Positions 1 through 48,018 of a DNA stretch of 48,018 bases are shown here, piece after piece. How positions within the stretch are numbered: position 1 is the stretch's first letter; each line of letters begins with the position of its first letter. The translations under genes and the position numbers were made by a program. The DNA is from Candidatus Microgenomatus sp. (lineage in GTDB: Bacteria > Patescibacteriota > Microgenomatia > UBA8517): NCBI GenBank assembly GCA_020724555.1, contig DYGT01000001.1:129197-177214 (forward strand), given 5' to 3'. The notes under the pieces were generated by a model, which ran no database searches, had not been told where the DNA came from, and saw only the letters and a list, made by a program, of their open reading frames with translations.

Positions 1-99
1 AACTAATAGTTTTTCTCAATTAAGACATTTAGTGAATAAAACCACAAAAAGTAACTAGCAAAGATACCAATTACTTTTATGGCGTTTATGCAGTAATAA

Positions 100-417
100 T
101 TAAGTTATTGAGTTTACTGCTGGGATATCAAAATTCAATATTTCAATACCAAACACAGTCCCCAAAAGGGCGGCTAGTGCCCAAGCTGCAAATACGATTA
201 TGAGTCCAATTAAAGCGGCGGTGATCTGGTTTCTGGCAGACTCGGTGTTAGCCTTGTCCCCACCGGATAATATCCAACGGATACCGCCAATAATAAGCAT
301 AAAAAAGAATATGATTCCCGCAACAATCAGAACTATATTTACTGCCCAGCCAATAAGTTGTGTTACACCCCATTCTGGTGCATCGTTAATTAATAAGTTT
401 ACGCTAGTATCGTTCAC
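100..417 (-). CDS. T4SS pilin-like small membrane protein (VirB2/TrbC-like), paralog 1
   Basis: Two hydrophobic segments around the GGDKANTESARNQITAALIGL motif; strong SD (aaggaggtgatc) just upstream of the start. Confidence 0.75.
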   Translation of the reverse strand: MNDTSVNLLINDAPEWGVTQLIGWAVNIVLIVAGIIFFFMLIIGGIRWILSGGDKANTESARNQITAALIGLIIVFAAWALAALLGTVFGIEILNFDIPAVNSIT

Positions 418-474
418 ATGATCACCTCCTTAAGATTAGATGTAATTAATGCTAAGTTTTTATAATTGACATTG

Positions 475-864
475 TCAAGCATTAATAAATATTTTGGTTA
501 AATCAAATTGAAGAATTTGCACACCCATAATAATTTCGATAAGTTTAACTATGGCAAATGTAGCTACTAAAAGCACAAGGCCAATTAAAGCGTTTGTTAT
601 GGTTCCTCTGGCAGATTCTAGTTGAGCTTTGTCACCGCCCGAGGCGATCCATTTAATAGCCCCATATAATAACATAAAAACAAATACAGTCGTGCCGACA
701 ATAAAAAAAAGAGTTACCAGTGTTTTTAATAGTTTAGTAATATAATTTGTCCCCCCATAGTCTCCCATAAAATTTAGTAAGCCCGGAAGTGCTTTGTTGT
801 AGAATTTGCCCACAGTAGCTCCGCCCCCACCGCCACCTCCTGATTGTGCTATTAAGTTTTCCAT
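475..864 (-). CDS. T4SS pilin-like small membrane protein, paralog 2
   Basis: ASGGDKAQLESARGTITNALIGLVLL motif, paralogous to neighbours. Confidence 0.75.
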   Translation of the reverse strand: MENLIAQSGGGGGGGATVGKFYNKALPGLLNFMGDYGGTNYITKLLKTLVTLFFIVGTTVFVFMLLYGAIKWIASGGDKAQLESARGTITNALIGLVLLVATFAIVKLIEIIMGVQILQFDLTKIFINA

Positions 865-868
865 GTTT

Positions 869-1231
869 TTAAATATTAAGCAAAATAAACCACTGTTGCA
901 CTTCTAAAATTGGTATATCGAACACACTGCCCATAAAGTCTGCCAAAAATATTGCAGAAATTACCACCACCAAGCCAATTACGCCCGTTGTGATTTTGCC
1001 TTTAGCAGATTCTATTTTACTTTTATCTCCCCCTGAAGTAATCCATCCAATTGCACCGATCATAAACTGAATTACAAACCAAATAAATGCCACAACCGTC
1101 ATAACACCTATAATAGTTGACAACACTGATGTCAAAAGCGTGGATTCCCTTCCGGCAACATTTGTGCCTATTGTACCCGGCCCGGAATAACCTCCAGGCG
1201 GAGCTAAGTTAATTTGTACCAGTTTTTCCAT
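869..1231 (-). CDS. T4SS pilin-like small membrane protein, paralog 3
   Basis: TSGGDKSKIESAKGKITTGVIGLVVV motif. Confidence 0.75.
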   Translation of the reverse strand: MEKLVQINLAPPGGYSGPGTIGTNVAGRESTLLTSVLSTIIGVMTVVAFIWFVIQFMIGAIGWITSGGDKSKIESAKGKITTGVIGLVVVISAIFLADFMGSVFDIPILEVQQWFILLNI

Positions 1232-1233
1232 AG

Positions 1234-1581
1234 TTATAAAGTAGGTAGGGTTGGTTGCAAAAGACTTGTAGCGTCGCCAAAAATAATTCTGCCAAAAATT
1301 GCTGCCAATAGAAACGAGCCTGCAATAAACATAACCCCGATCGCAGTTTGCCAGATTTTAGCCCAAGCCCCTTGAATTTTTTTAGGATCATCTCCGGCTG
1401 ATAAAAAACCATAACCCGCTAATATAAAATTAAAGACCGCGTAAATTCCACCAGCAACTATTAAAATATTAAATAATAATTGTAAAAAAAGCCCTAACGC
1501 ACCTGTCTCCACAGTACCAAAACGCCTTAGTTGAACCGGTCTGTTAATAATTCCTAGTTGATAAAAGATTAAATAATTCAT
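1234..1581 (-). CDS. T4SS pilin-like small membrane protein, paralog 4
   Basis: SAGDDPKKIQGAWAKIWQTAIGVMFI motif; start overlaps the stop of the upstream gene by 4 nt. Confidence 0.7.
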   Translation of the reverse strand: MNYLIFYQLGIINRPVQLRRFGTVETGALGLFLQLLFNILIVAGGIYAVFNFILAGYGFLSAGDDPKKIQGAWAKIWQTAIGVMFIAGSFLLAAIFGRIIFGDATSLLQPTLPTL

Positions 1582-1919
1582 GATCCGAGATACCCAAACA
1601 TACTGGCTGGATTTGTTATAAAATCTACATCCATTATTATTTCAATGGCGCGGATAATCCAGTACGATGCAAATATAATTATAAATCCTATTACCGCATA
1701 AGTCACGGCTTGTTTGCCTTGCCCGGTACTTCTGGGATCGTTTGAGCCTGCGCTCGTAATGAGTTTTAAACCGCCATATAGAAATAAAAATAAAACGATA
1801 ATTCCGGCTATCGTAATAGCACTAGTTGTAATTAGATTAATCAGGTCGCCTAAAGATTTTGTAGTTCCAAGTGGCGTGTTTAATGTTCTTCCAATTGGTA
1901 CATCTGCTAATTTGTTCAT
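1578..1919 (-). CDS. T4SS pilin-like small membrane protein, paralog 5
   Basis: TSAGSNDPRSTGQGKQAVTYAVIGFIIIF, same architecture. Confidence 0.7.
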   Translation of the reverse strand: MNKLADVPIGRTLNTPLGTTKSLGDLINLITTSAITIAGIIVLFLFLYGGLKLITSAGSNDPRSTGQGKQAVTYAVIGFIIIFASYWIIRAIEIIMDVDFITNPASMFGYLGS

Positions 1920-1923
1920 TTAT

Positions 1924-2262
1924 TTACCTTCCAAATACTTGTATAACTCCATCAAGACCCAGAATTAAGCCTAAGGCTTGTACTATAAAAAATGCAAATA
2001 TTACTAAGACAAACCCCAAAAGGGCATTGGTTATTTTTCCTTTCGCACTCTCAACCTTTTTGGGATCACCGCCAGATAGCATATAAGAGAAACCTCCTGA
2101 AATAAGGTATAGCAAAAGTAATACGCCTGCACCAAAAAAAGATATAGTTACTATGCTAATTGGGCCAGAAACAAGATTGGCAAGCCTTGTGCTGTTATTA
2201 AACTGAGGTGCCGTAACTTTTTGCAAGTAATCAAAATGGATTTGAGATATTTGGTTGTTCAT
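1924..2262 (-). CDS. T4SS pilin-like small membrane protein, paralog 6
   Basis: LSGGDPKKVESAKGKITNALLGFVLVI motif. Confidence 0.75.
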   Translation of the reverse strand: MNNQISQIHFDYLQKVTAPQFNNSTRLANLVSGPISIVTISFFGAGVLLLLYLISGGFSYMLSGGDPKKVESAKGKITNALLGFVLVIFAFFIVQALGLILGLDGVIQVFGR

Positions 2263-2288
2263 ATTATTAATTTTACCTTAATAATTTA

Positions 2289-2639
2289 TTATGCTGCAAT
2301 TTGTGTAATTCCTAGGATATCTATACCAATTATTCTTAAAACAAATACAGACAAAATTAAAAATACAAGTCCTGCGATAGCTGCTGTCAAAAGTTCCTTT
2401 CCTGCCTGGACTTTTTTAGGGTCACCTCCTGAGGTGATCAAAAGAAAAGCTGAGTAAAGGATAAAAATAACAGCAATGCCTCCAGCGATACCAATGCTCC
2501 AACGAAGAAAAAAGCTTATTAAGGAGCTGCTGTCGTTAATAGGTATGCAGCCTATTGCTGTGTTAAGCTCGTGGTCAAGACAATCTCCACCGCCCTTAGG
2601 TCCTTGGGCATGTGCTGTTTTAATAAGTAGATCTATCAT
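2289..2639 (-). CDS. T4SS pilin-like small membrane protein, paralog 7
   Basis: TSGGDPKKVQAGKELLTAAIAGLVFLILSVFVLRIIGIDILGI; very close to the C-terminus of 2636..3577. Confidence 0.75.
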   Translation of the reverse strand: MIDLLIKTAHAQGPKGGGDCLDHELNTAIGCIPINDSSSLISFFLRWSIGIAGGIAVIFILYSAFLLITSGGDPKKVQAGKELLTAAIAGLVFLILSVFVLRIIGIDILGITQIAA

Positions 2640-3577
2640 TGTATTAGTTGGTTAATTCCTAGTATATCAACTCCGATGACGCGCAAAATAAAGACGGAAA
2701 AAATTAAAAACAAAAGTCCGGCAATAGCTGCTGTTAAAAGCTGTTTTGCTGATTGCAGTTTGTATTTGTCACCCGAAGAGGTGATAAAAAGGAAACTAGC
2801 ATATAATATCAAAAGTACGGCAAATCCGCCAGCCACTCCAATACTCCACTGAAGTAAAAACCGTAAAAAGTCTGTGTTTGCCTTTATTGGGATGCAGCCA
2901 ATAGCAGTGTTTAAGTGAGTTTTAGTATCTTGGTTACAAAAGAGGGAGTTTGGCAGTGCGACAAAAGTCTGGTTAAGCAGGGTAATATCGAGATATTTTA
3001 CAAGAATCGTATAATTCTTGTTATACTCCAGCATGTCTCCGTTAATTCTAAAGTCGATCTCTCCGGCATTAACAGAGTAAAGACTGGTAAAAATCTCTGT
3101 TCCTGTTTCATCAAATATTTGGACGCGTATATCTGTCCAGGCTGGTTCGCAACCGCTTCCTTTAACCGTTACGTTTTTTTTGGTGTCTATCTGTGTTATG
3201 TTTAAAAACTTACAAGACGCTTCGGTTGCTTGTACATAAAGTTCCCTTGTTCCTATTGCTACTCCATCGTAGTAGATTGAGACTGAATAATCACCTTGTT
3301 GAGCAGGTTCGTCAAAAATGTTTAATGATCCTGTTCCTCCATTTACCTCGATGTTGTGAGTTTTTAAATATGTTGTTGTATTGCCTAAAACATCAATGAG
3401 GTAGGTTCCATCGGGTGGATTGCAGTTGGTCAGGTTCAGACTAAATTCTGTTCCTACAGGACCAGCTTGAGGACTTATGTTTATATCACAAGATGACTCT
3501 TGAGCCTTTGTTGGTGAGTTAAATAGCAAAAATAATGTGGTGAGCAATAATATTTTTGCAATAGGTTTCATAAGCAA
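2636..3577 (-). CDS. Secreted N-terminal domain fused to a T4SS pilin-like C-terminal module, paralog 8
   Basis: Signal peptide, about 200 aa extracytoplasmic region, then HLNTAIGCIPI...TSSGDKYKLQSAKQLLTAAIAGLLFLIFSVFILRVIGVDILGI. Confidence 0.7.
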   Translation of the reverse strand: MLMKPIAKILLLTTLFLLFNSPTKAQESSCDINISPQAGPVGTEFSLNLTNCNPPDGTYLIDVLGNTTTYLKTHNIEVNGGTGSLNIFDEPAQQGDYSVSIYYDGVAIGTRELYVQATEASCKFLNITQIDTKKNVTVKGSGCEPAWTDIRVQIFDETGTEIFTSLYSVNAGEIDFRINGDMLEYNKNYTILVKYLDITLLNQTFVALPNSLFCNQDTKTHLNTAIGCIPIKANTDFLRFLLQWSIGVAGGFAVLLILYASFLFITSSGDKYKLQSAKQLLTAAIAGLLFLIFSVFILRVIGVDILGINQLIQ

Positions 3578-3628
3578 ATACAGTTTAGCATGCAGCTGGG
3601 GGTAGTAGACTACTGGTATAATAAGTAG

Positions 3629-5326
3629 ATGAAAAAATTGCTGCCTCTGGTTTTATTTTTTTTGGCTTTTTTATTTTTAAACCCGCTTCAGATGTCTATA
3701 ACGGGAGAGCCAGATTGTAACAATCCGGAGTTTGGTGAAATAGACGTTTGTCTGCAAAAAATAAAAGCCGAAATCGATGCCCTTACTCCAGCACACGAAG
3801 CCAACAAGCAAGAGTTAACTTCCCTTAACACACAGTTAACTAGCATTAAAGGCCGCATTCAAGGAATTTCTGGCCAGCTAACTAAAGTACAAGGTGAGAT
3901 TGTTGATCGCGAGGAAGACCTTTTATATGCCAAAGAGGTCTTTAATGAAAAGACAAATAACCACTACCGCTTTATCCGCACATATGACCCCATTATTCCC
4001 TTTATTTCAAGCGCTGACGCAACCCGTGCCTTCCGGGAAATATTTTTACGCCAAAAAGCAGCTGATCAAGACCGCTTAACCATGGAAGACCTGGCCACCA
4101 AGTTGGGGCAGCTTAAAAGCGACAAAGAAACTTTAGAAAAAAACCAAGCAGAGCTGGCTTCTCTTCAGGCTCAAGTTAATAATCGCGCCCAGTTTTTGGG
4201 TGGGGAAATAGAAAAAGTGGAAAGTTATCTAACTGAACTTAGTGCCAAACAAGAGCAATTGGTGGCTTTGAAAGAGGGTGGTTTTCAAACCTCCATTGGA
4301 GATACGCCACCAACCCTGGAGCCTTGTAGTGGCCCTCCGGGATCAGCCAATTTCTGTAACCCAGGATTTAGTCCAGCATTTGCAGCCTTTAGCTTTGGAG
4401 CTCCCCATAGAACCGGCATGAGCCAGTATGGTGCGTATGGAAGAAGCAAATCTGGCCAAAGCGCGGAAGAGATTTTGTCGGCTTATTACCAGGGGGCATC
4501 TTTAAATAAAGGCTATCCTGTGCCAGATACCATTGAGGTTCAAGGGATAGGGCGCGTTTCTTTTGAGGATAATTATTTAATGGGAATATACGAAGTCCCC
4601 GAATCTTGGGGAAATAATGGCGGGTTTGAAGCGCTTAAGGCCCAGGCTGTAGCTGCCCGCAGCTACGCCTTGGCCGTTACAAACAATGGCGCTGGATCAA
4701 TTTGCACGAGTGAGGCATGCCAGGTCTACAAACCACAGCTTAAAACCGGTAAATGGGCGGAGGCGGTTCGGGCTACCCGCGGATGGGTGCTGGTAAAAGA
4801 TGGCGGTCCGGCGAAAACGTATTATGCCTCAACGGCAGGAGGGTTTACGATAAGTCAGTGGGGATGGAGCGGGATTAAAGATACAAACGGTTCGTGGCCG
4901 GACAACGCTTATGAAAAAATTGCGGGTTCACCCTGGTTTTATAAAGGCTGGTATAAAAGCCGGGGTGGGTCAAGCTGTGGGCGCAGTAATCCATGGTTAA
5001 CAAGTGCGGAAATGGCAGACATTTTAAATGCCTGGAAAGTGCTTTACCAAGGAGGAGGAGATGTGTCGCGCGTGTCTCCGGTGGATACCGCGTGTTGGGG
5101 AGGAAATCCATATTCTGTCGGCGAGCTAGCTGGCATAGGGGGCTTTTCGTCCGTAAATAGTGTGTCGGTTGTTTATTCCAATAATGGCACAACCAGCTCA
5201 GTCCGCTTTGGTACAAACAAGGGCGCAGTAACCATTAGTGGTGAAGAATTTAAAAGAGCATTTAACCTAAGAGCCCCCGGGTACATCGGCATCAAGTCAA
5301 GCCTGTATAATATTGAGCAGATTTAA
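3629..5326 (+). CDS. SpoIID/LytB-domain protein with N-terminal coiled coil
   Basis: Signal peptide; long coiled coil; GAPHRTGMSQYGAYGRSKSGQSAEEILSAYYQGA and LKAQAVAARSYAL typical of SpoIID/LytB. Confidence 0.85.
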   Translation: MKKLLPLVLFFLAFLFLNPLQMSITGEPDCNNPEFGEIDVCLQKIKAEIDALTPAHEANKQELTSLNTQLTSIKGRIQGISGQLTKVQGEIVDREEDLLYAKEVFNEKTNNHYRFIRTYDPIIPFISSADATRAFREIFLRQKAADQDRLTMEDLATKLGQLKSDKETLEKNQAELASLQAQVNNRAQFLGGEIEKVESYLTELSAKQEQLVALKEGGFQTSIGDTPPTLEPCSGPPGSANFCNPGFSPAFAAFSFGAPHRTGMSQYGAYGRSKSGQSAEEILSAYYQGASLNKGYPVPDTIEVQGIGRVSFEDNYLMGIYEVPESWGNNGGFEALKAQAVAARSYALAVTNNGAGSICTSEACQVYKPQLKTGKWAEAVRATRGWVLVKDGGPAKTYYASTAGGFTISQWGWSGIKDTNGSWPDNAYEKIAGSPWFYKGWYKSRGGSSCGRSNPWLTSAEMADILNAWKVLYQGGGDVSRVSPVDTACWGGNPYSVGELAGIGGFSSVNSVSVVYSNNGTTSSVRFGTNKGAVTISGEEFKRAFNLRAPGYIGIKSSLYNIEQI

Positions 5327-5368
5327 TTTTTAACAATCTAACATAAAAAATGTATAATAAAAGCCAAG

Positions 5369-6070
5369 ATGCCAGATATTTTTGTATCCGAACAGGGAAA
5401 AAAGCCGAAAGTAAAAAAAACACACAAAAAGTTACACCGCCTAAGTCACGACCCTGAAGAGTTAAGAAAAACGCTTCAGAAAGAAATACAAGATGAACTT
5501 CCCAAGTCTACCTATAAGGCTATCTCGGCCTTTAATTATTATCCACACCGCGTGAAGTTTGTGGGAGCTGATAATAAAGAGCATATAATCCTGCTTTTAA
5601 GAAGGCACCCCATTACAAATATTGGTTGGATTTTGACTGTTATCTTAATGCTTCTTGCTCCTATGTTTTTAAGTTATGTTGTGCCGGTTGTTGAGCTTCC
5701 GGCTAATTATCAGCTGGTGGCTTTAATGTTTTGGTATTTGATTACCCTTGCCTTTGCCATTGAAAAATTTATTAGCTGGTTTTTTAATGTCAATATCGTT
5801 ACCGACGAGCGTATATTTGACGTAGATTTTGTGCATCTTATTTATCGGGAGATTACGGATGCGAATTTAGACCAAATTCAAGACGTTACTACCCAAGTTG
5901 GGGGAGTAATCCGCACAATGTTTAATTTTGGCAATGTTATGGTTCAGACAGCCGCAGAAATACCCCAAATTGAATTTATCTCGGTCCCTAAGCCGGATGT
6001 GGTTGCCCAAATTTTACGTGAGCTCAGGGTGGAAGAGGAAGTCGAAAAAATTGAAGGGAGGGTAAGGTGA
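5369..6070 (+). CDS. Bacterial PH-domain (YdbS-like) membrane protein
   Basis: Two TM helices followed by TDERIFDVDFVHLIYREITDANLDQIQDVTTQVGGVIRTMFNFGNVMVQTA. Confidence 0.7.
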   Translation: MPDIFVSEQGKKPKVKKTHKKLHRLSHDPEELRKTLQKEIQDELPKSTYKAISAFNYYPHRVKFVGADNKEHIILLLRRHPITNIGWILTVILMLLAPMFLSYVVPVVELPANYQLVALMFWYLITLAFAIEKFISWFFNVNIVTDERIFDVDFVHLIYREITDANLDQIQDVTTQVGGVIRTMFNFGNVMVQTAAEIPQIEFISVPKPDVVAQILRELRVEEEVEKIEGRVR

Positions 6071-6303
6071 GTTTAGACCAACTAATAAATTTTGAGTTTT
6101 CCGGGTCGCTTTGGCTTTTGTTAAGAGCCTTTTTGTTGCTAGGCCTTTTTATATATTTGATATTTTCCTCGGTTGTTATCCGTCAAATAAACCAAATGAC
6201 CAACACACTGGAGGTAGGGTTTGAAGGGCCTATTCGGTTTTTAGGCTGGATACACCTTTTTTTGGCATTAGGTACATTTGTGGTAGCGTTTGTGATACTG
6301 TAA
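6067..6303 (+). CDS. Small two-TM membrane protein
   Basis: GTG start overlapping the upstream stop; hydrophobic 78 aa. Confidence 0.6.
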   Translation: MSLDQLINFEFSGSLWLLLRAFLLLGLFIYLIFSSVVIRQINQMTNTLEVGFEGPIRFLGWIHLFLALGTFVVAFVIL

Positions 6304-6326
6304 GGGTAGCTACCCACTTTATATTT

Positions 6327-8228
6327 ATGCCGCTTAATTACACCTCCACTAAAGTTGTAGGCAACCCTGACGCTTCTGGTTGGGTTCAGGTTCACGATTA
6401 TGTTCCGGATTCGCAAGAAAAAATTGTGCGTCGTGGCCGGCTATACGCCGTTATTTCTACACAAACTATAGATAGCGAAGGCCAGCTTTACCAAAACGAT
6501 AAGCAAAGGCTTGAAATGGGCAGGGAGATTTTGGCCAGATTGCACGAAGAGTATTATGGTCAGTTAGAAGATAGTGCATTTAATTGTCTTGTCGGTGCGG
6601 TTAGCCGGGTTTCGTCTGAATTTACTTCCAGGCAGATGAATGTAGAAATTGGTGCTTTGGTGTTTTTGAACGATAATTTGCTCGGGGCTTGTGCAAATGG
6701 TGCCGTATTATTGGTGTTGCGTCACGGGCAATTAGTACCTTTAATTACCACTCAACGCGGCAATCATCTGTCTGTATCCGGGAAAATAGTTATCGGGGAC
6801 AAATATATAATTGGCACACAGCAGCTTCTCCATACAATCTCAGAAGGGATATTAAAAGGGTCTTTAGAAACAGACGGTTTGGCGGAATTTTCAGAAACAA
6901 TAACTCCAAAAATATTAAATTCACCCCGGGCAAGTTCAACCGGAATTTTAGTAGTTGAAATTGAGGAGAAATATCCGGTAAGAAGCGATGAACAGCGGGT
7001 TGTTCTGGCCGCCTCTCAGCCACAAATAACAAAAGCCCCTAAAATTAAAAATAAATTGGTTGGTTTTATCGATACTTTGCTGGCACACCTTCCAGACCCG
7101 CGATTAAAAGTAAAACCAGATACCATAGATGTAGAAACCGGCAGAAAAAGAAAAAGTTTACCCTTGGTTGGTTTTTTAATCTTAATAATTTTGGCAGCAA
7201 GTATTGTGTTTGGCGTTAAGCAAAAAAACGCGAAAGAAAAACAAGCTGAATTAATGGGTCGTATTTCTGAAATTGAGCGCGAATACGAAGAGGCTCAAAG
7301 CTTGGTTGGACTAAACAAAGCTCGTGCCAAAGAGCTTTTGCTGTCTGCCAGGGCAGACGCACAAAAACTTAAAGAAGGCCAAGGTGCGGAAAGTGAAGAG
7401 TTGGACAAACTCGTTCAAAATATTAGCAATAGCCTTGGTCCTGTTGCCGGAGTTTATGAAGTTAACCCCGAGCTTTACCTGGACACGTCACTTATAAGCC
7501 AAGGTTTTCAAGCTACCAAATTGGTTTATTCTGATGAAGCGATTTTGGTAATGGATGACAAAAATAGAAAAATAGTAAGCATTGAGCTTGAAAATAAAAC
7601 CACCGAATTTGTGGCCGGACCGGATTATTTAAAGGACGCCTTGGATTTGGCATTTTATGCTGGCCGCAGCTTTGTCTTAAGCTCAGACGGAGTAAGAGAA
7701 ATTACCGAAGATGTTGAACTTATTGTTAAACCTGAAGATTGGGATCCCAAGCAGGTTTTGATTTCTGCGTTTGCCGGTAATTTATATGTTTTGGATCGCA
7801 AAAACAACCAGATTTGGCGCTATCCCGGTGTTCAGCTGGGTTCATCCCCAAAAGAGGCGTGGTTAGCCCCCGGGGTTGAACCGGATTTTTCGGAAGTAGA
7901 AGCGCTGGGTATAGACGGGTCTGTTTGGGTTTTAACCAAAAGCGGGAAAGTTGAAAAATATACCCGCGGCAATAAAGACAACTTTTCCGTAAAAGACCAC
8001 GAAAACAATTTTTCTTTTAGTAAGTTTTATGTTGACGAAGATAGTGAATATTTATATTTTTATGATTCTTTGCAAACCAAGTTTTTAAAATTTTCCCAAG
8101 ACGGCGAGTTTGAGTCTGAGTACGTTAACCCCCAGTTTACTGCTGTTGACGGGTTTGTTGTTTCTGAATCGCAAAATAAGCTTATTTATTTAAAAGAAGG
8201 AAAATTATATGAATTTAAACTTAATTGA
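6327..8228 (+). CDS. PP2C-like (degenerate) cytosolic domain, single TM and beta-propeller-like C-terminus
   Basis: N-terminal PPM-like region (GALVFLNDNLLGACANGAVLLVLRHGQL), TM at LPLVGFLILIILAASIVFGV, repeat-rich C-terminus. Confidence 0.55.
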   Translation: MPLNYTSTKVVGNPDASGWVQVHDYVPDSQEKIVRRGRLYAVISTQTIDSEGQLYQNDKQRLEMGREILARLHEEYYGQLEDSAFNCLVGAVSRVSSEFTSRQMNVEIGALVFLNDNLLGACANGAVLLVLRHGQLVPLITTQRGNHLSVSGKIVIGDKYIIGTQQLLHTISEGILKGSLETDGLAEFSETITPKILNSPRASSTGILVVEIEEKYPVRSDEQRVVLAASQPQITKAPKIKNKLVGFIDTLLAHLPDPRLKVKPDTIDVETGRKRKSLPLVGFLILIILAASIVFGVKQKNAKEKQAELMGRISEIEREYEEAQSLVGLNKARAKELLLSARADAQKLKEGQGAESEELDKLVQNISNSLGPVAGVYEVNPELYLDTSLISQGFQATKLVYSDEAILVMDDKNRKIVSIELENKTTEFVAGPDYLKDALDLAFYAGRSFVLSSDGVREITEDVELIVKPEDWDPKQVLISAFAGNLYVLDRKNNQIWRYPGVQLGSSPKEAWLAPGVEPDFSEVEALGIDGSVWVLTKSGKVEKYTRGNKDNFSVKDHENNFSFSKFYVDEDSEYLYFYDSLQTKFLKFSQDGEFESEYVNPQFTAVDGFVVSESQNKLIYLKEGKLYEFKLN

Positions 8229-8586
8229 ATTGGGTTCCTTGATTATCACTTTGTACCTGATTTATTTGCTCCTCCGTGTTGCGGTTAACAAAAGCTCCGT
8301 AGCCAAAATAAGTAGCAATCCCTGCCAAAGCCAGTATCAAAATACCAATAATTATATAGATAATAATTTTAAAGCCAGAAGAGGATTTGCTGGTACTGCT
8401 GGTAGTTACTACTGTTTGAGTTGGTTGAGCGGGGTTATTTGGAGTTTGTGGTTGGCTTTGGTTGAAAGCCTCGTTAATGTCAATGGTCTGCCATCCTTGG
8501 GTGATTAAGCTTTGGGTAATGTCTTCACGGGAAAAGCCATGGCTTTGCTGCGTTTTAATATAGTTAAGAAGCTCTTGTGTAACCAT
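8221..8586 (-). CDS. Small single-TM protein with N-terminal helical domain
   Basis: MVTQELLNYIKTQQSHGFSREDITQSLITQGW motif then TM helix; converges on the upstream gene. Confidence 0.55.
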   Translation of the reverse strand: MVTQELLNYIKTQQSHGFSREDITQSLITQGWQTIDINEAFNQSQPQTPNNPAQPTQTVVTTSSTSKSSSGFKIIIYIIIGILILALAGIATYFGYGAFVNRNTEEQINQVQSDNQGTQFN

Positions 8587-8644
8587 TTAATAAAATAATT
8601 GTAGCAGCCAAATAAAGTTTTACACAAGAAGAGAAGTTGTTTTT

Positions 8645-9032
8645 TGGTGGAGACGGAGGGAGTCGAACCCTCGTCCGAAAAAGTTCTTAAAAAAACGTCT
8701 ACAAGCTTATCTTGTTGTTTATGGTGTTCCAAAAACATAAAAAGTTAACAAGAAAACCGTTTTTGGTAAGACCTAAAAAGTCTTAGGTTAATGATTAAAG
8801 GTCAAAATCATGGTAACCGCATCCTAACTTGGGTTTATGCCTCAAAAGTACAGTTAGGAAAAATAGCTTATGAGACACCAATTAGGCATATGCGTAGGCA
8901 AAGCCTTGTTTTGGAGTGTACGAATAATCATCGTCACTTATTTATATTGATTTAAGAGATTTACGAGTGTAAAACCGCCACTCGGCTTGCAGTTTTTTTA
9001 ATGTGCTTTCCGTCGATACCAAGTGCGTCCCC
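8645..9032 (-). ncRNA. ssrA: tmRNA
   Basis: 5' GGGGACGCACTTGGTATCGACGG and 3' GGTTCGACTCCCTCCGTCTCCACCA pair as a tRNA-like acceptor (GGGGACG/CGTCTCC); internal reading frame DDDYSYTPKQGFAYAYA*; directly downstream of smpB. Confidence 0.93.
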
Positions 9033-9033
9033 A

Positions 9034-9462
9034 TTAATACTTCTCTAGCGATTCCCGTTCCATTTGCCTATCAAGGTCTCGTTTTTTGATCTTTTCCCTT
9101 TTTTGAAAATTCTTTTTTGCCTTAACTAGGGCAACCTCTACCTTGATGAGTCGGCCTTTAGTATACATGAATAAAGGTATTAAAGTCAATTTTTTAGCTT
9201 TGACGGCATTTTCCAGTTTTTCGATTTCGCGTTTGTGCAAAAGAAGCTTTCTTGTGCGCGTTGAGCTTAAGGTACCGGGAATTTGCTTAAAATGGGCATT
9301 GATTAAATACATTTGCCCGTTCATAACCCGGACAAAAGCTTCGTTGATGCTAACAGCGCCACTGCGAAAAGCTTTTACTTCGGTGCCACTCAAAACTATA
9401 CCGGCTTCAAATTTATCTAAAATGTTGTATTTAAAATAGGCTTTTTTGTTATTAATTCTCAT
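9034..9462 (-). CDS. smpB: SsrA-binding protein SmpB
   Basis: NKKAYFKYNILDKFEAGIVLSGTEVKAFRSGAVSINEAFVRV...LIPLFMYTKGRLIKVEVALVKAKK. Confidence 0.95.
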   Translation of the reverse strand: MRINNKKAYFKYNILDKFEAGIVLSGTEVKAFRSGAVSINEAFVRVMNGQMYLINAHFKQIPGTLSSTRTRKLLLHKREIEKLENAVKAKKLTLIPLFMYTKGRLIKVEVALVKAKKNFQKREKIKKRDLDRQMERESLEKY

Positions 9463-9473
9463 TTTAGGTTATA

Positions 9474-10172
9474 TTGTACATGAGTGAGAGAAAAATGGGC
9501 TTAATCGACTTCGTGTTTCCCAAAAATTGTTTTTCGTGCAATAAACAAGGTTATTATTTGTGCCCAACGTGTGTAACGCGGCTAAAACACGCCCCAACGA
9601 ATTGCCCTATGTGCGGCCAATATAATTTTCAGGGGAAAACGCACATTTCTTGCCGACAAAAGTATGGGATGGAAGGAAAATTAGCCTGTTATAGTTACCG
9701 GGGACCAATTAAAAAAGCGCTGGTGCAAATGAAATATCACTATAGCTATAAAATAGCGGAAGAGTTGGCGCGAATTTGTTTAATTGAAGTGAAAAGTTAT
9801 ACTCAATTAATAAACAATTGTGTATTAGTTTCCATACCAACAAAACCCCGAAGATATAATTGGCGTGGGTTTAACCAGGCAGAAATAATCGCCAAAGTGT
9901 GGTCTGACGAATTAAATATCCCTTATTTAGATAATGCCCTAATTAAGCAAAAGTCAACCTTGCCACAAGCAAGGTTGGATAAAGCCCAAAGGGAAAAAAA
10001 TATAAAAAATGCTTTTAGAATTAATGCCGAAAAACAGGAAGCGTTAAATAAGTTTGAAAATATTTTAGTGGTGGATGATGTTTGGACCACTGGCTCAACT
10101 ATGCGCGAAGCGGGGAAAGTATTAAAAAGAAATGGCGCAAAATACGTGTGGGGGATTACGGTAGCAGGTTAA
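9474..10172 (+). CDS. comF: ComF family phosphoribosyltransferase-like protein
   Basis: N-terminal CxxC zinc ribbon, ARLDKAQREKNIKNAF, and PRPP-loop ILVVDDVWTTGSTMREA. Confidence 0.9.
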   Translation: MYMSERKMGLIDFVFPKNCFSCNKQGYYLCPTCVTRLKHAPTNCPMCGQYNFQGKTHISCRQKYGMEGKLACYSYRGPIKKALVQMKYHYSYKIAEELARICLIEVKSYTQLINNCVLVSIPTKPRRYNWRGFNQAEIIAKVWSDELNIPYLDNALIKQKSTLPQARLDKAQREKNIKNAFRINAEKQEALNKFENILVVDDVWTTGSTMREAGKVLKRNGAKYVWGITVAG

Positions 10173-10249
10173 AGCCTATTTTCCGAAGCTCCTTAAGCGC
10201 ATCCGCGGCAACCCATTTTGCCACCCTAATCCTCGCAATTTTATTGCTG

Positions 10250-10337
10250 CGGTGAGGGTGGGATTCGAACCCACGGTCCCGCAAGGCGGGACACACGCTC
10301 TCCAAGCGAGCCCGTTCGTCCACTCCGGCACCTCACC
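10250..10337 (-). tRNA. tRNA-Ser (GGA)
   Basis: GGTGAGG...CCTCACC acceptor, long variable arm, T-loop TTCGAAT, anticodon GGA in TTGGAGA. Confidence 0.88.
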
Positions 10338-10346
10338 AAATTGTAT

Positions 10347-10808
10347 TTAATCTTCCTCTTTGTTTGTTACTGTTTTTTTGTTAGCTTTATCCCGGTCAAG
10401 CTTTTGTGCTATTTTTTTTGCCTCCCTTAACATTTGTCGGTCTCTTTTTGAGTTTAAACGACGCATTGCTTTGTCGTATTCAAGCCAATCGCTTTCAGCA
10501 AAACCCAAAGCTTCCTCGCCGTCGCGAAAGTGCATTAAATAATATAAAAGCCTTTGTGATACCGGGTTTCCGTTTACTTTTGTAGCTCCACCGCTTCTGC
10601 CAACTTCTTCAAGCACCTTGGCCCTCATTCCTCCTTGTTCTGCCATCATGCGAATTGCCGCGCGGACAGAAGATTCTCCTTTTCGGGCTACGGTTTTTGG
10701 CAATTCCCACTCTTCGTCTTTATCTGTTTTTGTGATAAACCAAAGTCTTTTTTTACCCTCGTTTTTGTAAACGACGGCTGTTGCTACAAGTAATATTTTT
10801 TCTGCCAT
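10347..10808 (-). CDS. NUDIX-like hydrolase
   Basis: MAEKILLVATAVVYKNEGKKRLWFITKTDKDEEWELPKTVARKGESSVRAAIRMMAEQGG; start trimmed from the longer ORF that runs into tRNA-derived sequence. Confidence 0.55.
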   Translation of the reverse strand: MAEKILLVATAVVYKNEGKKRLWFITKTDKDEEWELPKTVARKGESSVRAAIRMMAEQGGMRAKVLEEVGRSGGATKVNGNPVSQRLLYYLMHFRDGEEALGFAESDWLEYDKAMRRLNSKRDRQMLREAKKIAQKLDRDKANKKTVTNKEED

Positions 10809-10896
10809 ATATAAAACACCCCCTTGTTTTGGCGGTGAGGGTGGGATTGCTCGTTCCTCCGCTTTTGCCACCCTAATCCTCGCAATTTTATTGCTG

Positions 10897-10984
10897 CGGT
10901 GAGGGTGGGATTCGAACCCACGGTCCCGCAGGGCGGGACATCGGTTTTCAAGACCGACCTATTCGTCCACTCTAGCACCTCACC
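10897..10984 (-). tRNA. tRNA-Ser (UGA)
   Basis: Anticodon stem-loop TCGGT-CTTGAAA-ACCGA, long variable arm, T-loop TTCGAAT. Confidence 0.92.
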
Positions 10985-11077
10985 TTTACTTGTGCACTAT
11001 TGAGTCCCAGCAACTACGCTAGGGGGACCGAGCGTAGGTGGTGGGATTGCTCGTTCCTTCGCTTTTGCCACCCCTCC

Positions 11078-11166
11078 TGGCGGAGGTGGTGGGATTCGAA
11101 CCCACGAACCCGATAAACGGGTCAGGTTTAGCAAACCTGTGCCATCGGCCACTAGGCGACACCTCC
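11078..11166 (-). tRNA. tRNA-Ser (GCU), CCA encoded
   Basis: GGAGGTG/CACCTCC acceptor, CAGGT-TTGCTAA-ACCTG anticodon arm, long variable arm. Confidence 0.92.
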
Positions 11167-11257
11167 AATAAAAACTAGGTTATTATACCAAGCTTGTCGC
11201 CTTACTTCTATACAAGTTGTTTTCTGACTTAAACGCTTGGGTTGTGTATAATAAATT

Positions 11258-11779
11258 ATGGCCGCCGAAAGCCAAACTCAGACTATGCCCCAAACAAATG
11301 TTAATGCAGCGGAAAAACTGTTATTAACATGGCAGGCGCCATCCCGCCCGTTTAAGCGCAGAAGCCGCGACTTTTATGTAACTTTAGTTGCCATGTCTTC
11401 GATGGTGGGTTTGGTAATTTTTTTAATTGAAGGTTTTATGCCGATAGTTCTTTTGATTTCTTTGGTTTTTTTGTTTTATGTTTTAAGCACGGTTGAGCCT
11501 GAAATTATTGAATATCAAATAACCGATAAGGGCATTAAAATTGCCTCTAAAACAACTAACTGGCAATTGATGAACCGTTACTGGTTTACAAACCGTTTTG
11601 GAAGTACGCTTTTGGTAATAGAAACTTTCAATTTACCGGGAAGGATGGAGCTGGTTGTTGATCCGGGATCAACAGACAAAATTAATGATATTTTAAAAGA
11701 ATATTTAATTTATGAAGAAATTCCTCCTTCAAATCTAGACCGGGTGACAGCCTGGTTTTCCAAATTTTTACCAGATTAG
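11258..11779 (+). CDS. Two-TM membrane protein of unknown function
   Basis: Long ORF with TM hairpin and a PH-like C-terminal half; TATAAT 5 nt upstream of the ATG. Confidence 0.6.
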   Translation: MAAESQTQTMPQTNVNAAEKLLLTWQAPSRPFKRRSRDFYVTLVAMSSMVGLVIFLIEGFMPIVLLISLVFLFYVLSTVEPEIIEYQITDKGIKIASKTTNWQLMNRYWFTNRFGSTLLVIETFNLPGRMELVVDPGSTDKINDILKEYLIYEEIPPSNLDRVTAWFSKFLPD

Positions 11780-11874
11780 CTAAAACTCCGTTTTTTTATG
11801 TTAAAATATAGCCCAGTAACGCCCTCGTAGTTTTACGATGCGCAAGCATCGGTAAACTCGAGGTGAACCTGTAT

Positions 11875-11946
11875 GCCCTCGTAGTTTAATGGACAGAACA
11901 TCGGTTTGCGGAACCGGCAATGGAAGTTCGATTCTTCCCGGGGGCA
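11875..11946 (+). tRNA. tRNA-Arg (GCG)
   Basis: GCCCTCG...CGGGGGC acceptor; TCGGT-TTGCGGA-ACCGG; T-arm GGAAGTTCGATTCTTCC. Confidence 0.88.
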
Positions 11947-12015
11947 CTCATGTAATTCACCAGTTATCAATGCCCAATTTTTAAATTAAAAATTGAGATT
12001 TGAAAATTATTTTAT

Positions 12016-12103
12016 GGTGGGGTGCCGGAGCGGTTAAACGGCCAGCTCTCGAAAAGCTTGGACTCGCTTAGCGGGTACGTGGGTTCGAATCCCACCCTCA
12101 CCG
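12016..12103 (+). tRNA. tRNA-Ser (CGA)
   Basis: GGTGGGG/CCTCACC acceptor, anticodon loop CTCGAAA, long variable arm, GGGTTCGAATCCC. Confidence 0.88.
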
Positions 12104-12212
12104 CCCGTAATTTTCGCGTTGAGTGTGATTTTCGATATCGCTTGCTTATGCAATCGTCGAATCCCTGCCTTGCCGGCAGGCAGGCCACCCTCACCGCTGT
12201 TATAATCAACAA

Positions 12213-13616
12213 GTGAAGAGGATTTTTTTTATAACACTTTTGTCTTCTTTTTTACTTTCGCTTCTGTTTTTAGTTGGTAGAATCGATCAGGATTATTTTT
12301 CTTTTTATTACATTGGCCGTGGTGTGGCTGACGGGGCAGACATGTTTCGGGATTATGCCGATAACAAAGGACCGGTATTATATTTATTTTTTACAGCTTT
12401 ATATAAATTATTTGGCAACTATTATTTAACAGCATTAATTTTTGCAAGCACCTTGGTTGACAGTTTAGCCTTAATTGGCGCTTTCCTATTTTTTAAAAAA
12501 CGGTTCAATATAAGTCTGTCAAAAGGGTTTTTACCTAAATTTTTGATAGTATTTTTCGCGGTTTTGTTTTACAAAAGCTTTTCCATAGGGTCTTTTATGG
12601 GTGGGTTTTATGCCGAGACTTTGGGTTTGATGTTTGTAGTATTTTCTTTGTATTTTTTAGAAGCAAGAAAGTATTTTTTGTCCGGATTACTTTTTTGCCT
12701 TGCCTTTTTGTGTAGATTGACTCTTCTTTTTTGGTTAATTTATTTTCTTTATATTTTACTAAAACAAAAGTTCGCTTTCTCTAAACTTGTAAATTTTGCT
12801 GTCGGTTTTTGTATGCCTTTGGTTATTGTGCTGATTTGGTATTGGCTAAACGAGAATTTGATTTACTTTTTTGGCAATATGATAAATATTAATTTTTCTT
12901 ATGCTTCAGCTGTAAAATCTTTTTATTTTCGCCAACTAGCAGCTGTAGTAACAATCGAAATGCGTATTTTTGTAAGCGTTGTTGCGTCGCTTATTATTTT
13001 TATTTTGCTCTTTAATAAAAAAGATAAATATATTTTTGAATTTGGAGCGATGGGTATATCTGGCATTTTAGCAAGTTTTGTGGGTGGCTTGTTTTATTTT
13101 CACCACTTTATTCAATTTAGTTTGGTATTTTTGTTTTTATTGCTATACTATATCAAAAAATATAGTCGAAAATTAGGGGTATTTTTAATTTTTTTAGTTT
13201 CTATTTTATTAATAGTCAACTATGCTTTGTTTGTTAATACTCCCCAATTGTTTTCTAGATCAGACATTGATGAGATAAGTAAATTTTTTAATAAAGAATA
13301 TATCCAGGTTGTGACATATTATCCCGAGCTTTATGTTCGCTCTGATAATCATTCTTTTGACAGGTATTATCAAATATTTCATATAAGTTCTTTTTATAAT
13401 GTAAATTCAAAAAATTTAATGTTAGAGCATATAGAAAATGTTAAATACTATGGTGATAAAACCGCTTTTGTTTTTGTGGAACAAAACCAATTTGACGCCG
13501 ATATACTAGGCGAGTATAAACAATTTCTAGAAGATGAGGGAGGATTGGAACTCAAACAAGTCTTTCATAAAAAGGATCCCCAAAAAACAATAACTATCTA
13601 TGAAACTAATAATTAA
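12213..13616 (+). CDS. Polytopic membrane glycosyltransferase-like (GT-C/ArnT-like) protein
   Basis: Early FRDYADNKGPVLYLFFTALYKLFG motif and about 10 TM segments; GTG start. Confidence 0.6.
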   Translation: MKRIFFITLLSSFLLSLLFLVGRIDQDYFSFYYIGRGVADGADMFRDYADNKGPVLYLFFTALYKLFGNYYLTALIFASTLVDSLALIGAFLFFKKRFNISLSKGFLPKFLIVFFAVLFYKSFSIGSFMGGFYAETLGLMFVVFSLYFLEARKYFLSGLLFCLAFLCRLTLLFWLIYFLYILLKQKFAFSKLVNFAVGFCMPLVIVLIWYWLNENLIYFFGNMININFSYASAVKSFYFRQLAAVVTIEMRIFVSVVASLIIFILLFNKKDKYIFEFGAMGISGILASFVGGLFYFHHFIQFSLVFLFLLLYYIKKYSRKLGVFLIFLVSILLIVNYALFVNTPQLFSRSDIDEISKFFNKEYIQVVTYYPELYVRSDNHSFDRYYQIFHISSFYNVNSKNLMLEHIENVKYYGDKTAFVFVEQNQFDADILGEYKQFLEDEGGLELKQVFHKKDPQKTITIYETNN

Positions 13617-15084
13617 AAAGTATTTTTTTATTGTGTTTGTGTTTTTTGTTTTTTTAATAAAAGCACTAGTACAGCTTGACCCTGATTTTGGATGGCATGT
13701 GCGGTTGGGGGAGATTATTTCGCAAAATGGTATTCCAAGCTTTGATCCTTTTTCTTACACTATGGCAAGCTACCCCTTTGTTGACCATGAATGGTTTACG
13801 AACTTGCTGTTATTTTATTTGCACAATGCGCTAGGACAGTTGGGTTTGGCAATTTTGTTTACGGCTTTGTTGCTGATGATAACGCTTATAGTATTTAGAA
13901 ATAATTTTTTTACTAACAGTTTTACCTTAGCTTTATTGTTTTTGTTTTTGGCAACCCTGCTGCCTTATTTTGGCATCCGTCCACAAGTTCAGTCATGGCT
14001 TTTTTTGTCAATTTTGCTGTGTTTGCTGGAAGAAAAAATATATAAAAAATTTTATTGGGTAATACCGCTTCTTAGCTTGTGGTGGGCAAACGTTCACGGA
14101 AGTTTTGCCATTCTTATTGCAGTTTTATTGATTGATTTTTCGGTTAAGTCTTATTTGAAAAAACGCGTTTTAGTCAAAAGACTTTTGGTTTTGTTTATAA
14201 GTTTATTGGCCACATTTATAACACCTTATTTTTACCGCTCTTGGTGGGAAGTCTACATGCAGGTGACAGATTCAGCCCTTCGCTGGCGGATACAGGAGTG
14301 GCGCCCCAGTTTTATGTTTTTTAGTCTTCCGTTTATTTTTTATCTGGCGATGTACCTCATAGCACTTAAAACCTCTTGGCGCGAATTACCCAAGGAAATA
14401 ATTATTATTTCCTTGTTTTTTTTCATTCAGGCAATTTCGAGCACGCGCCATGTTCCGCTGTGGGCGATAACGGCGACCCCTATTATTTTTTTTAGTTTTA
14501 AAGCTTTTAGAAAACAAGTGTTTAAAGTTAAATTTGGTAAACAAAGGCTGGATCTTGCAGGAAGAGTGTTTTTGGCAATCTCAATATTAATTTTTGTTGC
14601 GCAAACCGCTTTAAGTTTGCTTAGTGCCAGATCTACTTCCGAGTCCGTGTTTTATCCTCAAAAAGCCGTTGAATTTATGCAAGACAATGGATTTGAAGGT
14701 AGAGCCTTTTCTTTATACGCCTGGGGTGGATATTTGCTTTGGAAAGAGCCTGATAAAAAAGTCTACATAGACGGCCGCATGCCAAGTTGGCGTTATAATA
14801 ATGCCCCTGTGGGCGAAACAAATAACGCAATGGAGGATTATTTGAATATTTTAAAAGGTGACAAGGATTTTAACGAAGAGGCGGACAAATATAATATTGA
14901 ATATGTGCTTTTGCCCCGGGAAAACAACAGTAAAGGTATTATTGAAAAGCTGTCTATGTTAATAAAGCCCAAAAAAGATGAAGATTTTTCAATATATGAG
15001 TATTTGCTAAATAACGGCTGGGATATTGTCTATGGCGATGAGGTTTCTGTGATTTATCAGCGAAAGCTGAAGCCGGGGCTGTAA
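13600..15084 (+). CDS. Polytopic membrane protein, GT-C-like
   Basis: DPDFGWHVRLGEIISQNGIPSFDPFSYTMASYPFVDHEWFTNLLLF followed by multiple TM helices and an IDGRMPSW motif. Confidence 0.6.
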   Translation: MKLIIKKYFFIVFVFFVFLIKALVQLDPDFGWHVRLGEIISQNGIPSFDPFSYTMASYPFVDHEWFTNLLLFYLHNALGQLGLAILFTALLLMITLIVFRNNFFTNSFTLALLFLFLATLLPYFGIRPQVQSWLFLSILLCLLEEKIYKKFYWVIPLLSLWWANVHGSFAILIAVLLIDFSVKSYLKKRVLVKRLLVLFISLLATFITPYFYRSWWEVYMQVTDSALRWRIQEWRPSFMFFSLPFIFYLAMYLIALKTSWRELPKEIIIISLFFFIQAISSTRHVPLWAITATPIIFFSFKAFRKQVFKVKFGKQRLDLAGRVFLAISILIFVAQTALSLLSARSTSESVFYPQKAVEFMQDNGFEGRAFSLYAWGGYLLWKEPDKKVYIDGRMPSWRYNNAPVGETNNAMEDYLNILKGDKDFNEEADKYNIEYVLLPRENNSKGIIEKLSMLIKPKKDEDFSIYEYLLNNGWDIVYGDEVSVIYQRKLKPGL

Positions 15085-15138
15085 AGCCGAGCTCTGAGAA
15101 AAAACCACTAGCGTGAGTTCACGGAGCTTTATAAACTT

Positions 15139-15163
15139 CCATGAGCTTACGCTCATGGTTTTT
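15139..15163 (+). terminator. Putative Rho-independent terminator
   Basis: CCATGAGC-TTAC-GCTCATGG hairpin followed by TTTTTG. Confidence 0.6.
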
Positions 15164-15214
15164 GTCGTGTTCGCTAAAGCGATTTATTTGTAGCTTATAT
15201 CGCCCTCCTGTTTA

Positions 15215-15234
15215 CCTGCCTGCCGGCAGGCAGG
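15215..15234. repeat. 20-bp perfect palindromic repeat
   Basis: CCTGCCTGCCGGCAGGCAGG; identical copy at 22206, near-copy at 12164. Confidence 0.8.
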
Positions 15235-15296
15235 CGCATGGAGTTTTACGCTCACATGATAAACGGAATTACGATTAAAAGGTATAATATGCCTAA

Positions 15297-17057
15297 ATGT
15301 CAGATGCGGTTGAGGAAATAAAAAATAAGATTGATATTGTGGATATTATTGGGGCTCATGTAAACCTTAAAAAAGCCGGCTCCAATTACAAAGGCCTTTG
15401 CCCTTTTCATCAGGAAAAAACGCCATCGTTTATGGTCAGCCCCGAGCTTCAGATTTATAAATGTTTTGGCTGCGGTGAAGCCGGTGACGTCTTTACTTTT
15501 TTAGAAAAATACGAAGGCTTGGAATTTCGGGAAGCTTTGGAGATTTTAGCCGAAAAAGCAGGCGTTAAGCTGGAAAGGAGAAACATCGGCCAAAAGAGTA
15601 AAAAAGAACGCTCAATTGAAATCAATACATTGGCGGCGCGGCTTTATCACTATCTTTTGTTAAAACACTCAGCCGGCAGAGAAGCTTTGGAATATGCCAC
15701 TAAAATCCGCGGCCTTAAGTCGGCTACCTTAACCGCCTTTGAAATAGGCTTTGCGCCTGAGCGAAGCGGCATCTTAATTAAGCAGCTCAAAAAGAAAAAA
15801 GTTAGTGAAACTGAGCTGTTGGAGGCCGGCCTTGTTTATAAAACCCGTTATGGGCCGGTTGAGCGCTTCCGTGGTCGGCTGATTTTTCCTCTTAAAGACC
15901 ACCGCGGGAGGACACTGGCTTTGGCCGGACGGATACTGCCACAGTATGACAAGCCAAATATCGGAAAATACATTAATTCACCGGAAACTCCAAGTTATCA
16001 CAAAAGCGAAGTGGTTTACGGACTGGATATTGCCAAAAGCGAAATAAAAAAACTAAATCAAATAGTTATCGTTGAGGGTGAGCTTGACTTATTAACGCCT
16101 TGGCAAATTGGTGTAAGAAATATTGTTGCCATTAAAGGAACTGCTTTTACCGACAGTCAGATTAGGCTTTTGAGCCGTTTTAGTAAAAATTGGGTAATGG
16201 CACTGGACTCTGATTTTGCGGGAGATAAGGCTGCGGTTAGTGCAATACAGTTAGCTTTAAATATGGGGATATCGGTTAAAGTGGCCAGGCTTGGTAAATA
16301 TAAAGATCCGGATGATTTTGCCAAAGCCGAGCCTGAAAAATTTAAAAAAGCCATATTAAAAGCCCAAGACGCTTGGGATTTTTTGTTTGAACAAGTTTTC
16401 TCCCGCTATGACCTCAAAACCGGCTCGGGAAAAGCGGCGATTAGCCGTGAGGTAACTCCTTTGCTGTCGGCAATAGATGACTCTATCGTCCAGGATCATT
16501 ATGTCAAAAAAATTGCCACAAAGCTTGAAGTCAGCGAGGAGGCGGTCAGGCAAAAGTTGACAAACCCCAAAAAAGAAATTGCTAGTGAACTTGTTGATAT
16601 TGAAAAAGCGGAAGATGTGCGCCTAAGTTTGGAAAAACGGCTTATTTCGGTTTCCTTGCAAAAAAACCCAAGGTATTTGTTAGATGAAGAGGTTAGGAAA
16701 TTATTCATAAAACCCTTTACCAAAAAACTGCTTGCAAAATTGTCGTCGTTTTTAGCAAGTCAGGAATTTGACCCACAAGCTTTTTTGCGAAGCCTTCCGC
16801 CGGAGCTTGCCACCGGTTTTACCGAAATATATCTTCAAGAAGAAGAAGGGGAAGGAGGCAACAGAGCCCTTGATATTGAGCGTGAGCTTGCCAAAATTAC
16901 TTTACGGCTGAAAATTATGAATATCCACGAACAAATGGAGGCATTAACCCATAAAATGAAGCTGGCTGAAAAGAAAAAAGACGAGAGCCTTTTAATAAAA
17001 TACGAAGAAGAATTCGCCACTCTAAGTAAAAAGCGGTCCGAAATTGAGGGCACTTGA
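15297..17057 (+). CDS. dnaG: DNA primase
   Basis: CHC2 zinc finger GLCPFHQEKTPSFMVSPELQIYKCFGCGEAGDVFTF; TOPRIM VEGELDLL and ALDSDFAG. Confidence 0.95.
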   Translation: MSDAVEEIKNKIDIVDIIGAHVNLKKAGSNYKGLCPFHQEKTPSFMVSPELQIYKCFGCGEAGDVFTFLEKYEGLEFREALEILAEKAGVKLERRNIGQKSKKERSIEINTLAARLYHYLLLKHSAGREALEYATKIRGLKSATLTAFEIGFAPERSGILIKQLKKKKVSETELLEAGLVYKTRYGPVERFRGRLIFPLKDHRGRTLALAGRILPQYDKPNIGKYINSPETPSYHKSEVVYGLDIAKSEIKKLNQIVIVEGELDLLTPWQIGVRNIVAIKGTAFTDSQIRLLSRFSKNWVMALDSDFAGDKAAVSAIQLALNMGISVKVARLGKYKDPDDFAKAEPEKFKKAILKAQDAWDFLFEQVFSRYDLKTGSGKAAISREVTPLLSAIDDSIVQDHYVKKIATKLEVSEEAVRQKLTNPKKEIASELVDIEKAEDVRLSLEKRLISVSLQKNPRYLLDEEVRKLFIKPFTKKLLAKLSSFLASQEFDPQAFLRSLPPELATGFTEIYLQEEEGEGGNRALDIERELAKITLRLKIMNIHEQMEALTHKMKLAEKKKDESLLIKYEEEFATLSKKRSEIEGT

Positions 17058-17127
17058 TAGTTTTAAGTTTGTGTGTATAATAAGTTAAATTGCGGCGAGT
17101 AAGGCTCGCAGCTTTTTTATTGTCCCC

Positions 17128-18225
17128 ATGTTGCGCAAAGCTACCGAAGAACTAGTTAAAAAAGGGAAAAAGCAGGGTTTTTTGACGCAGGAAGATATTT
17201 TGCAAGTCTTTCCGGACGCAGAAAAGCGTTTGCCGGAATTGGACGAGTTTTATAGTGTTTTGTTGGCAAATAAAATTGACGTTTTTGAATCCGTTGCAAC
17301 CGAAGAAGAAGATATAGAGAAAAAACTCAGTATCGACCAGGAAATAGCCATCCTTGCCAAACTCGAAGGGCCCGAAACCACCGATCCTGTCCGGCAATAC
17401 TTAAGAGAAATTGGCCAATATCCACTTTTGACTGCGGAGGAAGAAATTGAACTTGCGAAAGGTTATGAAAGGGATCGCAAAGAGCGGGGCGAAACCACCA
17501 AAAGCCGCTACAAAGATAAGCTAATCGAAAGCAACCTCAGGCTTGTTGTGTCTATCGCAAAAAAATATATCGGCCGTGGACTTTCTCTTTTGGACTTGAT
17601 TCAGGAGGGAAACCAGGGCTTAATCCGGGCAGTTGAAAAGTATGACTGGCGAAGGGGGTTTAAGTTTAGCACCTATGCTACTTGGTGGATCCGCCAGGCC
17701 ATAACCCGGGCAATTGCTGACCAAGCTCGTACTATCCGCATTCCGGTGCATATGGTAGAAACCATTAACAAGCTCTACCGCATATCCCAGCGGCTCATGC
17801 AAGACTTGGGCCGGGAGCCCACACCTGAGGAAATCGGGGAAGAGCTGGGTATTTCAGCAGACCGGGTGCGCGAAATATTTAAAATTTCCCAGGAAGTTAC
17901 CAGTCTGGATACAAAAGTGGGCGAAGACGAAGACAGCACCCTTGGGGACTTTGTGGCAGATGAGACGCGTCCCTCGCCGGTGGACGCAGCCAGCAAACAA
18001 TTGTTAAAAGACCATTTAGATGAGGTATTACACACCTTGACGGAACGCGAGGCTAAAGTGTTAACTCTTCGTTTTGGCCTTGACGGTGGGCAACCAAAGA
18101 CACTTGAAGAAGTAGGAAAAGTATTTGGCGTGACCCGCGAGCGCATCCGTCAAATTGAAGCTAAAGCTCTTCGTAAACTAAAGCACCCAAGCCGCCGCAA
18201 AAAACTTCAGGATTATTTAGAATAA
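17128..18225 (+). CDS. rpoD: Primary RNA polymerase sigma factor
   Basis: [101 protein letters not shown]. Confidence 0.96.
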
Positions 18226-19554
18226 TCATTTTATAAACCAGTAAAGAAGCAGGTGATAAATGGTCACCAAAAAAACCACGAGGATAGAAATATTTTTTTG
18301 CTTTTCTACGTTTAGACTTGCAAGGGCTACAATGGGTGTCAGATACCAGCTCAAAACCAGGCTCAATTTGGTTAAAATAAAAACGCTATAAACCGCAAAA
18401 CAGGCAAAGATGAGTTTTTGAAAAGAATATTTATTAACCAAAAACCATATTCCGGTTAATCCCCCTATTAATAAAAAGATAAAATTGTTGAGTTTAAAGG
18501 CTTGTGTGTAGCTTACAACTTGATCCAAAAGCCAGATGCCCAAGGAAGGGCTTATTGTTTGGCCGTGATAAAAATTCAAAAGAAACGAAAACGTTTCTCT
18601 TCCTTGCCAAAAAGGATAATAAAATACTGCCGCAATCCCCAAGCAGAAAGCGCCGATTAATATAGATTTATAAAAGAATTGGTTTAAACTTAATTTTTGT
18701 TTAAAAAGGGTAAAAACATAAAACGGCACAAACACGGTTGTAGTGCCTTTAATAAGGATAGACAAAACCAGAAATATAAAAGAAAAAAAGATGCGTTTAT
18801 GTTTTAAAGCCAGCGCCGAAAGCAGAAGCAAAAATATTAGCAAAGATTCATTGTGGGCGTTTGCAGCAAGCTCATAAACCACCAAAGGATTCCAGCTGTA
18901 TAAAAACAGTGCTTTTGCGGACTTCGTGATTTTATAGATTAAATAGCCGTTTACAAGATTCGCGCCAATCAGAAGTGTTTTAAAAAGGATAAATGTTAGT
19001 GGGTAATGGTTCAGGCCGATTGTGTTAATAAAACTGCTGATAAATAAAAACATGGGGCCGTAGAGCGTGGGTTTGCCAGACCAATAGTTACTAATGATAG
19101 GGTAAAGCGGATCGCCCCAATATTGGCTGTAAGTATCAATGTAGGGGTTTGCTCCTTGGTTTACAACCCGGCCAATTGCTATATAGGAGTGTAAATCATT
19201 GGATGTAAAAAAGGGCACAAAAATAAACCCTACCTGAAACAGCACGGAGAATAGAAAAATTGTTTTTAAATTAGCGGACGTAAATTTTGCTTTAAAAAGT
19301 ACTAAAAAATAAATTAGATATAAAATTACAAGAAGTGTAATAACAAGATTCAGGTGTATTTGTGTGTGTAAATTAAGTTCACCAAAATGCCACTTTAGAA
19401 GATAGAAGGAAATATAAAGCAGTTCTGTTGCCAGACCGGCAATAACAAACGGATTTTTTGCAAATTTACTCGCGGCAGCAATCGATGGCTTTTTGTACGA
19501 GTTCGCCCATTTTGTCAAAAACGGAAAGCGATTGTTTCTTTTTGCCTTTTTCAT
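18226..19554 (-). CDS. Polytopic GT-C type mannosyltransferase-like protein
   Basis: VNQGANPYIDTYSQYWGDPLYP, YGPMFLF, SWNPLVVYELAANAHNE; start uncertain (89-nt overlap with upstream ORF). Confidence 0.6.
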   Translation of the reverse strand: MKKAKRNNRFPFLTKWANSYKKPSIAAASKFAKNPFVIAGLATELLYISFYLLKWHFGELNLHTQIHLNLVITLLVILYLIYFLVLFKAKFTSANLKTIFLFSVLFQVGFIFVPFFTSNDLHSYIAIGRVVNQGANPYIDTYSQYWGDPLYPIISNYWSGKPTLYGPMFLFISSFINTIGLNHYPLTFILFKTLLIGANLVNGYLIYKITKSAKALFLYSWNPLVVYELAANAHNESLLIFLLLLSALALKHKRIFFSFIFLVLSILIKGTTTVFVPFYVFTLFKQKLSLNQFFYKSILIGAFCLGIAAVFYYPFWQGRETFSFLLNFYHGQTISPSLGIWLLDQVVSYTQAFKLNNFIFLLIGGLTGIWFLVNKYSFQKLIFACFAVYSVFILTKLSLVLSWYLTPIVALASLNVEKQKNISILVVFLVTIYHLLLYWFIK

Positions 19555-20014
19555 CGATTAAATCAATTTTATCGCTTTTGCTTTTAATATTTAAAGCGTC
19601 TTTGGTGTCAACCACATTTAGATTTATGGCCCAAAAGAGGCTATAGAGTTTGTAAGCTTTTTCAAACAAATCCCAGGCCTCGCCTTTATTACCCTTTTTA
19701 AGCTCTTTGGTGCCCACTTCCATTACCCTCATGCTGGCGGCAAGTAAGTGCTTACTGATGCACCACACCTCACCTTCATAGTCTTTGATAATATTTTTCA
19801 AAAGTTCGGTGCGCATGAGCCTCACTTCATTTAAAAGATCCAGATATTTTTGGTTTTTCGTTTTTTGGGCGGTGAAAAATAGATGCTCCTCAATTGAAAT
19901 AAGGTTCATAATACCGATAGATAAATCTTCGCCGCTGCTAAGGTCAAGATCCTTTTGTTGCGTTACTTTTTCCACCTTATCTAAAAGTGTTTGGATGTCT
20001 TTTTTGTTGGCCAT
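19466..20014 (-). CDS. Cassette protein C, copy 1: soluble helical protein with conserved EEH, DYEGEVWCISKHLLAASMR and C-terminal DCCRE
   Basis: Clear paralog of 39535..40092 over nearly its full length. Confidence 0.75.
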   Translation of the reverse strand: MANKKDIQTLLDKVEKVTQQKDLDLSSGEDLSIGIMNLISIEEHLFFTAQKTKNQKYLDLLNEVRLMRTELLKNIIKDYEGEVWCISKHLLAASMRVMEVGTKELKKGNKGEAWDLFEKAYKLYSLFWAINLNVVDTKDALNIKSKSDKIDLIDEKGKKKQSLSVFDKMGELVQKAIDCCRE

Positions 20015-20545
20015 TTAGATATTTAGATTTAAGCTTGTAAGCAAAAACATTATAACGCTTGCAGTCAAAAGAAAAGCTACGGGTAGAATTACTTTTTGAA
20101 AATCAATAAGCTGCCTTCCTTTGCTTTGCCTGATTTTTTTATCAGCAGCAATACCCAGATAAAAAGTAAATATGCCCAAGATAATGCCAAAAAGGAGTTT
20201 GTCGATTCCTAAAATGGTATTGTTGGGGTGCCCCATTACACCGCCAAGCTTGAGAGGAATGATGGTTAAGATAAACCAGACGATCATGGAAATAATTGAG
20301 CCGTAAGGTATATTTATATTTTTTTTCTTAAGCCAATTGGCGCTCCAAAGCGCGAGAGCCATAATTAGCCCGCCAAACCAGATGCCACTTGCGGCATCAT
20401 CTATGCCCAAGTAGCGCGAAAGGCCCAGCCCGGCGCCGACAGCAACGGTACACACGGGGCAGACAGCTTTTGCTGGAGCTAAATTTATAAAATAAAAAGA
20501 AATTAAAGTAATTCCAAAAACAAAAAATTTAATTATTTTCTTCAT
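20015..20545 (-). CDS. Cassette protein B, copy 1: membrane protein with VCPVCTVAVGAGLGLSRYLGIDD after a signal peptide
   Basis: Signal peptide APAKA then VCPVC, about 4 TM helices; paralog of 39012..39521. Confidence 0.8.
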   Translation of the reverse strand: MKKIIKFFVFGITLISFYFINLAPAKAVCPVCTVAVGAGLGLSRYLGIDDAASGIWFGGLIMALALWSANWLKKKNINIPYGSIISMIVWFILTIIPLKLGGVMGHPNNTILGIDKLLFGIILGIFTFYLGIAADKKIRQSKGRQLIDFQKVILPVAFLLTASVIMFLLTSLNLNI

Positions 20546-20930
20546 CGGAGTACAAAGTGTTTAAGTAATCAATAATGGGTTGGTCGCCAACGATACATTC
20601 TCCCTGGGGGGTAAACACCAAGGGCACGCCGATTTGTGTTGCTGGGATGTTACAAGATAGCGCGCGGGCCTGCAGGCGGCTGGCGTTTTCGGGGTTTGCG
20701 GTTTCATATTTGTCCAAAGCAAATTCTTCCGTATGCTCCCATCCTTCCATAAATTCATTGACAACTGCGCAATGAGGGCAAGTGGTGCTCCAGTAGTATT
20801 CATGATTTTGGGGTAGTGGCAGGTCGGACACTTCCTGTTGTTTATCACCCGAAAATAGAAATAAACCGGCAATTACTACTATAACTATGCCGACGATAAA
20901 CCCCAAAATGGCTTTATTCATATCACTCAT
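20529..20930 (-). CDS. Cassette protein A, copy 1: membrane-anchored thioredoxin-fold protein (CPHC)
   Basis: N-terminal TM, YYWSTTCPHC, IGVPLVFTPQGECIVGDQPIIDYL; paralog of 38548..39015. Start trimmed to MSDMNKAILGF. Confidence 0.8.
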   Translation of the reverse strand: MSDMNKAILGFIVGIVIVVIAGLFLFSGDKQQEVSDLPLPQNHEYYWSTTCPHCAVVNEFMEGWEHTEEFALDKYETANPENASRLQARALSCNIPATQIGVPLVFTPQGECIVGDQPIIDYLNTLYSDEENN

Positions 20931-20985
20931 ACTACTGATATTTATTAGCGGTTGCAAGAGCAAATTATGTTGTACAATCAGTGAG

Positions 20986-22122
20986 ATGGTGTTTAAAAAT
21001 ATCACATTAATTGAAAAATCCAAATTAATATTAATAGCCGCTACCGGTCTTTTGGTTTTGGCCATCTCGGCTTTGGCCACCGTTTTTTTGTTTAATATAA
21101 GTTATTCAGAAGAGCCCGAAACCATGGAATATAGTAGCCAAGATGTACAAAAATATACCGCAGAGATTGAAGCCCGCACTGATCCCAGCTTTAATGTGCT
21201 TCTTTTGGGTTATGGTGGAGCTGATCATGACGGAAGTTTTTTAACGGATGCAATCAAGCTTGTTAATATAGACCCTGTCACAAAAGACGTGACCGTGATT
21301 TCGATCCCGCGTGATTTATGGGTGGAAATACCGGTGCGTTCCGATATGGGGGAATATCAAAAAATAAACGCCGCCTATGCCATTGGTATGGACGACAATT
21401 ATCCGTTAAAGCAAACTCAGTACAGGGGAGTAGAGGGCGCGCAAAAGCTGGTGGGAGATGTGGTGGAGGCGATAACGGGCAAAAAGGTGGATGGGGTGAT
21501 TGCCGTGGATTTTGCCGGACTTATTGATACTGTGGACGCTTTGGGCGGGATTGAGGTAAATGTGCCGGTTACTTTTGACGACTATTTTTATCCCATTAAA
21601 GGTGAGGAAAATAATATTTGTGGCAAAAGTCCGGAGGAAATGGAGCGTATCCACGCGCTTTACAGTGGTTTTGAGCTTGAGAAACAGTTTGAGTGCCGCT
21701 ATGAACACCTCCATTTTGACGCCGGTATAAACCATATGGATGGGCAGACTGTCCTTAAATTCGTGCGCTCGCGCCATTCCAATGAACATGGTGGAGATTT
21801 TGCCCGTGCCCAAAGGCAGATGGCGGTTTTGTCTGCCATTAAAGAAAAAGTTTTATCGCTTGGGGCTTTTGATAATGTGCCAGGTTTTATCAAAAATTAC
21901 ACAAGATCGGTGACTACTAATTTAAAAGCAGAGGCTATAATTGCCTTTTTAGCTAAGTTTCCTGAGACAGGCGGTTACAGCACAAAAAGTATCACCTTGT
22001 CAGACGAAAACGTTTTGACTAATGCTACAAGTCCAGAGGGAGCTTATATACTTGAGCCCCGAGCAGGTCAAGGTAATTTCACTGACGTAAAGGCGTATAT
22101 AAATGCGGAGCTCGAAAAATAA
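20986..22122 (+). CDS. LytR-CpsA-Psr (LCP) family protein
   Basis: FLTDAIKLVNIDPVTKDVTVISIPRDLWVEIP, DALGGIEVNVP, LKFVRSRHSNEHGGDFARAQRQ. Confidence 0.88.
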   Translation: MVFKNITLIEKSKLILIAATGLLVLAISALATVFLFNISYSEEPETMEYSSQDVQKYTAEIEARTDPSFNVLLLGYGGADHDGSFLTDAIKLVNIDPVTKDVTVISIPRDLWVEIPVRSDMGEYQKINAAYAIGMDDNYPLKQTQYRGVEGAQKLVGDVVEAITGKKVDGVIAVDFAGLIDTVDALGGIEVNVPVTFDDYFYPIKGEENNICGKSPEEMERIHALYSGFELEKQFECRYEHLHFDAGINHMDGQTVLKFVRSRHSNEHGGDFARAQRQMAVLSAIKEKVLSLGAFDNVPGFIKNYTRSVTTNLKAEAIIAFLAKFPETGGYSTKSITLSDENVLTNATSPEGAYILEPRAGQGNFTDVKAYINAELEK

Positions 22123-22205
22123 ACTCATGGGCTAAATTTAGCTAGAAACAGCCGAATTTAAATGATATAATCTTCTCGCACATTTTAAACACATTCCCCG
22201 GTAGC

Positions 22206-22225
22206 CCTGCCTGCCGGCAGGCAGG
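22206..22225. repeat. 20-bp perfect palindromic repeat
   Basis: CCTGCCTGCCGGCAGGCAGG, same as 15215. Confidence 0.8.
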
Positions 22226-22251
22226 TCAACGGTAGGGCGATATAATATGTT

Positions 22252-22492
22252 ATGTATTATGTCTATGTTTTAAAAAATTCAAACGTGTTTTGTATAAGGG
22301 TTTGACTAATAACATGAATCGACGGTTTGATGAACATAATAAAAACAAAAATATTGGCACGCGCGGTAAGGTCCTTGGAGGTTGATATATAGTGAAAAAT
22401 ATGTGAGCAGAAGTAAGGCTCGGGCAAGAGAAAAGTATTTTAAATCTGGTTCGGGCAGAGAACATTTAAAACAAATCATTGATCCCCGGTAA
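22252..22492 (+). pseudogene. Frameshifted GIY-YIG nuclease gene
   Basis: MYYVYVLKNSN / LYKGLTNNMNRRFDEHNKNKNIGTRG / WRLIYSEKYVSRSKARAREKYFKSGSGREHLKQIIDPR* recovered from three frames. Confidence 0.75.
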
Positions 22493-22557
22493 CTCAGCGG
22501 TAGAGTGCTCGCCTGTTAAGCGAAGAGTCGTAGGTTCGAATCCTACCCGGGGAGCCA
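22483..22557 (+). tRNA. tRNA-Asn (GUU), CCA encoded
   Basis: TCCCCGG/CCGGGGA acceptor, loop CTGTTAA, GTAGGTTCGAATCCTAC T-arm, GCCA end. Confidence 0.93.
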
Positions 22558-22862
22558 GGCTTGACGAGAGGCGTAAAAAGCTATTTTGTCAAACGGTTTT
22601 TGCCAGATAAATCGGACTTTTCTGCCCTTTAGCTCCAAGTTCTGAAGTGTCATCTTCAAAAGTAATCGTTTTTCGTGGACTTCAGAACTCTCAAATAATT
22701 TACCAGCGTTAGAAGCCAGTTTTAATAGGTATTCTGAGGTCAAATAGTATTCCTCATCGGCATAATTTAGTTTGCCGATTTTCTCTGTAATTTCTTTCTG
22801 CTTTGCCCGATACTCTTTTCGCTTTTCCTCATACTTGTCCTTAGTAATCCTACATGCACATT
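22543..22862 (-). pseudogene. C-terminal remnant of a large serine recombinase
   Basis: ITKDKYEEKRKEYRAKQKEITEKIGKLNYADEEYYLTSEYLLKLASNAGKLFESSEVHEKRLLLKMTLQNLELKGRKVRFIWQKPFDKIAFYASRQAWLPG*; stop lies within the tRNA-Asn 3' end. Confidence 0.7.
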
Positions 22863-22925
22863 TAGAATTTCTGCTGCCTGTTTTATGGTTAAGAGCTTGG
22901 GTAATTCGTCTTTATTCTTCGGCAT
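22859..22925 (-). pseudogene. N-terminal fragment of a MerR/excisionase-like HTH protein
   Basis: MPKNKDELPKLLTIKQAAEILNVHV, matching the intact HTH protein at 36714..36899; runs out of frame into the recombinase remnant. Confidence 0.7.
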
Positions 22926-23055
22926 ACTTCTACAAAATTATACAAATTCTCCAAGCAAAATGCTATAATCTCAGCAGAAGTTTTCTTTTATAAAGAAAGT
23001 CCCTGGTTTTCGATCTGGCAGGTGGTGGAAGGCTCTAATTGCCTCTGGTTTCTAC

Positions 23056-24291
23056 TTGTTTGTTTTTTTAACCTTGATAGTCATTATCTTTCAATCCGCC
23101 CCCTCCCTTGCCTTAGAAAAAATTGATCCAACCAATAAAAGCTCTGTTTCTATTGCTGGTAAAACCTACTCAGGAAAGCCAGTTTACCTTCTTAAAGACA
23201 ATGAGGTCATTCAATCTGCCAAGTCAGACTCCAGTCGGAAGTTTTTCTTCGCCCTGAATGATCTAACTGATGGCAATTATACCTATACTGTCGAGGTATG
23301 TAGCTCAGAAGAAAAAGATAAGTGTAGAAATGAAAATATCGTCATCACGATAGATCAAACCCCTCCCCCTAAGCCAGAAATTGCTTTACCTGACAAATTG
23401 CCTAACGATAGCGAAGAAGAAATTACTATCAAGGGTGTTTCTGAGCCTAATGTTAAAATTGTAGCCTCTGTCCAGGATAATGAGCTACCTCCTACCACAA
23501 CCAATGATAAAGGCGAGTTTGAGATTAAAACCGGTTTGGTTTTAGGGGCTAACACCATCAACATTAAGGCGGTTGATGCCGTTGGCAATGAAAGCGCAGT
23601 GGGCGGAGCTTCTGTGAACTTTAATCCTTCAAGGTATAAAGCAAAAGTAATCAATGTTATTGATGGTGACACCATCAAAATCGAGGGTGGTCAAGTAGTC
23701 AGGTATATTGGAATTGATACTCCTGAGACAGTTCATCCCAGTAAACCAGTTCAATGTTATGGCAAAGAGGCTTCCGATAAAAATAAAGAGCTGGTTGAAG
23801 GCAAGGAGGTCAAGTTAGAAAAAGATGTTTCTGAAACCGACAAATACGGCAGGCTTTTAAGGTATGTTTGGCTGGGTGATATGCTGGTGAACGAATACCT
23901 GGTTAGGGAAGGTTATGCCCAATCAAGCAGTTACCCTCCAGATGTAAAGTATCAAGATAGATTTGTCGAAGCTCAAAGGCAAGCCAGAGAAGAGAAAAAG
24001 GGGTTATGGGGAGATATTTGCAATGCCCAACTTACTCAGACGCAACAAGCCCAGCAACAGACCACTACATCAACTCAGAATACACAACCGATCATCAAGC
24101 AGACAACGACTCCTGCTCAAACCCAGGCTCAACCTTCTAACCAAACTTCAGGAAGCTATACCTGCGATTGCTTTAAGACTTGTTCTCAAATGTCATCTTG
24201 TGCCGAAGCTCAATACCAGCTGAATGTTTGTGGTTGTAGAGCAAGGGATGCAGACGAGGACGGCGTCGCTTGTGACAGCGATTGCCAGTAG
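23056..24291 (+). CDS. Secreted thermonuclease (SNase) with Ig-like domain and Excalibur-like C-terminus
   Basis: YKAKVINVIDGDTIKIEGGQVVRYIGIDTPE, DKYGRLLRYVWLGDMLVNEYLVREGYA, and TCDCFKTCSQMSSCAEAQYQLNVCGCRARDADEDGVACDSDCQ; exact start uncertain. Confidence 0.88.
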   Translation: MFVFLTLIVIIFQSAPSLALEKIDPTNKSSVSIAGKTYSGKPVYLLKDNEVIQSAKSDSSRKFFFALNDLTDGNYTYTVEVCSSEEKDKCRNENIVITIDQTPPPKPEIALPDKLPNDSEEEITIKGVSEPNVKIVASVQDNELPPTTTNDKGEFEIKTGLVLGANTINIKAVDAVGNESAVGGASVNFNPSRYKAKVINVIDGDTIKIEGGQVVRYIGIDTPETVHPSKPVQCYGKEASDKNKELVEGKEVKLEKDVSETDKYGRLLRYVWLGDMLVNEYLVREGYAQSSSYPPDVKYQDRFVEAQRQAREEKKGLWGDICNAQLTQTQQAQQQTTTSTQNTQPIIKQTTTPAQTQAQPSNQTSGSYTCDCFKTCSQMSSCAEAQYQLNVCGCRARDADEDGVACDSDCQ

Positions 24292-24658
24292 GTGCAATAA
24301 AACGCTCAGGTTAGGGATAGCAAAGCAGCTTAACAATCTTTCAAAACGCTATCTTGAAGAAGTCGGAAAAGCAAATAGAAATGTTGAGAGTGATCAAACT
24401 CAGAGAGCCTAATTTGTCGAAGTTGCCTTTTACCCGTTATTCTTTCTCTAACAACCGCACCTCTTTCAAAGTGGTTTTCCATGATCTGCCTCAAAGTAGC
24501 ATCTTCTGGGAGGCTACTGAGGTGATCCAACTCCTCCTGAAGATAACCCCTAAGACCAGCAACGGCATCATCACTTAGGTGGAAATTCTTAGCAACATCG
24601 GGAAGCAAGCTCATTTTCCACTCTACATGGGCTTTCAAGTCTCGGACTGCCAGCTAGA

Positions 24659-24705
24659 ACGGGCACCTCAAGCGACCGAGGTGCCTAGAATAGCCCGTAT
24701 TTTTA
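24659..24705 (+). terminator. Strong hairpin followed by T-rich stretch
   Basis: GGCACCTC-aagcgacc-GAGGTGCC with outer CGGG/CCCG, then tatttttatt. Confidence 0.5.
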
Positions 24706-24939
24706 TTCAAAAAGGCTGTTTTGGAAGTCCAACATTATAACCGTTTTTACCCCTAAAAAATGCCAGTTCTAACCCATGTTCTGCGCCTTAAAACACTCCA
24801 CTTTTGCTATATAAGAGAGATAAATTTAGAGTAGCTAGGGGTGGAAACTCACGATTTGTTAATATTTACTGTGCCAATTGCTTTTTCTTCTGTACCAAAA
24901 AGATGGTCCTGGTCCGCTCAAAAGATTATATCTAAGATC

Positions 24940-25122
24940 GAATCTTTGAGCTTGAAGATCTGGCTAGATTGCAAGATATTGGAAATATCAAAGAAATACC
25001 AAATTTGATTTGTAGCAATTGCAATACCGTTACTGGAACACCTTATATTTATGAAAAAGAAAATAGACATGCAATACTTCTAAATCCACACAATTTTACA
25101 AAGAAGCTAAAAAAGAATTAAG
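24940..25122 (+). pseudogene. Decayed small CxxC protein fragment
   Basis: Frame reads LEDLARLQDIGNIKEIPNLICSNCNTVTGTPYIYEKENRHAILLNPHNFTKKLKKN* without a proper start. Confidence 0.35.
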
Positions 25123-25468
25123 GGTAAGGCGGACAATCAGTGTGTCCTTCTTTGCCTTCCTCAAAATATCTACCATCTACAGTATCACAAACTCTTATCC
25201 CAGTTCTTTAAGCATATTGTTCAGAAGAAAGTTGTCTTTCATCATAACCAATTACTTTGACATGAGAGGCTAAATTATCAAGAAAAGAGTAGTCGCGGAA
25301 AAGCAGTGGAAACAAAGAGAAGTGCAAGTAGATGGATTACTTAAAGGCATTTCTGGAATTTATGGCGGAATGCAGTTTATTGCAGGAACAGCACTTCCAC
25401 AAGTAAAAGTCTTGAAGCTCCCGAAGAAACTGAATAGTAAATATTTTGAGGGTTTACTTACTACTTCT

Positions 25469-26596
25469 TTATATGTATTTGTTATAAAGTTCGATGTGTG
25501 AATTCAGAACGTTAATTTGTTTATATCTTTCCTGAAATGCCGAATACGCTTTTTTAGACAAAATCATCTGATTTTCGATATTGTCTAGTAAAAATAATAT
25601 TTTGTTAGCAAGTGCTTTTGTGTCACCTCGGTCTACTAAAATACCAGATCTTGATTTACTAAAAAGCTCGAGATTTCCGCCTACCTTAGTTGCGATTATA
25701 GCTCTTTTTCTGACCATTAACTCAAGCATTGCGATAGACATTCCCTCAAAGAGGGAGGGCTGTACAAAAATGTTGTGCTTTTGGGAAACATTATCTATCC
25801 CAACGATTGGCTCATATATTCCTTCAAAAAAGATGTTATTTTCTAACCCAAAACACTTAACTAGATATTTGAGACGTTCTTCATCCCGTCCCATGCCATA
25901 TATATGAGCTGTCGAATTGGAAGTTTTTTTTACAACAAAACTCATGGCAGCGATTAGATAATCAATTCCTTTTTCAGGGGATAACCTGCTTATGCAGCCA
26001 ATCGATTTATTTTTTGCGTCATTTTTTGATATGAAGTCAATTTTTTTCTTAGGGGCGGGGATAAAGTGAGGAAAAATCACCACTTCCCCTTCATAACCAA
26101 GAAATCTTTTTATACCCCTAGACGAGGCCTGACTCCATGCAATAATCGCATCAAATTTATTTATTTTTTCAAATAAGTCATTAGAGTACCAATGCTTAGT
26201 ATCAGGACCAGGAGTTGTCATTTCAGTAGCAACTATTGGAATTGATTGCCTGTTGGGTGTTTCAAGCCAGATTTTAACCAATTTTCCCATCGGGCATGAA
26301 TGAATTATGTCAGGTTTCCATTTATTAAAATCTTTAACCAACTGCTGTGTGAGAGTTTTTTCGGGGGTTCTATCTTTCCTATCTTTGTAATGTAGTTTCG
26401 AGAAAGTTGTCTTTATGTCATGTTTCTTAAGTAAATTAATCCAATATTTGTTTTCCGGTTCTACTCCACAATATACTCGAACATCTACTTCTGCAGACTT
26501 GAGCGATAACGCTAGTTGGTTGATATAGTATTCAACTCCTCCAATTTCATTCAAGAAATCGGCAAAAATGGCGACTCGTTTGGGTTTCTTACCCAT
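25469..26596 (-). CDS. Glycosyltransferase family 4
   Basis: ADFLNEIGGVEYYINQLALSLK, GCISRLSPEKGIDYLIAAM, PSLFEGMSIAMLELM. Confidence 0.85.
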   Translation of the reverse strand: MGKKPKRVAIFADFLNEIGGVEYYINQLALSLKSAEVDVRVYCGVEPENKYWINLLKKHDIKTTFSKLHYKDRKDRTPEKTLTQQLVKDFNKWKPDIIHSCPMGKLVKIWLETPNRQSIPIVATEMTTPGPDTKHWYSNDLFEKINKFDAIIAWSQASSRGIKRFLGYEGEVVIFPHFIPAPKKKIDFISKNDAKNKSIGCISRLSPEKGIDYLIAAMSFVVKKTSNSTAHIYGMGRDEERLKYLVKCFGLENNIFFEGIYEPIVGIDNVSQKHNIFVQPSLFEGMSIAMLELMVRKRAIIATKVGGNLELFSKSRSGILVDRGDTKALANKILFLLDNIENQMILSKKAYSAFQERYKQINVLNSHIELYNKYI

Positions 26597-26644
26597 TGTG
26601 ATATATTGTAACAAATATTTTTGTTGTTATGTTAAAATTGTCGT

Positions 26645-27172
26645 ATGAGATCATATGAGGATAGTCAAAGAATCGAGAAAGCTATAAAATATCTAGCGTT
26701 ACAAGTTGATAGGTCTGGTAATAATCCTAAGCCAGTGATATTCCATAGTGTAAGAGTAGCGCTGAGCTTGGATAGATACGAATATCCCACTGAGGTTGTG
26801 GTAGCGGCATTATTGCACGATCTGCTTGAGGATACGAAAACTAATCTAGAAGACATTGAAAAAGAGTTTGGACAAGAAGTTGCCGCACTTGTGAGGGCAA
26901 ATAGTTTTGATAAATCCATTACAGATAAAAAGCAAAGATATATCGAAGCTTTCGATCGTTGTCTAAAAGCGGGCAAGGGTGCTCTTTTGATAAAAACAGC
27001 GGACATTCTCGATAACGCTGATTACTATTCTCTGGTAAAAGATCAAGAAGCATATAAAGGTTTAATAGACAAGCTTGAGTATTTTATGAACCTAGCAAAA
27101 AAGTCTCTGGAAGGTGAGCCAATATTTAGTGATTTGCAAAATAAGCACAAGATTTTAGTGATCAAAGGATAA
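26645..27172 (+). CDS. HD-domain protein related to SpoT/Mesh-type (p)ppGpp hydrolases
   Basis: KPVIFHSVRVALSLDRYEYPTEVVVAALLHDLLEDTKTNLEDIEKEFG, LLIKTADILDNADYY. Confidence 0.75.
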   Translation: MRSYEDSQRIEKAIKYLALQVDRSGNNPKPVIFHSVRVALSLDRYEYPTEVVVAALLHDLLEDTKTNLEDIEKEFGQEVAALVRANSFDKSITDKKQRYIEAFDRCLKAGKGALLIKTADILDNADYYSLVKDQEAYKGLIDKLEYFMNLAKKSLEGEPIFSDLQNKHKILVIKG

Positions 27173-27181
27173 TGCTACAAG

Positions 27182-28195
27182 TTATATTTTCTTTTTCGCT
27201 GAATAAATATCGTTTTTCTTAAGCCAGTCTTTAATAAATTGAACTTTTTTACGGAGTTCTTGTGTTGTGTATGATTCTGGTCTGGGTAATATTCTCCATT
27301 TATTAGTTTTCTCATCTAGTTCAAAACGAATAAAACCAAAAAAGGCATCCTTCAAGTCTAGTCCTGGGCATTTATCATAAAAATAACACGCGTTTCTCAT
27401 GTTCATGACAATGTCTTCTTGTTTGTGTGTCCTAAATGCATTTGTAATTGCAGGGGGACTTTCTAAATGATAAGCAATAGCGTTTTTGAGATATGTTGGT
27501 TTGAATCCTTTGCGAAATAGTCTGTAAGCGAGTTCCCAATCCTCATTACCCCACCCATAATAGTTTTCATCAAAATATACATAACTAGATCTCTTAACAC
27601 TCAAATTGCAGCTAAAACAAGCCTTCCATGGATGTTTGGAATTTAACCATTCTACTCTTTTATTATCTTCAAACATATTTCTTTTTATGCTTTCGTCGTC
27701 AATTTCCCAGTCAGATGCGAGCTTATCTAGCACTTTTTGAGTGCTGTTTTTTTCTATAAAAGAAATATTTTTTTCATTAATGACACCTCTCCACAATCTA
27801 TTGCCAGCAACGAGCAAATTATGCTTGGATTTTTGATGAGCTTTAAAATGCCTTTCCACCAAGGATCTATCTGGGATCATATCACCATCAAGAAAAAGTA
27901 GAATTTTACCCTTTGCAATTTTAATGCCGTTATTTCTAGCTTCTGTTGGTCTGATTCCTTTATCTTGTTGCCAAACGTATTTGATAAATACATTAGTATC
28001 CTTTGCAATTTTTTCAACTGTTTTGAACATTGAAGGTGTTGAACCATCATCTGTGATAATTATTTCGTAATCACAACTTGTTTTTTGGGCAAGAAGAGAT
28101 TGGAGAATTAGTTTGACTGTAATACCTTGATTGAAACAGACTACAATTACACTAAGATCTGGTTTTTTTCTTTTAAGTAAGTCTTTATTTATCAT
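27182..28195 (-). CDS. Glycosyltransferase family 2
   Basis: LSVIVVCFNQGITVKLILQSLLAQ, IITDDGSTP, RNNGIKIAKGKILLFLDGDMIPD, WGNEDWELAYRL. Confidence 0.85.
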   Translation of the reverse strand: MINKDLLKRKKPDLSVIVVCFNQGITVKLILQSLLAQKTSCDYEIIITDDGSTPSMFKTVEKIAKDTNVFIKYVWQQDKGIRPTEARNNGIKIAKGKILLFLDGDMIPDRSLVERHFKAHQKSKHNLLVAGNRLWRGVINEKNISFIEKNSTQKVLDKLASDWEIDDESIKRNMFEDNKRVEWLNSKHPWKACFSCNLSVKRSSYVYFDENYYGWGNEDWELAYRLFRKGFKPTYLKNAIAYHLESPPAITNAFRTHKQEDIVMNMRNACYFYDKCPGLDLKDAFFGFIRFELDEKTNKWRILPRPESYTTQELRKKVQFIKDWLKKNDIYSAKKKI

Positions 28196-28245
28196 AAGTT
28201 TAAATTGAGCCCATGATATGGTATTATACGGCTTATATAAACACT

Positions 28246-28349
28246 ATGCAAAAGAATTATATAAAAAATCATATTCAATTTTCGTCGGGATTTCAGAAAA
28301 TCGACGAAAAAGACTTTGAGGTTGTGGAGAGAAAGAGTGTCGGACACCC
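28246..28349 (+). pseudogene. IS-truncated N-terminus resembling archaeal-type methionine adenosyltransferase
   Basis: MQKNYIKNHIQFSSGFQKIDEKDFEVVERKSVGHP then IS left end; VERKxxGHP matches the archaeal-type MAT N-terminal motif. Confidence 0.5.
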
Positions 28350-28380
28350 TGTCAAGTACCCCTTTTGGTAGACACGAATT

Positions 28381-29181
28381 CTAATACAGGTGTTTGTGTT
28401 TGAAAACGTTTGGTGGCATCTTTAGGGTTGTATGAATACGCTGGTTGTTGTAATAGAAAATTACTTGGTGAATTGCCTCAATAAGCTCTCCTGGTGTTTC
28501 AAATCTCTCAAATTCAAGCCCCAAGTCAGTCTTGAAATTATTGTAAAAGCTCTCCTGGTAGCCATTTTCCCAGGGGCTACTTTTCTTGCTCATTGATATT
28601 TGTATTCCTAATTTACCCATAAGCTCTGAGTATTCTTTTGAGCAGTACTCACTCCCTTGATCTGTATGTACCACTTTAGGCAAACCAGTATTTAGTACTG
28701 CATCCCAAAAGGCCTCAAGCACAAACTCCTTTGTGTGCTTGGTTGAGATACTCCAGCCAACAATCTCTCGTGTAAAAAGGTCCATAAAAGTGGCAAGATA
28801 GACAAATCTTTTGTTCCACCTCAGATATGTAAAGTCCCCAACATAAACAATTCCTGAACTCAATGGGCAGAGGCCTTTGATAAGATTTTGGTACTCTGCC
28901 TCTGGTCTCCTCTCATCCCTCCTTTTTCTCCACCTTGCTTTTCTTTTGTATGGTTTAATTCCATATAGTTTCATGACTCTTCTGACTCTCTTCTTGCCAA
29001 TACATAAGGCTAGAGCTATTCTTCTGTGGCCATAGCTGGGGTGGGCTGACATCACAGAAAGGATTTGTTGCCTCAAGACCTCATCTTTTGATACAAGTTT
29101 TTGTACCTTGTAAACAGAAGCCCTTGATAATCCAAGAACAGCACAAATCCTTTCCTTGTTGAAAGAAGGAAACCTAGTCAC
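28381..29181 (-). CDS. IS3-family transposase OrfB (DDE integrase core)
   Basis: GDFTYLRWNKRFVYLATFMDLFTREIVGWSISTKHT, VHTDQGSEYCS, SPWENGYQESFYNNFKTDLG. Confidence 0.96.
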   Translation of the reverse strand: MTRFPSFNKERICAVLGLSRASVYKVQKLVSKDEVLRQQILSVMSAHPSYGHRRIALALCIGKKRVRRVMKLYGIKPYKRKARWRKRRDERRPEAEYQNLIKGLCPLSSGIVYVGDFTYLRWNKRFVYLATFMDLFTREIVGWSISTKHTKEFVLEAFWDAVLNTGLPKVVHTDQGSEYCSKEYSELMGKLGIQISMSKKSSPWENGYQESFYNNFKTDLGLEFERFETPGELIEAIHQVIFYYNNQRIHTTLKMPPNVFKHKHLY

Positions 29182-29450
29182 TAACCCCTTGAAGACATCT
29201 CTCTTTTTTTTAGCTTTGTCAAATCCATTGTAAGAGCCCCAACTATGGCTTTTAATTCCTCATTTTCCCTCCTCAGTCTCCTCACCTCCATTACACTGGC
29301 ACCAGAATCTGCTTTCCCCCTCAGCCAATAGTAAATAGTCTTTGTACTCACTCCATAATCCTTTGACACATCAACTACCTTGGCTCCACCTTTAATTTTA
29401 GATATGATCTCCTCTTTGACTTCTTTTGATATTCCTGCCAACTTAACCAC
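29181..29450 (-). CDS. IS3-family transposase OrfA (HTH)
   Basis: DVSKDYGVSTKTIYYWLRGK...RRLRRENEELKAIVG; A8G slippery run allows a -1 OrfAB fusion. Confidence 0.94.
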   Translation of the reverse strand: MVKLAGISKEVKEEIISKIKGGAKVVDVSKDYGVSTKTIYYWLRGKADSGASVMEVRRLRRENEELKAIVGALTMDLTKLKKREMSSRG

Positions 29451-29507
29451 CCCCTAGTCAGTAAGATTCATTTTAGAATCTGTGTCTACTTTAATGGGTA
29501 CCTGTCA

Positions 29508-29820
29508 GGCCATCCTCTGTTACCCATTCTGCACCGTGCTTGCCGTTGTATTGGGTGCAGTGGTAGTAGTGATAAGTCTTACCACTTTTCTTAATTTTCC
29601 TTTCAGGGGTTATCAAACAACCGCAATCGGCACACCTAATCAAACTTCTGTATAAGAACGGCAAACCAGCGTATTTGAAGTGCTTTTTATGGTGTCCTGT
29701 TTTAATCTCTTGGACTTTATCAAACAGCTCTTTGCTTACCAAAGATTCGTTTCCGGTTAAGCCTAATATTGCCTTTGCCGGAGATTTACCAGGTTTATCT
29801 GGAACGAGAAGGTTATTCAC
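29508..29820 (-). pseudogene. Internal fragment of a large serine recombinase (recombinase and zinc beta-ribbon region)
   Basis: SLVSKELFDKVQEIKTGHHKKHFKYAGLPFLYRSLIRCADCGCLITPERKIKKSGKTYHYYHCTQYNGKHG; cut by the IS on one side and a decayed transposase on the other. Confidence 0.8.
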
Positions 29821-29824
29821 CTTG

Positions 29825-30236
29825 CAACTTTTATTGGTTTGTTTACAAGGGAAATTGTGGGCTGGTCAGTTTCCACCAAACACACTACAGAACTAGTAAT
29901 CGAGGCTTTCTTATAGATACTATACCTAATAACGGGAAGGCCGTTTATTGTTCATACTGACCAAGGGAGTGAGTACATATCTAAAAATTGGGCTCAGCTT
30001 ATGGAGAGTTTAGATATCAAAATTAGTATGTCAAAAAAGGCCTCACCTTGGGAGAATTGATATCAGGAGAGCTTCTTCAACAACTTTAAAACTGACCTGG
30101 GACTGGAATTTGAGAGATTTGAGACATCATTACCCAAAGAATCCACTTATCACCTAGAACCACACCAACCAAATTCAGACAAAGATCCGTTTCAAACTTT
30201 CTCAGAAAGAGTGTATTAAAAGGGGTAATTGACAAC
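29825..30236 (+). pseudogene. Decayed IS3-family transposase and IS end (diverged from the intact copies)
   Basis: LFTREIVGWSVSTKHTTELVIEAFL, HTDQGSEYISKNWAQLMESLDIKISMSKKASPWEN*YQESFFNNFKTDLGLEFERFET, then ggggtaattgaca (IS-end-like). Confidence 0.8.
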
Positions 30237-30351
30237 TGCGCGTATACGGTTAACTCCGGCCTTAATAATTCTTTTTGCTAACACTCTTGATAGTCTTAAA
30301 AATTATCTTAAGAAAAAAAGACTTAAAATCATTCTTACAAAGGCATAGATT

Positions 30352-31320
30352 TTATGGTGAAGAACTAAAATCTGTTCTTCTAGGATGATTCCGATGTTTG
30401 AAATACTCATAAGGTCCAATTAAGTTTCCAGCTATCCCTGCAAGTAGAATGTTTGCAGGAAGGGGATATCTTCCGGCTAAGCTTCGCAACATTCTGGAAG
30501 CATTTTGACCTGGCCGATAAACTAGTTGAAACAAACTCCTTGCGTCACCAAATTCCACGAAAAACTTCGTGTGGATTGCTGTGTCACTAATTCCATAAAC
30601 ATAAAGTTTTGATTTTAGTTCTTCCATAGTATCGGGGTGGTGATGAGCAACAACTGCCGTAGGATCATAAACAACCGTATGGCCATGTTGCAATACCTTA
30701 TATGTTAAATCTAGATCAGCTCCAGCACCTCCAATAGGTTCACCAGGGCCAAATCTTTCGTCATGTCCTTCTATCTCTTGTAGAACTTCTCTTTTTACCA
30801 CATGGTTTGCTCCCATAGTCACAAGTTGTACCGGCACTCCATGTAAGTAAAACCTATTAAAAAATTCTGGCCCAGCTACGATTCGTTTAGTTCCCTTGTC
30901 AAGTGCACCTTTCTTTTCCCACTTTTCTTGAGCTTCTGTTGTAGTCTCTGCTGCTATAACTCTACCAGATACATAAGCCACACTTTCTTCAGAAAAATTA
31001 GACATTAAACGATCCAGCCATTGTGAGTTAAGAACTACAATATCGTCGTCAAGAAACGCTATATATTTACTAGGGAGATTATCAATAGCTAAGTTCATAG
31101 CAGTACTTTTTCCCAAGCCTTTTGCAGGTATATACTCAGCAGGATACGAAAGCGTAACTTGCCTTGTGTCAGGAGTAGAGCTGCTATCTACAACGACGGG
31201 CTTAAAATCACTTCTCTCAAGGTATCCAAAATCTTGCAATGAGCCCAATAGACGATCAACATTATCAGGTCTATCCTTTGTCGGAATTATAAGTGATATT
31301 TCCCGCTGCTCTGCACTCAT
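30352..31320 (-). CDS. Glycosyltransferase family 2
   Basis: ISLIIPTKDRPDNVDRLLGSLQDFG, YIAFLDDDIVV, GAGADLDLTYKVLQHG. Confidence 0.85.
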   Translation of the reverse strand: MSAEQREISLIIPTKDRPDNVDRLLGSLQDFGYLERSDFKPVVVDSSSTPDTRQVTLSYPAEYIPAKGLGKSTAMNLAIDNLPSKYIAFLDDDIVVLNSQWLDRLMSNFSEESVAYVSGRVIAAETTTEAQEKWEKKGALDKGTKRIVAGPEFFNRFYLHGVPVQLVTMGANHVVKREVLQEIEGHDERFGPGEPIGGAGADLDLTYKVLQHGHTVVYDPTAVVAHHHPDTMEELKSKLYVYGISDTAIHTKFFVEFGDARSLFQLVYRPGQNASRMLRSLAGRYPLPANILLAGIAGNLIGPYEYFKHRNHPRRTDFSSSP

Positions 31321-31913
31321 TTTTTGCCTCCCTTTAGAGTCTCTAACAAATCTTGTAATTCTTGAGTAACTTGCTCGACAGACTTTGTGCCATCTATCCT
31401 ATGGATTGCGGTAGCTGGCTCAAATACCGCTAAGAGCTTGTCATACCAATATTCAATCCTTTCGGGGAATTTAAGCCACATATTATTTTCATCAATTACT
31501 CGACCGGAGGTAACAGCACGCTCTGCTGAAACTTCAGGAGGAACATCTATAAAAATATAGTGGTCTGGTCTATAAAGCTTGCCTCCAAGCTCGTTAATAA
31601 ACCAACGATATACAGGGTACGCCGAGATTCCTCTTTGTTCTTCAAAGACAGTATAAAAGGTTAGAGTGGATAAGTAACCCCGATCTATCAATTTAATTGG
31701 TGCATCTGTTTCCCTTGCTCGCCGAAGCTTGTCTTCATCTCTTTCAAGAAAAAATTCAGTTGGAGGGTTCTTCAGGTCTGCGGGCCATTCTTTGTAAATT
31801 TTCGCTACATCAGCAGAAGTTATTGCCTGCATTGCAGTCGTTTTTCCACAGCAAGAGAGACCCTCTAAAAAGATTGTTAAAGTTTCTGGTAGATGTCTTA
31901 TTTCTGCGCTCAT
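31317..31913 (-). CDS. P-loop nucleoside/nucleotide kinase (thymidylate-kinase-like)
   Basis: FLEGLSCCGKTTAMQAI Walker A, LIDRGYLSTLTFY, DHYIFIDVPPEVSAER. Confidence 0.65.
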   Translation of the reverse strand: MSAEIRHLPETLTIFLEGLSCCGKTTAMQAITSADVAKIYKEWPADLKNPPTEFFLERDEDKLRRARETDAPIKLIDRGYLSTLTFYTVFEEQRGISAYPVYRWFINELGGKLYRPDHYIFIDVPPEVSAERAVTSGRVIDENNMWLKFPERIEYWYDKLLAVFEPATAIHRIDGTKSVEQVTQELQDLLETLKGGKK

Positions 31914-31924
31914 GCGCCCGATAC

Positions 31925-32494
31925 TCAGGCAGAAGTCAAGTTATATTCTTTAACTAAATATTCAGCAAGCTTTATCCAACAATCCATATTCCAAAGCGAT
32001 AGTCTTTCTGTTTCTGAAAGGGTTCCAATTGGTTTGTCATAACCTTGTGGAATATAAAGCTGATCAATAGTCGATCCTTCACCTTGTGCTTCTATTGCTA
32101 GTTTTCCAGAATTTCGAGCTATAAAGCTGACAGGATCTTTTCCCGGTTCGCAATATGTTACGCATACTGGGCTGTACACTGTCCTGTTTTCTTTACCACT
32201 CATCAAGTTTAGCAAATCTTGAGGAGTAAACCACTGGTTTATAAATTTGATAAAGGGTCCGGGGAATCCGTTTAAAGCCTCAATGTAATATGCAGCATCT
32301 GTGACGACAACAGACTTGCCTAAGTGGTCACTAGCATACTTGGCTGAAAATTCTGCTACCTTTTGACAATCTGTGTGTTGAATTTCAGGAGTTTCAATTT
32401 TTTGATTAGTTAAGTTAATAGGGTATTTTGCCAAAATCATTCTTGCTTGTTCAAGCTTTCTTTGATTGCCGGTAACGAAAATTAAGTCAAACAT
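31925..32494 (-). CDS. HAM1/RdgB-like non-canonical NTP pyrophosphatase
   Basis: FVTGNQRKLEQARMIL, VVVTDAAYYIEALNGFPGPFIKF. Confidence 0.8.
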   Translation of the reverse strand: MFDLIFVTGNQRKLEQARMILAKYPINLTNQKIETPEIQHTDCQKVAEFSAKYASDHLGKSVVVTDAAYYIEALNGFPGPFIKFINQWFTPQDLLNLMSGKENRTVYSPVCVTYCEPGKDPVSFIARNSGKLAIEAQGEGSTIDQLYIPQGYDKPIGTLSETERLSLWNMDCWIKLAEYLVKEYNLTSA

Positions 32495-32495
32495 A

Positions 32496-32532
32496 TGGCT
32501 TGGGTATTATAGCTGTCTTGGGTATTATAGCT
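32496..32532 (-). promoter_or_regulatory. Tandemly duplicated -10-like promoter segment
   Basis: AGCTATAATACCCAAGAC AGCTATAATACCCAAGCC on the minus strand just upstream of the HAM1-like gene. Confidence 0.5.
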
Positions 32533-32597
32533 ATTAAGAAGCATAAAGTAAATTAAGTGTTGAAAAGCTTAAGATATTTGCTAAAGTAGAAAAATTT

Positions 32598-33080
32598 ATG
32601 ACCTTACCAATAAAAGAAGGAGAACCAACTCCTGTTCAAACAATGACTATGATCACATTTACCTATCTGAGAGAGAGGTTAGAACAATCACGGGATAAAA
32701 GAAACACCATGATGGGTGGTTTGGGAGGAGCCGCCCTCTGTTGTTCGAGATTTACAACTTTTAGATGCCGAGATTGATTGGATAAACCAAGTTCTAGAAA
32801 ATAGCGAGGTGTTTCCTGCAAGGGAGGAAACTGATACTGTCGGCATTGGCAATATAGTGAGACTCAAATTTATAGATGAAGAAGAGGAAGAAACCTTCGA
32901 TTGGGCACATCCATTGATGCCTCTTTTTCTGCTGGAAACGTACCATGGATTTCAACGGAAAGTTTACTTGGGAAGTTCTTGAGGGCAAAAAGCAAGGAGA
33001 GACTATCTTATATCAACTTCCAAGATCAGATCAAAAATTGTTTGTAAAAGTTCTGGAAATTTTACCCGAAGTTAAACCAT
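32598..33080 (+). pseudogene. Frameshifted GreA/GreB-like gene
   Basis: MTLPIKEGEPTPVQTMTMITFTYLRERLEQSRDKRNTMMGG / IDWINQVLENSEVFPAREETDTVGIGNIVRLKFIDEEEEETF / LGTSIDASFSAGNVPWISTESLLGKFL / LEGKKQGETILYQLP in shifting frames. Confidence 0.55.
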
Positions 33081-33253
33081 GACTAGCAGTATTTGACCCC
33101 AACCTTATTATTCGAATAAACTCCTAATCAGAAATTAATAAAAACTCCTATAATTCGCGATAAAATGCGCTGTGCTGAATGAAAAAAGTAAATTAGATAA
33201 TAGTGAAATAAGAAAAAGGATATGTCAAGTACCCCTTTTGGTAGACACGAATT

Positions 33254-34054
33254 CTAATACAGGTGTTTGTGTTTGAAAACGTTTGGTGGCATCTTTAGGG
33301 TTGTATGAATACGCTGGTTGTTGTAATAGAAAATTACTTGGTGAATTGCCTCAATAAGCTCTCCTGGTGTTTCAAATCTCTCAAATTCAAGCCCCAAGTC
33401 AGTCTTGAAATTATTGTAAAAGCTCTCCTGGTAGCCATTTTCCCAGGGGCTACTTTTCTTGCTCATTGATATTTGTATTCCTAATTTACCCATAAGCTCT
33501 GAGTATTCTTTTGAGCAGTACTCACTCCCTTGATCTGTATGTACCACTTTAGGCAAACCAGTATTTAGTACTGCATCCCAAAAGGCCTCAAGCACAAACT
33601 CCTTTGTGTGCTTGGTTGAGATACTCCAGCCAACAATCTCTCGTGTAAAAAGGTCCATAAAAGTGGCAAGATAGACAAATCTTTTGTTCCACCTCAGATA
33701 TGTAAAGTCCCCAACATAAACAATTCCTGAACTCAATGGGCAGAGGCCTTTGATAAGATTTTGGTACTCTGCCTCTGGTCTCCTCTCATCCCTCCTTTTT
33801 CTCCACCTTGCTTTTCTTTTGTATGGTTTAATTCCATATAGTTTCATGACTCTTCTGACTCTCTTCTTGCCAATACATAAGGCTAGAGCTATTCTTCTGT
33901 GGCCATAGCTGGGGTGGGCTGACATCACAGAAAGGATTTGTTGCCTCAAGACCTCATCTTTTGATACAAGTTTTTGTACCTTGTAAACAGAAGCCCTTGA
34001 TAATCCAAGAACAGCACAAATCCTTTCCTTGTTGAAAGAAGGAAACCTAGTCAC
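33254..34054 (-). CDS. IS3-family transposase OrfB, copy 2
   Basis: Protein identical to 28381..29181. Confidence 0.96.
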   Translation of the reverse strand: MTRFPSFNKERICAVLGLSRASVYKVQKLVSKDEVLRQQILSVMSAHPSYGHRRIALALCIGKKRVRRVMKLYGIKPYKRKARWRKRRDERRPEAEYQNLIKGLCPLSSGIVYVGDFTYLRWNKRFVYLATFMDLFTREIVGWSISTKHTKEFVLEAFWDAVLNTGLPKVVHTDQGSEYCSKEYSELMGKLGIQISMSKKSSPWENGYQESFYNNFKTDLGLEFERFETPGELIEAIHQVIFYYNNQRIHTTLKMPPNVFKHKHLY

Positions 34055-34323
34055 TAACCCCTTGAAGACATCTCTCTTTTTTTTAGCTTTGTCAAATCCA
34101 TTGTAAGAGCCCCAACTATGGCTTTTAATTCCTCATTTTCCCTCCTCAGTCTCCTCACCTCCATTACACTGGCACCAGAATCTGCTTTCCCCCTCAGCCA
34201 ATAGTAAATAGTCTTTGTACTCACTCCATAATCCTTTGACACATCAACTACCTTGGCTCCACCTTTAATTTTAGATATGATCTCCTCTTTGACTTCTTTT
34301 GATATTCCTGCCAACTTAACCAC
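34054..34323 (-). CDS. IS3-family transposase OrfA, copy 2
   Basis: Protein identical to 29181..29450. Confidence 0.94.
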   Translation of the reverse strand: MVKLAGISKEVKEEIISKIKGGAKVVDVSKDYGVSTKTIYYWLRGKADSGASVMEVRRLRRENEELKAIVGALTMDLTKLKKREMSSRG

Positions 34324-34363
34324 CCCCTAGTCAGTAAGATTCATTTTAGAATCTGTGTCTACT

Positions 34364-36712
34364 TTAATGGGTACCTGTCACAAAGATAAAGTCAGTTTTG
34401 GCTGGATCATTGATTGCGCCTGTGTAATAAATGTCCTCAACATTGTCTGGGTCTTCACCGAGTTTAGTAAGCATTCGCTCAAAAAACTCCCGCTCATCCT
34501 CGGAGTCAAAGTTGTAAGGATCGTAATGAAAGCCAAAGAGCGGTAGTTGCCCAGCCTTTACCTTGTAATCTTTCAGTTCCAGCACATATTTTTCCAGAGA
34601 GGTTTTGTTGACTCTGATATGGGTCACATAGGAGGTTTTACCGTCAATGGTTTCTTCCTCGAATCCTTTTTGTTTGATAAGAGCTAATGCCTCCTCGACT
34701 GTTTCATTGACCACTTTGTAGCGCATGGTTTGTTTTTCTATTTGGGAGCGTATAAGTTCCAGTTCAAACGCTCCGATTTCACCCTCTGGGTATAAGCCTT
34801 GAAGCAGTTTATAAGTTTTTAATGAGTCCAGGCGGTAGGCATGAGCCAGGACTACGGCAGCTTGGAATAGATCAATCTTTCTGTCTGTCACCGCTCCTTT
34901 CTGAGTTCCCACTTCAACCAGCACCCCTTTCCTTTGGGCTTTGGACATAGAGTAAATAGTCTTTTCAAAGGATTTGACCGTTTCTTTGCCTGGTTTATCG
35001 ATTTTTAGATTTTCTGCAGCTTTCGAGTCTTCTGGGACTATCTTTTGGATGAGCTTTTTAACCAGCAATGGTTCAAGCTCAATCTTTCTGAGGGTCACCT
35101 TGACTGATACCATGTCAGCTGCAACCCTATTGAGATCGTCCAGCCCTTCCCCAAAGGTTTCTTGCAACTGCCGATCAAGAATGGAGACATTATCTTTTGA
35201 GAGATAAATCTTAGCTTTCTTGGTGTTGCCATTAACCTGCCTTAAACATCGACTGGCAGCTTGTAAAACAAAGTTATTGCTTGAAGTGAGTTTCCTTGCC
35301 AGGGCTGTAGCAAATAAGGATAGGCAGTTCCACCCTTCCGTGCCTTTATTAACAAGTAGGAAGACTCGGTAGGGCAGTTTGGGATCGTTGATGCGGTTGT
35401 CAAAAAGGTCTTTGACCTCGTCTGTTGATTTATTATGCACTGGTAAGACGACTGAAGGGTCGATTTTAAGAGAGATGAGAGTTTGCTCAACTATTGGTTG
35501 AGCTTTTTCTAAATCACCGATCTGGGGGAAGTAGATTGCCAGCTTTGCGTATTCGCCGCTTTCGACTCGGACATCTTTGTATTCCTGGAAGAAGTCTTTG
35601 ACAATATCGATCACAAAGTCTTTCTCGGAGACCTTCGGATAAGCCATAATGTTGCCCCTAACTTCTTTGAGGATGCCGTCTTCAATGCCCTGGGACAGCC
35701 CATACCAGTAAATAACATCCCGCAGCAGCTGTCTTTGGTAGTAAGGAGTGCCTGTGGTGTTAACAACTGCCAGAAGATTGGTTTTTTCACTGATGTAGTT
35801 AATGGTCTGGCGCACCCGCTTGAGATCCTCTGCTAATGCTTGTCCGTAGGTGTGATGCGCTTCGTCTGAGAAGACCGCCAGGTGAGGCAGTGAAGTGATG
35901 GTTTGCAGTCTTAAATTAGCCACCAGCTGCTTTGCTTCTTCAACTTCCAGTTTCAACTGCCCTGAGAGAAGGGATTTGGGGATGCTGTTCTTTTGAAGCC
36001 GTATCTTCTCGGTGTTGGTGACGATGACATTAAAGGAACTGCCTCGGATAACAGGGATGTCTTTCTCACCATCTCTGGTGTAGGTGAATTTAACATTGGT
36101 GATAAAGGATTTATAAAAACGGGGAGGAAGTATCTTGTCATAGGGAGTATCTGAGATTTCCTTTAATGCACCTAAAATAGTTTTTCCAGGCGCAAAGACC
36201 AGAGCATTTTTGATAAAGATGCCGTCTTCATCCTGATATTCCAAAGCCATCACAAACTCGGTAGCGATAATAGAGGCGATCAGGATTGTCTTACCCGCTC
36301 CCATTGCCAATGCCAGGATATAACTGGGGTATGAAAGGGTAAGTGTCTCCCTCAAAGCTTCAAGCTTATACTTCTTAACAAAGACATTATCAGTTTTTAC
36401 CTTTTCGAAGATTGTGTCTATTCCGCCTCCTGCCAGTAACAAGTCGGTTAGATCCTCCTCTGACAGAGAAATCCCAAGAGCTTTCAGCAGATCCTTACCT
36501 TGGAAGTATTCTTTATAAAGCTCAAAGATATTAGGTGTGTTTTTGACCAAGCGCAGATACCAGTAAGTTTCGAGTGCCTCAAATTGTGCTTGTCTTAGAA
36601 AATTATTTTTATTGAAGTTTAGGATGGTTGCAATAACAGGGTAGGAGGAGGGATAACCCTGCTGTCTCCAGTTAATTACATCTGATTTTAATTGTTGATA
36701 TAAGTTGCTCAT
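34364..36712 (-). CDS. Type III restriction Res-like DEAD/DEAH helicase, C-terminus truncated by the IS
   Basis: ALAMGAGKTILIAS Walker A, FSDEAHHTYGQ, GTEGWNCLSLFA, LQAASRCLRQ; last residues (VTGTH) derive from the IS end. Confidence 0.8.
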   Translation of the reverse strand: MSNLYQQLKSDVINWRQQGYPSSYPVIATILNFNKNNFLRQAQFEALETYWYLRLVKNTPNIFELYKEYFQGKDLLKALGISLSEEDLTDLLLAGGGIDTIFEKVKTDNVFVKKYKLEALRETLTLSYPSYILALAMGAGKTILIASIIATEFVMALEYQDEDGIFIKNALVFAPGKTILGALKEISDTPYDKILPPRFYKSFITNVKFTYTRDGEKDIPVIRGSSFNVIVTNTEKIRLQKNSIPKSLLSGQLKLEVEEAKQLVANLRLQTITSLPHLAVFSDEAHHTYGQALAEDLKRVRQTINYISEKTNLLAVVNTTGTPYYQRQLLRDVIYWYGLSQGIEDGILKEVRGNIMAYPKVSEKDFVIDIVKDFFQEYKDVRVESGEYAKLAIYFPQIGDLEKAQPIVEQTLISLKIDPSVVLPVHNKSTDEVKDLFDNRINDPKLPYRVFLLVNKGTEGWNCLSLFATALARKLTSSNNFVLQAASRCLRQVNGNTKKAKIYLSKDNVSILDRQLQETFGEGLDDLNRVAADMVSVKVTLRKIELEPLLVKKLIQKIVPEDSKAAENLKIDKPGKETVKSFEKTIYSMSKAQRKGVLVEVGTQKGAVTDRKIDLFQAAVVLAHAYRLDSLKTYKLLQGLYPEGEIGAFELELIRSQIEKQTMRYKVVNETVEEALALIKQKGFEEETIDGKTSYVTHIRVNKTSLEKYVLELKDYKVKAGQLPLFGFHYDPYNFDSEDEREFFERMLTKLGEDPDNVEDIYYTGAINDPAKTDFIFVTGTH

Positions 36713-36713
36713 A

Positions 36714-36899
36714 TTATATTTTCATTAATTTTTCTATGTCTTCTGGTCGATAGCGCCTGTCTCCTCGCTCGTTTACCCTTATGGCTTTGAGTTTCCCGCG
36801 CTTGTCCCAACGCCTTAAAGTCTCCACATGCACATTCAGGATCTCTGAAGCCTGTTTTATTGTTAGCAACTTTGGCAATGTCGTGTTTTTCTTCGGCAT
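36714..36899 (-). CDS. MerR/excisionase-type helix-turn-helix protein
   Basis: LPKLLTIKQASEILNVHVETLRRWDKRGKLKAIRVNERGDRRYRPEDIEKLM; ends 1 nt before the helicase start. Confidence 0.8.
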   Translation of the reverse strand: MPKKNTTLPKLLTIKQASEILNVHVETLRRWDKRGKLKAIRVNERGDRRYRPEDIEKLMKI

Positions 36900-36962
36900 A
36901 CCTCAACAAAAGTATACTAAAACTAAGGAGAAAAAGTAATAGGGTTTCTTGATTCTTTCCCG

Positions 36963-37009
36963 TTGACTTTTCATCAACTGCTTTCATATAATATGAACAT
37001 GGGTTCATA
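36963..37009 (+). promoter_or_regulatory. Promoter (TTGACT-18-TATAAT) with overlapping inverted-repeat operator
   Basis: -35 36963..36968, -10 36987..36992, inverted repeat TATGAAC-atgg-GTTCATA 36992..37009, extra half-site TTCATA 36983..36988. Confidence 0.7.
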
Positions 37010-37322
37010 CAGTTGTTGCTCACCATCAAGTAAGGAATCAAAACAAGTCGAGTCGTTATCCTCACTTCTTAAGTTGGTGTCCGAGGAAAGCCGTTTAAAG
37101 CTCTTGTGCATTCTTCGCCGAGGGGAGCATTGTGTGTGTGAGCTGATGGAGCATGTAGATATGTCCCAGAGCCTGATTTCCCATCACCTCAAGGATTTAA
37201 AGGATGCTGGTGTTGTTACGGACAACAAGCAGGGTTTGCGGGTGTATTACTCGCTTACCGATAAAGGCAAGCAGATTACCAATTTGTTATTTAAGATTTC
37301 TGAAAAGGGGGTGGCTTTATGA
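36993..37322 (+). CDS. ArsR-family transcriptional repressor
   Basis: EESRLKLLCILRRGEHCVCELMEHVDMSQSLISHHLKDLKDAGVVTDNKQGLRVYYSLT; alternative start at 36999. Confidence 0.9.
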   Translation: MNMGSYSCCSPSSKESKQVESLSSLLKLVSEESRLKLLCILRRGEHCVCELMEHVDMSQSLISHHLKDLKDAGVVTDNKQGLRVYYSLTDKGKQITNLLFKISEKGVAL

Positions 37323-37561
37323 AAATCCAAGTCTTAGGTTCAGGCTGTCCTACTTGCAAGAAGCTGTATGAACTAACTCAGCAAGCGGTCAAAGAGCTCA
37401 ATCTTAACGAGGAGGTTGAGTATATTACCGATGTCTCAAAGATCATTGAAATGGGAGTAATGTCCAGCCCTGTTCTTGCCGTTGACGGAAAGCCTGTCAT
37501 GGTTGGTTTCTTACCCGATGTAGAGAAAGTTAAGAGTCTTCTTAAGGAGGCGCAGAAGTAA
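37319..37561 (+). CDS. Small thioredoxin-like redox-active disulfide protein (CPTC)
   Basis: MKIQVLGSGCPTCKKLYELTQQAV...VMSSPVLAVDGKPVMVG. Confidence 0.88.
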   Translation: MKIQVLGSGCPTCKKLYELTQQAVKELNLNEEVEYITDVSKIIEMGVMSSPVLAVDGKPVMVGFLPDVEKVKSLLKEAQK

Positions 37562-37564
37562 TTT

Positions 37565-38545
37565 ATGGATATTTTTAGACCCTTACAACTTTTTGCTGAT
37601 CTTGCCACCTACGGGTGGCTCAATTTAGGCAGGCAGTCTTATTTGGGCAGTGCTGTCAATTTCTTCATTTATGATGTTCTAAAAATCGGATTGCTTTTGG
37701 TGGTTATCAACTACTTCATGGCGATTACCCGCTACTATTTCCCGATGGAGAAAGTGCGGGATATGCTTACCAAAAGACGCTGGTTTGGGTTGGATTATCT
37801 ATTTGCTGCCGCACTGGGTGTTATCACTCCGTTTTGCTCCTGCTCTTCTATACCGCTTTTTATTGGCTTTGTGGGTGCAGGAATCCCTTTGGGGGTGACT
37901 TTTGCCTTCCTGATCAGCTCTCCACTGGTTAATGAGTCCTCTTTATATCTGTTTCCTGCAATGTTTGGTATGAAGGTAACTGTTTTATATAACCTGGTTG
38001 GTATTGCTGTGGCAGTTCTGGGAGGAATGTTAGTTCATCGGTTGCGAGTTGAAAAATATGTCAAACAAGAACTATTGAAGTTTAAATCCAGAAAACAAGT
38101 CGAGGAAGAACATGGAGGATTGGCATTACCCCCCAAAGAACTCCTGGGTTATTTTTGGAAAGACGGCATGGCAATTACCAAAGAAGTGTTTCCTTATGTG
38201 GTCTTGGGGGTTGGTATCGGAGCTTTGATTCATGGTTTCGTCCCTGCCCATCTGGTGGAACAATACTTGGCAGTCGAAACTTGGTGGACAGTTCCTTTAG
38301 CAACACTTTTTGGGTCTCCTTTGTATGCTAATTCGGTTAGTGTTATTCCTGTAATGGAGGCTTTAGTCCTTAAGGGTGTGCCTCTGGGAACAGCGCTGGC
38401 TTTTATGACGGCGATTGTGACTGTTTCTATCCCTCAAGCGATGATTTTAAAAAAAGTCATGAAATGGGAACTATTGACTTTATTTTTCGGAATTACAATC
38501 ATCGGCATTATGGTCATGGGTTATTTATTTAACTGGATTTTATAA
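37565..38545 (+). CDS. YraQ/ArsP-like permease (DUF318-type)
   Basis: AAALGVITPFCSCSSIPLFIGFVGAGIPLGVTFAFLISSPLVNESS and duplicated TM halves. Confidence 0.85.
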   Translation: MDIFRPLQLFADLATYGWLNLGRQSYLGSAVNFFIYDVLKIGLLLVVINYFMAITRYYFPMEKVRDMLTKRRWFGLDYLFAAALGVITPFCSCSSIPLFIGFVGAGIPLGVTFAFLISSPLVNESSLYLFPAMFGMKVTVLYNLVGIAVAVLGGMLVHRLRVEKYVKQELLKFKSRKQVEEEHGGLALPPKELLGYFWKDGMAITKEVFPYVVLGVGIGALIHGFVPAHLVEQYLAVETWWTVPLATLFGSPLYANSVSVIPVMEALVLKGVPLGTALAFMTAIVTVSIPQAMILKKVMKWELLTLFFGITIIGIMVMGYLFNWIL

Positions 38546-38547
38546 GT

Positions 38548-39015
38548 ATGAAACAAGCTATTTTTACTATCGCTATCATCCTGGTTATCGTTGGTCTGCT
38601 TACTGCAGTGGTTTTAGGTAGTAAGGGCAGAAAAGCTGACACACAAGCCACACAGCAGCCTTCAGGGGCTGCTTCTTCAGCGACTCCCGCTCTCAGCATC
38701 CAAATGCCTATTTTCTTCTATGGTAATACCTGCCCGCACTGCGCCGATGTTGAGAAATGGATGCAGGAGAATAAGATTGAAGAGAAAATTGAAGTTGTTA
38801 AAAAAGAAGTGTATGACAACCGAGCCAATTCTCTGGAGTTGTCCCAAGCGGCAGAAAGCTGCGGTCTGGACACCTCTTCAATCGGTGTGCCGTTTCTTTT
38901 TACTCCTGAAGGCAAGTGTCTTATTGGCACGCCTGATATTGTTGGCTATTTAAGCGATAAAGCTGGTTTGTCTGGCAGTAATGAGGCAACCGAGTCTGGA
39001 AAGGAGGCTGAATGA
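38548..39015 (+). CDS. Cassette protein A, copy 2: membrane-anchored thioredoxin-fold protein (CPHC)
   Basis: IFFYGNTCPHCADVEKWMQ...IGVPFLFTPEGKCLIGTPDIVGYL. Confidence 0.85.
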   Translation: MKQAIFTIAIILVIVGLLTAVVLGSKGRKADTQATQQPSGAASSATPALSIQMPIFFYGNTCPHCADVEKWMQENKIEEKIEVVKKEVYDNRANSLELSQAAESCGLDTSSIGVPFLFTPEGKCLIGTPDIVGYLSDKAGLSGSNEATESGKEAE

Positions 39016-39521
39016 TGAAACTGCTTTTAAGTGTGTTTGCCATGCTCATAGCTTTCCTGATGACAGTTACGCAGGCTCATGCGGTCTGTCCTGTCTGCAC
39101 GGTAGCGGTAGGAGCGGGACTTGGTATTTCTCGCTGGATTGGTATTGATGATAGTGTGACGGGTATTTGGGTTGGCGGGCTGATTCTATCCAGCGGTTTA
39201 TGGCTTGCTGATTGGATTGGTAAGAAAGGGTGGAAAGTGCCATATAAAGAGGCAGTTTCTGTTGGGCTATTCTTTTTGTTTGTCATACCGCCCTTGTATT
39301 GGAGCAAGATGATTGGTCTTCCTGGCAACACCTTATGGGGAGTTGATAAGGTGTTACTGGGAACAGTGATTGGCTCAGTTATTTTTCTTGGCGGTGTCTG
39401 GCTGGATAAGTGGCTGAGAACAACTAATGGTGGCAAGGTGTATGTTTACTATCAAAAAGTGATTATCCCAGTGTTTCTCTTGTCGCTTGCCAGTTTTGTC
39501 TTTTATCTTATTACCAGTTAA
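39012..39521 (+). CDS. Cassette protein B, copy 2: VCPVCTVAVGAG membrane protein
   Basis: Signal peptide QAHA then VCPVCTVAVGAGLGISRWIGIDD. Confidence 0.85.
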   Translation: MMKLLLSVFAMLIAFLMTVTQAHAVCPVCTVAVGAGLGISRWIGIDDSVTGIWVGGLILSSGLWLADWIGKKGWKVPYKEAVSVGLFFLFVIPPLYWSKMIGLPGNTLWGVDKVLLGTVIGSVIFLGGVWLDKWLRTTNGGKVYVYYQKVIIPVFLLSLASFVFYLITS

Positions 39522-39534
39522 AGGAGGTGAAACT

Positions 39535-40092
39535 ATGAAAAACAAACAAATTCAGCCTGACATTAACGAGTTTATGGACAAGGTTAAAAAGATGGAGAGG
39601 GGAGAAAAACTCGATCTTTCATCAGACGAAGATCTTTCTATTGGTATTATGAACCTAATTTCAATGGAGGAGCATTTCTTCTTTTCCTACAACAAAACCA
39701 AAGATCCTAAATATCTTGATCTTTTAAACGAGATTCGAGAGATGCGAAAAAGCACCTTGAAGCGGATTATCAAAGACTATGAGGGAGAGGTCTGGTGTAT
39801 CAGTAAACACTTACTGGCTGCCTCGATGCGTTTTATGGAGGTTGGCACAAAGGCGCTTACCAAGGGTGACAAAGGTGATGCTGAGGATATGTTCCAGAAG
39901 TCCTACCAGCTTTATAGCTTGTTCTGGGGATTAAATCTGGGCTTAGTGCAGACCAAGGACATAAAGCATACCGATTCAAAAGAGGTTGCTTTTGTCAGCG
40001 AAGATCCAAAGCCTTCAGTTAAAGGTTCGACAGGCATCTTTGAGAAGCTGGGTCAGTTGGTGCAAAAAGCGATTGATTGCTGTAAGGAGTAA
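39535..40092 (+). CDS. Cassette protein C, copy 2: soluble protein ending DCCKE
   Basis: LDLSSDEDLSIGIMNLISMEEHFFF, DYEGEVWCISKHLLAASMRFMEVGTKAL; SD aaaggaggtga. Confidence 0.85.
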   Translation: MKNKQIQPDINEFMDKVKKMERGEKLDLSSDEDLSIGIMNLISMEEHFFFSYNKTKDPKYLDLLNEIREMRKSTLKRIIKDYEGEVWCISKHLLAASMRFMEVGTKALTKGDKGDAEDMFQKSYQLYSLFWGLNLGLVQTKDIKHTDSKEVAFVSEDPKPSVKGSTGIFEKLGQLVQKAIDCCKE

Positions 40093-40095
40093 GGC

Positions 40096-40243
40096 TTAGA
40101 AGTTAAGAAAACGGTTGACTTCCTTGTTGGTAAATTCAGGGTATTCCAGCTCAGTTGCCCAGTCTGTTCTTCTGAAAACATACCATCGTTCGAGCATCCT
40201 AAAAACCCAATCGGATAGAATGTTTTCCGAACATTTGTAACGA
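40096..40243 (-). pseudogene. Repeated 3' gene fragment, copy A
   Basis: KCSENILSDWVFRMLERWYVFRRTDWATELEYPEFTNKEVNRFLNF*. Confidence 0.7.
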
Positions 40244-40247
40244 TTGA

Positions 40248-40550
40248 TTAAGAGCTTTGTGGAATTTTAAGTGCCACTTGCCGTGTTGGAGATTCTGTCG
40301 GTTTTGTTTCTACAAAATTTGTTAGATGTTCCACTATTTCACGGTCGATTGCCCTAATCTCATATGAAACTTTGCCTTCGGGAATAATGTAGTTTATCCC
40401 CTCAACTAACTCGACAGTTTCTCCCTCGCCTCCAATCAATAGCACATTAACACCGTCAATCTTTTCCTCCGCCAATTTATATCTCGCATAACGATCACTG
40501 GAACAGACTCCTCTTGTCACAAAGTTAAATAGGTTCTCGGATTCCTTCAT
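40248..40550 (-). CDS. Hypothetical protein
   Basis: ORF overlapping the upstream gene's end, operon-like. Confidence 0.5.
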   Translation of the reverse strand: MKESENLFNFVTRGVCSSDRYARYKLAEEKIDGVNVLLIGGEGETVELVEGINYIIPEGKVSYEIRAIDREIVEHLTNFVETKPTESPTRQVALKIPQSS

Positions 40551-41269
40551 ACCCCAGTAGGCGTTATTAAAATACGAGCACTTTCTTCGCTAATACCAAA
40601 CTTTCTAACTATAAATTCAAAAAACTGGTTTCCGATTTCTGGATTAAATTTATATCTTATCCAATCACCTTCCTGTTGTCGCTCTACAGCAAATCGAGAA
40701 AACAGTTTCTCCGCAAGAGTGTTTGACGGAGCACAAGAACCCCTAATTTCTGTAACTCCTGACTCTGCCAAAGATTTTATAGGCAAACTCAATAAAGCGA
40801 CTTTCGATGTTCCCGCTATCTCTCCAGAGGCGGCAACCACTGGAATGTAACCCCTCCCTGTAAAAATACCAGATCCACTTTGATCAGCAACCACTTCTCT
40901 TCTACCTACGGTTACACCCACTAAACTTCCTTTCTCTTCGATTAAAAATGTGTTTCCATTCCAAGTTTCTTTAAAATCGACAATTCTTCCGTCAGGCAAC
41001 CCGTGGAATTCCTCGGTTAATTGCTCGACAGTGAATCTCGGATAAGCTTGGGGTAAGCTATCATTTAAAACTTTTGCAATTTCTTCCAAATAGGGGATTG
41101 CCATTCCAAGATTCATAACTCTTAGTACTCGTAGGCCATCCTTAAGCGAGACTGCTGTTATTGGAAATTCCTGCCTGCAATACTCCCGAATTTCATTAGG
41201 AATGCCTACACCTCCCCACGATGATGCCTGGCGATAAAGATCTTTTTCAGTTTCTATATTCATTGTCAC
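40547..41269 (-). CDS. Hypothetical protein
   Basis: 240-aa ORF in the minus-strand operon. Confidence 0.6.
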   Translation of the reverse strand: MTMNIETEKDLYRQASSWGGVGIPNEIREYCRQEFPITAVSLKDGLRVLRVMNLGMAIPYLEEIAKVLNDSLPQAYPRFTVEQLTEEFHGLPDGRIVDFKETWNGNTFLIEEKGSLVGVTVGRREVVADQSGSGIFTGRGYIPVVAASGEIAGTSKVALLSLPIKSLAESGVTEIRGSCAPSNTLAEKLFSRFAVERQQEGDWIRYKFNPEIGNQFFEFIVRKFGISEESARILITPTGV

Positions 41270-42044
41270 CTCCGCTTTTGAGAACCTCTAATGGATCTTG
41301 CTCACAATTAAAAATCAAATCATAAATGCTAAGATTTGGAACAAATCCAGAACCTTCAGAATTTTGAAATTGCTTGTAAGATGGATGTTGAAAGTTGTAT
41401 GTTTGTATCCCAATCCCAGCATCTTTAAATTTTTCAATTTCTTTTTTATTGCTGCCCTCAAACTTAAGATTCAAATAAAAATCTTTTGGTATGGGATAAT
41501 TCCTAGGTAAGTAGATAACTTTATCATAATTTTCGATATTAACCGCTCGCCTAATCGCATCAATCAGAGCATCTGCTTTTTTCAGACCTCGATCTACATA
41601 ATTATTCTGACTATCCCTAACATATTTTGTTTTAATTCCCAGAATATCTTTTGCCAAAAGAGTTAATGCATCACACAAGTCATTTAAATATTCCCATTTC
41701 CTGTCCAGATAAATTGAGGCAAGTGAACCTGAATATCTTTCAAAATAAGGACTCTTTCGATATATTGACTTAATATACTCCCAGTGGTCTCTCAAGATGC
41801 TGGGGTTGACAATTTTTTTATCCTTAATCGGTTCTCTTCCTTTATCTACAGGAACTGAGAGCCATTTACTAACCCTGTTGCTATAAAAAATTTGTCTATT
41901 CTGCCATTCTCTTGCTACATACTGAGCCGTGTCTAGAGAGATAAACAGATCGCTCTTATACATTTTATAGAAATATCCACAATAACGATGATACCCTGGT
42001 TGGTGAATTGCTATACGGATGACCTTATTAGATGATTTTTCCAT
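41247..42044 (-). CDS. WbqC-like family protein
   Basis: IAIHQPGYHRYCGYFYKMYKSDLFISLDTAQYVAREWQNRQIF and LSIYDLIFNCEQDPLEVL. Confidence 0.8.
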   Translation of the reverse strand: MEKSSNKVIRIAIHQPGYHRYCGYFYKMYKSDLFISLDTAQYVAREWQNRQIFYSNRVSKWLSVPVDKGREPIKDKKIVNPSILRDHWEYIKSIYRKSPYFERYSGSLASIYLDRKWEYLNDLCDALTLLAKDILGIKTKYVRDSQNNYVDRGLKKADALIDAIRRAVNIENYDKVIYLPRNYPIPKDFYLNLKFEGSNKKEIEKFKDAGIGIQTYNFQHPSYKQFQNSEGSGFVPNLSIYDLIFNCEQDPLEVLKSGGDNEYRN

Positions 42045-42558
42045 TATATTTAATGTCCTTGAAAATATTTAGGATTACGGCTAGCCAGCCAGAGGGTAGA
42101 AAGGGAGAGTAAATATTTAAAAAATCGTTTGTGGAAAAACCGTAGATTATTTTGTTTGGAAAAACCTTGACAAATGTATGTAAGGAGCGCCTCAAGTGGG
42201 GCTGACTGGTAACAATCAGCATTGGAAAGGTGTTTTTTTGTTTAACCAATTCTTTTAGAAAAAGGGCATCTTCGTAGGTGTTTGTTGATTTATCCTGAAT
42301 GATGATTTCTCCGACCCTTTGTTTTTTGGCTATTTCGAGCATCAAATTTCGTTTAAACTTCCCACATATAATGAATTTGGCACCTCTATGTTTTTTCCTT
42401 AACTTAAGTCCTTTTCTGACTCTTACGGCAGTGTCCCAATCAAAATCACCAGACAGAACAACTATTGAGCGAATTTTGGGGTGTTCATCGAAAAGCAGGC
42501 TTTGGGAATACAATAAAAAAAGGACGGAAATCAATAAATATAGAATCAATAAAATCAT
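42028..42558 (-). CDS. YdcF-like (DUF218) protein
   Basis: SIVVLSGDFDWDTAVRVRKGLKL, STNTYEDALFLKELV, VTSQPHLRRS. Confidence 0.7.
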   Translation of the reverse strand: MILLILYLLISVLFLLYSQSLLFDEHPKIRSIVVLSGDFDWDTAVRVRKGLKLRKKHRGAKFIICGKFKRNLMLEIAKKQRVGEIIIQDKSTNTYEDALFLKELVKQKNTFPMLIVTSQPHLRRSLHTFVKVFPNKIIYGFSTNDFLNIYSPFLPSGWLAVILNIFKDIKYNGKII

Positions 42559-42559
42559 A

Positions 42560-43243
42560 CTAAAAAATCCAAAAATTTAAATAGAATTCCTCAGCATACT
42601 TACAGCCGCTGTGTAACCCCGATTCTCTAGCTTGTGCCTTTATGACTTCAGGATCCATATACTCATTAGTCCCTTGAGACTTAAACAGCGAGAGTAATTT
42701 CAACTTTTGGTCGAGATGTTTAGAGATGTCTATATATAAATTGGGCGTAAACCTGTCTCTAGTAAACAATGAGGCGTAGAGTAATATCGCTGGCTTTTTC
42801 CTTCTTGTTGCGCTCAAAGTTGCCCACCCGATATTTCTATGATCCTGATGAACATCGTCGATGCAATGTGTAAATATCAAATCTGGTTGATATTCTTTGA
42901 CCACCTGTTCAATTTCGTTGACTAAATTCGAGTCAGCAAAGATCGAACCGTCTTTATAATCCAACAACTTAGTTTCGGATACACCCAAGAACTCCCCAGC
43001 CTTTGCTTGTTCTTTGGCTCTTGTCAGAGGATCGCTTTTTAACTCACCTTTTGAAAATACCAAAGAGTATATATTCGCATCATATTCTTTTCTTAGTTTT
43101 AATAAGGTGCCGCCACACGATAGTTCGATATCATCAGGATGGGCGCCGATTGCTAATACTTTTAGATTTTTTGATAGGGTTAACATGATATAGTTCTTCG
43201 CAGAATTGGCACAATTATATCCGATATTTCGCCAAAAGTGCAA
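42560..43243 (-). CDS. PIG-L/LmbE family deacetylase
   Basis: LAIGAHPDDIELSCGGTLLKL and THCIDDVHQDHRNIGWATLSA. Confidence 0.9.
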   Translation of the reverse strand: MHFWRNIGYNCANSAKNYIMLTLSKNLKVLAIGAHPDDIELSCGGTLLKLRKEYDANIYSLVFSKGELKSDPLTRAKEQAKAGEFLGVSETKLLDYKDGSIFADSNLVNEIEQVVKEYQPDLIFTHCIDDVHQDHRNIGWATLSATRRKKPAILLYASLFTRDRFTPNLYIDISKHLDQKLKLLSLFKSQGTNEYMDPEVIKAQARESGLHSGCKYAEEFYLNFWIF

Positions 43244-43284
43244 TTTAAGCAGAAAGATATGCCCGAAGCGACCAAAAAAGGAAC

Positions 43285-43426
43285 TTAGAAGTTCAGAAAC
43301 CTGTTTACTTCCTTGTTCGTAAACTCAGGATATTCAAGGTAAGTCACCCAATCAATCTGTCGGAAAAAGTACCATCGTTCGAGCATTCTAAGAACTGTAT
43401 TGGATAGAATGTTTTCCGAACATTTA
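43285..43426 (-). pseudogene. Repeated 3' gene fragment, copy B
   Basis: KCSENILSNTVLRMLERWYFFRQIDWVTYLEYPEFTNKEVNRFLNF*. Confidence 0.7.
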
Positions 43427-43514
43427 AAACAGGGCATCTTTTTGCATTAGTAGGATCGTTGTTAACAACTCTGATATCTTCTGATATACTTCCTTCGACT
43501 GCCCAATCAAAAAA

Positions 43515-44978
43515 ATGGGCAAAGAAAATCCTCAATTTGACCAAACTGCGGAAAGAGCAAGATCCTTAGTGAGTGGGGCAATTGCTGAGGTAGTTACTTC
43601 CTCAAGTGGGTTGCAGCAGGACAAATGGATTTTGGCACAAGGCAATTTAGATTTACCAATATACACATATACTCAGACTCTTTTGGAAGCAGGCATTGAT
43701 GAAACCCACATTAAAAATTTGTTGGGATTAGTAAGAGATTTGGAAATTGATGTTAGTGATCCCTATACTTCTAGCTCCGAGTTGTCAGTAATCGCAGGTG
43801 TTTTGTCAGAGGATTTGATTGGTGTGGATTTGTCAGAACACAGGAGGGCAATGGATAGAGTTAAATTACTGCCCGTTGTTGTTCAGGAGGCAGAAACTCA
43901 ACCGCCTTCGCCAAGTATAACTTATACAGAGGATGAAAGATTACAATTTCAAGAACTCACCAACCTAAAAAAATGGCAAAGAGGTTTAATACAATCAAAT
44001 GGTAATTTTTTAGAAATATCAAAGCGGGTTTTAGAGGGAAACAATCAAACGCTAGAAGCCCTAACAAGAGGACATCTAGAAAAGTTTTGGAGAGATAGTG
44101 GTATAGATGTGGGTAGTAAGGCAACTGTCTTTTTCCGTGACCACAAGACATATGCGGGAGATATTGATTTTTACTATTGGGGTGTTGAACCTGAAAAATG
44201 CACTCTTGAGCTATCTCGATATTTAATGTCTTTGGGCTATAAAGTTGACCATAGGTCAAACATATTCGTGGAAGATTTAATAAGAAACAGTCAAAAGATT
44301 GATAACGGCTTCTTAGCTGCATATTTGCAGATGTATTTTTATATGGGTAAAGCTATTGAGTTTAATGGAGACAGTTTTGAAGAGCATTATGCCGAGGATG
44401 TGTCGCCAGTGGTTGATTTAGGTTCTATGTGGAGGACTGCCAATAAAAGTCTCATTCCTGCCGCTGAAGTGGTTGAGAGGATTTATAGCCAAAATATACC
44501 AGAGTATCCAGGGCTTAAAGATTATCCATTCCGCCTTTTGACTATTACTTTAATGGGTTTAGCTATGAAGTATGATATTCCTTTTATTCTAAGTCACGAC
44601 AACTTAGTAAATAAACTTGAGCAATATATAAGTGAAGATGAAGCAGTTGTACTAAGAAACGCTTTTTATTACATTAACCAAGCACGCAACCTTTACCAGC
44701 TTGTAACCGAGCGGCGTTGGGAAATGATGACGCCTGAGATAAAACAGGAAATTGATAAGGCTCTTGTTATACAATCAGGAATGAGGATTGAGGACATGTT
44801 AGTTTTATTGGCTGAAAAAGTGAAGTCTATATCTTCTACTCACTTTGGTGAACCAGAAAACGGAGATGTGCTAGACTTAAATGAAGCGAGACAACAAGCA
44901 CTTCCTTTTGTCGCACAGTCGTATAGGAAGGTGGCAGAAAGATATAAGCAGTTAGTTTGGCTCTCACATCGAGAGTAA
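43515..44978 (+). CDS. Hypothetical 487-aa protein with possible nucleotidyltransferase-like segment
   Basis: Long ORF; YAGDIDFYYWG resembles a nucleotidyltransferase active-site strand. Confidence 0.55.
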   Translation: MGKENPQFDQTAERARSLVSGAIAEVVTSSSGLQQDKWILAQGNLDLPIYTYTQTLLEAGIDETHIKNLLGLVRDLEIDVSDPYTSSSELSVIAGVLSEDLIGVDLSEHRRAMDRVKLLPVVVQEAETQPPSPSITYTEDERLQFQELTNLKKWQRGLIQSNGNFLEISKRVLEGNNQTLEALTRGHLEKFWRDSGIDVGSKATVFFRDHKTYAGDIDFYYWGVEPEKCTLELSRYLMSLGYKVDHRSNIFVEDLIRNSQKIDNGFLAAYLQMYFYMGKAIEFNGDSFEEHYAEDVSPVVDLGSMWRTANKSLIPAAEVVERIYSQNIPEYPGLKDYPFRLLTITLMGLAMKYDIPFILSHDNLVNKLEQYISEDEAVVLRNAFYYINQARNLYQLVTERRWEMMTPEIKQEIDKALVIQSGMRIEDMLVLLAEKVKSISSTHFGEPENGDVLDLNEARQQALPFVAQSYRKVAERYKQLVWLSHRE

Positions 44979-44999
44979 GCAAATAGCAAAATTGTAAAA

Positions 45000-45446
45000 A
45001 TGAGAAAAACTTCTACGGCAATAATCGTTTACGACAAAAAAATACTCTTTTTTAAAAGAGATAATATTCCTACAATAGTTGAGCCAGATAGGTGGCAATT
45101 ACCAGGTGGTCATATTGAAGATGGGGAAACACCGACAACAGCACTCAAAAGAGAATTGATTGAGGAGGTAAGTTATGCTCCTTCTAATTTAATTTTTGTA
45201 GGCAAACTTAGAAGCAGCGAGAGGGAGGTTTACATATTTTGGGGCTATGTAAGTAGAAACGAAGCCGCTAAATTTAAATTAGGAGAAGAAGAGGGCCAAG
45301 AAATAAGATTTATGTCTGTTGATGATGCTCTAAAACAAAAATTGACTAAAAACGTAGAGTTTTACCTGTCAACCTTCAAAAACCTTATAGTTAAACACTT
45401 AGAAGGAAGGACTATACCAGACATAAGAGAGTTTTTACTACACTAA
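45000..45446 (+). CDS. NUDIX hydrolase
   Basis: WQLPGGHIEDGETPTTALKRELIEEVSY Nudix box. Confidence 0.92.
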   Translation: MRKTSTAIIVYDKKILFFKRDNIPTIVEPDRWQLPGGHIEDGETPTTALKRELIEEVSYAPSNLIFVGKLRSSEREVYIFWGYVSRNEAAKFKLGEEEGQEIRFMSVDDALKQKLTKNVEFYLSTFKNLIVKHLEGRTIPDIREFLLH

Positions 45447-45479
45447 TTATATTTCTGGATTTATACATTAATTACAGGC

Positions 45480-45560
45480 TTAGGAATTTACCAACTTCTT
45501 TGTTGGTAAATTCAGGGTATTCCAGCTCGCTGACCCAATCAATTCGTCCGAATTCATAAT
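45480..45560 (-). pseudogene. Repeated 3' gene fragment, copy C
   Basis: EFGRIDWVSELEYPEFTNKEVGKFLSL*. Confidence 0.6.
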
Positions 45561-45599
45561 TATTTTACTTGAAACCCCGAATGTTAACTCGTGGGTTGT

Positions 45600-46664
45600 T
45601 TATTTGTATTTATTTTTAGTCGAGTTTATCCAATCGATAAAATTAGCTGTTTTAATTCCATTTGCGCATGCTTCATTAATACCTGAACCTCCGGATTTAA
45701 TTAAACCAATAACTAAGTTACTGTCTTGTGCCAATATTGGTCCGCCAGAATCTCCCTCAGCAGTTGTCTTAATAAATGATTGAGCATCGAAATATTCAAA
45801 GGTAAAAATATTATTTATATTCATACTCTTTAAAAGACGGTCTCCGAAGCAAGCCTCTAATCTTTCAAGAGGAAGAGTAATTTTTTGAAGGGTATTTGTT
45901 TCAACTTTATAATAATTTTTTTGATTGTAATCTGGTGAAATATTAGGGGCCGGGCTTATGCCTGTTGTTCCAAAACCAATGGCAGTGACATATTGTTGGG
46001 CTAAGCCGGTACGGTTTTTTGTGAATTGATTATAATAAACATCGCTTTTAATTTGCGGAAGAACAGCTGGTTTAATATCAGAAGCTTTTTTGAGTTTTAT
46101 TAAAGCAATATCATAGTTGATGCTGTCATTTTTGTAATTTTCATGCGGAATAATTTTATCTACCTGTAGTATTTTCTGTTGATCTTTATCATTTTTGTTT
46201 ATTATATTAATTAAGAAGGTAAAATTTTTAGGATTAGTTGTATTTGTAAAACAATGAGCAACAGAAAGTGCCTATTGCTTATCAATTAATACACCACCAC
46301 ATTCACTCGTTATATAATAAATTCCCGGAGGAGAAGTGTTAAAAAGAAGTTTATTTACAGTCATCTTAATATAAACAAAATATGGAAACTCTCCAAGTTT
46401 TGCAGATTGGCCGCTAATGATGGGCAATACTTCATAAGCTTGAGAATTTGTTGTAACATTGTTTTTAATGGTTGATTTTAGAATTAAATTGGTTATTAAT
46501 ATAGAGAAGAAAATTAGAATAACAAAAAAAGTTTTTTTTGATATACAAAAACTACCCTTAATTATAAAATAATTATATACAGATAAAAATATTATTACAA
46601 TAATTGGTAGTTTTTTTATCTCCTCCCACCTCACCCTCAACGCTTCCATCACTACTGCATTCAA
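45600..46664 (-). pseudogene. Trypsin-like (S1) serine protease interrupted by one in-frame TAG
   Basis: CGGVLIDKQ*ALSVAHCF...NYDIALIKL...GDSGGPIL read in one frame across 45600..46664; only stop is TAG at 46272..46274. Confidence 0.85.
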
Positions 46665-46720
46665 AAAAGCCTGGATTATTAAATGGATTTATGTAGAATA
46701 TCAGGTGCGGTGAGCCATAC

Positions 46721-46773
46721 TTCGCCAAGGCTACGTAATGGCATGCCATCTCGTAGCTTCAGCGTAGAGCGAA
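46721..46773. repeat. Long interrupted inverted repeat upstream of the GIY-YIG gene
   Basis: TTCGC..GGCTACG..ATGGCATGCCAT..CGTAGC..GCGAA. Confidence 0.6.
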
Positions 46774-46781
46774 ATACCAAT

Positions 46782-47069
46782 ATGTATTATTGTTACATTC
46801 TCTCAAGTTCAAAATTTCACATTTTCTACTTTGGGTCAGCTAATGATTTGAAAGCAAGATTAAAGCAACATAACAACGGTGAAGTTAAATCAACTAAAGC
46901 ACATTTGCCATGGAAATTAGTGTGGTACGGCGCATTTAGTACTGAAAAAGAAGCCAGAGATTTTAAGGGTGAGTCGGGCAAGGCCTTTGCCTATAAGAGG
47001 CTAGTGCCAGTAGCCCTGGAGAAGGATTTCTCAACGGGTAGAAAAAGTAGTCCGAAGTCTCTGACGTAG
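46782..47069 (+). CDS. GIY-YIG nuclease superfamily protein
   Basis: MYYCYILSSSKFHIFYFGSANDLKARLKQHNNGEVKSTKAHLPWKLVWYGAFSTEKEARDFKG. Confidence 0.8.
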   Translation: MYYCYILSSSKFHIFYFGSANDLKARLKQHNNGEVKSTKAHLPWKLVWYGAFSTEKEARDFKGESGKAFAYKRLVPVALEKDFSTGRKSSPKSLT

Positions 47070-47087
47070 GTTACCTACCGGGGAGCC
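47066..47087 (+). repeat. tRNA-Asn 3'-end-like fragment
   Basis: gtaggttacctaccggggagcca versus gtaggttcgaatcctacccggggagcca at 22530..22557. Confidence 0.6.
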
Positions 47088-47273
47088 AGATGGGTCATTC
47101 TTCAAATTAATATAAACGCAACTTCTTGAAAACATAATATCTTGGGATATAATACGCTTGCTATCGGGTGATAGCGGATTGTCCATTTATCTACCTCAGT
47201 TGGAGTTAAGAAATGCAACAGCCAGTCACAGTTCTCAGGGTTGGGAGAGCAATAGACATTTTCAGAACTTCTC

Positions 47274-47699
47274 TTACAAGCTTGTTGGAGAATAAGATTG
47301 CAGAGTTTTAATAAAAGGCAAGCAAACTCGCTCGGCAAATTTTTGGTCAGCAGTTACTAAGTCACACTTTCTTTCTTGAGCCAGTATCGCGTATACAGCA
47401 TCATACACACTTGTTTTGTATTCTCTTGCAAAATGCACTGATTTTTGAAGAGAAGCGGTATCTAAGTTAAGAGTTTCTAGGGAATATTTTCCAAGAAGTT
47501 TAAGATTATTTTTTATTTTTTCTTCATCCAGACTACTCTTTGTTGTCCAAGCATTGGTAATTTCGTAGAACAAAAGGGAAGGAACGAGGATAATGTTTTT
47601 CTTCCTCAGATGGTATTCCAGAATAATTAGAGCTTTGTCGAATCCTTCTTCGTTTGCATTAAACCATTTGAAGGCAACAGATGTATCTACAACTATCAT
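47274..47699 (-). CDS. PIN-domain toxin (VapC-like)
   Basis: MIVVDTSVAFKWFNANEEG, YEITNAW, TSVYDAVYAILAQERKCDLVTADQKFAERV. Confidence 0.88.
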   Translation of the reverse strand: MIVVDTSVAFKWFNANEEGFDKALIILEYHLRKKNIILVPSLLFYEITNAWTTKSSLDEEKIKNNLKLLGKYSLETLNLDTASLQKSVHFAREYKTSVYDAVYAILAQERKCDLVTADQKFAERVCLPFIKTLQSYSPTSL

Positions 47700-47702
47700 T
47701 CG

Positions 47703-47948
47703 TTAAGAATTGCTTCGTATTTCTCTCAAGGCTTGTAAAGAATCCCAGTTACCAATTGCCTGAGCGTTAGTTTCAGCAACCTTTTTAGTTTCAGAGACCA
47801 AAGATTGAAAGAGGTTATTGTCATTCTTTTTATTGCTCAATTTATCTCTAACAATTGCTGCAAAGCTCTTCCTTTGTTTTGCTGCTTCCTCCTTGAGTCT
47901 ATTGTAATCTTCTTCAGGTAAGCGGATGTTTGTAGTTATGTAACTCAT
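47703..47948 (-). CDS. Ribbon-helix-helix-type antitoxin
   Basis: ITTNIRLPEEDYNRLKEEAAKQRKSFAAIVRDKL, directly upstream of the PIN toxin. Confidence 0.8.
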   Translation of the reverse strand: MSYITTNIRLPEEDYNRLKEEAAKQRKSFAAIVRDKLSNKKNDNNLFQSLVSETKKVAETNAQAIGNWDSLQALREIRSNS

Positions 47949-48018
47949 ATTGATACTATTGTATCATTGTATTACTAGTTGTCAAGGCAGAGACGAGCTA
48001 CTAAAAGTTCTTAATGTG

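What the first reader, a model, noticed from the sequence alone, without database searches (positions are those of the whole stretch)
40096..45560. Triplicated gene 3' end separating cargo modules
Three minus-strand copies encode the same C-terminus: A ERWYVFRRTDWATELEYPEFTNKEVNRFLNF* (40096), B ERWYFFRQIDWVTYLEYPEFTNKEVNRFLNF* (43285), C RIDWVSELEYPEFTNKEVGKFLSL* (45480). None has an upstream gene body. They lie exactly between modules: redox cassette | A | glycan-type genes | B | 487-aa + NUDIX | C | trypsin. Could be a recombination boundary used to shuffle cassettes, or remnants of a repeatedly replaced gene family.
Basis: seen in the sequence. Interest (0 to 1): 0.74.

Follow-up and report, generated by a model that had tools for sequence, protein, structure and literature searches.

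The report
Recombinase-tail repeats bounding DNA cassettes
The three repeated gene ends are recombination-site halves cut from the end of a DNA-integrating enzyme's own gene; in these tiny bacteria they mark the edges of blocks of genes added beside one transfer-RNA gene, an arrangement that resembles integron gene cassettes but is built by an unrelated enzyme.

Summary
The repeats are real (147 bp A/B, 80%; C truncated; BLASTN E 1e-32 and 6e-12) and sit exactly at module borders. The shared C-terminus is the last ~32 codons ("tail") of a family of Microgenomates large serine recombinases (LSRs; PF00239+PF07508, usually PF13408). Across ~50 tails, homology begins abruptly at TGG|CTC. The same LSR 3' arms join, at that point, either a tail, other right arms, or the antisense 3' end of tRNA-Asn. 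In this window a truncated LSR ends inside tRNA-Asn at 22.5 kb, with A, B and C upstream of it, co-oriented. So attP lies inside the LSR gene's 3' end, attB is the tRNA 3' end, and each stand-alone tail is the displaced attachment arm at the far end of an integrated unit. Tails are co-oriented in every multi-tail locus. 49 of 55 face a cargo gene on the opposite strand, 36 with stop codons within 25 bp (control 9%). Complete cassettes recur in distant genomes with different neighbours. Trans-mobilisation as in integrons is inferred. All evidence is comparative; nothing was tested in vivo.

The parts
40096..40194 (-). Tail A: right attachment arm = last ~32 codons of an LSR gene, with stop (40096-40098); crossover at 40194/40195
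40195..40241 (-). Left arm of junction A (TGTTCGG...TCTATCC...GGATG), shared with B
43285..43383 (-). Tail B: right attachment arm, with stop (43285-43287); crossover at 43383/43384
43384..43430 (-). Left arm of junction B, shared with A
45472..45558 (-). Tail C: right arm truncated at its 5' end (crossover bases lost), with stop (45472-45474)
22483..22557 (+). tRNA-Asn(GTT): target gene (attB arm); its antisense 3' end forms the LSR remnant's C-terminus
22546..22911 (-). Truncated LSR: MerR-type gene start fused by deletion to the LSR C-terminal region, ending inside tRNA-Asn
29503..29748 (-). Second LSR fragment (profile positions 258-335 of 500), next to an IS copy
36963..40092 (+). Redox cargo module (ArsR-like regulator to 201-aa protein), its stop 3 bp from tail A's stop
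40248..43243 (-). Cargo module between A and B: PIG-L deacetylase, DUF218, WbqC, two unknowns
43515..45446 (+). Cargo module between B and C: 487-aa protein of unknown family plus NUDIX hydrolase

Best explanation
The three copies are displaced right-hand attachment arms of large serine recombinase (LSR) elements. In this LSR family the element's attachment site lies inside the 3' end of the recombinase gene, with the crossover at the conserved Trp-Leu codons TGG|CTC, 32 codons before the stop. Recombination with the 3' end of tRNA-Asn (antisense ...TGG|CTCCCCGGG...) leaves the LSR body abutting the tRNA, its C-terminus rewritten by tRNA-antisense sequence, and carries the original tail to the far end of the inserted DNA. 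Repeated insertion at one tRNA, followed by loss of most recombinase genes, builds a composite island in which co-oriented tails separate cargo blocks. Shown by comparison: the tail is an LSR C-terminus; the crossover is base-sharp; tRNA-Asn is the main target; tails lie upstream of the LSR in the same orientation; cassette-sized units recur in different contexts. Inferred: that the LSR itself performs the reaction, that the circular form restores LSR plus tail, and that cassettes without an LSR are moved in trans.
For: (1) Tail is the in-frame C-terminus of intact LSRs (573 aa in G187; 572-aa frame in L125), which carry PF00239 and PF07508. (2) Homology of ~50 tails starts abruptly at (T)GG|CTCGA. 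(3) LSR bodies share sequence up to TGG and then continue into tRNA-Asn antisense in the window and about a dozen other genomes, tRNA-Gln in two, or a tail. (4) Same left arm joined to different right arms at the same base: L063/L087 (92% over 1.2 kb up to the junction), L079/L088/L095, L022/window, L060/L094. (5) 13 of 13 tallied contigs with tail and tRNA-Asn: tRNA downstream of and antisense to the tail; tails co-oriented in all multi-tail loci. (6) 49/55 tails convergent with cargo, 36 within 25 bp, control 32% and 9%. (7) Junction-to-junction units recur with different neighbours: L061/L069, L062/L104. (8) pN 0.29 vs pS 0.68 over tails; synonymous sites more constrained in the first 8 codons.
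Against: No recombination, circle or excision was observed. No before/after empty site was recovered. The recombinase matching the left arm shared by A and B is unidentified, and A/B read ATG|CTC, not TGG|CTC. Tail C has lost its crossover bases. Some junctions vary (TTC in place of CTC). The outer end of the island lies beyond the contig. Tails were chosen with a protein model, which biases the selection estimate.
Confidence: 0.82

Rival explanations
1. Tandem accretion only: each inter-tail segment is an old complete LSR island inserted at or beside tRNA-Asn whose recombinase later decayed; no unit ever moves without its own LSR. (A version of the best explanation without cassette shuffling.)
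For: LSR remnants are common near arrays, including two in the window; LSR-plus-tail fusions are the expected element-element junctions; first units are long (17.5 kb from tRNA to A).
Against: Short LSR-less units (about 1 kb) bounded by the same left arm and tail recur in L062 and L104, where no LSR was recognised on the stretch held; cargo stop codons abut tail stops far more often than control genes.
Confidence: 0.45
2. Ordinary decay: remnants of LSR paralogues that degenerated in place, with chance survival of the 3' end.
For: The window does hold decayed LSR pieces.
Against: Dozens of independent copies share one breakpoint, the same breakpoint is seen from the LSR side, and tails are excess at cargo ends.
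Confidence: 0.04
3. The tail is an independent small gene or RNA element rather than an attachment arm.
For: Open frames and purifying selection; copy C folds better than its shuffles because of a local hairpin (z -3.3).
Against: The frame is the in-frame C-terminus of intact LSRs; isolated copies share no upstream start region; A and B show no unusual fold; no relevant Rfam match.
Confidence: 0.05
4. A different, unidentified recombinase uses LSR gene 3' ends as its target and deposits cargo there; the LSR is the victim and not the agent.
For: The left arm of A/B matches no LSR found here; left arms are diverse.
Against: The same crossover joins LSR bodies to tRNA genes, the usual place for an integrase at the edge of its own island, with several LSR clades sharing TGG|CTC.
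Confidence: 0.1

Closest known systems
SSV-type 'suicide' integrases of archaea (attachment site inside the integrase gene; review PMC8371274)
   Same: The element's recombination site lies within the integrase gene, so integration separates a gene fragment from the body and the fragment marks the far end of the element; insertion at tRNA genes is typical of such elements (general knowledge).
   Different: Those are tyrosine recombinases, described in the review as exclusively archaeal, and the gene is split into inactive parts. Here the enzyme is a bacterial serine recombinase, only the last ~32 codons are exchanged, and hosts are Microgenomates.
Integrons (IntI, attI, attC gene cassettes) (general knowledge)
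   Same: Co-oriented arrays of small cargo units, cargo gene stop codon next to the recombination site, recombinase gene antisense to the array.
   Different: Integron integrase is a tyrosine recombinase acting on folded single-stranded attC; here the recombinase is a serine type, the site encodes a protein tail, and A/B show no unusual fold.
Staphylococcal cassette chromosome (SCC), ccr serine recombinases at rlmH (general knowledge)
   Same: Large serine recombinases, insertion at the 3' end of a conserved gene, composite islands with several attachment-site copies separating segments.
   Different: SCC repeats derive from the target gene rlmH; here the repeat derives from the recombinase gene and the target is tRNA-Asn.
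tRNA-gene genomic islands (Islander, PMC4383910)
   Same: Insertion at a tRNA 3' end that keeps the tRNA intact.
   Different: Islander describes these as usually made by tyrosine integrases with a displaced tRNA fragment at the far end; here a displaced recombinase-gene fragment is at the far end.

Membership tests
Large serine recombinase element | Resolvase plus Recombinase domains in one ~500-aa protein | tested here: met
   Five intact relatives; the window itself keeps only fragments
Large serine recombinase element | Recombinase gene adjacent to one element end, attachment site beside it | tested here: met
   LSR 3' end coincides with the junction
Large serine recombinase element | attP x attB recombination by the enzyme | not testable with these tools
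   Needs an assay
tRNA genomic island | Insertion at the tRNA 3' end with the tRNA kept intact | tested here: met
   ARAGORN finds complete tRNA-Asn at the junction in the window and other genomes
tRNA genomic island | Empty site in a close relative | tested here: inconclusive
   LSR-free tRNA-Asn loci exist, but no matched pair recovered
SSV-type self-splitting integrase | Attachment site within the integrase gene, gene fragment at far end | tested here: met
   Tail is the LSR C-terminus displaced upstream
SSV-type self-splitting integrase | Tyrosine recombinase | tested here: not met
   Serine recombinase domains
Integron | Tyrosine IntI integrase | tested here: not met
   No such gene was seen in the window region studied; associated enzymes are serine recombinases
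Integron | Folded attC sites | tested here: not met
   A and B fold no better than shuffles
Integron | Co-oriented single-gene cassettes with the site at the gene's 3' end | tested here: met
   49/55 convergent, 36 within 25 bp; co-oriented tails
Integron | Individual cassettes excise as circles and insert in trans | not testable with these tools
   Only indirect support from recurring units

The most novel reading that the evidence does not exclude
A serine-recombinase counterpart of integrons: LSRs resident at tRNA-Asn in Microgenomates capture and shuffle small gene cassettes whose recombination site is the 3' end of the recombinase gene itself, so that each exchange can also swap the recombinase's C-terminal tail.
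Probability: 0.35. Interest if true: 0.9.

Novelty: new variant of a known kind. Interest (0 to 1): 0.74.

Why it matters
It gives a mechanism and a searchable mark (TGG|CTC plus the 32-codon tail) for how very small, gene-poor bacteria gain accessory genes at one tRNA locus. It is a bacterial serine-recombinase case of an attachment site inside the integrase gene, an arrangement a review calls exclusively archaeal (PMC8371274), and it may be an independent origin of integron-like cassette arrays. It also makes cargo genes findable: whatever lies between two tails is a candidate cassette.

Tried and rejected
Structured RNA or attC-like folding: no signal for A and B; Rfam gave only sub-threshold chance hits. 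In-place decay: rejected by the common breakpoint. The intact LSR elsewhere in this genome (C4, 558 aa) does not carry this C-terminus, so it is not the source. Identifying the A/B left arm: a pattern search over 382 genomes found it only in this genome (both junctions), in G359 (two junctions) and once in G119, where it lies among ordinary genes; its origin is unresolved. I first took some left arms for native tRNA flanks; several proved to be 3' ends of other LSR clades. Empty-site pair G274/G030: same tRNA-Asn locus, but the flank was not found next to an island in G030. Three attempts to search viral contigs got no answer from the server. Phage and plasmid records hold only distant LSRs (all below 60% identity, best hits about 29%). 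The 487-aa cargo protein was too rare (3 of 382 genomes, the other two broken) to test module exchange. Literature searches found no description of this arrangement, but the library holds open-access papers only.

Full report
Observation. The window lies at the end of a 177-kb contig of a 0.9-Mb draft genome. The named relatives recovered are mostly Woesebacteria, Pacebacteria and other Microgenomates. The three minus-strand copies are as described. A and B share 147 nt at 80% identity and C shares a 65-nt core; a whole-genome search with A returns only these three, and a weaker divergent tail is on another contig. All three sit in the gaps between the gene modules.

What the C-terminus is. 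A peptide search gave matches in 14 of 57 genomes, the window's own included, mostly as isolated ~32-aa 'tails'. One copy (G030) was fused to a longer upstream body. Searching 382 genomes of the class with that longer sequence split the hits into groups. Intact frames of about 500 aa match only up to ...ASRQ-W-L. Isolated tails match only the last ~35 residues. A few loci hold both. Intact members carry the Resolvase and Recombinase domains, usually with the zinc ribbon: they are large serine recombinases (LSRs).

The junction. When about 50 tails are aligned with their flanks, homology begins at (T)GG|CTCGAACGATGG and the left sides are unrelated apart from recurring classes. The LSR side is the mirror image: bodies are homologous up to TGG and then diverge. 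Many of the divergent endings ('WLPREDSNLQPRS', 'WLPGLDSNQRP') are antisense tRNA: ARAGORN places tRNA-Asn(GTT) across the LSR 3' end in the window (22483-22557) and in about a dozen other genomes, and tRNA-Gln in two. In tRNA-Asn genes without an LSR the gene often ends at GCTCC without an encoded CCA, whereas LSR-bearing ones nearly all read TGGCTCC (one reads GGGCTCC), so the element can supply the CCA. GCTC is the common core. Pairwise comparison shows the same left arm joined to different right arms at the same base: 1.2 kb at 92% identity parts at the junction (L063/L087), and one left arm meets three right arms (L079, L088, L095).

Geometry. On contigs with both a tail and tRNA-Asn in reach, the tRNA lies downstream of the tail and antisense to it in all 13 cases tallied by hand (G000, G025, G033, G030, G050, G059, G093, G290, G240, G345, G367, G332, G038; in G038, G059 and G240 the tRNA is a partial sequence match). 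In every locus with two or more tails they point the same way. This is what integration with attP inside the 3' end of the LSR gene predicts: the body stays at the tRNA and the tail goes to the far end.

Cassette architecture. Of 55 tails with a downstream ORF, 49 face an opposite-strand gene, and in 36 the two stop codons lie within 25 bp (the 36 is my count from its list). Among 727 control ORFs in the same loci, 32% have a convergent neighbour and 9% one within 25 bp; the binomial p for orientation is 3e-18, treating tails as independent, which related loci are not entirely. Tails A and C follow the rule, B does not. Units bounded by junctions recur with different neighbours: L061 3559-6246 matches L069 814-3479 at 80%; L062 223-1276 matches L104 11230-12283 at 89%, with no recognised LSR on either stretch. 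The window's redox module and its nuclease module both recur in G093, each near a tail there.

Selection. Across 56 non-redundant tails pN is 0.29 and pS 0.68. Synonymous divergence is lower in the first eight codons (0.50) than in the rest (0.74), consistent with a DNA site near the crossover and a protein constraint beyond it. The tails were chosen by a protein model, so this is supportive and not conclusive. It suggests that isolated tails are periodically used as LSR C-termini.

The window. Reading from the tRNA: an LSR remnant fused by deletion to a MerR-type gene start (22546-22911), a nuclease gene, a second LSR fragment (29503-29748), two identical IS copies, a 782-aa helicase/restriction-like gene with a MerR-type neighbour, then redox module | A | PIG-L/DUF218/WbqC module | B | 487-aa + NUDIX | C. 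It is a composite, largely fossil island. The left arm shared by A and B (TGTTCGG...TCTATCC...GGATG) has a counterpart at the same spacing from tails in a second array genome (G359), and a related version without a tail on another contig of this genome. I take it as the left attachment arm of LSR-less cassettes, but its recombinase is unidentified.

Comparison with what is known. The self-splitting attachment site is the archaeal SSV arrangement, which a review describes as exclusive to archaea and to tyrosine recombinases (PMC8371274). The array resembles integrons in plan but fails their defining tests (enzyme class, folded site). The composite-island logic resembles staphylococcal SCC (general knowledge). 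Literature searches returned no account of this arrangement, within an open-access library.

Limits. Everything rests on comparative sequence analysis of draft genomes. No excision, circle or recombination was observed, no matched empty site was obtained, and the outer end of the island is beyond the contig.

Noticed in passing
window 28350-29507 and 33223-34380: Two 100%-identical 1158-bp copies of an IS3-like element (two ORFs) flank the 30-33 kb segment, which could therefore be a composite transposon or the result of a recent duplication.
   Followed up: no
window 19466-20545 and 39012-40092: The redox cargo next to tail A has a diverged second copy (73% DNA identity over 313 bp) on the chromosomal side of tRNA-Asn.
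   Followed up: no
window 36714-36899; L024, L029, L062, L064, L066: A short MerR-type regulator recurs next to LSRs and a helicase/restriction-like gene and is fused to the window's LSR remnant; it may be the directionality factor.
   Followed up: partly
L168 (G000:C1:83000-97000) 2963-8492: A second eroded array in the same genome: ASCH-like and other small genes, an A/B-type left arm without a tail, the first bases of a tail, and an LSR remnant joined to a different right arm ('LPLKNLFCN...').
   Followed up: partly
L075, L077, L168; L076, L088; L072, L073: At least three further right-arm families ('LPLKDLF...', 'SPNFTLTDSL...', '...IYIPDLR') follow LSR TGG|CTC, so there are several tail types.
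   Followed up: partly
L116, L124, L129, L131, L134: Tail matches in contigs labelled Omnitrophota, Micrarchaeota, Anaerolineae, Bacteroidetes and Desulfotomaculum: either transfer or binning errors in those assemblies.
   Followed up: no
window 43515-44978: The 487-aa cargo protein has no Pfam match and was found, frame-broken, in only two other genomes of 382.
   Followed up: partly
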